Shown here: positions 1 through 64,000 of the stretch, one piece after another
Layout of the letters: every line of letters starts with the position of its first letter
Numbering within the stretch: the stretch's first letter is position 1
DNA from: Thalassia testudinum
Taxonomy: Eukaryota; Streptophyta; Magnoliopsida; Alismatales; Hydrocharitaceae
Reading direction: 5' to 3'
DNA length: 64,000 nucleotides
NCBI GenBank assembly: GCA_037157565.1
Contig: JAZHRO010000012.1
Location: 54,861,501 to 54,925,500, forward strand
Notes under the pieces: generated by a model
Told to the model about the DNA's origin: nothing
Database searches by the model: none
What the model saw: only the letters and a program-made list of their open reading frames with translations
Made by a program: the position numbers and the translations under genes

Positions 1-601
1 TGCAAGTTTTCCAGCAAGGTTTTCATTTGCTGCATGAGTTGGAGCATGGATACTTGCATCTCTACCATTTGTCGGTTCAAATCAGCCTGCCCTGCGGGTT
101 GATGGGTATTCCAAGTTGGCTGATTGACCTGATTTGGAGGCAATTGAGTATATACATGACCCTAACCCATTGGTCATTGTGGAGCATAGTTGCCAGGTCA
201 GAATTGGGTCTGTTGCCCTAGGTTTTTCCAAGAGAAGTTAGGGTGGTTTCTCCAACACGGATTATAAGCATTAGAGTAAGAGTTGGATCTAACATTCTCT
301 TGTACAGCATAGACATCCTCATAGGGTGAGGATGGAGAGAAAGAAAGGGAAGGATCAGAAAAACTGGGATCAAAGGCCCCAATTTGGAACCCGTGGGGTT
401 CTGAAAAATGCTGACTCACAGGTTGAGCCGCATCAAGTTGATTCACGAACTCCCGTCCAGAAGGAGCTCGTGAAGAATGGAATCCCAAATTTTGGGATTA
501 AGTGGATCGAGAATTATTCATAGAATTTCCAGCCATCCACTCTTCAATTATCTTAGCAACCAAGTCCACCTTGTCAAGTTTGCTACAAATCAATTCCATA
601 T
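1..601 (-). pseudogene. H1 gag, C-terminal part (decayed)
   Basis: Read on the minus strand, this is the C-terminal third of a Ty3/gypsy gag belonging to host element H1. The same gag resumes on the other side of element A at 11707. The gag motif YNPCWRNHPNFSW is visible around 222-275, followed by a Q- and N-rich tail toward position 1, as in other plant Athila-type gags. A TAA at 498-500 interrupts the frame and more stops lie in the tail, so it is dead. H1 pol and its 3' LTR would lie left of the window. The family assignment is firm; subfamily is inferred from gag similarity to element A. Confidence 0.8.
597..601. repeat. Target-site duplication of element A, left copy (CATAT)
   Basis: CATAT directly precedes the TG of the left LTR of A and is repeated exactly at 11702-11706 after the CA of the right LTR. 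This fixes both ends of the element. Confidence 0.95.
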
Positions 602-2197
602 TGACCGAGTCGATCTTTCGCTTTTAAGTCGTTTGTAGTTTAATGTGGTGCAAAAAATCGACTAATCAATTTTTAACAAGAAATAACCACTCGCAGAGGA
701 GCGGGTCGTTTCCACAGGGAGACAATAACGTATTAAAATTCGCGCCACTTAAAAATGTTTGTTCGGAGTCAATTTGGACAAGAACCAAGCCAAGATTGCC
801 TTTAGATTAAGGTTTAAGCAAGAAATAATGCTGAAATGGCAATTATGAGAAACTACAGGATATTTTCCGCAATGCAGAGTGAATAGAATATGAATAAAAT
901 CTGGCAATGGCAGAAAATGTAAATTTTAATCAACGTTTTACTGTACCAAAACAGGGGAATTGTTCCCCGTTGTCTTGCGCGACGAGGAGCCGATGGCTGG
1001 GCGCGGGAAGCTCGGAGGAGGTCCCTTGGATCAAGGGCTTCGAATCGGTGGTGGCGGCGAGTCGCACGGCGGTCGGAGGTGGGCGGTCTGCAGATGGCTG
1101 TGCATGGGCGCGCGGAGGGTCTGCTGAGGGCGCTGGCACGCGGAGGAGTGGCTGCGGTGGTCTGCAGGCGCGGGGAAGAGGGCGTGTGTAGTGAGGCGTG
1201 CGCGGGACTGCTGGCGAGAGGGCGTAGGGGGGTGGTTCTGCAGGTGCTGTTGCAGATGGTGGGGCGCGCACTGCAGTCGGTGCGGGAAGGTGCTGCGGGT
1301 GGACTTCAGACGGGTGCGCCGGTGGTTGCGCGTGGAGATGGTGAAGGCTGCAGGCGCAGGGAAGGTGGCGTGAGCAGGCGTGAGGGCTGGAGGTTGTGCA
1401 TGCCTTGCATGCGGTTGGAGATGAGCGGGCTGCTGCGGCGTGGGTGGTGGAAGTGAAGTGAGAGGACGGAGATTGCTGCTAGAGTGGGGGTGGACTTCAG
1501 ACGTCCGGGAAATTTCCCGGACGTCTTAAGTGACTGAAAGGGTGATTGCACAGTGGCTCGGCGGTGGTGGTTGGTGACGACGGCGAGGGAGATGCACGCT
1601 GATGTGCTCACGGTAATGCGGGCGAGCTCCGGATGGCGGTGTGGCCTGTCACACCACACGCCCACGGTGGTGGAGACTCGCCGCCACGGTAGAGGCCGGC
1701 AGTGTGGAGTGGAAGAGAGAGGTTCTCTCTGCACAGTGGTGGGTCGGTGGCGGAGGCCTCCTGAGCTCGGCTGCCTCCGTGCTCCTTTTATAGTGTCTTG
1801 AACAATTTTGAAATCAGCCGCCGACCAAATCCACCACATCCGCTCCCCCTTGAATGGCTTCATCACTGCAGCAGTCGGGCGTTGGAGCGGCAGCCAGCCG
1901 TTCTGAAAGAAGACGAATAAAGAAAATATTATTAAAATATTAAGGTTATTTATGTATAGGCCCTCAACTTCTATGTTAATAAAAACAATATACCTAATTG
2001 GTTATCTAATTAGATGAATGCTATTCTAAGCTAATTCTAAATGCACTTAAGATATGAATGCAATGTATGGATTATGTAATTAGATTAAAACTATGAATTA
2101 ATCTATTTACATCCTCATTTATACTAAATAAATGTTAGAATTAACCTAATGTGTAGGCACTTAAATACTTAAATAGCCCACAACTATGGGCTAATCA
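602..2197 (-). repeat. 3' LTR of element A
   Basis: This copy matches 10107-11701 over its whole length and ends in TG and CA. In element sense a TATAAAAG box lies at 1785-1792. A perfect 28 bp palindrome centred on AAATTT lies at 1499-1526 in the transcribed part. The middle (about 960-1480) is GC-rich and gives long but spurious reading frames on both strands. Confidence 0.95.
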
Positions 2198-2236
2198 AAT
2201 ACCCCCATGCCTAGTTTTTGCTAGTCCCTAGCAAAA
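2198..2236 (-). promoter_or_regulatory. Polypurine tract of A with adjoining hairpin
   Basis: In element sense GGCATGGGGGTATT abuts the LTR, as expected for the plus-strand primer (polypurine tract). Immediately upstream, 2216-2236 forms a perfect hairpin with 9 nt arms TTTTGCTAG and CTAGCAAAA and a 3 nt loop. Confidence 0.85.
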
Positions 2237-2601
2237 TTAAGCGAAACCTAGCACTCTAAGTAGACTAGTCAACTCACTTAGTCTTCCTTCAGAAGCATAT
2301 TAAGTTCAGGTTCTAAACCCAAGGTTCCTAAGTAGTTGCTAAGTTACAGACTAGGTCGGCTAAAGACGAGTTGCCAGCACAAGTTTCCCTGATTTCTGAC
2401 TCTACCATAAAGTTTATTGATCCCTGAGATTAAAGCATCCGTGCTTGTGCATTGGTCCGAGTTATTTGAGTTAAAGGAAAATTTTTTTATATATACACCC
2501 TCTTTTTTTTTTTGTTTGGTTCTTCTAAGTCTAACCTCAGATCAGCTATCAACACGGTCTGTGTCGAATTCATTGTCCCCATTACCATACCTCGAAGGGT
2601 G

Positions 2602-2748
2602 CCTGGCTTTCGATGTTTCGAGATAGCACCGCCCATAACGACCCCAAGAACTCCTGGCAATCGACACTTCGGGATAGTATCGCCCATGGATTTCTTAAGC
2701 GAATTCAGGCCTATGGCAATCGGCACTTCGAGATAGAGCCGCCCATGG
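2602..2748 (-). repeat. Three-unit degenerate repeat in the A 3' region
   Basis: Units at 2602-2636, 2653-2689 and 2711-2748 share, in element sense, a core of CCATGGGCGGT, then CTATCTCGAA, then a CGATTGCCAGG-like end. Equivalent triplets occur in B (22729-22874), D (41242-41381) and C (48603-48748). Confidence 0.8.
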
Positions 2749-2764
2749 TACCTGAACCGCGCAA

Positions 2765-2812
2765 TGCGCTTACATGCCCCCAGTAGGATGGATATCCTAA
2801 GAGACAAGCGCC
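2765..2812 (-). other. Conserved stem-loop, A copy
   Basis: The outer arms pair GCGCTT with AAGCGC and the inner arms pair TAGGAT with ATCCTA around a 4 nt ATCC loop. The right-hand internal loop carries GGGGGCATGT. It corresponds to the stem-loops of B, C and D, with different but still pairing bases. Confidence 0.8.
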
Positions 2813-3269
2813 GAGGAGGTAATATGTTATCATCGCATCCTCAAGGTGAGTATATACTCGACCTCTCCTGCGGCGGGAACTCTTCCAATCAAAATGTGTT
2901 TTCAAGCCTCTCTTAAGCCAAAACTAAGAGAACCAAATCTCTTTTCAGAAATTAAGTTAATTACCAGACCAAGTGTGAAAAATTTGGATGCTTGGGTTAC
3001 CAGGACCCGTAAACCAAAAGGTAGAATAAGACTCCAGGTACTACCCCACCTTTTAACTCAAACCCTAGCTTCCCTTCCTCAACCTCTTGATGAATGGTCC
3101 GCAACTTAACTCCTACTTAAGTTTTTAAGTCCACAAAGGACCCTAAAGGTCTAAAGCTAGTAGCTTATTTAGCTTTTAAAGTTTGACCCTAGAATTAACT
3201 TAGTCTACCCTAGAGTTCTGATTTGCTTAAGACGGCAAGATCTAGCCAGTTAAGCTCAAAACCTCTCTT

Positions 3270-3319
3270 TATATATATATATATATATTTTTTTTTTTTT
3301 TCTACTTTTTTTTTTTTTT
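3270..3319. repeat. (TA)n and T-rich low-complexity tract
   Basis: About 18 bases of alternating TA run into two long T tracts. It lies in the 3' region of A. Confidence 0.9.
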
Positions 3320-3357
3320 ATAAATGCATTCTATAAACAAAATGCCTCAGGTCCTCT

Positions 3358-3390
3358 CCCCCATGCCTGGTTCAAACAATGTCCTCATTG
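3358..3390 (-). promoter_or_regulatory. Internal hairpin plus G-run (second PPT-like module) of A
   Basis: In element sense the inverted repeat CAATG-AGGA-CATTG (3377-3390) is followed by GGCATGGGGGAGAGG. It resembles the terminal polypurine tract and lies about 1.2 kb upstream of it. Whether it primes DNA synthesis cannot be told from sequence. Confidence 0.65.
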
Positions 3391-3443
3391 AAAATCAAAA
3401 ATAGCTAAAGGAAGATATTACCTGAGGCGGAGAATAGTAGGAG

Positions 3444-6400
3444 CTAAGGCTCCTCAAGAGTGACTTCGTCAACTAGATGGCCATCTAAAGTTATGTACGG
3501 TTTTAACCGTTGACCGTTGACGATAAAGGGAGTTGCTGAAGAAGAAGGATTTTTGATCTCCACAGCTCCATGGGGGAATGCTTTGGTGATTATGTAAGGC
3601 CCATCCCAACGAGATTTTAATTTCCCAAGAAAAAGCTTAAGTCTGGAATTGAAAAGCCAGACTTGTTGGTTGGGTTCAAAGGTCTTTCGAAGAATAAACT
3701 TGTCATGCAAGACCTTAGTTCTTTCTTTATAAGCTTGAGAGGTGTCATAAGCATCATTCCTCAGCTCTTCAAGCTCACTTAATTCTAGAAATCGTGCCTT
3801 ACCTGCCTTCTCTAAATCCATGTTAACACTTCGAATAGCCCAAAGTGCTTGATGTTCCAACTCAACAGGTAAATGGCACGCTTTTCCATACACAATCCGA
3901 AAGGGAGAAGTACCCAAAGGGGTCTTATAGGTCGTTCGATAAGCCCACAAAGCATCATCGAGCTTTTGGGACCAATCTTTCCTATCAGGTCTAACGGTCT
4001 TTTCCAAAATATTTTTTATCTCCCTATTTGATACTTCAACCTGACCACTTGTCTGAGGGTGGTAAGGGGTAGCAACCTTGTGAGTCACTCCCAAACTCTT
4101 AATTAACTGATTGAAGTGGTGGTTTCGGAAATGAGGTCCCCCATCACTTATAATAGTCTTGGGGCAGCCGAAACAGGATATGATATTGGCCTACACAAAT
4201 TTCAAAACCACAGAGTGGTCATTTGTGCGCGTCGGAATGGCCTCTATCCATTTAGAGACATAATCAACTGCCACCAAGATATATTCAAAACCATGGGACG
4301 ACGAGAAGGGGCCCATAAAGTCAATTCCCCACACATCAAAAATTTCAACAGATTGAATAGGATGTTGAGGCATTTCATTCTTCTTCCCAATCGTTCCAGT
4401 CCGTTGACATCTAATACAGGCCTTAACAAAATTATGAGAATCCTTAAATAAGGAAGGCCACCAAAAACCAGACTGGAGAACCTTAAAAGCAGTTTTCTTA
4501 GCACCAAAGTGTCCTCCACAATGAAGTGCATGGCAAAATGTCAGCACACTTTGTTGTTCCTCTTCAGGCACACAACGTCTCAAAACTTGGTCTTGTCCAA
4601 TTCTAAATAATTCTGGCTCTTCCCAATGAAAATATCTTGCTTGAGAAATGAATCTCTTTCTTTTCTGCTTATCCCAAGAGCCAGGAGTTTGTCCAGTGAC
4701 CAAGTAATTTACAATGTCTGCATACCAAGGTAAAGTTGGTGTTACCGCCATCAGAGTTTCATCGGGGAATGTCTCACGAATGTCTTCAGAAATAGAGTCG
4801 TTAAGAGGAAGACGAGACAGGTAGTCAGCCACAACATTTTCTACTCCTTTCTTTTCACGTATTTCCAAGTCAAATTCTTGAAGGAGTAAGATCCACCTAA
4901 TTAGACGTGGCTTAGAATCTTTCTTAGCAATGAGATGTTTCACTGCTGCATGATCAGTAAAAATAACCACCTTAGACCCAAGTAAATAAGACCTAAACTT
5001 CTCCAGAGCAAAAACTACAGCAAGTAATTCTTTTTCAGTGACGGTGTAGTTTTGCTGAGGTTCAGTTAAAGTCTTGCTTGCATAATGCAGCACATGAGGT
5101 CTTCCCTCAACCCTTTGTCCAAGGACTGCTCCCACTGCATAATCCGAAGCATCACACATAAGCTCAAAGGGGAGTGCCCAATCAGGAGCTTGGAGAACAG
5201 GCGCAGAGATCAAGGCCTCCTTTAGAGTTTGAAAGGCCTCGGCACACTTTGAATCAAAACTGAAGGAAGATTCCTTCGCCAATAAGTCACAAAGTGGCCT
5301 AGAAATCTTACTAAAATTTTTAATAAAGCGCCTGTAAAAGCCAGCATGGCCCAGAAAGGATCTAATCTGTTTGACATTCGTAGGCAATGGAAGTTTGGAA
5401 ATAGAATCAATCTTGGCTTTATCTACTTCTAAACCTTGCTCAGATACAACATGCCCAAGTACAATTCCTTTCTGTACCATGAAGTGACTTTTCTCCCAGC
5501 TGAGGACTAAACCAGTCTCCTTACATCGTTTCAACACATTCTCCAGGTGCAGGAGACACTGGTCGAAAGACGAGCCATAAATAGAGAAGTCATCCATAAA
5601 TACTTCGACACACTCGTCAATCATGTCCGAAAAGATAGACATCATACACCGCTGGAAAGTTGCAGGGGCATTACATAATCCAAACGGCATACGCCTGAAT
5701 GCAAAAGTACCGTAAGGACTCGTGAATGTCGTCTTTTCCTGGTCATCAGGAAAGACTGCCACCTGATTGTACCCAGAATATCCATCGAGAAAGCAATAAT
5801 ACTTATTCCCTGCCAATTTTTCGAGAATTTGATCAATAAAAGGCAAAGGAAAGTGATCCTTCTGGGTAGCGGTGTTCAGCTTGCGGTAATCAATACAGAC
5901 CCTCCATCCAGTTGAGGGTCTAGTGACAACTTGTTCACCTTGGTCGTTGAGTTCCACAGTAAAGCCTGCCTTCTTTGGCACCACATGAATGGGACTGACC
6001 CATTTACTATCAGCAATGGGATATATGATCCCAGCGTCCAACCACTTCAGGATTTCCTTTTTTACAACCTCCCTCATATTAGGGTTCAGACGTCTCTGCA
6101 TGTCCCTAAAAGGCTTGATGGAATCATCAGTATAAATGTGGTGCATGCAGAGTGTAGAGTCTATACCCTTAATGTCAGCAATGCTCCAAGCAATAGCTTC
6201 CTTATGCCTAGACAGGCATTCAATCAAGGCTCCCTCCTGTGCCTCAGACAGCACAGCCGAAATGATAACTGGGAGCGTATCATTGGCACCTAGGAAAACA
6301 TACTTGAGAGTGTCAGGGAGGGGTTTCAACTCAAGGTTAGGGGCTTGTATGGTTGAGGGTTTCATAATAGATGTCCCCATCTCAGGTAGCAAATCTGCCT

Positions 6401-7490
6401 TCGGCGGAAATGATGGGGGAAGAGACTCAGCAGAAACTCCTAGCAATTCCTCTAGTTCTAGTATATCCCCTTCACATTCCTCCAAGAGATGGGAATGCTC
6501 ATTTAGCATGACATGCTGAAGGGGATCATCACATAACATTGCAGGAGTTGCCTCTTCAATCAGGTCATCTATCACCTCAACTTGAGAACAATCCTCAAGT
6601 CCAGCTTGTTTGTAAGCATCAAACACATTAAGCCGGATTTTCCTATTCCCAAAGCCCATTTTCAATGCCCCAGTATTGCAATTAATTGAAGCATGGGAAG
6701 TTGCAAGGAAGGGGCGGCCCAAAATGATGGAGGGTTTGGTTGGCTTGTTGGTAGGGTCAGTGTCCAAAACTAAGAAGTCAACGGGAAAAAAGAAATCCTC
6801 CACTCTTACGAGGACATCTTCCAAAATTCCCCGTGGTGTCTTAAGTGATCGATCAGCAACTTGAAGGACTATAGGGCTAGGCTTCAGATTGCCTCCCCCA
6901 AGTTGTTCATATACATAGCTCGGAAGGATGTTCACCCCCGCACCCAGATCAAGCAGAGCCTCATCAATTTGTAAGTCACCAATAACTACAGAGATATATG
7001 GGGCCCCTGGGTCCTTAAGTTTCGGAGGTGTGCCATGTTGAACAATTGAGCTAACAGAATCAGGCAGGACAACTTTAGACTGGACCTGTTTTCTAGATTG
7101 CCGCTTTTTCGTGCACAAGTCCTTTAAGAAGCGGGCATAAGACGGAATCTGCCTGATAGCTTCAAGCAAAGGCAGGTTAATCTGCACTTGCTTGAAAGTT
7201 TCCATAATCTCATCCGTCTTATCTTTGTCTCCAGATGAGCCAGCAGAAGTCTGCCCAGAGGTGGATAAGCGCTCTGGAAATGGCACTCTCGATCTCTGGG
7301 TGGAAGGGTTGTCATGTCGAGTAAGGGTTGGAACGGGGGCAACTTCTTCCGGTGAGGTGATTTCAAGCGGAGAAGATTTGGGCAAATCTTCTTCGGTGGG
7401 GGTGAAAGTCGGGGTGGATGTTTTTTTAGGGGGTGAGACTATAGGAGCATCGGGTTTGGAAATTTCTTTCCCACTCCTCAGAATAGTCAC
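3444..7490 (-). pseudogene. pol: Element A pol polyprotein (one internal stop)
   Basis: The frame runs 1099 codons from 7490 to a stop at 4191-4193 and continues in the same frame to 3444. Order by residue: protease with DLGAGVN (about 181), reverse transcriptase with CIDYRKLN (about 532) and the catalytic FMDD (631-634), RNase H with MCDASDY, TEKELLA, FTDH and VADYLSR (about 778-892), integrase zinc-binding region ending CIRC (about 1025), and the first catalytic Asp in WGIDFMGP (about 1057). The other two catalytic residues (SDGG, then Glu in QVEVSNRE) lie after the stop, so no intact integrase is made without readthrough. It normally copies the RNA into DNA and inserts it. The segment near 7490 joins the gag frame by a one-base shift. 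No env or additional RNase H domain is seen. Confidence 0.92.
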
Positions 7491-8857
7491 CGCCTGAGCA
7501 TGCTCCCTAAAGACAATCCCTTTTCCTTTAGGATTTTCCTCAGCAGCACTTGGAAACTTCCAGTCTCCCTCTGTCTAACGGCCTCAACAAGGTGTCCAAT
7601 TTGTGATTTCATCTCATGTATAGCCTTGTCATGAGATTGGATGATGGCACTTTGACTTTCTTTTATAGTTTTCAAGATCGCCTTCAATTCATCCATCTCA
7701 GAGGTTTTAGGTTGGGCAAAGGTCTGAGGTTGGTTCATTTGATGGTTTTGAAAGGATTGCGGTTTGTAATTCCCTGAATTTGAGACATTTCCTTGTCTCC
7801 ATGAAAAGTTTGGGTGGTTCCTTCATCCCTCATTATAAGTGTTGGAGAAAGGATCATTACGAGGTCTTCGACGGAACCCTTGAGCGGCATTCAAATCTGC
7901 TTGTACAAGCTCAGGGAATTGGGAGGCTAAGTGGCAATCCACAGTGGCGTGTGTATTGCCTTGACAAATTACACATTCGGAAGCTTGGGATGTGGAGGTG
8001 TTAGGTGTGAATGAACTCGGGTTCAACATAAGCCTTTCCATGTTTTGATTCAGTAATTGAATTTGATAAGCTAAATTCTGGGTTTCCCTTGCTTCATTCG
8101 CCTCCAACTTTCTTTGCATGAGAGTGGGCTTTCTATCCATGTAGGCAGAATTCAAGTGAATAGAATTCTCACTCAAAGTATCAAATAAGTTCCAAGCTTC
8201 ATCCTCAGTCTTAGATAGAAAGGTTCCTGCACAGGCACCATCCACAGTTTGCCTATGAGAATCATTAAGTCCGGTGTAGAACCTTTCAACCAGTTGCCAT
8301 TTAGGCACCTGGTGATGTGGGCAAAGTCTCAGCAAATCGTTAAAGCTCTCCCACGCATCATGGAAAGCTTCCCCATCCTTTTGAGCAAAACTCATGATTT
8401 CCCTCCTAAAGTGATTTGTTTTGCTCATGGGGAAGTACTTCTTCAAAAACTCCTTTTTCAGGGCATCCCAAGTAGTTAAATTATCAAGGGTGTGATACCA
8501 ATACTTGGCTTTGTCCTTTAGGGAGAAGGGAAAAAGGGTCCGCATTTGAGCGTCATCAGTAACGCCCTGCAGCTTCACCGTGGAACAGACCTCGGTTAAT
8601 TCCTCAATATGCCTGTAAGGGTCTTCCCTAGTAGTACCATAAAAAGAGGGTAGCAAGGATATGGTACTACTTTTGATCTCATATGGATTATCCCCTCCAG
8701 GTCTACGTAGTGCTGGGCCAGCTTGGTTGGTTGGGATGAAATATTCCTTAAGGCTCCTTTGACCGGCCATTTCTACCCTTGGGAGGTCTTTTCTTAGGAT
8801 TCTTTCTGGTTCAGGATCAAATACAAGTTGTCTCCTAAGAGAACGCCTACCCAGCAT
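7487..8857 (-). pseudogene. gag: Element A gag (one stop, one frameshift)
   Basis: The start is the ATG at 8855-8857, chosen because MLGRRSLRRQ resembles the starts of the H1, H2 and D gags. Capsid-like sequence with LFPFSLKDKAKYWY (about residue 107) is followed by a CX2CX4HX4C zinc knuckle (CVICQGNTHATVDC, about 294-307), which binds RNA. The frame stops at 7823-7825 inside the conserved YNxGWRNHPNF motif, where a Trp codon TGG appears to have become TGA, then stays open in the same frame to about 7487. A one-base deletion near 7555-7565 puts the end out of frame with pol. Apart from these two changes the gag is complete. Confidence 0.9.
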
Positions 8858-10087
8858 GCACTACAAACACAATTCAAACGGACTTGTTTGGTCTTTACAG
8901 ATTTAGGCTTTTGAATTTAATTCAAATTGTAGGTGACAAAACAAGTTACCCAATCAATTACGCGCCTATTGTCAACCTACGGCTCACCTAAAAAGACCTA
9001 GTTGGAACTTAGGTAATCTTCCCTAAATCTCAAATGGTCAAGTAAATCCAAAGACGGAAGATCGAGGGATGCAAATAGGCCTAAGCCTTCCTTTGAAGCT
9101 GTGCTTTCGCGGTGCTCCTCAACTACCCCCAAAAATCCGTGATAGGGTATCCCCCTCTTTGGATTTACAAAACCTTTGATCTCAAGTTCCGAACACTTCA
9201 GAATCCAACGAAAGGAGGGCTCTTGTCCTAGTATTTCCAAACCTAAGGAGTGTCTAGAAGCGTGCCATGGTGCAAGTGAAATAAGTGTGCATATACCATA
9301 AAAGATTTTGAACTTTGAATCGCACGCCAAGTTTGAAAATGAAATCCTTGGTTTTTTAAAATGTCCTTCCTTTAACTAGTCCTTTTTCTAAAAAAAAAAA
9401 AATATGTGACCACTTGTTAGATTTATTCAGTACAGATTAGGTGGTCTTCGCATTAAATCCCAAATGCAATGCGTGATCAAAAATAGGATGCAAAGTAAGA
9501 GAATGCGTACCTTGCCTCCAGCGATCTTCGATGCAAAAATGCACGCAATGCAGAAAAGCAAATCTAGAGGCTGCTCATACAGACCTAAATGGTTCGTCCT
9601 AGGGCAGGCAGCTTCTAGCAGGTAGCTCATTTTTTTTTTTTCTATTTTTTTTAGAACTACTTATGCACAAGCAAATAAAAGAAATAATAATAATAAAAAA
9701 AATAAACCTAAATCTAAAGAAAAGGGAACAGGCTCCCAAAAATTACCCAACACGGGTCCAAAACAAAATCAGGGAACAAACCCCTCAAAATTTGCCCCAG
9801 AACAAGGGTTTCAAACTAACTGTAATGAAAAATTAAGTCTTCAGTCTTAATTCTATTCTAATTAAATTAGCGATTAAATACAGTGGTGTCCGTCACGTCC
9901 TCGTCCTTCTCCTCCTTTCAAAATTGCTTGTCCACTTCTCGTCTGGCGACGTCAAGGGTCGCCTCTCACAGTGGCTGATTCTTGCACAAAATTTCTCGCA
10001 CAGAAAAGAAAATAATAGATGGTCAAATCTCTGTGCAATTAACAAATAATCAAAATAAAATTAGGCGAAATTATTGCGTCTGTTGCC
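8858..10087 (-). other. 5' leader of element A
   Basis: The untranslated leader lies between the primer site and the gag start. It contains no supported frame. It is similar by eye to the H2 leader (17954-19227), for example around the shared run GATCGAGGGATGCAA. Confidence 0.75.
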
Positions 10088-10104
10088 CCCCGGCAACGGC
10101 GCCA
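10088..10104 (-). promoter_or_regulatory. Primer binding site of A (tRNA-Asp)
   Basis: On the plus strand the 17 bases CCCCGGCAACGGCGCCA equal the 3' end of plant tRNA-Asp(GUC) including CCA, as I know that tRNA. A 2 nt spacer separates it from the LTR. This is the primer type typical of Athila elements. Confidence 0.9.
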
Positions 10105-10106
10105 TT

Positions 10107-11701
10107 TGACCGAGTCGATCTTTCGCTTTTAAGTCGTTTGTAGTTTAATGTGGTGGAAAAATCGACTAAGCAATTTTTAACAAGAAATAACCACTCGCAG
10201 AGGAGCGGGTCGTTTCCACAGGGAGACAATAACGTATTAAAATTCGCGCCACTTAAAAATGTTTGTTCGGAGTCAATTTGGACAAGAACCAAGCCAAGAT
10301 TGCCTTTAGATTAAGGTTTAAGCAAGAAATAATGCTGAAATGGCAATTATGAGAAACTACAGGATATTTTCCGCAATGCAGAGTGAATAGAATATGAATA
10401 AAATCTGGCAATGGCAGAAAATGTAAATTTTAATCAACGTTTTACTGTAGCAAAATAGGGGAATTGTTCCCCGTTGTCTTGTGCGACGAGGAGCCGATGG
10501 CTGGGCGCGGGAAGCTCGGAGGAGGTCCCTTGGATCAAGGGCTTCGAATCGGTGGTGGCGGCGAGTCGCGCGGCGGTCGGAGGTGGGCGGTCTGCAGATG
10601 GCTGTGCGTGGGCGCGCAGAGGGTCTGCTGAGGGCGCTGGCGCGCGGAGGCGTGGCTGCGGTGGTCTGCAGGCGCGGGGAAGAGGGCGTGTGTAGTGAGG
10701 CGTGCGCGGGACTGCTGGCGAGAGGGCGTAGGGGGGTGGTTCTGCAGGTGCTGTTGCAGATGGTGGGGCGCGCACTGCAGTCGGTGCGGGAAGGTGCTGC
10801 GGGTGGACTTCAGACGGGTGCGCCGGTGGTTGCGCGTGGAGATGGCGAAGGCTGCAGGCGCAGGGAGGGTGGCGTGAGCGGGCGTGAGGGCTGGAGGTTG
10901 TGCACGCCTTGCATGCGGTTGGAGATGAGCGGGCTGCTGCGGCGTGGGTGGTGGAAGTGAAGTGAGAGGACGGAGATTGCTGCTGGAGTGGGGGTGGACT
11001 TCAGACGTCCGGGAAATTTCCCGGACGTCTTAAGTGACTGAAAGGGTGATTGCACAGTGGCTCGGCGGTGGTGGTTGGTGACGACGGCGAGGGAGATGCA
11101 CGCTGATGTGCTCACGGTAATGCGGGCGAGCTCCGGATGGCGGTGTGGCCTGTCACACCACACGCCCACGGTGGTGGAGACTCGCCGCCACGGTAGAGGC
11201 TGGCAGTGTGGAGTGGAAGAGAGAGGTTCTCTCTGCACAGTGGTGGGTCGGTGGCGGAGGCCTCCTGAGCTCGGCTGCCTCCGTGCTCCTTTTATAGTGT
11301 CTTGAACAATTTTGAAATCAGCCGCCGACCAGATCCACCACATCCGCTCCCCCTTGAATGGCTTCATCACTGCAGCAGCCGGGCGTTGGAGCGGCAGCCA
11401 GCCGTTCTGAAAGAAGACGAATAAAGAAAATATTATTAAAATATTAGGGTTATTTATGTATAGACCCTCAACTTCTATGTTAATAAAAACAATATACCTA
11501 ATTGGTTATCTAATTAGATGAATGCTATTCTAAGCTAATTCTAAATGCACTTAAGATATGAATGCAATGTATGGATTATGTAATTAGATTAAAACTATGA
11601 ATTAATCTATTTACATCCTCATTTATACTAAATAAATGTTAGAATTAACCTAATGTGTAGGCACTTAAATACTTAAATAGCCCACAACTATGGGCTAATC
11701 A
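10107..11701 (-). repeat. 5' LTR of element A
   Basis: This is the partner of 602-2197. In element sense it starts TGATTAGCCC with a terminal hairpin (TAGCCCA/TGGGCTA, 11678-11697). It has a TATAAAAG box at 11289-11296 and the same 28 bp perfect palindrome at 11003-11030. Several differences from the other copy are C-to-T or G-to-A changes at CpG sites. Confidence 0.95.
11289..11296 (-). promoter_or_regulatory. TATA box of the A 5' LTR
   Basis: TATAAAAG in element sense lies about 405 bases after the LTR start, the likely Pol II core promoter for the genomic RNA. The same box is present in the other LTR at 1785-1792. Confidence 0.7.
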
Positions 11702-11706
11702 CATAT

Positions 11707-11892
11707 CAAATGAATGAGAGTCATGGGCTTCATTGACATTTGATCTGGGCTACTGGGATCGGTTAAATGTATCCATGGAGGCATGATTGATTGAATTCTT
11801 ACTCATTTCCTCAAATAAATCGTGTGCACTATCTGCGTCTTTATTGAGGAAATTGCCTCCGCAAGAAGCATCCATGTGATTTCTGAGTTGCT
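11707..11892 (-). pseudogene. gag: H1 gag, middle fragment
   Basis: On the minus strand this reads a gag stretch containing LRNHMDASCGG and ADSAHDLFEEMS, the usual capsid C-terminal region. It is bounded on the left by element A (TSD copy 11702-11706) and on the right by solo LTR G. Removing G and one copy of its TTGCT duplication keeps the codon frame running into the piece at 14133, which supports both boundaries. Confidence 0.85.
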
Positions 11893-12079
11893 TGATAAAC
11901 GCCAGTTTATCATCATTCTTATGCATTAAAACAAACCTAGCTCTTAGGATTTTACTCCGCAAACGGGTTTTTGGGCTGCATTTAGGCATAAATTAGGTTA
12001 GTCATGCGTTGCATTTTTTATTGTGTTTTTAATGTGTTTTTGTGAGTGTTAGGGATAAACAGATTGCCAGATCCCTAGT

Positions 12080-12860
12080 ACCCTAGCACTCAGGAAGGCA
12101 ACTGGTGAAGGAGAAGCTCGCACCAGCTAGAACTCAGCATGATCCAGCTCACCATAGCTGGAATTCAGCTCACCTGAATTAGGGTTAGCTCATCCTAGCT
12201 CCATTCAGCTCATCTCAGCTGAATGGCAGCTCAAGAGAGCTCATCTTAGCTTACCCTAGCTCAGGTCAGCTCAGATCCAGCTCAACTTAGCTGAGTCTAG
12301 CTCATCTTATCTCCCATTAGTCCACATGGAGCTCTAGCTAGCTCAGCTGAGTTGATTGGAGTTCACCCCAGCTCAGGTCCAGCTACATCCAGCTCCACTC
12401 AACTCCAGCCAGCTGAAGATGACTTCATTCTAGCTCAGGAAGCTCAAGTTCAGCTCCCGGGGACTCAGCTTAGCTCAACTTAGTTGAGCTAAGCTATCTT
12501 AGCTGCATCAACAAGCTTGATCCTCTCCGAGAGCACTAGACCCAGCTCACCTCATCTCATTATGGTAGAAGCCAGCTCACTTTAGCTTGGCTTAGCAGCT
12601 AGCAAAGAACTAGCAAGCTAAGCCAGCTAGAGTAGCTCCATGCCAGCCTCTTCAGCAGCTGCCAGCTCCAGTTCAAGCTCCAGACTTCTCCTCCTCAGCT
12701 CCTCTCTTCAAACCTTAGCTCACATTACCTACTCCTCTACTCCATAGCAAGCTAAGCTAGCTTAGCTTAGCTTAGCTAGCATCCAACTCTTGGCCATCCA
12801 CCACCTTCAACTCAACCCTAGCTAGCTCCATCAACTAAGCTCACCAAAGCTGACTATCCT
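12080..12860. repeat. AGCT-dense low-complexity domain
   Basis: About 780 bases are packed with AGCT tetramers inside AGCTCA, AGCTGA, TAGCTT and similar hexamers, without a fixed period. Because AGCT is its own complement, both strands show the same word. It sits in the U3 of solo LTR G. Confidence 0.9.
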
Positions 12861-13240
12861 ACTCCAAGTTAGCGCCACCACCATCACACCCCTTCACCCC
12901 ATCACCATTACCAAAAGCCGCCTATTTTCCCTCCAAAATAACCTTCTAGAACCCTTCCCTTTTGGCACCAACTTTCCCTCCAAAATTCCCTTCATCTCCA
13001 CCATACACCTCTCCTTAAATCCATCTCCATCATCCAGCTAACCCCCCTTCTAGAAGACCCTAGGTTGGTGCCAAAATGGTGGTGTCTCTCCACCACCAAA
13101 AGCCACCAACACCACCATAACCACCCCCTTAACACCCCTTGGGTTGGCACCAATTACCCTTAGCCATAGGAGCCCCAACCACCTCCATCTTCCCATCTTA
13201 GCCCTCCATTTCAAGAGTCACCTTAGCCCCCTTCCTACTC

Positions 13241-13248
13241 TATATAAA
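13241..13248 (+). promoter_or_regulatory. TATA box of solo LTR G
   Basis: TATATAAA preceded by a C-rich stretch is the best core promoter in the unit and gives its orientation. Confidence 0.6.
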
Positions 13249-14127
13249 CCCACCACCTACCACCATTTTAGAGATCCTCCATTAGTGTTTACTTCCACCT
13301 ACATCCACCTATACCTACGGCTAAGATGGAGTAGAGAAGAAGTTTAAAGGGGCACATCACCAGCCCCTTTGGTGCCTTCTTCTCCCCACTCTCTTCAACT
13401 TGGGCCACGCCAAGGAGGAGGAGGTTTCCACTTCAAGGAGGATGGCCAGGCAAAGGAGAAGAACCTAGGGTGGACGTCCACCCTTGGAGGAGAATTAAAG
13501 GTGGTAGCTACCACCTTGGAGGACACCATTTTCAAGGAAGGAGAAGGAGGAGCCCTTTTCAAGCCTAGGAGCCACTAAGCTTGGAGCAAGGAGTTTCCCC
13601 TCTTCACCAACAATTCAGGAAGATTTGTGTTTTATTTTCTTTGTTGCAATTATCTAGTAGTAGAAGCATTCATCTACTAGGGTTTTTTGTAAAACACTCT
13701 CTCTTTTAATCAAAGTTGCCTTCTTTAATCTTTTTTGTTGCATAGTCTTGTAGAATTCTTGTTTAACCTTTTTCACTCCCTCTCCCTAATTACTCTAGGC
13801 ATCCAAGTGCCTAGAGTGAGCTTAGGGAGAGGTTCTACTTGTCACTATAATAGTAGTGTAGTGGATTAGTATAGAGAATTTTCTTGCTATCAACAAATCT
13901 GCCTTGTTCTCGTTATTTCAAAACCAAAAAAATCATATATATAAAACACCAAAAAGAAAGTTGAGTTCCATCTTTAAGCAAGGGATTTTAATTTTGCAAA
14001 CATTTGGCCTCCTTGGACAACCCTAGATACTCCCCTATCTAGGAATATAAATTTAAAAGCGAATCCATTTTTGTGTGTTGCAACGACTTAAAATCCTAAA
14101 TTAACAAACCGTGCAAAAATGCGATCA

Positions 14128-14815
14128 TTGCTCAGTCAACCCATGATAGAAGATCTTCACAAGTTGCCATTTCAGCACCTCGTGGTGTGGGCACCTCCGT
14201 AATAGGTCCTGGAATCACTCCCAGGCCACATGAAACTGCTCCCCCAGCCGCTGGGTAAAGGTAGTGATTGCTCGTCTCAAGGCATTGGTAGATTCGATTT
14301 GGAAGAATTTCTTTAGAAAGGCCGATTTCAACTCATTCCAAGTTACAATTAGTCTTCCTATTGTCCTATACCAATGCGCGGCCTTATCCCCAAGAGAGTG
14401 GGGGAAGAGCCTCATGATCATTTGCTCCTCGTTTACGTTTCATGCCTTGGTGGTCTAGACCAAAGTGGTCAAGTCCTCCAAGTGCTGAAACGGATCTTCG
14501 GAGCCAAGCCCATGATAATGTTTGATCAGGCTTAACACCTGGGGCTTGATTTCTACGTCACCGACTGGAATTTGGATGCCGGGACGTTCCCCGTAATTTG
14601 AAGGATCATAAAAATCCTTCAAGGGCTGAGCACCCTGCATTCTCTGCATTTATTCCAGCTGCCTTTGGAATTCTTCTTATGGATCTCTAGGCAGAGAAGG
14701 CTGTTGGTCAGCCATGGGATCAATTTGACCAAAATCCAATTTGCGCCTCCTAGAATACTCTTGTGGTCCTTCCAATCGGGGATTCAATGACTGTCTTCCA
14801 AGCATAAACTAGGAG
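14128..14815 (-). pseudogene. gag: H1 gag, N-terminal part
   Basis: Read from 14815 leftward it starts with an MLGRQSLNP sequence like the starts of the A and D gags, then KDFYDPSNYGERPGI and LFPHSLGDKAAHWYR, the capsid motif around the conserved Trp. Several in-frame stops separate the pieces, for example upstream of the Met at 14649 and between 14421 and 14455. The gag is cut at 14127 by solo LTR G. Function is lost. Confidence 0.85.
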
Positions 14816-16022
14816 AAGGTCGGAAGGACTGGGGATAGGGACCCTGCAGCACAACAAAACAAGGCTGTCCTTAAGTAGGGTAGCCTAAGGATCTACTAAC
14901 TCTCAAAACCCGCCTTAAGATTGTAAATGATTTACTCTACTTGCGTTTGCTCAATCCAACCAATTAGAAGGACTGGGGAGAAGGTTCTTCCTTCGGCTTT
15001 CGCCTCTGGTTCCTAGTGTACCCCCCAGCCGCGGTCATTTGATGCTACTCCCCTAGCTAGACATCAGAATAATCAGTACAAGTAGGTTAATCAAATACAA
15101 TCTCAGACTAGGTCCTGAAGAGCGAACTAGACCTTAAGGCCAACGTCTACTCAATTTTATTAAGGCCTGGGATTGTGGTGCTTATGGAATGTGATGGACC
15201 CTTAAAATGGGTTGTGCCCTTAATGATTGATTGAAAATTGTGTAAGTGCATGCACAACCAAGGTTTTCAAGCAAGATTATTTGTGATGTGTGGATTTTAA
15301 TGTTCAAATCTTGCTTAAGTAGACTTTAGGGTTTCAAATTAGGTTGATTGAAATCAAGTTTCGAGGCAAACCAGGTTGTTAAACACGGGTGAAGATTGCT
15401 TTCCTTTAAAATTAGAAAGAAAGTGGAGTGCCTGGAATAGACCTAGATTGAAAACCCTAAGGAGGAGCTACTTGATGAGTTGATTTTAAGTAGAGTGGTG
15501 CGGCCCAAACAACTCAAACAACTGGCCACAAATGCACCACTAAGTTAGGCACACAAAGATGGTTAACCTAGAATGATTTCTGCTCTTTTATGTGTTGCTT
15601 TGTGTGTACTGATTCCACATATCAGAACCTGGTTGAGTAGAAACAAATCAATTAGGTTAAGTGCCTTGAATGTGGGTGTACGTTGTGTGCTTGTTGAAAA
15701 TTGTCCCACAAGATTATCTTTTTGTTATTTTTTTATAAATGGGGGTGGAACGAATGTGAGTGAGAATCCAAACAACCAAACTATTCCTAGGATTTATGCA
15801 AACACCTAGGTTAATTGGAATTTGGATTTAATGTGGCAAATGAAATCTATAGAGGGGGGAGAATAGGGAGCACTTATAGTTGTCTTCAACTGCACTTTAC
15901 TCCGGTCTACCACTTGATGATTCCCTGATGGAGGTCTCTGCAAAGCAATAGACATAAGAGAAAGCAAGTTAGAAAATAATAAAGTGTGTGAAATGCGAAA
16001 AGAAGATCGGAAATCGTTGCCT
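14816..16022 (-). other. H1 5' leader
   Basis: This lies between the H1 gag start and its primer site. I see no gene in it; the frame at 15573-15809 has no recognisable features. Confidence 0.6.
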
Positions 16023-16039
16023 CCCTGGCAATGGTGCCA
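16023..16039 (-). promoter_or_regulatory. Primer binding site of H1, CpG-decayed
   Basis: CCCTGGCAATGGTGCCA differs from the intact tRNA-Asp-type site of A at three places, each a C-to-T change in a CpG. A 6 nt spacer separates it from the LTR. Confidence 0.85.
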
Positions 16040-16045
16040 AAATCT

Positions 16046-17730
16046 TGAATCTACGAGCTACTACGCTAACGTATTTGGTTTTGAAAAACCTATCGTTGTA
16101 GTTTGAAAGCGAAGAACTCGTGTTCAACAAATAAAATTTATACCGGAATAGAAATCCCGGGTCGAACTCAGGGAGGCTACATCAATCTACATTCGCAATT
16201 ATATTTTTTTAGAATTTTTACTGAAAAGTGAAGTGATGTAATTACAATTAAGCCATATTAACAATCAGAATAAACGAGAGAGAAAAAACATGCATTCAAT
16301 AATTTGAAATGTTTATACAATAAAACCAGAGAAGAATTACACTAGAAATCAGCTACACTAGAAAGCAGGAAAATTCTACTCTAGAAAGCTGTAAAGAAGA
16401 ATGGGAGAGAGAAGCTATCCTCCTCGATGATCGCTTGGAGGACGAGCCAGACGAGATGCTGCCTGGACGAAGGAGGACAGAGCGGGAAGAAGGAGGTCGA
16501 GGCAGGAGGAACGAGAATGGGGCAGCACGTCATCGTCGTCGTGGAATCCGCTTCCAAAATGAGAGCGAAAATTTGACTTTATCTCGCGAGGAGCATCCTG
16601 GGTGTGGGACAAGCTTCTCTTGAGCTTTGGAGAGGTAGAGGAGAGAAGGAAGGGATGAAGATTTCGTATGGAGGAGGTCTCCTTTTATAGTTGCAAGGAA
16701 TGAGAGCAATTTGGTCTTTTTAATCTCACACATTAAATCAAGGGTCTTTAGTGATGGATAAAACCATCGCTAAAGCCCCATCATGAGCCCCATCAGACGG
16801 TGCATGAAATGTCTGAAAATCGTGAGATCAGACAGCTTAACTCGCCCCTCGCTGCGCCTTCTCATTGCGCACCTAGTGCATGCGATCCCACGTTACGCAC
16901 GAGCGTGTGTAGGCATGTGATCTGGATTGAGTGCACACGGCCGTTGGATCACCATCGAGCGGTCAATCGTGTCCGCACCTCCGTGCCTCAGTGCCTGCTG
17001 CATGCGACTCGAATGCGTGCCCGACGCGGGCGAGCGCTCTATCCATTGCGCTATGCACGCGGATGGGTGAGCAGGCCAATCTCTAGGTGCCCAATCAGGA
17101 CCGTTGATTGAGATCCAATGGACGAGGCAGCTCTTCAATTGATGCTTCAAAGAAAGGGGAGCGTTGGTTAGGATGTACTCTCAGCCATTGGATCTTGATC
17201 AACGGCGAAGATGCATGGATGCTAGCGGCTTTAGAAGTTGAGGGTGGCCGGCCAAGATGGCACCACGTGGCGCCATCTTGGCCGTCCATCTTCTGGATGA
17301 TGTAGATGGTGCCACGGGTGTCGAATTGAGTTGATTTTCGCGCCATTAGGCTGCAATCATTGATCCAAATCCATCCATGCGGTCAAATTTCTCGTTTGAA
17401 GTGCGAATTCACACCATCTTGGCCCTTGATCTTCTAGGGTTCCCCGATCTCTATCTGATGTTACAGATGTCTGATTAGGGCGATCTTGGAGTCGTTGAAC
17501 TCCAATTGTCGCCCTGATCACATCTGTACAGTTGGATCTTCGATCTTAGACCCCGATAATAATTTTCCCTGTCCCTGAACATAAAAGGAGATAATTAGCC
17601 TCCATTTTATTCAAACTAATCTAAATGCAAGATGATGCATGTTATGCAATATTTATAATATGCAATGCAATCCTATGCATAAGAACATGCATAAATAGAC
17701 ATCTTAAGTAGTGTAAACATGTTTACATCA
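16046..17730 (-). repeat. 5' LTR of H1
   Basis: It begins TGAATCTACG next to the primer site and probably ends TACATCA before gag-like sequence of H2 resumes at 17731. The right end is inferred from the return of gag homology and the CA. In element sense the terminus carries the palindrome TGTAAACATGTTTACA, a TATAAAAG box is at 16682-16689, and a strong hairpin (16742-16779) lies 50-100 bases upstream of it. J (62113 onward) is the same family. Confidence 0.8.
16742..16779 (-). other. Hairpin upstream of the H1 LTR TATA box
   Basis: Arms of 16 nt pair around an ATAAAA loop with two G-T-type mismatches. The J LTR has the same hairpin with different paired bases at 62861-62905. Confidence 0.75.
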
Positions 17731-17953
17731 TACTACTCTTGATTTAATATGGATTGTTCCCCCTAGGTCTTCTCAGAGTATGGCCAGGTTGGTTGGTAAG
17801 GATAAAATAATCTCTCAAAGATCATTGATTCTCCACAATTCTATTTTCAGCTTCCTCGGCCATCTCTCTTCTCTCTTGGTTTGCTCTCCTATGGATTCTT
17901 TCAGGTTCTGAATTAAACACAAGTTGTCTCCTCAAAGATCGCCTACCAAACAT
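17731..17953 (-). pseudogene. gag: H2 gag, N-terminal fragment
   Basis: On the minus strand MFGRRSLRRQLVFNSEPERI is followed by a stretch similar to residues 30-60 of the A gag, with an in-frame stop. The start is the ATG at 17951-17953. The gag is cut at 17730 by the LTR of H1, so H1 is inserted in H2. Close similarity to A places H2 in the same subfamily. Confidence 0.85.
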
Positions 17954-19227
17954 ACACAAACAATACAAACACAATTCCAACGGTCTTATATATCTTTAAT
18001 CAATTAAGGCCTTTGAGATTTTAGTCCAGCTGTAGGTGACAATACAAATTGCCCAATCAATTACGTGCCTATTGTCGATCTACGAAATGCCTTAATGAAA
18101 ACCTAATTGGAACTTAGGTGCTCTGCCCTAAAGTTCAAATGGTAAAGTACTCCAAGGATGGAAGATCGAGGGATGCAAGTAGGCCTAAGCCTTCCTTTGA
18201 AGCTATGCTTTCGCAGTGCTTCTTAACTACCCTAAAAAATCTGTGACAGGGTATCCCCCTCCTTGGAGTTACAAAACTTTTGAACTTAAGTTTTAAGCAC
18301 TTTGGTATCTAATGGTAGGAGAGTTCTTTCTAAGTAGGTCAAAACCTAGGACTATCTAATTGCGTGCTTTAGTACACAGTCATGCACATGTGCATTCACC
18401 ATAAAAGTTTGAATTTGAATTTTGAATTGCAGCACAATGTCTTAAATCAACTCCTTGGATTTTATTGTATTCCTCCTTCACTTAAACCTTTTCAGAAATT
18501 CAATGTGACCACTTGTTAGATCATTTCAAGACAAATTATGTGGTCTAGGAATTAAGTCCAAATGCAAATGCGTGATCAAGATATGGATGCAAAGTAAGAG
18601 GATGTGTACCTCACTTCCAGCAATCAGCAATACGAGAATGCACGCAATTCAGAAAATAAATCTAGAGGCTGCTCATACACATCTGAATGGTTCGTCCTAG
18701 GGGCAGGTAGCTCATGTGGCATTTTTTTTTTAACTACTTATGGACAAATATTATCAAGCCACAAAAGAGAAGAAAAACCTAAGTCTAAAGAAATGGGAAT
18801 AGGCTCTTGAAAAATTACCCAACAAGGGCCTAAAACAAGGTCGGGGAATGAACCCCTAAAAATGTACCCCAGAATAAGGGTTTCAAACCAAATGTATGTG
18901 CAAGAAAATAAAGAAAAGTAAAGTTCTAAAACCTAAATTCTATCTATTGAAAAATCGACGGAGATGAAGATGATCACTCCGAATGTCCTCCTCCCAGTTG
19001 GTGACAACAGGGTTCACCAATGTTCATGCTCCTCCTCGTAGATACGAAGCTTGGTCTCTACTCCAATCGGTGGAAACAAGGTCCACCTCAGTGTCCCTGA
19101 AGCTGGTGCATCAACTTGTCTCAGAATACAAGCACCTTGCACCAAATGGATAATCAAATTAAAATATACCTCAACTAAAATGTGAACAAATAAATAAATA
19201 AATGCAAATTTAACAAGCTTGTTTTCT
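17954..19227 (-). other. H2 5' leader
   Basis: This is the leader between the H2 gag start and its primer site, recognisably similar to the leader of A at 8858-10087. No gene is supported. Confidence 0.7.
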
Positions 19228-19244
19228 CCCCGGCATTGGTGCCA
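19228..19244 (-). promoter_or_regulatory. Primer binding site of H2
   Basis: CCCCGGCATTGGTGCCA differs from the tRNA-Asp-type 17-mer of A at three bases, two of them CpG to TpG. A 2 nt spacer precedes the LTR, as in A. Confidence 0.85.
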
Positions 19245-20421
19245 TTTGCTAGGTTGAATATTCAATTTTGAAAATGAATTTTAAGTTGATTTGTCGTTGT
19301 ATTTATAAGTGATTGAAAATCGACTAATCAAAGTATTGAATTGAAATTAACCACTCACAAGAGAGCAAGTCATATCCACAAGGAGGCAATGACCTATTAA
19401 AACTCGCAAAATCAAGAAACTAATGCTCACAAGTTTCCAGCAAAAGAAACTAAATCCAAATCCACCTTTAGATCAAGAAACCAATAAAAGATCATGCTGA
19501 AATAATATTTATGAGAAATAAAAGGGTTGTTCTCATAAATGTGCCACAATAAATTATTAATAACTTAAAAGTCCTCTCCCCCTCGAAGAATGGTGGCCAA
19601 AGATAACTAGGTTTTATTATAGCGTTGTAGTATAGCCAGTTATTGCCATCATTTCAAATATATAATTTTTTACTCGGAAAATAAAAGAGTTCCCGAGGTC
19701 GAACTCAGGGAGCAAGTTGTATTCTAGGGGTACAAATTCTTATTACAAAAATAAAGAGAGACAGAGAGGGAGAGAGATGAAAATTTGGCTTCTTCTTCTC
19801 TTCTTTCTTCCTCTTTATTTTCTCTTCTCTTTGGCTTTTGGTTTCTTCTTCTTTGTTTATCTCCTTGTGGTCTTCTTCTTCTGCCTTCTATTCTTCAGAT
19901 CTTCTTCTCGTGCTCTTCTGCTTTTGCTGTCAGGACGTCGTCTCTCCTTCTTTCTTCTTTTTCTTTCTGTCTTCTTTATCTGCAGCAGTGGTGATGTTCT
20001 TCTTCTTTCTTTTCTGCCTTCAGAGCGTCGTCTGATTTTCCACTCAGACGACTTAAGTCACCGCTGCTACAGTGCCACTCGGTGCTCCTTCCTTCAGTCT
20101 TCTTCTTCTTCTCTTCACAGCCCTTCCGCAGTCCCTTCACCTGTGCCTGCACACTCAAAGTTCCAATCAGAGACGGCAAAACCTACTCTACCCTCCCCCC
20201 CCCGCGTTTCTCTCTCACAGAAGCCGCTCTTAGGAAAGCTCTCCCAGAGCTGCCGGGTAGTCGGGTACGGGTCGTGCCCGGTGCGTGGTGGGCGAGGAGT
20301 GCCAGACAAGTCGGGTCGGGTCGGCCGGATCCGCGTGATGAGCTCGCGGATGGGCCCGGTGAGACGGTGTGAGAGGGACCTCACCCCGTGTGCTGAGGTG
20401 ATAGGCCTCCAGTACTTTTTC

Positions 20422-20464
20422 AATTTGTATCGCTACGCCGCTCCAGAGCCTTCCGAGGTGGGAC
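20422..20464 (-). promoter_or_regulatory. USE-like box plus TATA-like box in LTR B
   Basis: In element sense GTCCCACCTCG (20454-20464) is followed after exactly 24 nt by TACAAATT (20422-20429). The plant U-snRNA upstream sequence element is RTCCCACATCG. The same pair and spacing occur in D (both LTRs), E and F. Confidence 0.65.
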
Positions 20465-21434
20465 TAAATGTCCCACCCCAATTTGGTGCCTGCGCGGAGT
20501 AACCAGCTGGTAATTGCGGCTTTACGCGAGGCCCTCGCCCCTGCTGCGAACCTGGGATTCTTCGCGAAGACACCCCACGCAACCTGGGAGCCTGATCTGG
20601 GCATAGCGAGGCTGCAGCTGCAGGCGGAGGCAGCTCCTTCTGCACAGCAATGGCGGCGGAGGATGGGTGACCTGTTCACACAAAACGGCCTCTCGGCCTA
20701 ATCAGAAGGTGCCGGGAGCTTCGCCAGAGTGCGGCGAAGCTCGTGCGGGTGGTGGCGAGGCGTGGGGTGGCGTGCAAGGGCTGCCCTAGGTCGGACTGTG
20801 GGTCGGTAAGTGGGTGTCTTCGGTGGATTTGCAGAGGTCGGGTGGCAGGAATTGGAAGGGCGGAAAGGGATCAGGGTGAGGAGGCGGAGATTATGTGCAG
20901 GTCGGCGAGCCGTGTGGGGTGCTGGAGTGATGGGAGCGGGTCGTCGGAGTGTGGCCGAAGGTGGAGAAGGTGAGGGCAATTGGTCGGAATCGAGGGCGAC
21001 AGTAAGGGTTTAAAGTGAGGAAAAGGAAGAGGGGAGAAAGGTGAGAAGTTATACCTACTTAGCAGGATAAGGAGGGGCCGGAACAGGCGACAGTCGTATC
21101 GACTGTCGCCGGAGAAGAAGTTGCCCAGAGGAAGGAGCGACGGCGAGGAGAGGGCTGGAGAGGCGCGCGCTGGGTGCGGCGCAGCGTGGGAAGAGCAGGG
21201 GAAGGCAGCCCTGCTGCTGGTAGTGCGACAGAACGACGAGGAGGAGGGAAAAACCGCCGGAGCTGGAGGGCTTCCTGTCGGAGTGGGAAGAGAGTGAAAA
21301 GAGGGTGTTTCTCCGTCAGGACCGAGCTGCCAAGAACGGTGGAGCGACGGGAGTATTTATAGGGGAGGAATCAGAGAGGAGGGCGGAGGGAGACGACGTG
21401 TCTCCCTCGCCGGAGGACGCCGGAGGAAGGAGAC

Positions 21435-21468
21435 CCATACCGTCCGTGCATTTGCACGGCCGGTATGG
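21435..21468 (-). other. Hairpin upstream of the LTR B TATA box
   Basis: Arms beginning CCATACCG and ending CGGTATGG pair over 16 nt with one mismatch around a TT centre. In the right LTR (25978-26011) one pair next to the loop is changed on both arms, from A:T to G:C. Confidence 0.75.
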
Positions 21469-22283
21469 TGGGTTGAAATGACCAGGGGGGTGTTCCTGCG
21501 ACGGCTGACGACGTAGGGCACCCCCATTTGACCTAGCAGGCCCTCCCCCTTACCCTGCGCGGCGCCATGCTCCGCGCAAGGTCGCCGGAGTGTGGTGCTG
21601 GCAGGTTTTGCAGGGAGGACCTGAATGTAAAGAACGAAGAAGAGTTAGGGGCCAAAATGCGAGGGTTCAAAAGTTGAGGGCCAAAAAGTAAATAGATGAG
21701 GACCAAAATGTAAAGTTGGTCAAGAAGGTTTCTTCTTAGGCTTAAGTTTTTATACGTGACTAATTAGGACCTAAGGATTCTGATGGTGAATTTTATTTCT
21801 AGATAAAACCTTGTTTGACTGGTCAATTTACGCAAAAACCCAAATTAAGTTATTAATTGGGCATGGTTCTCAATGTAGGTCAAAATGGGTTCCGAAGGCC
21901 AAATTGAAGGTTCTAAACCCTAGAGATTATTTTTCTATGAATTTTAGAGGGTTTATTCTATTTTTACTTTGCCTCGAACCTCGTGAATTGAAGTGGGTTT
22001 GTTTTAAGGTTACAGATTATCATTTAGTTCCTTGGAATTGCTGTAGCCCTTATCAGATCATCCCACTTTCCTTCTTATTCGGTTTGTTTGACCTATGTTT
22101 GGACCCTGAATTACCCTGTATGCAGATTATACTGGTAAAATTGCATTTTTACCCCTTATGACTTGTTTTCTCCTTAAACTCAGAATTCTCTAAGTTAAGC
22201 CTTTCCTTGAGTTATGTAGGAGCTTTTATCCTTTGTATTAGGTCAAAATGAGCTAGTTATGGCTCATGATGAGGTTCTCATCA

Positions 22284-22321
22284 TACCCCCATGCCTAGCT
22301 TTTGCTAGTCCCTTAGCAAAA
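22284..22321 (-). promoter_or_regulatory. Polypurine tract of B with adjoining hairpin
   Basis: In element sense a hairpin (TTTTGCTA/TAGCAAAA, 22300-22321) precedes GGCATGGGGGTA, which abuts the LTR start. Confidence 0.8.
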
Positions 22322-22728
22322 ACTTATGGTTTCAACCCTTGTTCTAGACCATGAAGTTCTTAATAGCTTCAGATAAGTGATTTTTCATTTAAACCTAGAT
22401 TAGGTTAGAATGCTGACCATAGGCCTAAAAGGTACTCTAGTACCAATCAAGATCCAAATATGTCTACCCTTAGCCTCAGTCTTTAGCAAAGGTTTTTAAG
22501 GCCCACAAGAACTAACCTAAGGTTTATTGGACTTTGTGGTTAAAGCACCCGTGCTTGAAATGATTTTAGCCCTGGCTCAGTTCGCAGTGCGTTTTATAAG
22601 AGAGAGATAGAAAGTTTTTCTGTTTGGAGAGTTTTCTCTCTCTTTTTCTTTTTAGTTCTAGCCTAGGATTGGCTTTTCAACACGGTCTGTATCAGATTCC
22701 TTGCTCCCATCATTAATCCTCAAGGGTT

Positions 22729-22874
22729 CCTGGCAATCGATGCTTCGAGATAGCACCGCCCATGGCAACCCCCGGAACCCTGGCTATTGAGATTTCGAGA
22801 TAATCCCATCCATGGTGTTCCGTGGCCGAATCCAGACCCTGGCAATTGACACTTCGAGATATTGCCATCCATGG
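22729..22874 (-). repeat. Three-unit degenerate repeat, B copy
   Basis: Units at 22729-22765, 22779-22815 and 22838-22874 share the core of the A, C and D triplets. Each ends in CCATGG on the plus strand and contains TTCGAGATA. Confidence 0.8.
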
Positions 22875-22889
22875 AATCTGAACCATCAG

Positions 22890-22941
22890 AGTGCTTACAT
22901 GCCCCCAGTAGGATATGTAAATATCCTAAGAGACAAGCACC
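22890..22941 (-). other. Conserved stem-loop, B copy
   Basis: 52 nt. The outer arms pair GTGCTT with AAGCAC and the inner arms pair TAGGATAT with ATATCCTA around TTAC (element sense). It is the partner of the stem-loops at 2765, 41174 and 48534. Confidence 0.8.
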
Positions 22942-23560
22942 GAGGAGATGATATTTTGTTACGCATCTTCGAGGGGATTTCCCGCCTCTCTGCTTTGGGA
23001 ACTCGTCCAAATCAACTTGTGTTGATCGACCACTCCTACTCTAGGTGTACTTTTCAGAATTTACGACGCTTCTGCATGATTTTGATTTTTACGCTTACTG
23101 AACCAGGCTGTGTGTGAGGTTAGGGTGCATAGGTTACTAAGTCCCGTAAACCAAAAATTAGTTAACGAGGACAAATACTCCCTAAGCCTTAGACCTAATA
23201 CTTCAGCTTTTCATTTTCCTCAACCTCTTGAGGAATGTCTAGATCTTAATGGGTACTAAGAGTCTATTCAAGAATGCCTAAGGTTTGCGTTCTTACTAAT
23301 CTCATTATGCACTTTTCAGTTATTTTCTTGAATGAGGTCTAGAACTTAGGTTAATTCCTTAGTTCCTTACTAATGACTATTACTTTTTTCTCATATTTTG
23401 TGCTCCTTTTTTCCTTTTGTTTCTTTTCTCTTCTCCTTCACAAAATTTCCTTCTCCTCTTTTCCTCTTATTCTTTTTCGAAAATTTTTTTAATTTTTATG
23501 GTGTTTTTGGCATATGTGAATTTTTTGTTTGAAACCTTTTCTTACAAGTTTTGCACTTTC

Positions 23561-23598
23561 ATACCCCCCCATGCCTAAGATTTGCAATGTCCTCATTG
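23561..23598 (-). promoter_or_regulatory. Internal hairpin plus G-run of B
   Basis: In element sense CAATG-AGGA-CATTG (23585-23598) is followed by GGCATGGGGGGGTAT. This is the second polypurine-like module, about 1.3 kb upstream of the LTR-proximal one. Confidence 0.7.
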
Positions 23599-23828
23599 TA
23601 ACCTAGGGGGTTTTTATTCAACTTAGTTCATTCCTTAAGACAGAAATTTGGATGAGTGAATGGGTCGGGTTGAATTTTGCAGACGATTTCTAATCCCAGA
23701 TGCAAGCATCTAAGGTGGGGTCGGCTGTCTACAAGGGTGAACCTTAAGTGCAAAAAGGTGTCAGAAAAAGTTTTGGATTTTTTGGAAAATGACGGGTTGC
23801 CTCCCGTTAAGCGCTGAGTTTGATGCCT

Positions 23829-25431
23829 TCAGCCAGGCGAGAAATGCGATGGAGAGGGGATGGTGAAATCAGCAGAGTTTTGTAATACAAGCACCTTGAT
23901 TAAGAGCCTGGTTGGTCCAACCAGGTGCTTGTTCAGATCAACAGGCTGATGATGTAGCCCAAACCTAATCAATCTGGTGAGTTGATAGATATGGATAAAA
24001 AGGTGTGGAACCCACCATATACTATGAAGCTCAGATGGATGTGGAAGTGAAAACACAGGGTTTGGCTGAGTCGAATCAGCCTGGTCAGAGTAGGGACCCG
24101 TAGAATAATCAATGAATGACGCGGAAACCCTACAAGGGTGATTAGAGAATGATGGAGCATGATATGTAGTCTGATCAGTGTTCCAAACCCGATGTGGAAA
24201 TGCAATCGGCTCGGTGAGAGGTGAATCTGAATAGAAATTGAGTCCGGTTGCGGGTCGGGGTTGGGAAGAGGTTTTGATTAGTTCTGTGTGTGCAGACGAG
24301 GTGGCAACTGTGTATGAGGGCTCTTCTAAAAAGGAATGACAGGTGATTTTCTGTAAAGAGTCCTCCGGGTAACTATCAAATGCCTGAAGAGTGTCTATAG
24401 GATGAAAGAAATCTGAATTAAGAAAAGATTTGAATTCTGGGTTGCAATCACTCTTGGCATTTTCTATTTTTGGTTCCTGAGGATCGAAAAGGAATGATTC
24501 TGTGTTATCAGTGATCTCGGGAATCAGGACCTCAGACTCGGAGTCAGAGTCATGAGAACTGAGGTCGTAGATGGGCCTGGTGTGTTCAGGAAGGAGAGTC
24601 TCTCCGCAATTATAGTCGGATCTGAAGTTGTCGGAGAGTTTGTGAAAATGAGATTCATGATCATGAATTCCACCACAGCAAAAATCATCAGATGTGGAAT
24701 CAGTAGCCTGACTGGGTTCTAGCCTATATGTCAATTCTGGGCTTAAAAAGGTATTCTGTCTAAGCTCAAGCTCAAAGCTGGTAGGATAGACCCAATTGAA
24801 ATCCAACTCGTCCAACTCCTCAGTCTCTGTATCATAAATTGGCATGACTTTCGAAAAATCGATCAGATTTCCTAAAGATGTTGGAGAGGGGTATAGAGGC
24901 CCAGAATCATATTCTGTAAAAATTTGATCTTTCTCATAAGGGGCCTCATAATCTTCCCAATAAGTTTCAGATCTAGGTTCTAGGCTTAGGATGTGGGTAG
25001 AATTATTAGAACCTAAGTCCGAATAACCTTCGAGGGCCACCTTGTCAAAATAAGGGGCGGAATTTATACCCTCAAAAGGTTTAGTTCTGATCTCATTATT
25101 GCAGGAGTTTTAGAATTCTAGGCTTGGCAATTCATGGTCTAAGTTTGGCTCATCATTGTGTTCTCCTGCAATATCCCAACTTAATTCAACATTGTCTTCT
25201 ATCTGGGTTGGGATTCCACAACCTCTTTGTGCCTCAGTCCCGAGATCTGGGAAACTGGATTGTTCCTTAATACTGTTCCAAGATGGTTCATCCTCTGTTT
25301 CTGGTATATAAGGGTATTTCTGGTTGATAGTTTGTTCTAGTGATCTCATCATTTCTACCCGTTTTATAAGGGCATCTTGGTGTTGTTCCCAAAGTACAGG
25401 ATTTGTCGAGCATTGAAGGTATTCAGATTGG
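23829..25431 (-). pseudogene. Unknown acidic frame of element B (one stop, 5' truncated)
   Basis: On the minus strand a single frame is open from the truncation point at about 25431 to the stop at 23829, about 535 codons, interrupted only by a TAA at 25108-25110. An ATG lies at 25350-25352. The product is rich in D, E, S and P, with clusters such as DSDSESEV and DTETEELDELDF, and a more hydrophobic C-terminal 70 residues containing FIHIYQLTRLIRF. I see no protease, RT, integrase, zinc knuckle or transmembrane pattern. Downstream comes GCGCTTAACGGGAGGCAACC, which follows pol in C and D, so the frame sits where pol should end. It could be a captured gene fragment, a very diverged gag C-terminus, or an element-specific protein. 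Function is unknown. Confidence 0.6.
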
Positions 25432-26825
25432 TTATGTGCAGGTCGGCGAGCCGTGTGGGGTGCTAGAGTGATGGGAGCGGGTCACCGGAGTGTGGCTGGA
25501 GGTGGAGAAGGTGAGGGCGATTGGTCGGAATCGAGGGCGACAGTAAGGGTTTAAAGTGAGGAAAAGGAAGAGGGGAGAAAGGTGAGAAGTTATACCTACT
25601 TAGCAGGACAAGGAGGGGCCGGAACAGGCGACAGTCGTATCGACTGTCGCGGAGAAGAAGCTGCCCAGAGGAAGGAGCGACGGCGAGGAGAGGGCTGGAG
25701 AGGCGCGCGCTGGGTGCAGCGCGGCGCGGGAAGAGCAGGGGAAGGCAGCCCTACTGCTGGTAGTGCGGCAGAACGACGAGGAGGAGGAGGGAAAAACCGC
25801 CGGAGCTGGAGGGCTTCCTGTCGGAGTGGGAAGAGAGTGAAAGGAGGGTGTTTCTCCGTCAGGACCGAGCTGCCAAGAACGGCGGAGCGACGGGGGTATT
25901 TATAGGGGCGGAATCAGAGAGGAGGGCGGAGGGAGACGACGTGTCTCCCTCGCCGGAGGACGCCGGAGGAAGGAGACCCATACCGTCCGTGCGTTCGCAC
26001 GGCCGATATGGTGGGTTGCAACGACCAGGGGGGTGTTCCTGCGATGGTTGACGACGCAGGGCACCCCCATTTGACCTGGCAGGCCCTCCCCTTACCCTGC
26101 GCGGCGCCATGCTCCGCGCAAGGTCGCCGGAGTGTGGTGCTGGCAGGTTTTGCAGGGAGGACCTGAATGTAAAGAACGAAGAAGAGTTAGGGGCCAAAAT
26201 GCGAGGGTTCAAAAGTTGAGGGCCAAAAAGTAAATAGATGAGGACCAAAATGTAAAGTTGGTCAAGAAGGTTTCTTCTTAGGCTCAAGTTTTTATACGTG
26301 ACTAATTAGGACCTAAGGATTCTGATGGTGAATTTTATTTCTAGATAAAACCTTGTTTGACTGGTCAATTTACGCAAAAACCCAAATTAAGTTATTAATT
26401 GAGCATGGTTCTAAATGTAGGTCAAAATGGGTTCCGAAGGCCAAATTGAAGGTTCTAAACCCTAGAGATTATTTTTCTATGAATTTTAGAGGGTTTATTA
26501 TATTTTTACTTTGCCTCGAAACTCGTGAATTGAAGTGGGTTTGTTTTAAGGTTACAGATTATCATTTAGTTCATTGGAATTGCTGTAGCCCTTATCAGAT
26601 CATCCCACTTTCCTTCTTATTCGGTTTGTTTGACCTATGTTTGGACCCTGAATTACCCTGTATGCAGATTATACTGGTAAAATTGCATTTTTACCCCTTA
26701 TGACTTGTTTTCTCCTTAAACTCAGAATTCTCTAAGTTAAGCCTTTCCTTGAGTTATGTAGGAGCTTTTATCCTTTGTATTAGGTCAAAATTGGCTAGTT
26801 ATGGCTCATGATGAGGTTCTCATCA
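25432..26825 (-). repeat. 5' LTR of B, truncated
   Basis: It matches 20891-22283 closely (1394 against 1393 bases) and ends CTCATCA before CCCCT. The part corresponding to 19584-20890, the primer site and the start of the internal region are missing, so a deletion joined LTR to coding region at 25431/25432. The TATA box is at 25897-25904. Confidence 0.85.
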
Positions 26826-28175
26826 CCCCTCAATTGTACACAAATGTAATTAGTAATTGAAAGTAAAATAGGGGATTTCGTTTGAAGACTCTCACGCACG
26901 AAGGAGGGAGAACTGAATGGCAAGGCTACAGTTGAAGGTCGAGTGAGCTGAGCCATTTCCAATGGTGGCGGTATCATGGCCAACGGTGGCCGGAGGCTGC
27001 CGATCGGAGAGGAGGCTGATGGTGGTTCCGGCAACTTGCTTGCTGCATGCACGTACGTGCAGCTAGTCATGCACAGCTGTGCGGGTGGCGAGGACCTGCA
27101 TGATGGCTGTGGTCTCACGTTGGCGAGGACCAGCGTGCTGGCGGCGGTCGCACGCTGGCGAGAAGTAGGCTCGGGCGAGAAGGGGGTGTGCAGCCTCTCA
27201 CGCAGACTGCTGCTGGAGTTGATGCGCACCTGGGTGTGATGGGTACTACTGCTGCAGGCGTGGCGGAGGAGCAACGAGGGGATGCACCTGTGCATGCCTG
27301 CGTGGAGGGTGGCACGCGAGGAGGTGAAAGGGGCAGGTGCATAGGTCACACATGGTGCGCTGCTAGCTATGTGCAGGGGGTGTGCACAGGGAAGAAGGAG
27401 GGCAGTGGCGCGCTGTTGGTGATGGTGGTGGTGGGTTTCATTGAAGTGGAGGAGAAATAGAGGAAGAAGAAATGAAAAGGAAGAAGATACTGTTGGGAGG
27501 TCAGATGTCTAGGAACATTCCCATACATCTTAAATGAGTGTGGATGGCTATTAACGGGTGGTTATGGCGGTGGTTGCTAGAGTTGGTGATGGCGGTAGTG
27601 CACGCTAAGGTGCTCACAGTAATCTGCATAATCACTGATGGCACGACGGTCCATCACCCCACCTGCCTATGGTGGTGTGGACTTGTACACACTTTAGGAG
27701 GCCGACGGTGGTGGAATGGAGGAGAGCTTGACTCTCTACGCAGTAGTGGAGTGGCGTTGGAGGCCTGCTGAGCTGAGTCACTGGAGATCTCTTCTTATGT
27801 AGCAGGAAGGTGGAGAGGAAGATGGAGTGTCACACGAAGACCATCAATGCAAGATCTGCATTCACAGCTCGACAATGAAGGTGGTGCTGCAGCCATTGGA
27901 AGAAGAAAAGTTAATAAAATATAATAATAAATCAAGGGTTATTTATCTATAACACCGTAGAAGAAATGTAAAATCAAACACTATATGTAATGCAACCTAT
28001 TTCAATGCATGATATTCTAAATAAATTCTAAATGATGTTATCAATGCATGTAATGCATGAAATAGGTAATTTTATTTTATTCTATTTGCATATTAATGTA
28101 TGCTATATACATGTACATGCTAACTTAATGTTTAGGCATTAAAATACATAAATAGCCCACAAATATGAGCTCATC

Positions 28176-30107
28176 GCTAGCCATACTTTCTGATATGGTA
28201 GATGAGTACCTTGAAGACTTCATGGATGACTTCTCAGTATTTAGGGAATCTTTCAATGATTGCCTCCTTCATCTGGTTCAAATCCTCAGGTGATGCATTG
28301 ACGTGAATCTGGTTCTTTCTTGGGAAAAGAGCCATTTCATGGTTCCTGAGGGTATTATCCTGGGACACCTCATCTCTGAAAAAGGCATCCAAGTTGAATG
28401 GGCTAAGGTAAACTTGATTTCCAAACTACCTGTGCCTAGCTCAGTCAAGGACATCAGATCTTTTATGGGGCACGTCGATTTTTATCGTCGATTCATTCCT
28501 AATTTCTCAAAAATCGCATGCCCCCTAACTAATCTTCTATCAAAAGTTGTCCCCTTTGAGATAACCAATGAGTTCACACGCACATTTGAAAGCCTACGTG
28601 ACCGAGTCACTCAAGCACCTATCCTGCAATCCCCTGATTGGTCTCAACCCTTTAAGATCATGTGAGATGCATCTGACTATGCAGTAGCTGCAGTGCTTGG
28701 GCAGAAAATTGACGGGAAACCCGTGGTCATCTACTACGCTAGCAAGACACTCGACAAGGCTCAGCGTAACTATACGATTATTGAAAAAGAGCTGCTAGCT
28801 GTAGTATTTGGCCTAGAAAAATTTCAATCATATCTTTTGGGTTCCCACGTTATCTTCTACTCAGATCATGATGCAGTGAGGCACTTACTCGCGAAGAAGG
28901 ACGAGAAGCCTCAACTAATTCGCTGGATCTTGCTGTTGCAAGAATTCGACCTCGAGATTCGCAACAAAGCAGGAAAACATAATGCTGTAGCTGATCACTT
29001 GTCCCGCCTTCCTTCTTCTATTATCGACCCTTCTAGACTGATCACAGAGCATTTTCCAGATGAGCACCTCCTGACTATTGGTGTGGGACTTCCCTAGTAC
29101 ACAAATATGGTGAATTACTTGGCATCTCATCAAATCCTGTCTAATTGGTCGAAGGCTAAGAAAGACAAATTACTTTCCGATGCCAAGTACAACATCTGGG
29201 AAGACCCATACCTCTTCCACCTTGGTGCTGATCAGATCATCAGATGATGCATCCCAGAAGTGAAAATATAGGACACCTTGTCCTTCTGCCACGAACAGGC
29301 TTGCGACGGACACTTCTTTGGACATAAAATCACAGCTAAAGTCCTCTAGTGTAGCTTTTATTGGCCCACGATCTTCAAAGATGCACAAGATTACTGTAAG
29401 ACATGTACTCATTGCCAGACCTCGGGCAACATGAGCCATTGCGATATGATGCCTCTACAATCGATTCTCGTGTACAAAATCTTCGATATCTGGGGGATTG
29501 ATTTCATGGGTCCCTTCCCCAAATCAGACGACTTCGAATATATACTCCTCGCTGTGACTACGTGTCTAAATAGATCGAAGCCATCCCAACCCAAACTAAT
29601 GATCATAAGGTGGTAATCAAGTTCATTCATCAGCACATCTTCTCTCGGTTCGATGTCCCACGCGCAATTATCTCTGATGGAGGGACCCATTTCATGAATG
29701 CACAGTTCAGATCCCTGATGACAAAGCATGGGGTGTCGCACCAAATATCGACTCCTTATCACCCCCAAACCAATGGATTGGTTGAACTATTAAATAGGGA
29801 GATAAAGAAAATCCTTCAGGCCACTATCGACTGATAGGAAGGATTGGTCAGCTTGCCTTCCGGAAGCTTTGTGGACCTATAGGACCACCCACAAAACCCA
29901 ATTAGGTATGTCTCTATTCAGAATCGTGTAGGGGAAGGTATGTCACCTACCCATCAAAATGAAGCACAAAGACTATTAGGCAGTATGGAAGTGCAACCTA
30001 AATCTTTTAAAGGCTGGAACCCACTGACAATTACAAATGAGCGAGATCAAGGAACTACGCAATAACGCGTACGAGAACTTGCGAATTTACAAAGAACGGG
30101 TTAAAGC
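28176..30107 (+). pseudogene. pol: Element C pol: RT end, RNase H, integrase (decayed)
   Basis: The plus strand reads from the reverse transcriptase catalytic motif (DFMDDFSVF, FMDD at 28219-28230) through RNase H ([30 protein letters not shown]) and the integrase zinc region (CHEQ to CTHCQ) to WGIDFMGPF and ISDGGTHF. Stops and frameshifts break it several times, for example at 28663-28665 and 29095-29097. It is cut on the left by the H2 LTR, inserted in the RT, and on the right by D at 30107. The rest of the pol is at 47316-47640. C is the outermost layer seen. Confidence 0.88.
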
Positions 30108-30850
30108 TAATGGGAACACCATCATGAGCCATAACTAGCTCATCTTTACCTAATTAAGTCAATAAATGCTCCTACATAATCACCAGAGAGTCACAAGTCA
30201 TTGCATATTCATTATGAAAGAAAAATAAGAAGCTAGGGCTAAAACTGTAATTTTACCAGCTCATCATGAACGCAGTACGACCAAGGGTTTTCTTAGGGGT
30301 TGAATGAAGGTCAATTGGTCTTAAAAAGATAACAAGTGGGAGAAGATGGACAGAAAAGGGTTTACAAGTATTCTGAGAATTAAATGACTTTTGAAACCCT
30401 AAAAACAGATCCACTTAATTAACTGAGGTTCCGATCAGGATAAAATTCACTTAAACCCTCTAAAATTTATAGAAAAATATTCTATAGGGTTTAGAACTTT
30501 CAATTTGACCATCAGAACCCATTTTAACCCAAAACAGAATCACAGACAGACATTTGCCCTAATTTAGATTTTTGCATAAATTACCTAGTCAAACAAGGTC
30601 AAAACCAAAATCCAACTTCACCATTGGATTCCTTAGGTCCAAATTAGGTTTGTATAAAAATTTGGACCCAAGATGAATTTGTCTTGACATAGTTTGTAAA
30701 TTTGTCTTGTTTAATTTCATTTCTACCCTTAACTTTCAAAATCCTTTCAACAGGCCCCTAACTTTGTCATCATTTTCATAAAAAGGTCCCTGCCACCATT
30801 AATCCTATTCCTATTTCCTCTGGCGACCTTAAAATAGAAAGAACTTCCTT

Positions 30851-30900
30851 ATTTCTTGACAAATTCCTTTCAAAATTGAAAGGAAAGTTTGTCAAGAAAT
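30851..30900 (+). other. 50 nt U3 hairpin of the D 5' LTR
   Basis: Outer arms ATTTCTTGACAAA and TTTGTCAAGAAAT pair perfectly, with an inner CCTTTCAA/TTGAAAGG stem. The 3' LTR copy (42576-42625) differs by two paired changes and the E copy (43775-43824) by many, yet both keep the stem. Confidence 0.85.
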
Positions 30901-31054
30901 TCCCTTCCTTTTGAAACCAATCCCAAGCCCTAAAACCTACCCAATCTCTCATGGGAATGCATAAGAGATTTGGGTATCAAGGAACTCCCAAGTCCGGCAA
31001 GGCTTTCCAAGCTTGGAAAGCTTGTTTCCCAAGCTTAAAGCGTCTCTAGATCCT

Positions 31055-31064
31055 TATATAAAAG
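31055..31064 (+). promoter_or_regulatory. TATA box of the D 5' LTR
   Basis: TATATAAAAG follows three successive hairpins. The 3' LTR keeps TATATAAG at 42780-42787 and E has TATAAAT at 43980-43986. Confidence 0.7.
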
Positions 31065-31959
31065 AGCCCAGATCCCCCCAAACTTCCTATGCTCGAAATT
31101 GGCCGAGATTCCCCATAATTCCTCTCTCTCTTTCATGGCCGAAGGTTCCTCGACATCTGGGGACCTCTTCTACTTCTCCTCGTCATCCGTCAGCCATACC
31201 AATGGTGGATTCATGTCCCTTACTTCATTTCCGCATCTCGCCATACCAGCAGATGGCCTTTTTCGTTCGTCTTCGCCGTTTCTCCCTCACCGGAACCACC
31301 TTCGTCTCCGGCACTGACAATACCACAACCGATGCCATCTCCGCCTTGCTTCCTCCAACAACCTCCTAGCTAAGTCCCTTACCTTCTATACTTCATTCTC
31401 ACACTCACCCCATTTTAAATCGACCATCGATGACCCTCCTCGATTTCATCTCCTCTATCTCCAGCAACCACTCTGGCGAAGGATTCCGCCCGCTACACGT
31501 GAACATCCCCTTCACCGACCACCCTATAAGCTCCACCTCATCTTCCCGCACAAAACCCACCTCCTGTTTCATCCTCTTGCTCACTCAAACTCACACCTGA
31601 ACAAACACATCATCTCCAACCGTTTCCGTCACCGTCTGGCCACCACAGCTACTCTCGCTCCATGCCACCACCCCCATCACGTTCGCCGTGCTCAGGTGAT
31701 CATTCCTAAACATTTTAACGCGGCCGAAAGGCCCTATTGCTGATTTCAGGTCTTCAGGCGGAGCTTTCCATTAACGCAAGCTTTGAGCTTGCTTGAGAGC
31801 TACTCCAGGACATCTTCGCCCCAGAAGTCATCTCCAGGTGATGCGGAAAGCCTCCAAGACTTCGTTCGGGCAGACAATTGGAGGAGTCTACCACCTCATT
31901 GCACGAATTCGACGAAGGAGCTGCTACTGCAAATGCGTAGAAAAGAAGGCGGAACAATA

Positions 31960-32002
31960 GTCCCACAACATGGAACGCGGGGGTAGGAGAGTCAAATAAA
32001 TT
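31960..32002 (+). promoter_or_regulatory. USE-like plus TATA-like pair in the D 5' LTR
   Basis: GTCCCACAACA (31960-31970), 24 nt, then AATAAATT (31995-32002). The 3' LTR keeps the exact consensus GTCCCACATCG with the same spacing at 46529-46571. Confidence 0.65.
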
Positions 32003-32747
32003 GCAAAAGTGCTCTAGGTTTTCCACCTCAGACACAAGGGTGAGGTCCTCCTTACCCCTCACTCACCTCATCCGTGACCTCTGCCCGTGGACTTGGTACA
32101 GACCCGTTAACTCGCCTAAACCTCACTCCTCGACTGTGCCCCACACACAGCCCTGGACCCGAGTACGCTGAATCCGATAACTCAATTACTCGTGGCTCTA
32201 GGAGAGTGGATCCTAAAGAGAGAAGGAGAGGATAGCTGCACGAGTTGGGGAGGGTTTTGCTCCAATGAGACTCTAACACTTAACTGGATTTAGAAGAAGA
32301 AAAGGAGCAGCAGAGAAAGAAAGAAGAGGAAGCAGAAGAAAGGAAGGAACAGAGAATGAAGAAGAAATCCTAGCACTGTAGAATCAGACGTTTAAGACGT
32401 CTGATCCTACCATCAGACGACACATTTAAGCATTATTTCATATATTGATATTTATGTTCCTTAGCTATTATTGTAAGGAGTATATGGTGGTTTAAACCAC
32501 CATTTTACTCCATTATTTTTGCAAATTTATACTTGATCCTATTGCTACATTATTTTGAAACAATTCTTGATTTCAATTCTATAGCTTTCTTGTCTTATAT
32601 TGCAATTATGAGTTTTGAATTCCATATTGCTCCCTGTGTTCGACCTCGGAACTTATTCAAGTAATAAAAAATCTATTTGTTTTCAAAGCGATTTCTACTA
32701 TATTACAACGCCTTATTTTAAAACTCAATTTCGCTGTGTTAACATTT

Positions 32748-32764
32748 TGGCACCGTTGCCAGGG
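32748..32764 (+). promoter_or_regulatory. Primer binding site of D
   Basis: TGGCACCGTTGCCAGGG lies 3 nt after the LTR. It is the complement of the tRNA-Asp 3' end with two G-to-A changes, both at CpG sites. Confidence 0.88.
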
Positions 32765-33717
32765 AGCAATGAGCAATTTAGAACTCTCGATTGCAATTCC
32801 TAATTCATATTCTAACTTGCTATATCTTTTTTGCTATGGTTGTTTCAAGGGAGAAGATTCATTGAAGAAAGTTCAGCCACATATCAAATACGCCAGGGGC
32901 AAGTAAGCTCTATCTCTTCTCGCTTAAGCCCCTATTTCTAAAAAGGTTAAAAGGAAAAAAAATCAATTAGGGCTACTTGCATTTTATTCTTAGATTAATC
33001 ATCAAGTTGCCTGATTTGATACATTTTATTTAGAAAACAACAAACCCTTATTTGTGCACCCACTTAAAGTTTAAGGTATCTAGGGTTACCACATCCCTGT
33101 TTGAGCCCTAGGTATCACATTTGGACAAATTAAATTGGACAAATCAAAGCCAATTAAGGATTTTAGTTTAGGGTTTTTAGAGATGCACTTGCCTAATCAA
33201 GAAATCATTTTCCCAAATAACGTGTGCCTAGACCTTGATTGAACTGATCTATTCAAGCAAAACCCTAAAATCAGGCTCTTAAAATCATTTGAACACTAAA
33301 AGAGGGACCTAAATTTTCAAGGACAATACAGGTGAAGTTGACCCACCTTGTTGGGTCAACCAATCTTCAAATTAGGTCACTCTTGCACTCAACACATCTT
33401 AAACTTCAAGTGAAATTCTAAGCACCCTTGCTCTTAATTAAAACTTGTAGACTTAAGAGGTCAAGTCCCTATTCTAGTCTACCTGGAACATCAATGACAA
33501 GAGAGGTCGGGTGGGGGAAACCCTATAACCTATGGGGGCACTCTACCGTGTAGGGGTCTTTGCAGGACTCTCCCTCTCTGGCTGCCCAGGTAATTCTCAC
33601 GTGGACGGCTTTCTGACTAAGGGGTACCATCCGCCCCGAACCTCTATAGTCATCCAAAATTTTTGGGTGTCTTGGTTGGGTCCATCACATTCTACCTCTC
33701 ATCTACTCCGTCGATGC
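32765..33717 (+). other. D 5' leader
   Basis: Untranslated leader between the primer site and gag. No gene is supported. The frame opening at 33532 merely runs into gag. Confidence 0.65.
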
Positions 33718-34408
33718 ATGTTCGGGAGGAGGTTGCTAAGACCATCCTTGAGGCCTCCTTTAGTCACTCATTCACCTCGAGGCCAAGCCTCGACCTCCTT
33801 GTCTGTGCAACAACCCAATCTTATTGATATCTCTTCCGATTCATCTGAACCTGATTCTCCTTCATCCATCATCATGGCACAACCCGCAGAAGAAAATAAT
33901 CTCAAAAATCAACTCAAGCACCTCAATGATCTATTCCAAGCCTTTGTGAGCCCACCGCAACGTCCAATGATGCGAGATCACTACAATCTCGCTGCGGTAG
34001 CAATCGAACCCCAAGTACAAATCCCCACTGGAGGTCCTGACACTGAACTCAAGTACAACATCATTCATGCCATCCCCAAATTCCATGTGCATAATTCTGA
34101 AGATCATTTTTAGTATATCAAACAACTCAAACATCTGGCCCAGACCTTCGGGTCAAAAGCTTAAAATTGGGATATTTTACTCATGAAAATGTTCTCCTTC
34201 TCTCTTATGGATAAAGCTACTCATTGGTACCAAACCCAAATGTGTCCGATCAACACCTAGGTGGAACTTCAATCCTAGTTTCTAAGAAAGTTCTTCCCTG
34301 TTGATCGGACAAATGCTTTACGGCACCAAATCACACATTTCACACAACAAGCAAGAGAACCACTTCACAAAGCAAGGGATCGTTTCCTGGATCTCATACA
34401 AAAGTGCC
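33718..34408 (+). pseudogene. gag: D gag, N-terminal part
   Basis: The start is the ATG at 33718, whose MFGRRLLRPSL matches the gag starts of H2 and A. It continues to NIIHAIPKFHVHNSEDHF and a stop at 34111-34113, then further decayed capsid sequence (FSLMDKATHWYQ, FPVDRTNALRHQ) until F interrupts it at 34408. It resumes at 38447. Confidence 0.85.
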
Positions 34409-37400
34409 TGATGAGAGGCTCATCATGATCTATAATTACCCCTAATTAACTAGTCTTCCTAGTTAATTAGATAAGGATATGTGAATATATGGGTTAATTA
34501 TAAAATAAGGAATATATTGTAAAGGACCTTAAAATAAGTTTAAAATGCTATTTTATCATTCAAATAATATTATTAATAATTTGATTAATAATTGGACTCG
34601 ATATCTTAACAATTATTCCTCTAATTAATAAGTTAATTAATTTAAGTATAATGTATACATAAGTATGTAATAACTTAAGTAACTTTACCTAATTTAATAA
34701 ATTAACCTAAAAAGGTCAAAAATGTAAATTCAAGGTGTAAACATAATAATTACCTTATTTATAATCATATATAAAAAGTTGAAAAAGATCTAAATTAAAA
34801 TAAGTCTCTAAAACTTGAGTTTACATTTAGATCCTTAAAACTCATTTCAATCGGGTACTTAATTCTCATATAGGTCCTTAAGTTTCATTGAACAAAGGTC
34901 CCTGTCTTCTTCTTCTCCTTCTTCCTTCAGTCGATTGAACGACTGACGACTGAGGGTGATTCCACCGCTTAATCACTGCTCTACCAACATAATTCTTCCT
35001 TCTCCAAGCTCTTGGAGCTTGCGCTCACCATCCCATCTTCATCCATCGATCTGGATGATTCTAATATCCTAATTTTAGGTAGGAGTTAACCTCACCGTCG
35101 TCGGAGACAACGTCCGTGGTTAACCTCCTCTAGCTCCTCTCACGTCCAGACTCCGCCGCCCTTTTCATCGCCGTCAACTATAAATAGCCCCTCACTCCCT
35201 CGATTTCTGGCAAGTTGGGTCCCTTCCCTCTTCTATCACTGAGCCGATCCAATAGGCTATTCCTCTACAACTCCAGCGATCTTCCACATCAATCTCCAAC
35301 TTCCTCCGTCCATCTTGTTTAGCTTAGGGACTTCACTGAGGTCTGCCGCATCCTTGGACATAGGCATCGATCGAGGAGTGCCTTTGCTCCAACCATTTTC
35401 ACCAACCAGAGATCTTCCTCAATACCCTCTGGTTTCGTCATCCGTCATGAGCCTTCGACGGAGTTCCCTTTACCCCTTCGTCTAGGTAACAATAGATAGT
35501 AGATTAGGAGTAGGAGTAGGATAGTCTAGATAGTTAGTTAGATTAGCGTAATTTCAGAATTTTCAAGTTCATCTTCTTTGACTCCGGCGAGCTCCTTGAG
35601 CTCACCAGAGCCCTAATTTCTTCCTTTTAAGTCGCTATCCACCTTCTTACATCTTTCACAATCACTTCTATCACCATTAATCACTAATTCTATCACTTAA
35701 TCGCCTAAATCACTTCCACCTCCACCAACTACTTCTACTGTCTATGGTAGCAGTAGTTGATTTATGATCCACCTGCATTGGGTCCACCATCATCTTTTCA
35801 TCACTAAAGACCCTAATCCTCACTATAATTCAAGTAATTACCACCTATAATGTAAACAGCCAATTTTTTATTAAGCTCCTGAGCTCGCTGTCAATGGCGG
35901 CTCAGGAGTAGTTTAAATCATTAATTATATATATATTCATCATCGCAATTATCTGTTGACTTGTTTCCTCCACTCAATTGAGTGGGAAAATAAATCCTGA
36001 GCTTAATCCAACTCATATTCTATATAAAGCGAATTTACTGTTAAATCTTTCATCTAATGATCTAATGAGGAATTTAATGTGATCCTGAGGTTCCTTGTGA
36101 CCTCAGGAACTTTTTCAAATCGAAAATGGCGTGATTTACCATTCTGAACACACTTTTCACTTTCACTGGACTCACCGGTGCTCTGACGAGCTTCGGTGAG
36201 TCATTTTCTGATCTTCGGCCTATAGAATTTAATGAAAAGCTCCATATTGATGTGATATTGATTATAAAGTAGTTTGAAGTCATTTGTTTGGGATTTTAAT
36301 CCCTGGAGCTCAGAGTGAGATGTCTTCTTCTCCAACTCCGATGGAGTTGGAGAAGCCTGGACAGATGTCTAAAAGAAGCATTTGAAGAGTCTATAAGCTT
36401 CAGTGCAGTGCACTGAAGCTATTCCTAATCTCAAATCTTTATAGAAACCTTCCAATCATTCTGACGAACAAAGTTCTTTTAGAGTTCAGGCGATGAGCCT
36501 GGAACCCTAATTTCTAGGGTTTACATACCTGATTAAGGGATTGGGAAGATTTCTGAGGTTGAGAAGATTCTATTTTAGGTGTTAATTTCGGGAGAAGAAG
36601 CTTAAATTAGAAAGTCAAAATTTCAAGCTTCACAGCCAAACTGAGTTTGAGATCTTGATCTGAGAAATTGAGGAGTTTGAACTGTCTTTGAGATTCTGTT
36701 GGATGAATTTAGAGTGAATTAATTGAGCTCAGACTTGTAAATCTGTTGTAATTCACACCCTGCCAGTTTGGGTTATTTTTTAACCCAAACTGATGGTAGT
36801 GCCATTTGGATGAGATTTGATCTCAAATCTTGCCCAGATGAATTTGTAACAACCCTTAGAATTTGTTGAAATCGATCAGAAATGATCTTAGCTGTCTGTT
36901 GCACATTTGTGATGTTTAAATCTGATCTCTAAAGCTTTCAGAGAAGCTTGGAGCTTCTTTGCAGCTTCCGAAGCTTAAAGAGCTTCAGAACCTACTCAAA
37001 TAGATGCGGAAAGACCTGTAGAGTCTATTCAGACCCTTAGTTAAGTTAGAAAAGCCAATTTTTAAACACTGAGCATTATTTCATTTCTAGGCAGTAAATA
37101 CCCCATAGGAACCCCCTAGATTTACTCTTCAAATCGAAGATGAAAACATCCTCTTAACCTAAAATTGACCCTGCAATCTTGTAGAGCAACTCAAGAGCTC
37201 TCCATCAAGCATTGAATCGCTTGATTTGGAGCAATGAGTAGGGAGAAATCGTAAGTTGAAGTTGGGTCTAGAAGGGGGAAACATAGTCCCACATCAGAAA
37301 TTCTTGAACGCGTGCATAGGTATAAAATGGTTTTGTGTTTAAGGCTTACCAGTCGTCAAGCGCTCGGCGCAAATCTGAACCTCTGACCATTCTGAGCGTA

Positions 37401-38441
37401 GCGTGTGTGTGTGTGGGTGTGTGTTCCTACAGGTGTGCGCCCGAGTGGGCGTGTGTGCGATGTGGCCCTAGGAGGGCGAGGCCTAGGAGGCGGCTAGGCC
37501 AGTTCAACTTGAGAAAGAAATAAACCAAAAATAAATCGATAACTCGAATCAGGCGATGACCGAGTAGGGTCTGGTCCCACCCTGATCTTAGGGTGTTGTG
37601 TATCCTCGAAAGGACCTCGCCGCAAACCTTAAACTAATTTTTGGTTAAAGGAAAAACTCGGTTCAGCTGAAGGAAGAAGAAAGCTAAGTGCTGGAGAAGG
37701 CTAAGTGTTGAAGCAGAGGAAGCTAAGGGTAAAGGAGGAGCAATCACAATGAAGGCTAAGGAAAGGAGAAGAATAGGCACTAAGGAACAAAGAAGAAATT
37801 AAGAAGAAAAAGACTAAGGGAAGAGAAGATGAAGGCAGGAGCAGAAGAGAAAGAAGAAAGAAAGAGCTCGAGAGAATAAGAGAAAAATAGAAAGAGAAAG
37901 AGAAAAATAAAGGACAAAGAAATAAAAGGAAAAGAAGATAAAGAGAAGAAGAAAACAGAGAGAGGCTGAAGAATAAAAGGAAAAGAAATTTATTTTGTTG
38001 TTATATTTTTAATTTCTTTTTCTTTCAATTGATTGAAATAAGGTATGTTGTAATTAGATAAACTCTTATTTGCCTTAAATTTTCTAAAATAAATAGAGAA
38101 GTTACATGTTTGTAAATGTTGAAAATGAGATTTCATATGGGATTTTGCATATTTCTTCAATTTAAATCACTTTTTGGCAAAATTCATATTATTACAATTA
38201 ACTTAATTATGCCTCCTATACTTATAAGATAAGTAGAGTTAATTAGTGAATTTTAAATGAATTATATCTCCCAACGAATGACCTGAATTCAACCAGTTAA
38301 AAGTAAAAATCTAAAATGTTAGGTTAATTCGACCATATACTACTAAACCGACACAACTTTGAGTTAACCTAAGTGACTTTCTTCTACTCTTAATTAAGTA
38401 TAATTAACTTAATTAATTGAGTTGAGGTGAGGAAACCATCA
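34409..38441 (+). mobile_element. Solo LTR F, about 4 kb
   Basis: It starts TGATGAGAGGCTCATCA and ends ACCATCA, with GTGCC on both sides (34404-34408 and 38442-38446), inside the D gag. No primer site, gag or pol was found, so a solo LTR is the simplest reading, although 4 kb is long. TATA-like boxes lie at 35179-35186 and 37321-37328, the second paired with a USE-like box. A hairpin with 13 nt arms (CTTCTCCAACTCC and its complement) lies at about 36329-36357. Purine-rich GAA sequence fills 37650-38000. A small degenerate-coding insertion cannot be excluded. Confidence 0.8.
37286..37328 (+). promoter_or_regulatory. USE-like plus TATA box in LTR F
   Basis: GTCCCACATCA (37286-37296), 24 nt, then TATAAAAT (37321-37328). 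This is the best TATA match among the five copies. Confidence 0.7.
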
Positions 38442-38446
38442 GTGCC

Positions 38447-39534
38447 CCCATCACGGAGTTCCTAAATGGGAACAAGTCTAGTCTTTTTACCAGAGACTCT
38501 GTGAGGATATCAAATTATTCGTCAATACGACCTGCGAAGGAAAAATCAGGGGTCAACACGAAGACATCGTGTGGGAGGTTCTCAAGAATATGTGTGAGAA
38601 CTCCATCAATAATGAATCCATGGGCATGTTCGACCGAACGAATGCCCATGTACAGGGCCTATCCTCTTCTGTTGACTTGGAACTGATGGCCAGTCATTTG
38701 GACAAGGTCACCATTATTGAAAAGAAGGTGGATGAGCTAACTCAACATTTGCAGCAAGCCACCTCTGCACAAAACTCATACACGCAACCACCCTCTAGTA
38801 AGGAGGTCGTACACAACATCTATCACCAACCTTCTTAGGGGATGGACCATATCCACCTCTATCTGATTCTAGCTACAAAGGAAACTCTGGATCCACCAAC
38901 TCTAGTTGGGGGAACTCTGAACCCTCATATTCTGATTTTCCCAAGGTCCCTCAGACCTGCGAAGACCTCAACGCCATTCAGAATGATCCATTCTCAAACA
39001 CCTACAACCTTCGATGGCGTAATCATCCCAGCTTCACATGATCAGGCAATAATCAAAATTAAAGACTTCAATACCTACCCCGACCACAAGCACCTCATCC
39101 ATATCAGCCGCCTCAACCTCAGCCTAACTTAACTTATCAATCTAGGCCGACTCAAACAGACCAAATGACTCTTATCCTTCATACTCTGGTTGACATTTAG
39201 AAAGCGAATGCGGCTATGCAAAAAGAGCACAGAGACGAGATCACGGAGGTTCTCAATCAACTTGCCTAGATGGAAAATCCTCGCCAACCTGGTGCACTTC
39301 CTTCACAACCTCTGCCTAATCAGAATAACATGCCGAACCAGAGGCACATTATGAACCCAAATCCGGGCCAAGCTCACTTTGTTTAGCAGGCCCCTTCTAC
39401 TCCATCACCTGATGGGATGGAGGCTTCGACATCATATATGGGTTACCAGTAGCAAACACTTCTTCTACCCACTCCAAACCAAAACCATGCAGGATTAAAT
39501 TCTGGTACTACCTACACTGGCAAAACAACACAAG
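38447..39534 (+). pseudogene. gag: D gag, C-terminal part
   Basis: Directly after F and the second GTGCC the gag resumes with CPHHGVPKWEQV, then DIVWEVLKNMCEN and the coiled, Q-rich MASHLDKVTIIEKKVDELTQHL. Later comes NDPFSNTYNLRWRNHPSF, the gag motif also present in H1 and A, in another frame. Several stops and at least one frameshift are present. I see no zinc knuckle. The gag ends abruptly at about 39534, where integrase sequence begins. Confidence 0.85.
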
Positions 39535-40186
39535 ACCATCCTTATCACCCCCAAACCAACGGTCTAGCTGAGCTATCAAATCGGAAGATCAAGAAAATCC
39601 TCCAGGTCATGATTCGCCCTGACAAGAAAGACTGGTCGTCCCAATTTCCGGAAGCTTTGTGGGCTTATAGGACTTCCCACAAAACCCAATTAGGCATGTT
39701 TCCCTTCAGATTGGTGCATGGGAAGGCATGTCACCTCTCCGTCGAATTAGAGCACAAAGCCTATTGGGCAGTACGGAACTGCAATCTCGATCTTTTTAAG
39801 GCAGGAACCCACAGAAAGCTTCAAATGAGCGAGATTAATGAATTACGCCACGACACGTATGAGAACTCTCGAATTTACAAAGAGCGGGTTAAGGCCTTTC
39901 ACGACAAGCACATATCTAGAAAGATCTTTTTCCCTAGTGAAAAAGTCCTCTTCGATGCCAAACTCAAATTGTTCCCAGGAAAACTTAGATCAAAATGGAT
40001 TGGACCATACCTTGTCTGACGAATCTTTAGAAATTGAGCTGTCGAAATCAATCAACTCAGCCACAATTAAGAACCTTTTGTCGTGAACGATCAGAGACTC
40101 AAACCTTTCATTGAACTCATCGATACAAATTTTGCTAAGATATCTTTTACCCTCCATTCTCCCTGAACTCACTGCGCCCAGCTGAT
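39535..40186 (+). pseudogene. pol: D integrase C-terminal remnant fused after gag
   Basis: PYHPQTNGLAELSNRKIKKIL, the region of the third catalytic residue of integrase, follows gag without protease, RT, RNase H or the first part of integrase. The frame 39609-40019 continues with ALWAYRTSHKTQLG and ends at PYLV. Downstream remnants run to about 40186, with GCGCTTAACGGGAGGCAACC following. About 3.5-4 kb of pol is missing compared with A. Confidence 0.88.
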
Positions 40187-40430
40187 GGCATAAAACTTAG
40201 CGCTTAACGGGAGGCAACCTGTCATTTTTGAAAAAACCCAACACCCTTCCTGACACATCCTATGCTAAACTCATATTTCACTTTAGGGTTCATCCACTAG
40301 AACAACCGACTCCACCTCTGGTACCCGTACCTGAGCTTGAAATCGTCCGTAACAGTCATTCCGACCCATTCACCCACCCATCACCTATTCTAATGTATGA
40401 TCTAAGATGAACTCAAACCCACCTAATTTA

Positions 40431-40469
40431 TAATGAGGACATTACAAATCGTAGGCTTGTGGGGGTATT
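40431..40469 (+). promoter_or_regulatory. Internal hairpin plus G-run of D
   Basis: TAATG-AGGA-CATTA, then GGCTTGTGGGGGTATT. Both arm ends differ from the CAATG/CATTG of A and B but still pair. Confidence 0.7.
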
Positions 40470-41173
40470 AAAGTGCAAAACGCCGTGAAAATCACTTCAT
40501 AAGAAACGGTTTCATCCAAAAAATCACATATTCCAAAAATACCAAAAAATAGTAATAATAATAAAATTAAAAAATGCTTAAAAAAGAACGAAAATATGAG
40601 AGGAAAGGAAATTTTGATAACATATCAGATTTTGAGGAGAAAAAGGGGAAGAGATAAAAATGCCAAAAATGAGCACAATTTGAAAAGAAAAGAAAAAGAG
40701 GTAGTCATTAGTAAAAGATTAAGGAATTGACTTAGTTCTAGACCATATCAAAAGAAAGAAAATGAAAGGCAAAAAGTGATAATAAAACAAAGAAGAGATT
40801 AGTAGGAACATTGATTTTAGGCCTCTTGGGCTGGAATCCTAGGCTTAAAAATTCAACCACCCGTTAAGATCTGAATAGTCCTCAAGTGGTTGGGGAAAAT
40901 GTGAAGGTTAAATATTAGGTCTAAGGCTTAGGAATTATTCAATCTCGTGAATTGACCTCTGGTTTGCCGGACTCGGTAACCTAAGCACCCCAATCCACAC
41001 ATAGTCTGGTTCAGTGCGCCTAAGTATCAAAATCACGTAAATGTGTTTAACTTGTTCTGAAAAGGTCACCTAGATTAGGAGCGGCTGATCAACATAAGTT
41101 GATTTGGATGAGTTCCAGGCACGGAGAGGCAGGAAATTCCCCTCGAAGATGCGCAATAACATATCGTCTCCTC

Positions 41174-41225
41174 GGTGCTTGTCTCCTAGGATATCTACAT
41201 ATCCTACTAGGGGCATGTAAGCACC
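41174..41225 (+). other. Conserved stem-loop, D copy
   Basis: 52 nt. The outer arms pair GGTGCTT with AAGCACC and the inner arms pair TAGGATAT with ATATCCTA around CTAC. The right internal loop carries GGGGCATGT. It lies just before the three-unit repeat. Confidence 0.85.
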
Positions 41226-41241
41226 CTGTGCTGGTTCAAAT

Positions 41242-41381
41242 GCCATGGGCAGCATTATCCCGAAATGTCAATTGTCAGGGTCTGGATTTAGCTACAGAAC
41301 ACCATGGGTGGGATTATCTCGAAAGCCAGGGTTATGGAAGTTGCCATGGGCGGTGCTATCTCGAAGCATCGATTGCTAAGG
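41242..41381 (+). repeat. Three-unit degenerate repeat, D copy
   Basis: Units at 41242-41280, 41302-41331 and 41343-41381. The middle unit lacks about 9 bases after the CTCGAAA core. Confidence 0.8.
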
Positions 41382-41793
41382 ACCCTACAAGGATTGATGA
41401 TGGGTACTAGAAATCTGATACAGACCGTATTGTAAAGCTAATCCGAAGCTAGAAATAAAAAGAAAAGAGAGGGAAAACTCTCCAAGAACAAAGAAAAATT
41501 CCTCTGTCTCTCTCTAACAAAAATGCATTGCAAACTGAACCAAGGCTAAAACATGTTACAAGCATGGTGCTTTAACTGCAAAGTTCAATGAACCATAGGT
41601 TAGTTCCTATGGGCCTTAAAAACCTTCACGACAGACTAAGGCTAGAGATGGTCAAGTCCGGATCTTGGTTGGTACTTGAGTACCTCTAAGTCTACTATCA
41701 GCATCCTAACCTAATCTACAAAAGGAAGCACATAGCAATGTTTCTAAGCATCAAAAGATTTTATGGTCTAGAATCAAAGTTAATACCTTGAAA

Positions 41794-41831
41794 TTTTGCT
41801 AAGGGACTAGCAAAAGCTAGGCATGGGGGTA
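41794..41831 (+). promoter_or_regulatory. Polypurine tract of D with adjoining hairpin
   Basis: Hairpin TTTTGCTA/TAGCAAAA, then GGCATGGGGGTA immediately before the 3' LTR at 41832. Confidence 0.85.
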
Positions 41832-43043
41832 TGATGGGAACACCATCATGAGCCATAATTAGCTCATCCTGACCCAATTAAGTCAATAAATGCTCCTTCA
41901 TAACCACCAGAGAGTCACAAGTCATTACATATTCATTATGAAAGAAAAATAAGAAACTAGAGCTAAAACTATAATTTTACCAGCTCATCATGAATGCAGT
42001 ACAACCAAGGATTTTCACAAGGGTTGAATGAAGTTCAATTAGTCTTAAAAAGATAACAACTGGGATAAGACAGACAGAAAATGGTTTGCAAGTGTTTTGA
42101 GAATTCAATGACTTTTGAAACCCTAAAAATAGATCCGCTTAATTAACTGAGGTTATGATTAAGATAAAATTGACCTAAACCTTCTAAAATTCATATAAAA
42201 ATATTCTATAGGGTTTAGAACTTTCAATTTTACTATCAGAACCCATTTTAACCCAAAACAGAACCACAGACAAACATTTGCCCTAATTTAGATTTTTGCA
42301 TAAATTACCCAGTCAAACATGGTCAAAACGAAAATCCAACTTCACCATTGGATTTCTTAGGTCCAAATTAGGTTTGTATCAAAATTTGGACCCAAGATGA
42401 ATTTGTCTTAACCTAGGTTGCAAATTGGTCCTGTCTAATTTCATTTATGCCATTAACTTTCAAAATCCTTTCAAATAGGCCCCTAAATTTGTCGTTATTT
42501 TCATAAAAAGGTCCCTACCGCCATTAATCCTATTCCTACTTGCTCCAACAACCTTACAATGGAAAGAACTTCCTGATTTCTTGACGAATCCCTTTCAAAA
42601 TTGAAAGGGAAGTTCGTCAAGAAATTCCCTTCCTTTTGAAACCAATCCCAAGTCCTAAAACCTACCCAATTTATCATGCGAATGCATGAGAGATTTGGGT
42701 ATCAAGGAACTCCCAAGTCCAGCGAGGCTTTCCAAGCTTGGAAAGCTTGTTTCCAAAGCTCAAAGTGCCTTTAGATCCTTATATAAGAGAGCCCAGATCC
42801 CCCCGAACTTCCTACGCTCGAAATCGGCTGAGATTCCCCATAATTCCTCTCTCTCTTTCACGGCCGAAGGTTCCTCGACGTCCAGCGACCTCTTCTTCTT
42901 CTCCTCATCATCCTTCCGCCATACCAACGATGCATTCATCTCCCTCACTTCATTTCTACGTCTCGCCGTACCAGCAGACATCCTTTTTCCATTCGTCTTC
43001 ACCATTTCTCCCTCACCGGAACCACTTTCATCTCCGACGCTGG

Positions 43044-45881
43044 TGATGAGAGCCTCATCATGAGCCATAACTAGCTCATTTTGACCTAAGAAAGAGAATA
43101 AAAGCTCCTACATAACTTAGAAGAGGGCTTAATTGAAGGAATAATTGTTTTGAGAAGAAAACATGAAATAAAGGTTAAAACTGTAATTTTATCATTGTAA
43201 CACATAAATAGGATTTCTCAGAGGCAGAACATAGGTCAAATGGTCTGAATAAGATAAAAAGTGGGTTGGTTTAATCAGAAATGGGTTTATGTGCAAACCA
43301 GGAATTAAATGACATCTTGTAACCCTAAAACAGACCTGCTTAATTCAAAAAGGTTATGGTTAGTATAAAAATCAAGTAAATCCTCTAAAATTCATGAAAA
43401 AATATCCCCTAGGGTTTATAACATTCAATTTGGCCTTCGGAACCTAGTTTGACCTAAATTGGGGTCCTAACTCATCAATTGACCTAATTTAGGTTTTTGT
43501 GCAAAATGTCCAGTCAAACATGGTCAAACCAAAAATCCAACTTCACCATTATATTCCTTAGGTCCAAATTAGGTTTGTACCAAAATTTGGACCTAAGGGG
43601 AGGTCATCTTGACCTACGTTGCAAATTAGTACACCTAATTACATTTTGGTCCCTATCTTTTGAAAACCATTGCATAGACCCCCTAACTTACTCTCCACTC
43701 TTACAAGTAGGTCTCTCCTCCATTAATGGGGAGAAATCCTACTCCAGTGAGGAATAGAGGGGGAATACTCCCTGATTCCTCAGAGATCTCCTCCCAGATT
43801 TGGAAGGGAGATTCTCTGAGGAATTCTCTTCCATCTAAGCGTGGTCCTGATCTAAGATTTGCACCCAATCTCTCGTGCGAACGCACGAGAGATTTGGGTA
43901 CCTAATAGACTTCCATCTCTGGTGAGGATTCCCACGCTTGGAAGCTTGTCTTCCAAGCACAAGAGTCCCTACCAATGCCTATAAATTAACCGTCAACTCC
44001 GGCTGTACCTCCTCAGCTCAACTTGGCTGGAATTCCACCTCGATTTCCTCTTCTCCTCTGGCCAAGGGGTCTAGCAAGCTCCGGCGAGCCCCCCTCCTCT
44101 TTCTCGTTGCTCTGCCACAATACCAGCGGTAGAGCTGTCCTCCCCATCCTCCTCCACATCACGCAACACCCACGCGAGCAGCCCTAGCCCCGTCATTGCT
44201 GCCGTCTTTCTCCACTGGATGCCTTCTTCTCCGGCGACAGTAGGTACTGCCAGCCGCCCTCTCGCCCCCTTCGTCCACTCAATTATGTTAGAACTGGTCA
44301 TCTCTATCTCCTCTTTCATTTCCCTCATCCTATTTCACACAACACCCCTCGACCGTCACTGTCCACCGCCATCTTCCTCATCTCCAGCCATCCTCCGGAG
44401 AGACGCCTCCATCACTCCGCAACCCCACATGTCTCGCCACCCACCTCACAACCTCTGCCACACTCCACTGAACATCCTCCACTCATCCATAGACCCTCTT
44501 CACCACCGCAACCGCCCCCCGGCCTAACCCATCAATCCAGCCACAGAGCAAACTAGACACGTACGCCTAGGCCACTCCGTGGCCTGCTACCTACTGCCTC
44601 ACCTTCGCCGTGACACGGCGAAGGTCCTCCTATGGTTTGATAGAGCTACAAGCTCCTTTTTGTGTCATGCAGTGTCCGAGCTCCAGCCGCCATTAATGAC
44701 GGCTCGAGGAGGTTGCAAGCATGCTCCAAGCTGAAGGACTTCAGGATTCTAGGTCCAGCAGGTGCGGGGAGGTCTCGCGAAGTCAGTTGTTCCAGCAAGT
44801 GGCGCTGTGAGGCCTGCAGCTATGGCAATTGGAGAAATGATCTCCTGCAGGCACGCAGCAAAAGCAGTGGAACAATAGTCCTACCTCGGTAAGCTGTGAG
44901 GCGCTTGAGCAGTTTAAATTGAATTTATGCTATCATCTGGTTGCCTCCAATACACTGGGGTGAGGTCCCTCCTCACCTATACACGCACCTCATCTGTGAC
45001 TTCATCCCGCGGACCTGGTGACCCGACCCGACTACCCTCCTGAGCACTCCTCGCCCACCCCACCCACGCCGGTGCGCCTGGACCCGGGCGGGCGACCCGA
45101 CCCGATTATCCGGCTCTAGGAGAGCGTACTGAAGAGTGATATACAGAGAGAGAGAGAGACACAAGTGTGGGTAGAGGGGTAGGTTTTGCTCTCTTTGGTT
45201 TGTGCAGGGAAGCTGGAGAAGCAAAGCTGACACTTAGTCGCAGAGGAAAAAGAGAAGGAAAGGCAAGGTAGAGGGAAGAGGCGAAGCCAAAGAGAAGAGG
45301 AACTAAAGAAGGAAGAAGAAATAAAGAAAGGGAAAGACAAGCAGAAGAAGAAGAAGAAGAGAAGCTGAAGCCAAGGGAAGCAGAACCAAGGAAGGAAGAA
45401 GAAGAAGAAGATCATAGAGAAAAGGAGAAAGAAACTACAGAAGAGAGGCAAGGTAGAAGACAGAAGAAAGAAGAAGGGAAAGAGTAGAGAAAGGAGTTGC
45501 AGAGAAGAAACAAGGAAGAAGAAGCATATGGCCAAAGAAGAAAAGAAGAACAGAGGAAAATCAGAAGTCAGAAGAAGAAGAACAAGAAGCAGACAGGAGA
45601 AAACATCTTTTTAAGACATCTGATCCCATGATCAGACGTCCAATTCCTCTATTTTTACCATAATTAACTTTTAAACTCATGCATATATATATTTTGAATT
45701 AAGTTTTGAGTAATTAAGTGTTTAATTACATTCTTGAGACTAGTAATAAATTCCAATTGCTCCCTGTGTTCGACCTCAGATACTTAGGTTTTCGAGTAAT
45801 AAATTTTTATTTGTTGACAACGCTTGGTCACATATACTACGACGCAACTGACTGTTAAAACATGATCAAGCCGCGTTAACA
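43044..45881 (+). mobile_element. Solo LTR E
   Basis: This 2838 bp unit begins TGATGAGAGCCTCATCA and ends GCGTTAACA, inside the 3' LTR of D. Flanks are GCTGG (43039-43043) and GCTAG (45882-45886), one transition apart. It shares the layout of LTR D (hairpins at 43775-43824 and 43863-43899, TATA at 43980, USE-like box at 44878, GAA-rich tract at 45230-45600, GACGTC hairpin at 45615-45640) but differs at the sequence level. The long minus-strand frame at 45116-45535 is spurious. Confidence 0.85.
44878..44920 (+). promoter_or_regulatory. USE-like plus TATA-like pair in LTR E
   Basis: GTCCTACCTCG, 24 nt, then TTTAAATT. It is diverged from the consensus but keeps the spacing. Confidence 0.55.
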
Positions 45882-46528
45882 GCTAGCAATACCTCAACCG
45901 ATGCCATCTCCACCTTGCTTCGTCCAACAACCTCCTAGCTAAGTCCCTTACCTTCTGTACATCATTCTCACACTCACCCCACTTTAAATCAACCACCGAC
46001 AACCTTCTGCGACTTCATCTCCTCCATCTCTGGCGACCACTCCGGTGAAGAATTCCACCCGCTACATGCGAACATCCCCTTCACCGACCACCCTATAAGC
46101 TCCGCCTCGCCTTCCCGCACAAAACCCAACTCCTATTTCATCCTCTTGCTCACTCAAACTCACACCCGAACAAACCCATCATCTCCGACCGTTTCCATCA
46201 CCATCTGGCCACCACAGCTACTCTCGCTTTATGCCACCACCCCCATCACGTTCGCCATGCTCCGACGATCATTCCTAAACATTTTAACGCAGCCGAAAGA
46301 CCTTATTGTTGATTTTAGGTCTTCAGGTGGAGCTTGCCATTAACGCAAGCTTCGAGCTTGCTTGAGAGCTACTCCAGGACGTCTTCGCCCCAGAAGTCAT
46401 CTCCAGGCGATGCGGAAAGCCTCCATGACTTCGTCTGGGCTGACAATTGGAGGAGTATACCCCCTCATTACACGAATTCGACGAAGGAGCTGTTGCTGCA
46501 GACGCACAAAAAAGAAGGCGGAACAATA

Positions 46529-46571
46529 GTCCCACATCGTGGAACGTGGGGGCAAGAGAGTCGAATAAATT
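46529..46571 (+). promoter_or_regulatory. USE plus TATA-like pair in the D 3' LTR
   Basis: GTCCCACATCG exactly matches the plant U-snRNA USE consensus and is followed after 24 nt by AATAAATT. Confidence 0.7.
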
Positions 46572-47315
46572 GCAAAAGTGCTCTAGGCTTTCCGCCTCAG
46601 ACACAAGGGTGAGGTCCTCCTTACCCCTCACTCGCCTTGTCCGTGACCTCTGCCTGCAGACCTGGAAGAGACCCGTTAACTGGCCTAAACCTCACTCCTT
46701 GGCTATGCCCCACGCACACAGCCCTGGACCTGGGTATGCTGAATCTGATAACCCCATTACCCGTGGCTCTGGGAGAGCAAATCCTAAAGAGAGAAGGAGA
46801 GGATAGCTGCACGGGTTGGGGAGGGTTTTGCTCCAATGAGACTCTAACACTTAGCCGGATTTAGAAGAAGAAAAGGAGTAGCATAGAAAGAAAGAAGAGG
46901 AAGCAGAAGAAAGGAAGGAACATAGAACGAAGAAGAAATCTGAGAACTGTAGAATCAGACGTTTAAGACGTCTGATCCTACCATCAGACGACACATTTGA
47001 GCATTATTTCATATATTAATATTTGAGTTCCTGAGCTATTATTATAAGGAGTATATGGTGGTTTAAACCACCATTTTACTCCATTATTTTTGCAAATTGA
47101 TACTTGATCCTAGTGCTACATTATTTTGAAATAATTCTTGATTTCAATTCTATAGCTTTTTTGTCTTATGTTGTAATTTTGAGTTTTGAATTCCATATTG
47201 TTCCCTATGTTCGACCTTGAATCTTATTCGAGTAATAAAAAATCTATTTATTTTCAAAGCGATTTCGACTATATTACAACGCTTTATTTTAAAACTCGAT
47301 TTCGCCGTGTTAACA

Positions 47316-47640
47316 AAAGCCTTTCATGACAAGCACATATCAAGAAAAACTTTCCATCCTGGTTAGAAGGTCCTACTCTTTGATACCAAACTCAAACTAT
47401 TCCCAGGAAGACTCAAATAAAAATGGATTGGACCATTTCTTGTCCAACGTGTGTTTAGAAATGGAGGCGTCGAAATCAATGAACTCAACCTTGATTCTGA
47501 ACCATTTATTGTGAACAGTCAGAGACTCAAACCGTTCATCGAACTCACTGACACAAACTTGGCTACGTTATCTTTCGATCTCCATTCTCCTTGAGCTCAT
47601 TACGCCCAGCTAATGGTATTAAACTTAGTGCTTAACGGGA
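47316..47640 (+). pseudogene. pol: Element C pol, integrase C-terminal end
   Basis: After the second AAAGC copy the frame broken at 30107 resumes (KAFHDKHISRKTF, KLKLFPG, KWIGPFLV, EPFIVNSQRLKPFIEL). In-frame stops occur near 47370 and 47420. The conserved GCTTAACGGGAGGCAACCCG follows at about 47630-47650. D had therefore inserted in the integrase of a close relative. Confidence 0.88.
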
Positions 47641-47862
47641 GGCAACCCGTCATATTTTGAAAAAAAACCTGAAACCCTTTTGACATATCTCTTTACCGAA
47701 ATCATATTGCACTTTAGGATTCGTCCATTAGAACAACCAATCCCACCTTTGGTATTCATACCAGAGCTTGAAATCGTTCGCAACAGTCATCCCAACCCAT
47801 CCACTCACCCTTTGACCCTATTCTAATGTACAATCTAAGCTGAACTCGAACCCACCTAATTT

Positions 47863-47900
47863 ACAATGAGAACATTGTACATCGTAGGCATGGGGGGTAT
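47863..47900 (+). promoter_or_regulatory. Internal hairpin plus G-run of C
   Basis: ACAATG-AGAA-CATTGT, then GGCATGGGGGGTAT. This is the counterpart of the modules at 3358, 23561 and 40431. Confidence 0.7.
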
Positions 47901-48533
47901 TAAAGTGTAGAACGCTATGAAAATCAAATCACAGAAGGATTTCACATAAAAAAATGGAGGTGGAGGCAAAAAGAAGATCCATTTGAGAGAAAAATGAAGA
48001 AAAGGAGGGGAAGAAGCAAAACAAAAAAGAGAAGAAAGGAGCAAAATGATAGAGAAAAAAATTGAGTCCTTTTAAAATAATTTAGAACTTACCTAACTTC
48101 TAGGTTGGATCAAATGATGAATTAAGACCTAGAAGGCTAAAACTTAAGGGATTAGTGGCGAATACCGACCTTAGGCCTCTTGGATTTGTTCTAAGATTTA
48201 AACAGTCAAGCACTTGTCAAGATTCGGATTAATCCTCAAAAGATTGAGGAAAATGCAAAGCTTATGTATTAGGTCTAAGGCTTAAGGATTATTCAGCCCC
48301 GTTAACTGACCTCTGGTATGCAAGACTTGATAACTTAAGCACCCAAAATCACACACAGTCTGATTCAATGTGCTTAAATATGAAATCATGCCAAAAAGCA
48401 TTTATGCTATTCTGAAAATGGTCCTAAGATCTAGATTAGGAGTGGCTCGAAAACACAAGTTGATTTGGACGAGTTCCTGGCACGAAGAGGCGGGAAATTT
48501 CCCTTGAAGATGCGCATAACATATCGTCTCCTC

Positions 48534-48585
48534 GGTACTTATCTCCTAGGATATCTAAATATCCTACCGGGGGCACGTAAGTACC
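48534..48585 (+). other. Conserved stem-loop, C copy
   Basis: 52 nt. The outer arms pair GGTACTT with AAGTACC and the inner arms pair TAGGATAT with ATATCCTA around CTAA. The fourth outer pair is A:T where D has G:C. Confidence 0.85.
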
Positions 48586-48602
48586 TTGTGCTAGTTCAAA
48601 TG

Positions 48603-48748
48603 TCATGAGTGGCATTATCACGAAATGTCGATTGCCAGGGTCTGGATTTAGGTATAAAACGCCATAGGCGTTACTATCTCGAAGAGTCAAAAGCCAGGGT
48701 TCTGGGGTTGCCATGGGCGGTGCTATCTCGAAGCATCAATTGCCGGGG
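48603..48748 (+). repeat. Three-unit degenerate repeat, C copy
   Basis: Units at 48603-48640, 48661-48699 and 48710-48748, with the shared CCATGGGCGGT and CTATCTCGAAG core clearest in the third. Confidence 0.8.
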
Positions 48749-49021
48749 ACCCTGCTAGGATTAATGGTGGGAGTAAGGAATCTGATACAGAACATGTTTA
48801 GGGCCAATCCAAGGTTGGGTTTAAGGAAAAATATAATGAAAAGTAAAAGAGAGAGAAAGCTCTCCAAAAATGAAAATCTTCTTCTATCCCTACTCTCTCT
48901 TACAAAAAATGCACTGGCAAACTGAACCTGGGCTAACCATGTTACAATCACGGATGCTTTAACCATTGGGTCCAACGAACCTTAGGATAGTTCATGCGAC
49001 CCTTAGAAACCTTAGGATAGT

Positions 49022-49840
49022 TCCTGGTGGGAGGTAAGAGGAGCTAAGCTTAGCTAGTAGATGGTTGGAGGAGAGAGTTAGGGTTTTAGAGGAGGAGTTG
49101 AGGAGGAGCTGCAATGAACCTGTACTGGAGCTGATGGCTGCTGAAGAGAGTTGCATGTGAGCTCCTTAGCTAACTCAGCTAGCTATTTCTTTGCTAGCGC
49201 CAAGCCAAGCTTAGATGAGTTGGCTTCTGCTGATGTGAGTTTAGGTGAGCTAAATCTGATCTTCCCAGAGAATACCAAGGTAGCTGGAGTAGCTAGCTTA
49301 GCTCAGGTAGGTAAGTTCAACTAAGTTGAGTTGAGTTGAGTCTCCGGGAGCTAGACTTAAGCTGGCCTGACCTGGTTGAGGACTTCCTTAGCCGACTAGG
49401 CTTAGCTAGTTGATGACAGTAGTTAGTCCTAGTCTGGTAAAGCTTCCATTGAACTGTTTTGAGTTGGAGGAGCTGGAATGGAGCTGGAATCAACTGTCTT
49501 GAGCTAGTTTGAGCTGCCATCCAGCTGAGGTGAGATGGATGGAGCTAAGGTGAACTAGCTTAAGCTACCATTTAGTTGAGATGAGTAGAATGGAGCTAAA
49601 GATGAGTTGATCCAACTTGAAGGAGCTGGGATCCAGTTGGGATGAGCTGCATCTAGCTGAGATCTAGCTGATGTGGGCTTCTCCTTCATGTTCTACCTTC
49701 CTGAGTGCCAAGGTTTGTGGGATCTGACTCTCTACCTATCCTTAACACTCAAGTAAACACATCAAAAATACAACAAAATGCAATGCATGACTATCCTAGG
49801 TAACTGCCTAAATGTAGCTCGAAAACCTTATTCATTTATA
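49022..49840 (-). repeat. G2: inverted fragment of a G-type LTR
   Basis: Read on the minus strand, the right end aligns by eye with the U3 of solo LTR G (about 11960-12150), including CACTCAGGAAGG and the run into AGCT-dense sequence. The AGCT-dense part continues left to about 49022, where C sequence begins. The TATA region and U5 are missing. The right end is uncertain; it may reach ATTAACA near 49893. Confidence 0.7.
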
Positions 49841-49894
49841 AATAATTAACCCATTCATTCATTCATTTTGTAAATAAAATTAACATTTTTTGGA

Positions 49895-50110
49895 ATAAAT
49901 GAACATTTTTGACTTAGAGAGTGATTTATATCAATAACCACCTCCCAGTGAACGACTTGGAAACAAACCAATAAACAAAGTAAATAAATAAAATTGACGT
50001 GACATCGGTTTACATTCGTGACATCTATACTACAACAACGACATTTAAACACCATTTTTATTGCAAATCGAAAGTCAACGATCATATTTTTGGCGCTAAT
50101 AGTACTTTTT
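49895..50110 (-). other. Possible LTR remnant
   Basis: On the minus strand this resembles the U5 style of the nearby LTRs (GTCGTTGTTGTAGTATAG, an inverted-looking GTTATTGATATAAATC and GGCGCTAATAG on the plus strand), but no partner, primer site or duplication was found. Confidence 0.25.
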
Positions 50111-53100
50111 TATGATTGTTGACGTCTTGTCCAACATTACCCCTCTAATTCATTATTAGACAAATTGCTCATCCATCTCAAATCAGGTAGATTATATATG
50201 GTCTAGGTGATCAGACATTCACTAGGTAATCCCTTCGTAAGAGTTCCAGCGAATGAACTCCAAAGAGGTGGATGAAAGAGGTGGGTGATCGTGCAATAAC
50301 TAAATGTTGAAGAGTGGTCTGATGATGGTGCTACGATCTTAGATCAAAGTGGAGTTAACAGAACATGAGAGATGTGAGTGGAGTAAGATGTACGGGAATG
50401 CCCGTTACGAAGGACCACGATTGACAATCATGGGATTTGAATTAATGTGAGAAAATCCTAGAGCATATTCATGTAAATTAACCCTTATTAAAAGGGGATT
50501 CGAGAGGATTTGGGGACACGTGAAAGTAGACACTATACTTCTCTCTATTCTCTCTTCTCTGAATCTTAGTGAAAAACTTTGAGTGTTAAATCCCTCCCTA
50601 TACGTACTACCTTCAAGATGAAACTAAGTCACCAATTTCTTGTCTCTTTATGCTTGCAATTTTCGATCGAACCCATTATCAATTTGAACCTGATAAAACT
50701 CATTTTAAGGTTCCAACCAAGGGTTGCCAAATTTGGAGTTTCAGACTCCTTATGAATTATTGTTTATTCTTGTGGTTCTTCCTCCTCAAGCGCCTCCCTA
50801 CCGAGGAAGACATCAAAATGTGAGGTATCGAGATTACTTCCAAATGCTTTTCTTGCCCCATGATCCTCATGAAGAGTCTTTTTACCACTTGTTCTTTGAT
50901 AGACAACTTTCTTCCTTCGTTCGAAAATGATAGCCTATTGGTTCATATTGGACTTAAAGAATACTTTTCTCATATTAAGCATCTAATTTTATACTCCACT
51001 AGAATCTTCTTCATGATAGATTCAAAATTGATTTTATCTTTACTCAATGGATCCTTCTTCCTTTGGAGGTTGGGTCCTTCAAGATTGGTTTGGTGGGCAT
51101 GAGGTTGTGCTATTTTTGATATGACATTGGATTTGTAGGTTCTTTCAATGGCAGTTGCCCATTACCAATCATAGGGATATTGCCCCCTCCATGTGGATAT
51201 TACCACCTTACTCTACTTTTGGTGGAAAGAACAATCTCATCTACCTGAGGATGCTCAGGTATATGCTAAACATGTCTTAAAGTTGAATCCACTTGTTTCC
51301 TATTTTGCTTTTATCCATAGGGGTGTTAACAGGTTGATTCAAGATATCTTAGAGCACTTATTGAGATTTGCTCTTTCGACTCATAGAGGGGTTTCACATT
51401 AGAACACTTTGCTAGATATATGCCTTTTCCCTCCCAATGAGGATTTTGGACTCATGAAGCTTGACCATTGATGCATGCCATGCATCCTTGTTCAATAGCA
51501 GACCATGTAATTTTTGTACATATTACAAACTAATGGAACACATTTCTTTTTTTCTCAAAATAACCCAATATTAATTATAAAACAACTAAAGTACAACCCA
51601 CTCTATTTTGCTTAAATCACATCAGCATAGAAATTTACGACATATCAATCAATCACATCTGTCACCCATTAACCCACCACTAACACTACTACCTCTACAA
51701 CTTACTCCCTCCTAACTTTTATCCAAACTAATGGAACACATATTATATTCTTTATTGTTGCAGTTATGTGCCTTGGTTGAACTAACCTGAGTCGAATCAC
51801 TCGATTAGTAATTCAGATTTGAATGTTAGAACACATTGACACACTAATATGGTTAGTTGGGTCCCATAGTACCATTAGGAGAACGTATTATAGCCATATT
51901 AGATATATCGATGACTATCGAACATTCAAATGATTTGGATGAAGATTTTGATACATTATTAATAGCCATCATTATATTCAACTATTGTCTTCAGTATGAA
52001 AAGAGATAGCAATCCTTTTGAGAGACTGCTGTCTAACTAATGTTGTTGCTGCACATCCTCTGCATAAGAAAAGAGATTTAAGGCAGCCACACAAGTCGAA
52101 TCAAGGAGTTGACTCGATGAGATGGAGAGATAGAAGCATTTCTATTATCACTATCATGGAAAAAGTATATCCTTTAACTTTAGACAGATATGTGTCTATG
52201 CATTTAATATGCACATTTGGTGCACCAATAGTAAACACACCCACTTTGGTGTTAAGACTGGAAAGTTGGTGTGAGAATACAGTAGACATATGATCTCTTG
52301 AAGAAATCACACAGATTTGCTATCGTAGTTGTACACAGTAGTTCGAGAGATTAGGGCTCGCTTTGCTTATATTAAGATGCAAGAAAATTTATGCATGGTC
52401 ATATAAGTCTTAATTAAACTCATTTATGAAAGAAAAGAAGGTAATCTTTTGGAAAATGGGATAGTTTCCACTCTCGTCCCAATAATGTAAGGAGAACACA
52501 AAAATTATTTAACCCATGATAGCATGAATAGTGAATTTGAGATTTAATCCTAAGAGTTACATATGTCTTCTGGTGTGAAGGATTCACGGGTCTTGAGAAT
52601 ACCCAAGGGAAGTGTAGTGCCATAAATCATGATTCCTAAACCCTTCATTATTTAAGTTATGAACCTAATAATGAGTTTGATGGGTTCCTAATTAAACAAA
52701 AAAAATACTATTAAAGGAGTTAAAATGGCATTTGATTTAGCATTTAATTGGCCCAAATGTGATTTGGTAATGACCTAAGGGGTTGGATGCAATTAAAATG
52801 CTTCTGGGTACTTAAACCTAAATCTCCAAATTAATTGGAGTGCAAGTGTTGTAAAATTCAATTATGATTATTCCTTAGTCATTGGATTGGATTCCATGGC
52901 TATCATCATATTAGGAATAATGGATTTCCTATAAATATCTTTCAAAGGCATCAAGCGAACCATAATCAATCACTATTCTGTGTGGTAATCTCCTCCATCA
53001 GCATGAAGAAAGAGAAGAGAAGGGGAACCATTGGCTTCCTTTCTTCTTCTTGACTTCCAATTGTTCAAGTGCTTGAAGAGAGGTTTCCAAGCTCTTGGAG

Positions 53101-55880
53101 GACAACTAGAAACACTCTTGGACATCTACTCCCCACTCTACTGGACGTAAGGCACTTGGTCAGAAGTCTGTGAGGATTTCTGGATGTCTAGTACTGGTTA
53201 GCTTTGTGGATTTTGATCCACAGGGTCAATCTTTGTGGGATTCAAGGCGATCATCACCTTAGGAAATGAGAAGGGGTTTGCGAGGTATGAAGAGTTTGTG
53301 TTGCAAATGGCGGGATCGAGTATTCTTGGCACGAAGGGATTTATGCACCTGTCGAGAAGAAGGGAGTCCCACAAGATTGAAACTTGTTTAAGTTGGTACA
53401 ACACTTGAGAAGAAGGGATTACCAATTTGAAGAAAATTTCAAACGATCCATTTTCATACTCCTATGATGCCGTCGTGGATTGAGGATCATATCGTTCAAT
53501 TCCTGCATGTCCCAACATTTACTTGTTAGACATTTTGTAATAGGTCACTAGTCGTGGTTGAATTTTAGTTTTTTCTACTTTTTTTTTCTTTTTTTTATCT
53601 TATTTTTTCAATTGTTACACTCAGATATAGCAAATACAACCTCATAATCGGGATGAACATTACATCGATAGGCTCGGTGTATGATGACCACATGGCTACT
53701 GCATCTGAAGGTGCTAATAGGGTGATAAATCACTAAACTTTTTATCATCAAAGAACTACTTGATCGGGGATGGGAACCTACAACTTGCCACAGGCAACAA
53801 GTCAATTGGCCACATGGGAGATCGGACCTACAACCCGAAGCGGGAGCCGAACTCGACCACTCAGGGAGGGGATGGGAGGTGGAGCAATTTTTACAACAAA
53901 AGGAGGAGATGGGAACTTAAACCCACACCCCTCAAAAGGGAAGCACTTATGAGGAGGGGAGGCACCAACTATGTTACTCTTCGACCCCTAATTTTTGCTA
54001 CTTGAATGAGTGATTTTGGCTCCTTTAGTGTTTTTGTGAATAGATTTTGTCTGATCTCCATTTATTTTATTATCGTAATTGATTAATATTAACTTAAATG
54101 TTGGAGAATTAAGCCATCTCATTGGAGAAATATTTAAAGTAGAGTCGAAGGTATGCCATTCCTCTATAATAGAGGTGTATTACAGCTCGATGAAAACCTC
54201 CCCACATCAAAATCGCCAAAAGACATCTTTTCGCTATACATCACAAGTATATTAATCCAAGGATGTTTGAAATTCATTGATATTTTTAGCCACAACCAAC
54301 ATTAACTTCCACTTATTTATACATATACGTGCAAACTACTCCAAGTTCATAGCTTCAGCTTCCCATGATTGTGGAACGGTCTTACCTGAAAAGCATAAGA
54401 AACAAAGAACAAATTGGATATCACTGAAGCAACATGAAACCTAGAGGCAAGAATTGACCAAACAAAATTAGATGGCCTATTTAGGATATAGTTAGTCTAA
54501 TTAAAATATTATACTTCCACATTTGGTTCCAGAGGCCACTTTAACATCACAGGCAACATGACTTGTATTACATGATGTTGTCAACAAAATTGTCAAGGAA
54601 AGCTTTTTAAATTGAGTGCCCTCTCCTTTTTTGAAACCGTTGAACATGATTACTTTCTCCAATTTTTTTTTATGAAAATCACGATTGCAATTGATGTGGG
54701 ACAACATCTTAAAAACAAAAACTTGGAATACTAATGCCATCTTCAATATCACCATAGGCAAATAAGGTGATTTTAATGCTCACTATCCGATAGTGATCTA
54801 ATTGTCCTTGACTAGTGCTTAAATGACTCTTATATATATATATATATATATATTATTCCATTCCATACTAGATTGAAACATTCGAACGTACCCTTCTTGT
54901 CGCCTCCCTTGATTTCTAGCACGTTGCTGGAACGGTGTAACCTGCAAACATTATTGGGCAAAGAACACATGCATCATAATCCGCACCTGTAGAGGGTACA
55001 AAATCGAGAATTTTTTTGGCTTGTGTAGTTTTCGGAATTTCATAGCCTCCAATCGACAATTGATAACACATTATTGATCGACACGATATTCTATGTGCAT
55101 TACAATTAATTGCGTTTCGTCAAATTTCATGATATAATAAATGTTTTTTTTTATTTCTATTATATTTTATTTATCTAATTCTGAAACCATATTCGAGCTT
55201 TATCTCAGATTAACAGGTATTACTTCCCGGGCCAAATACGTTCCCAACAAACTAGTCGCCATGATTTGAATCTTAATGCGATAAACATGTAAGATGATAT
55301 ACTTCACTTCCGCATCTATCATTTCTTGTGCAGCTTCTCTTTTTAAACAAGATTTCAATCTTTCCCTCGACTGACATAGTCCCAATCCAGAAACAAAATT
55401 ACAGTTGTTAACTCAGGATATTTTTTTATTCCCAGAGATATACAAAATGTCTTATTCGCAGTCGATCAAAACACTGTGACCTCACTTCCCAGAGGTTTAA
55501 AATTCAAAATAAGATAAAGTTTGAGAAATTTTAAAGAGGAATAATTAAATGAGTATGAGAAGAGTTAATAGGTATTGATGTGATAATTAATTGATATGTT
55601 ATTATTAATTTTTAATTTTTATCTATATTGAGTATAGGTCAATCGAATGTAAATATGATAAGTGTAAGAGAATTAATAAAGATAGATATAATTGGTGAGT
55701 AATAGATATAATAAATAATGATAGACACGACGAAGAGAAATAAAATTTTTACGATACGATTATGATTGACTCTTACAATAAAATCTCCATTTAAAATTAT
55801 GCCAAACGAAGCCTACGCGTTGAAGGAGGATTTGTGCACGTGGAAAAGCGCGAGAAGCGAAGGAAAGGGACTTTCATCTA
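50111..55880. other. AT-rich region without a supported gene
   Basis: Only short or broken frames are present. Those at 50724-50930, 50860-51102 and 51193-51402 lie in one plus-strand stretch and may be pieces of a decayed coding sequence, but I recognise no family. A (TA)n microsatellite is at 54831-54853 and a T-rich run at 53575-53607. No RNA gene or complete mobile element was identified. Confidence 0.5.
54831..54853. repeat. (TA)n microsatellite
   Basis: An uninterrupted alternating TA tract of 23 bases in AT-rich intergenic sequence. Confidence 0.95.
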
Positions 55881-55883
55881 AAA

Positions 55884-56294
55884 CTATCGTTGGAGACGAG
55901 AGGCACACCGTGAGAAAGGTTCTTTTATATATATATATATATATATATTGGAAAAGGGTAGTTGCGTACTTCCACAGATGGTGCTGGGTGAGATAGGGTT
56001 CCCGCACTCTTGGGCGATGTGGCACAGCTTGTACATGGCGATGGCCACCGGAGGGGTCGTACCGAAGAACTGGCAGGCACAGTTGATGGCCGTACTTTTC
56101 ACCACATCGCAGCAGGAAGCAGACGGCGCCAACAGGATCGGCCCGGGCAACAAGTACGTCAAGCATTGCGAGATGAGCGACTCCACATCCGCCAAGCAGT
56201 TGCACTCTACTTCTACTTCTGATTTCGCAGCGCCGCCGAGGAGCAGTACGGCCGCTAACAGGGAAAGAGCGAAGGTGCAACCTTTGGAAGCCAT
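55884..56294 (-). CDS. Non-specific lipid-transfer-like protein (eight-cysteine), first exon
   Basis: The start ATG is at 56292-56294. Residues 1-25 form a signal peptide (hydrophobic LSLLAAVLLLGGAA), so the product is probably secreted. The eight-cysteine pattern of the LTP/2S-albumin superfamily follows: C33-X10-C44-X16-C61-C62-X9-C72-A-C74-X22-C97-X9-C107, a compact helical fold that in this family binds lipids and often acts at the cell wall or cuticle. C31 and C91 are two additional cysteines that could form a fifth disulfide. The ending CGNPISPSTIC is typical. After C107 the frame soon runs into a TA repeat (IYIYIY), so the true exon probably ends near 55970, where GGAAGTACG offers a GT donor as in other LTP genes; the last exon was not found. 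Normal length for the family is about 110-130 residues. This is the only likely host gene seen. Confidence 0.8.
   Translation of the reverse strand: MASKGCTFALSLLAAVLLLGGAAKSEVEVECNCLADVESLISQCLTYLLPGPILLAPSASCCDVVKSTAINCACQFFGTTPPVAIAMYKLCHIAQECGNPISPSTICGSTQLPFSNIYIYIYIKEPFSRCASRLQR
55926..55948. repeat. (TA)n microsatellite, probably intronic
   Basis: The alternating TA tract lies about 25 bases downstream of the last conserved cysteine codon of the lipid-transfer gene, read on the minus strand. Confidence 0.9.
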
Positions 56295-56409
56295 GGAATT
56301 AATAGAGCTGATTTATATAAATATCTATTTTATCGGCTCAAGCGCAACTATAATGGATTACTTGGTGTTGTGTAAGGGGATAGATGGATGGATGGAGGGG
56401 AGGGGGGAC

Positions 56410-56417
56410 CTTAAATA
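56410..56417 (-). promoter_or_regulatory. TATA-like box of the lipid-transfer gene
   Basis: On the minus strand TATTTAAG lies about 115 bases upstream of the ATG, leaving a leader of roughly 85-90 bases. A second TATATAAA-like sequence at about 56315-56325 is too close to the ATG to be preferred. Confidence 0.5.
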
Positions 56418-56559
56418 GCTAGAGGAGAGGAAGAGGGGTTGTGAGCTCTCACGTCGAGGGCGTGGGAATTGGGAAGGTGGCGTGCCGTGACGCCTCCGAC
56501 AAGGGCAGGATGTTGTGCGGGAAGTGTGAAGGCCCCTGGCGAGTAACAGCAAAATATAT

Positions 56560-57000
56560 GGTGCAAATGTACGTTAACAGGGAAGTACCCGCATCTCCCC
56601 TTTAACTAAATCGCACGCGAGATATATATATGTAAGAATATATTATATTTGAATTCTGAATTAAATTATTATCGATGTATACTCACTTCTAAATAAGATA
56701 TTTAAAATATCATCTATAATATTTAAATATTTTATTATAAATTAAATTTCACCAATAATATTTAAAATATAATCAATAATTAAATTTTTAATATCACCAT
56801 GCAATATAATAACTATTATTAATCTTATCTGCTTCTTAAATGATATACTTGAAATTTCTTATGCTACGGGGGTTGAATTATACTTTTCTATGTGTAATTA
56901 CTTATTTTTAGTTAAATATATATTATTGATGTGACCTAATTACTATTGTTATGATCTAGTTTTTGAATTCATATAAAATTTGAGATCAGTTCGACTCGAC
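56560..57000. other. AT-rich intergenic sequence
   Basis: Very AT-rich with several TATATATA and AATATTTAAAAT-like runs. No gene or mobile element is evident. Confidence 0.5.
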
Positions 57001-59850
57001 TAATCTTAAGATCCGATCATCCAACAAGAAAGTAATCAAAAAGTAGGAAAGTAAACCACATTTACCATACTAGCCAACTAACAGTAAAAAGGTACAGTAG
57101 TAGAGAAGTAAAAGCTGCTACAGTACATATCACCACCACAACAGTAGAAACGTAACAAGGTACAGGAACATAAAGTACAGAATGTAAAAGTACAAAACGT
57201 AAAGGTACAAGAGTCTAACTCACTACTACAAAAGGAGTACAACAACAGAAGCTACTGTTACTGGGCTCTATTGGACCCAGCACTCTCTACATTGTAGATT
57301 CGGGCTGCTCAACACATGGACCTGGAAAGGGTTATGAGTACACAAAGTCAGCGAACGCTGAGTAGTATGGCAACCAACTAACTAAAATAGTAAAAGTGGA
57401 TAGGTAACTGTTTATTCCATTTACTTTATTTCACAATTTATTTCTTTTCACCCATTGGTTTATATGTTTTCAAATCTCTTTCTTGATCTCGAATGTTCCT
57501 CATGGGAACAATCTTAATTACAGTCTTTTCCGAAGAGTAGAAGGCACACGTGGTGCTCTCTTAGCCGGGAGAGTCCCCCGTGATGATCCTACACCCAGTC
57601 AACCACCCCAAGGTCACGGACAAACGTAACGGTGACTACGACACGCGCGATAAGCGCATAAGTAGCTATCCCGCACTGGCACGCGGTCAGTCATTTGCGC
57701 TAAAGAGTGCGCCCAAAGTACAGTACGGAACAGTATAGGGCCTAGCCCTCTCAGTAACAGGGGTCTAGCCCCTAAGAACCAAACAGGGGTCTCGCCCTTC
57801 CACAGTACGCGTACTCTCGTCTGACTACCCTAGTTTGTCCAGTGGGCATAACAAGTCGGTGTAGGGTGGCTAGCTGAACCCTGAGCCCCGTGGGGTGGCT
57901 AGCTCTCCCCGTACACTAGTAGCTCTCCCCAATACCGTGTACGCGAGGGCCAAGAAGTCGGTATAGAGTGGCCAATCCTAACCTCGGGTCCCAACCCAAG
58001 GGCGGTTAGCTCCGCTCTGCACTAAACAGGGGACAGTCGCTCTTTTTGGTACTCCGTACTCAAGGGCCAGCTCACTTCCCCACTCACATTTCTAGATCCA
58101 TTCCATTTATTTCTATGAGCTCTACTACTAATTCTCCGTAAGTCTCATGCTCATATTCCTCATGCCATGCCATACCAAATTTCAACATTTCTATTTCCAT
58201 TCTCAGGTTATACATAGATAGCTCGTATTTCCATCATTCATATTACCATTATGAAATTATATACATGCAGCTCGTATTATGTCATTTAGCATATACACCA
58301 GAAAAGTTACATGCAATAGTTAACTAGCACAAGTATTTCATATTTCACATGCAGTTGTTATTCATTTACAGGTAGTTATTATTATTTCTATCTACTCATT
58401 CAAGACTGTAATTCAATCATCCAATAAAGACATTTCTAGTATTTCTCGTCCTAGGATTCATGCCATATCGTAGGTTCTAATCATTCATTCCGCACATGCA
58501 TTCAGGTTTGTAATTAAATTAGGGGAAGCCACTTTACCAGTAAACCCAAGAGTATTAGGGGCTTAAACGGTAGGCTCACGTGCCGCAGCAAGTCCCGAAC
58601 CCGCAACAGAACGAAGTCCTATAACAAGGAACAATCACAATGGAACATTTAGAACAGTATAGAAAGCCTTCTAACAAGTAGAGGAACTCACAAGGAAAAC
58701 ATCAGTATCTTAATTGCGTAAAACGGACCTCAAACAAACCCTAAACGGGTCAAAATTAGGGTTTCTGCTTCAAATCAGATGTCTGGAACAACTTCCAGAC
58801 ATCTTAAAAGTGTCCAGTAACGTACCTAAATCTCTGTGTCAACCTCAGACGTCTAAGAACTCTTTTGGACTGTCTGGATCCAACTCTAGACGTCCGACCA
58901 CCTCTCCGAACGTCTGGAAGTGCTTTCAGTCGTCTGGTAAGCTCCCCAGATGTCTGAAATGCGTGAGCAGGCATGCCCTGTGCCTTCCCAAAGTAAATCC
59001 TACACGCAGCCACCAAATCTTCTCAAAAAGGGCATGCAAAGTGTTCCTGTGGAGCGGCCTGCATGGCCGTATCCGCAAAGGGAACGTACCTTCACAAACT
59101 CTCACCTCAGACGTCTGGAACTACCTCCAGACGTCCGCTCCGTCGTCTGGAGGTTACTCCAGACGTCTGATTTAGGAAAAACTCAGAACCAGAACCTGTT
59201 TCCGCTCTCTCGCGCCGCACGTGGCCGCGCCTCACCTCCTCACCTGCAGCTCCGGCTACAGCAGTGTCGGGGATGATCTCCCCGACGCACTCCTCTTCAC
59301 GCGAGCGCCACTCAGGCCGTGCGCTACCAGTGAGCTCTCACACAAGCTCACGAGCTCACTCTCCTCCTCTCCTCATGCCACTCCTCGACGCCGCCCTCGT
59401 GCTCTCTCGCTCGCACTGGCTCTCTCGCTGGAGTGGAGAAGAAGAGGGGAAGATGGCTGGTGTGGGGAGAACGAGAGGGGGGGAAAGGGTTTATAAGGTT
59501 GGTGGGTTAGGGTTTGCTAGGGGCGGGGAGAGGGAGAAGAAGGGAAGGAAAACGAGAGTACTGTATGTATGTAGCTCGCACGTAGACGCGAACTCGTACT
59601 CAAAATTTTTTATTTCCAGACGTCTGGGAAGATATCCAGATGTCTGACTAAATATCTAACCTACGGTTCAGATATCTTAAAAATCTCAAACAGCATGAAT
59701 CTTAACAACCGTCCCCAAAAAACTCAAACTTGGTCCTTCCACAATTTTCTGTACACCTTATTTTGCATACCAAAATCAGACTGTAGACGGTTAGTGTTAT
59801 CCAGCGGAAGTTCTGTATGTGGAAAGGGATAAATTAAGGAAATATCCCCT
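57001..59850 (-). other. LTR-like region with hairpin cluster, ends undefined
   Basis: The composition (GC-rich middle, hairpins, TATAAACC on the minus strand at about 59487-59494) resembles the LTRs elsewhere in the window, and the GACGTC hairpins found in those LTRs are clustered here. No terminal TG/CA with a duplication, primer site or gag/pol could be found, so this may be a decayed LTR in minus sense or unrelated repeat. Frames at 58714-59175 and 59221-59647 are not supported as genes. Confidence 0.35.
58777..59655. repeat. Cluster of AGACGTCTGG-type inverted repeats
   Basis: About a dozen copies of GACGTCTGG or its complement, many paired as hairpins: AGATGTCTGGAA/TTCCAGACATCT (58777-58804, perfect 12 nt arms), CGTCTGGAG/CTCCAGACG (about 59142-59166), and CCAGACGTCTGG-type pairs at 59117-59137 and 59617-59648. 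Confidence 0.8.
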
Positions 59851-62112
59851 CATACACACACTCGAATAACGCCGGTGCTTATTTTTATAACATATCTATG
59901 ATTTTTAGTGTCCAACGGTAATGCATATGTAACTTTTTATGTAAAACTTAGATAAAATAGTGATTTTTAGTATATAACTAAACGTATCAGTGATTTTTTT
60001 GATATACAATCAAAAAATATATCAATGATATTAAATATTTAAGTAAAATATCATCGACGATTTTTAATTTACAGAGTATAATATAAAAGAGTATTGTTTA
60101 TATTTAAATTTTAAAGGAGATGCATAAAAGAAAAGAAAAGATGACCAAACAATTTTAAAGTCGTGATCCTTTTTTCAATTTAAGAGGTTCACCTTTGTTT
60201 CAATGGTTTGCTATCAATGAGACAAGTATTGGGAAGTTTTTTTGTTATTAAATTGGAAGGTGCAGAAGATTTAGGGTATCGAGGAGGAGTTCCTAAACAT
60301 TTTTCTTGAAAGAAGCTATTCTAAAATGTACTTACATGATGGCTAGTTAAAAGCTAAGTTTTATAACAAAAAGTCTTGTGTACCAAACAGAATTGGCATT
60401 CGTCACTAAAGTAGAGTTTATGGTAGAGTATCTTTAATTTACTTGTATCATTAATATGAAATGGAAAATATTTGGTATACAAAATTTTGTACATCAAATC
60501 TTACAAAAAAGGCACATGTCAACTATCCTTCTACCAAAAGTGAGACCCCGGGAAGGTAGATTAGTCAAAACATTGTCTTTATCTTTTTAACTTCCCTTGT
60601 GTGAGATTTTACGTGAAATTTTGTATACATTAAATAAAATCTCCCCCAAAAATTATCTTTAGGTAGCAGCAAATCCACATAATGTACTCCCAACGTATTG
60701 AGTCAAAACCCCTATAACAAGGGCTTTGGTGGGATCAAGCTTACGAATATAATGCCAAAGATACGTTACAAAGTGGCTTTTTACACAAAAAAGGAGAATA
60801 ACCAGGAAAAAAACATAATAGTTATAACTAACAATCTCCCTTAAAATCAAGATATCAATGTAATTATACGATGGATGGGATCAGGTAATTTGACAATAAT
60901 ACGGCAAGGGGATGGCGTGACTCAATTGATGCATAACATAGGAAACGATATGATCTTGTAATTGTACAACAATAGCATATGATGGTGTTTGATAAGAAAA
61001 CAACATAGGAGGTGGTGCACATATTTGCAATATAACCTACATAAAAGGAGGACATGATAGATAGTAGTTGCGGATACTTCATCATATAAATTAGATGTGA
61101 TGAAGGTGGATGTTGTGTGGGTGATTATGATGACATCCGCAGGGCAACCTATAGGTACCTCAATGCAGCTTGAAGGTAAGTACCAGGCATTAGAAGTCCT
61201 TGTCAAACAATCTTCCTAGTTTTTTTTCCACGGACTCGCTCTCCTCAACTCTCCCTAAATCGTAGCCTCCTTTGGTGTGCTGTCGCCATGCCCCCACCCC
61301 ATTCTTCGCCCCCACTCCACCTCCCTCACCGATCTTAGTTGCTCGTTAGGCTCCTCTGTCCGAAGAGATCTTGTTGCTAGGATCGCCCTGGCTCCTGGCT
61401 TAGCTCCACAGTGGTCGCGATGCTTACTAGCGACGGCGATGCTCGTTGGGGCAACACTTGCTGCAATGGTGGGATATTCATGGTGATGATGCTTGTAGTG
61501 GTAGCGATGATGCTCATGGTGGTGTTGCTTGTTGCGGTGCTTGCTAGTGGTGATGCACGCTGGTGGTGCTCACTACGGTGGTGGTGGCGCACGCTGCAGT
61601 GGTGCTTGGCAGTGGTACTTGTTGATGGTGCTCGCGATGCTCGTGTTAGCACTCGGGGTGCTGGAGGGTGATCCTCGCTGTTGGTGCCACATAAATGGTG
61701 TTGCTTGGCCTTGGCAGTGACCTTGCAGTAGCGAGTGATTTCGAAGCTAGAGGTTCCTTTCCCACAACAAGAGTCTCGACTAGTGCGGGAGCGTGTCACA
61801 TTTCCCATTATCACAGGGTGCAAGTTTCATTCAATGTAGTCATCCTCTCGCTAATTCAATTGAGTATTGTTTGATATTCGAGATTCACTTCCCATTGCTA
61901 CGACCTACCTTTCGATGTTGCTGGGAATGACATCTGACACCAGATCTTCTATATATGATTGAGAAATTACCCAATTTGTTTCAAGATCCACTATCTTTCT
62001 ATTTCTCACTAGTGCAAATCGTTTTGATTGTCAGGTTTCTTTTTTGGTGGCGCAATTGTCATCTACGAGTGTGGAATTGTTGCTCTTATTCCAAGTGTTG
62101 GAGGAGCGTTGT
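59851..62112. other. Region without a supported gene
   Basis: AT-rich to about 61200, then a GGTGATG-rich stretch (61400-61700) giving repetitive frames on both strands. No gene, RNA or mobile-element boundary could be supported. Confidence 0.5.
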
Positions 62113-63720
62113 TGAAGTTACGGGTTAAAATGCTATCGTATTTAGTTTTTAAAACCTGCCATCGTAGTTTGAAAACGAAGAACTCATGTTCAACAAATAA
62201 AATTTATACCGGAATAGAAATCCCAGGTAAAACTCAAGGAGGCAGACGTTTGATTAAAAATACGCGTTTGTTTTATTTATCACGAACTAGAATAGCTAGT
62301 TGAAAACTATTTAACAAATAATAAATAGAAGAGAGAGAAAGAGAATATTACAAATAAAAGAAAAAGGGATGTAGAATAAACATGAATTTCATTATCAAAA
62401 ATTATTCATTACACTACTCGGTATGACTAGAAAGCGAGAAATGATTACACTAGAAGCAGTAAATCTATTCTAGAAAGTAGTAAAAAGAATGGAGAGAGAG
62501 ATATCCTCCTCGACGATCACTCGGAGGACGAGTCGGACAGGACGACGCCTGGAAGACAGGGAACGGAGCGGGAAGAAGGACGAAGCGAGAAGAACGGGAA
62601 CGAAGTAGCACGTCGTTATCGTCGCAGGATCCACTTCTTGAATGCAGAGAGATGACAACCGCAGGATGCTCCACGAAGGGGGACGAAGGTGGAAAAATTA
62701 AGATTTTTACTCTAGAGGAGCATCCCAGGTTTTGGACAAGCTCTTAGAACTTTGGAGGGATGAGAGAAGAGAAAGGATGAAAATTTCGTATGGAGGGGTT
62801 CTCATTTTATAGTTACAAGGAGTGAAGGCAATTTGGCCTTTTTATGTTGAAAATCATTAATTCAGGACCTCTAGTGACAGATAAATCTGTCACTAAAGTC
62901 CTGAACGTGGCCGTAGTGGGACGGCGCGCGCGTGCCCACTCACCTCCCCACGCTCAATGCACCTTCACGTCCTCTAAATCTCAGCCGTTCGATCATGAGA
63001 TCGAACAGCTGAGAGTGCTCCTCACCGCACCTCCTCTACACGCACATACACATGCGATCCCGCGTCGTGCGAGGGCGTGCGATGGCACATGGACGCTATC
63101 GGGTGCCCACAACCGCCAGATCCTCATCGGGAGGTCAATGGCACCCGCGCGGCCGCTCCAATTGAGGAATGGCAAGGCTCGAACGTGCGCCTCAGCTTTG
63201 CATTAAAGCACTCGACCAACGTGTTGTGGGCGCGCTTGTGTCAAGTGCTTAACTTAAGCGAAGGCGCTCGAAGCGTTGGTGCGGGTGCCTTCAGCGGATG
63301 CGTGCGGTTGGTTGGGCGGGCGAGATGACACCACGTGGCACCATCTTAGCCGTCCATCTTCTAGGTGATGTAGGTGGTGCCATGGGTATCGAATTAAGTG
63401 GATTCTCGCGCCATTAGGCTGCGATCGTCGATCCAAATCCATCCGTGCGGTTGGATTTGTCATCTGAAGTGAGGATTCACACCATCTTGACTCTTGATCT
63501 TCTAGGGTTTCTCAGTCTCTACTACGGATATCCGATTAAGGCGATCTTGGAGTCGTTGAACTCCAATCATCATCGTGATTAGATCCGTACAATTGGATCT
63601 TTGATTCGAGGCCCCGATAGAAAGTTGCCCTGTCCCTGAACATAAAATGAGACAATTAACCTCCATTTTATTCAAACTAATCTAAATGCAAGATGATGCA
63701 TGGTATGTCATTGCATCGCA
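62113..63720 (-). repeat. LTR J, same family as the H1 LTR
   Basis: From TGAAGTTACGGG it follows the H1 LTR (16046 onward) through GAAGAACTC, ACCGGAATAGAAATCCC, the TATA box (62804-62811, minus), the upstream hairpin (62861-62905), and the shared run around ATCTAAATGCAAGATGATGCATG near 63700. Similarity ends shortly after 63720, so the right end is unknown. No primer site lies to its left, which rules out a 5' LTR in minus sense; it may be a solo or truncated LTR. Confidence 0.75.
62861..62905 (-). other. Hairpin upstream of the LTR J TATA box
   Basis: Arms TTCAGGAC + TAGTGACAGA and TCTGTCACTA + GTCCTGAA pair around TAAA with a small internal bulge. It corresponds to 16742-16779 in the H1 LTR. 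Confidence 0.75.
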
Positions 63721-64000
63721 AAATACGCCTGCAATAATGCCTTCTTGTGCTATTTCCTAGCATTACCTATGCATATTAGGATTCCATAGTTGCATTTTGT
63801 AAAAATACATGCATTCATGCATTTAATTGAGAAGAGAGGAGAATGAAATAAATGGCTTCACAATTCGCATTTTCCTCAGGCGCCTCTTTGCAAAAATCCA
63901 CCACCTCTATTTTTATCTCCACTTGATTTTTTTATCTTTCCCGCGGCTGCATTTTCTTCCTCGCACCATGCTTGCAGCAGCTGCCCTTGCCATTCCCTGC
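63721..64000. other. Right edge, no feature seen
   Basis: Unassigned sequence. It contains no polypurine tract or gag/pol that would identify the inside of J. Confidence 0.4.

Follow-up and report, generated by a model that had tools for sequence, protein, structure and literature searches.

Little is known of how plant LTR retrotransposons tag their genomic RNA for inclusion in particles. In retroviruses, the signals for packaging and dimerisation consist of clustered hairpins of the full-length RNA, with repeated loops and with palindromes, and the packaging signals usually lie near the 5′ end. Closer to the elements studied here, PMC2829016 describes an extra polypurine tract in the linker of Athila4 and Calypso, as in our elements, and, in the Ty1/copia Sirevirus group, multiple polypurine tracts together with an inverted repeat close to the 3′ LTR, conserved between divergent elements, an arrangement akin to the one reported below. 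LARD and TRIM elements, which lack gag, pol and env, have well-conserved RNA secondary structures according to PMC7215508, and an env-like frame is not universal in the Athila clade, Diaspora having none (PMC1142308). A stem-loop has likewise been proposed in Athila6 RNA, associated with siRNA854 or the proposed miR854 (PMC3276544).

Here we follow up a preliminary description of four stem-loops in a 64,000-nucleotide stretch (the window) of the 4.26-Gb genome of the plant Thalassia testudinum, one in the 3′ region of each of four retrotransposons, A to D, and find that the hairpin (below, the reported hairpin) forms one arm of a multi-hairpin RNA domain. We take the elements to be of Athila type, a label drawn from that description and from general background, beside a gag–pol similarity that they share with Athila4, Calypso, Cyclops and Diaspora. 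Element A differs from env-bearing Athila elements in having no env-like frame of at least 250 codons between pol and its 3′ LTR.

Results

The domain lies in the 3′ linker of Ty3/gypsy elements, the stretch that separates pol from the 3′ LTR (Table 1). The gag and pol products of these elements carry Pfam RVT_1, RNase H, integrase zinc and gag domains, and the 120 protein matches listed of 3567 show 52–68% identity, apart from one at 100%. Element A is a minus-strand element with LTRs at 596–2201 and 10102–11705 (98.6% identical), pol similarity that extends to about 3432 and, beside the 5′ LTR at 10088–10104 (−), what we take, from its motif, to be its primer binding site. Element B is a truncated copy of family B. 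Element D appears to have inserted inside element C, judging from tblastn of P0003, in which residues up to 1760 end at 30108 and those from 1754 resume at 47301; the 3′ LTR of D is itself split by an insert (window 43043–45886), of which 43044–43970 resembles a related LTR (68.7% identity to D's own LTR, 72–74% to B's). The LTRs of the four elements had been said not to align. For A, the matches listed include none to a B or D LTR and only one to related sequence (27897–28175, 68.7% over 294 columns); the statement is wrong for B and D, where 21719–22281 aligns with the D 5′ LTR at 69.3% over 587 columns. An Rfam match to snoR71 (RF00097) above the cut-off, at 55.9 bits, lies at 8307–8412 (+), antisense within the gag frame of A, and RF00097 is possibly a retroelement-derived or mis-scoped Rfam family.

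Polypurine tracts of the exact sequence GGCATGGGGG flank the hairpin at a distance. In a survey of 38 longer loci (8 D-like and 30 of family A, window copies included), such a tract occurs 523–713 nt before the hairpin in 34 loci and 597–650 nt after it in 34, with tracts on both sides in 32. Two other sites are further small hairpins: GGGAGGCAACCC, with hairpin-forming flanks, past the pol region in B, D and C (23794–23805, 40209–40220 and 47637–47648; one mismatch in D), and CAATGAGRACATTG, which in A, B and C immediately precedes the internal tract.

Table 1. Window positions of the structured domain, its component hairpins and the surrounding element features
Feature	Element	Position	Strand	Remarks
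Reported hairpin	D	41174..41225	+	52 nt
Reported hairpin	C	48534..48585	+	52 nt
Reported hairpin	B	22890..22941	−	52 nt
Reported hairpin	A	2765..2812	−	48 nt
Whole RNA domain (closing stem, reported hairpin, three repeat hairpins)	D	41163..41401	+	predicted from alignment A4 and fold
Closing stem, 5′ arm	D	41163..41173	+	A4 columns 94–104 pair with 329–341
Closing stem, 3′ arm	D	41389..41401	+	A4 alignment
Repeat hairpin 1	D	41242..41283	+	loop ATCCCGA
Repeat hairpin 2	D	41301..41342	+	right arm hit by 8-nt deletion
Repeat hairpin 3	D	41343..41384	+	loop ATCTCGA
Repeat hairpins 1–3	C	48602..48751	+	
Repeat hairpins 1–3	B	22725..22875	−	
Repeat hairpins 1–3	A	2598..2749	−	
Terminal GGCATGGGGG tract	A	2202..2211	−	adjoins 3′ LTR
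Internal GGCATGGGGG tract	A	3358..3367	−	directly after pol
Terminal GGCATGGGGG tract	B	22286..22295	−	
Internal GGCATGGGGG tract	B	23566..23575	−	
Terminal GGCATGGGGG tract	D	41820..41829	+	no exact internal copy in D
Internal GGCATGGGGG tract	C	47887..47896	+	no exact terminal copy in C
gag and pol frames	A	4191..8857	−	gag 7823–8857, pol 4191–7490
pol remnant	C	28177..47591	+	28177–30108, apparently split by D, resumes 47301–47591

The four stem-loops first described are borne out in position and length (52, 52, 48 and 52 nt for D, C, A and B), and the individual pair changes named for them are all present. An nhmmer profile built from the four finds these alone as full-length copies in the window (54–66 bits); a half-match at 32893–32910, the next best on new sequence (E 0.11), was set aside as a chance match rather than a fifth hairpin. 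The inner stem TAGGATAT-N4-ATATCCTA occurs three times in the window, where 0.38 occurrences are expected with up to three mismatches and 2 of 100 shuffles reach three. On the sense strand the hairpin is unusually stable (z −3.4 to −4.6; none of 500 dinucleotide shuffles equals any of the four copies), and the antisense hairpin is weaker in every copy (z −1.5 to −3.5). Across the 67-row alignment introduced below, pairs 9–40 and 11–38 are U·G in 63 and 64 rows, pairs that would read A·C on the complement. The preliminary description had allowed for an RNA or a single-stranded DNA fold; because the U·G pairs are kept, single-stranded DNA is the less likely, and together with the difference in stability between sense and antisense they favour RNA over a DNA cruciform. 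Within the hairpin, a mostly conserved GUAAG is similar to the core of a splice donor.

Paired changes within this hairpin had been taken as a sign of selection on an RNA fold. Selection on the fold is supported, mainly by evidence absent from the preliminary description; the double changes in the hairpin are themselves weak evidence, and avoidance of broken pairs is better supported. Covariation among the four window hairpins is no higher than in shuffled alignments (117 of 500 shuffles reach it). For a larger alignment, 104 hairpins were collected, among them the window copies both as such and as refetched; after exclusion of two of odd length, the 102 aligned gave 67 distinct rows. These were compared with a tree-aware null, home-made and not R-scape, that places the parsimony changes of each column randomly on a FastTree tree and differs slightly between the tests on the 67 rows and repeat units and those on nine sequences. 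Neither the covariation score (reached in 38 of 300 simulations) nor the number of double changes (64 of 300) is significant in the 67 rows, and the paired fraction is reached in 12 of 300; with nine sequences, the number of pairs with double changes is not significant (411 of 1000) and the paired fraction is reached in 1 of 1000. Since the simulations reach the double changes so readily, the evidence first offered for the fold is weak. Pair 3–50 is C:G in seven rows (family A by counts) and U:A in 58, so that the change to C:G is one event, confined to family A. Pair 4–49 is A:U in a single row of the 67, copy C, to which the change is private among the sampled relatives: the 34 C-like relatives lack it, one of them having A4 alone and one T49 alone. 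A4 and T49 do occur together in 39 copies across the genome, including the window's (a count of doubles alone; the backwards control pattern gave 0), and the different loops in these copies indicate that they are not one subfamily. Broken pairs are frequent at 1–52 (18 of 67 rows) and 13–36 (21 of 67), and several older copies, such as L077 and L088, have broken stems.

The hairpin forms part of a domain of about 240 nt, in which a 10-bp closing stem encloses it together with three tandem hairpins. In alignment A4, the closing-stem helix 94–98/337–341 is 100% paired in nine sequences, with double changes in three of its five pairs; the paired fraction of the closing stem in these nine is reached in none of 1000 simulations, and its number of pairs with double changes is not significant (188 of 1000 reach it). 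From seven sequences, RNAalifold predicts a closing stem that encloses the three repeats and the reported hairpin (110 pairs, 19 covarying). From nine sequences (101 pairs, 19 covarying) it retains the closing stem, the reported hairpin and the inner stems of the repeats and rearranges the outer parts of the repeats, for which there are thus two competing folds; the covariation term of the nine-sequence fold is small (−2.76 of −83.97). In the common core of 52 pairs, 95.5% of cells are paired and 13 pairs show double changes, values that none of 500 shuffles reaches, and the number of pair types is not above shuffles (110 of 500 reach it). Against the tree-aware null, none of 1000 simulations reaches the core's paired fraction or its double-changed cells, and 5 of 1000 reach its number of pairs with double changes. 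The predicted fold is well supported by these alignments. Single-sequence stability of the domain is moderate in A, B and C (z −2.3, −3.1 and −3.3 against shuffles), and the D domain is not more stable than its shuffles (z −0.58, with 30 of 100 at least as stable). The identity between A and six other sequences peaks at D 41080–41414, with 0.61–0.81 in domain windows and at most 0.59 outside, a clear but modest contrast. A search of the whole window against Rfam gave no gathering-score match within the domain, and a search of D with E-values up to 10 gave two matches only (E 2.6 and 4.5). In A and D we also looked for stretches of the domain exactly complementary to the 5′ leader; none was longer than 9 nt in D or went beyond an 11-T run in A.

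The strongest covariation of the domain sits in the repeat hairpins, which the preliminary description did not list. Three TATCNCGAA motifs follow each reported hairpin; of the 13 that the window contains, where 1.43 are expected, 12 are accounted for in this way, and ATGGGCGGTGCTATCTCGAA, which spans the third, is identical in all four elements. The motif caps a small hairpin with a 7-base loop and a 7-bp stem, within tandem units of about 50 nt that are clearly paralogous and whose stems vary in sequence and stay paired. We aligned 22 units, 20 of them distinct, from the window copies and from L118, L119, L120 and L127 (alignment A3; L119 gave two), leaving out repeat hairpin 2 of D because of its 8-nt deletion. 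The loop is ATCTCGA in 15 of the 22 and ATCCCGA or ATCACGA in the rest (RNA consensus A-U-C-U/C/A-C-G-A), and a CCATGG palindrome (CCAUGG in RNA) lies beside it in 19. Paired cells make up 93.8% of the alignment, and double changes occur at four pairs, in 24 cells. The paired fraction, the count of double-changed cells and the covariation score are each matched by none of 500 shuffles, and none of 1000 tree-aware simulations reaches any of three measures for the repeats; the numbers of pairs with double changes (288 of 500) and of pair types (475 of 500) are not above shuffles. Pair 12–26 takes the forms C-G, U-A, G-C and U-G with zero broken cells, and RNAalifold, unaided, predicts the same fold. 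For the repeats in the nine sequences, the paired fraction, double-changed cells and pairs with double changes are reached in 0, 0 and 16 of 1000 simulations.

The domain is kept in every or nearly every examined copy of four families. A hairpin-free query for family A gave 40 matches, and all 30 that were fetched, the window copy included, carry the hairpin; they are 98–100% alike. Among C-like copies, again from a hairpin-free query, it is present in 34 of 35 fetched of 39 non-window matches, with broken or shortened stems in L077, L080 and L088, and L106 keeps only its last 7 nt. For family B, a hairpin-free flank query found it in 4 of 4 fetched of 40 matches and an open-frame query in 14 of 16 fetched of 40, the other two having different sequence there; the D-like set (28 of 28 fetched of 40 places, window copy included) came from a query that contained the hairpin. 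Loss of the stem from most recently inserted copies is therefore not what these families show, with the hairpin kept in 30 of 30 copies of A and 14 of 16 of B. Not every relative has it: of 14 loci chosen for their integrase similarity and fetched from 150 matches, four have the domain and ten do not, which indicates that not all Athila-type elements need it. Eight L116-type loci without the domain have both exact tracts (three loci) or one (five), and L124 and L128 have neither domain nor exact tract.

Family B has no gag or pol similarity detectable by tblastn in the internal parts examined (22284–25431; L115). It carries a 403-codon open frame (23829–25040, −) without a Pfam match, part of which has 4101 first-look candidates in the genome, and the 39 non-window matches listed for the frame are all 98% identical to the window copy. 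The 14 of 16 copies that retain the structured RNA, picked by this frame and not by the domain, are mobile copies of a family without gag or pol detected in the parts examined, although a recent deletion family could hold the domain through inheritance alone. L118, whose integrase match sits in a 1906-codon open frame, is 90% identical to B over 1665 columns of linker. Matches of family B also recur at steps of 7.19–7.22 kb (G000 C33, 17309621, 17316813 and 17324004; C41, 64485575 and 64492796), a spacing that suggests head-to-tail LTR–internal–LTR arrays.

Two Athila-like groups of the same genome lack the domain, and one of them has different hairpins in its linker. This second array, in L116-type loci, is built of a hairpin whose tip resembles GGTAACAGC; by a motif search the linker holds two copies in seven of the eight loci and one in L116. 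In L117, hairpin copies with GGTAACAGC-like tips lie at 720–960 (sense), in the same linker of this domain-less Athila-like group. RNAalifold folds 15 such units (11 distinct), with pair 13–35 A-U or G-C according to copy group, and because two copy groups amount to few events, we treat this covariation as a lead. Array loops within the one genome are AUCUCGA three times in the A–D group and a GGUAACAGC tip twice in the second group.

Outside the plant, 14 viral contigs match the left-arm pattern and none has the whole hairpin (best 19.9 bits versus 54–66); the 20-mer ATGGGCGGTGCTATCTCGAA has 0 matches in viral contigs, which also yielded no pol relatives. One pol search of genome contigs gave no relative; a second returned L017 and the pair L015 and L016, which share 99.6% identity, all three with no hairpin and no significant domain match (best E 4.6). 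These three (NZ_JABGCL010000066.1, NZ_QPKJ02000021.1 and DAIEQH010000041.1) have bacterial names, encode a plant-type Athila pol and are probable plant DNA contamination.

Discussion

We tentatively read the domain as a cis signal on full-length element RNA that most likely serves recognition by Gag or dimerisation. A cis role is suggested by the contrast in identity between the domain and its surroundings, by the high copy number of family B without detected gag or pol, and by the likeness of the B and L118 linkers. The near-constant loops, present in repeat, and the CCATGG palindrome of 19 of the 22 units make packaging or dimerisation our first choice of step; export is the second. The domain would be read on the full-length RNA, where three like loops, each beside a CCAUGG palindrome, may offer several equal binding or kissing sites; through these loops Gag, the putative reader, would select genomic RNA and perhaps pair it. 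Against this reading, retroviral packaging signals usually lie near the 5′ end, whereas the domain lies about 600 nt from the 3′ LTR. A broader possibility, which we hold as doubtful but worth stating, is that the linker between the two polypurine tracts carries exchangeable modular RNA arrays, each displaying a family-specific, near-constant loop on varying stems as a 3′ identity tag for Gag or a host factor, and that families without gag and pol parasitise coding relatives.

Several other roles deserve consideration. The domain might act in export or stability, in the manner of a constitutive transport element, if a host RNA-binding protein bound the loops and thereby carried unspliced full-length RNA out of the nucleus or shielded it from decay. 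The 3′ position between pol and LTR suits this role, repeated like loops would fit a multivalent host factor, and GUAAG resembles a splice-donor core (U1 binding being only a thought); the lack of an Rfam family matching the domain counts against it, and we consider it a lesser possibility. It is unlikely that the fold serves plus-strand DNA synthesis by separating, blocking or presenting the two identical polypurine tracts during reverse transcription, even though GGCATGGGGG occurs exactly on both sides in 32 of 38 loci and an extra tract is described for Athila4 and Calypso in PMC2829016. L116-type loci without the domain still have both exact tracts (three of eight) or one (five of eight), and the fold lies some 500–700 nt from either tract. 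Moreover, the RNA template is removed as plus-strand synthesis proceeds.

That the hairpins are diced into small RNAs, as once proposed for the Athila6 stem-loop that yields siRNA854, seems very improbable here. Long hairpins can be diced, and small RNAs of Athila6 are documented in PMC3276544, but the siRNA854 sequence itself has 0 matches in the window with up to three mismatches, and dicing would favour constant stems, whereas here the loops are near-constant and the stems vary. Shared descent alone, from an old tandem duplication of a palindromic unit whose similarity merely reflects common origin, would explain the clear paralogy of the repeats, the many decayed copies and the common pair-breaking changes. 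We disfavour it and give it little weight, since simulations that keep relatedness match neither the covariation of the repeats nor the paired fraction in any of 1000 runs each, and conservation is lower outside the domain. It is scarcely credible that a short conserved open frame, or the relic of an env-like gene, underlies the domain. A frame is indeed open through the domain, for 119 codons in D, 106 in B and 117 in A, but differences fall about equally on the three codon positions between D and A (36/114, 27/112, 36/115), D and B (14/109, 16/111, 18/110) and D and C (22/114, 19/115, 19/116). Indels include lengths of 1, 4, 5 and 8 nt, the 4-nt change in the A hairpin shifts the frame, and a protein search gave one relative, from a 1011-bp contig; from these comparisons we judge that the domain is not coding.

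A compact, covariation-supported domain of about 250 nt, common to coding families and to a family with undetected gag and pol, offers a defined piece for tests of Gag binding, dimerisation and export. It would also let annotators recognise such families by RNA structure once their proteins are gone.

The domain resembles retroviral packaging and dimerisation signals as these are generally described, and differs from them in its 3′ rather than 5′ position and in matching no Rfam family. For Athila-type elements, the titles and abstract openings of open-licence literature, among the matches listed, describe no structured linker RNA domain such as the one found here. The inverted repeat of Sirevirus elements spans the junction of polypurine tract and LTR (PMC2829016), whereas the domain here lies mid-linker and is multi-hairpin, with three repeats of near-constant loop. 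Family B, which shows no gag or pol similarity in the parts examined and whose matches recur at even steps, is comparable to the LARD and TRIM elements of PMC7215508; unlike in those elements as described, the same domain is common to gag–pol-bearing relatives (L118 and family A) and occupies a defined place in the linker.
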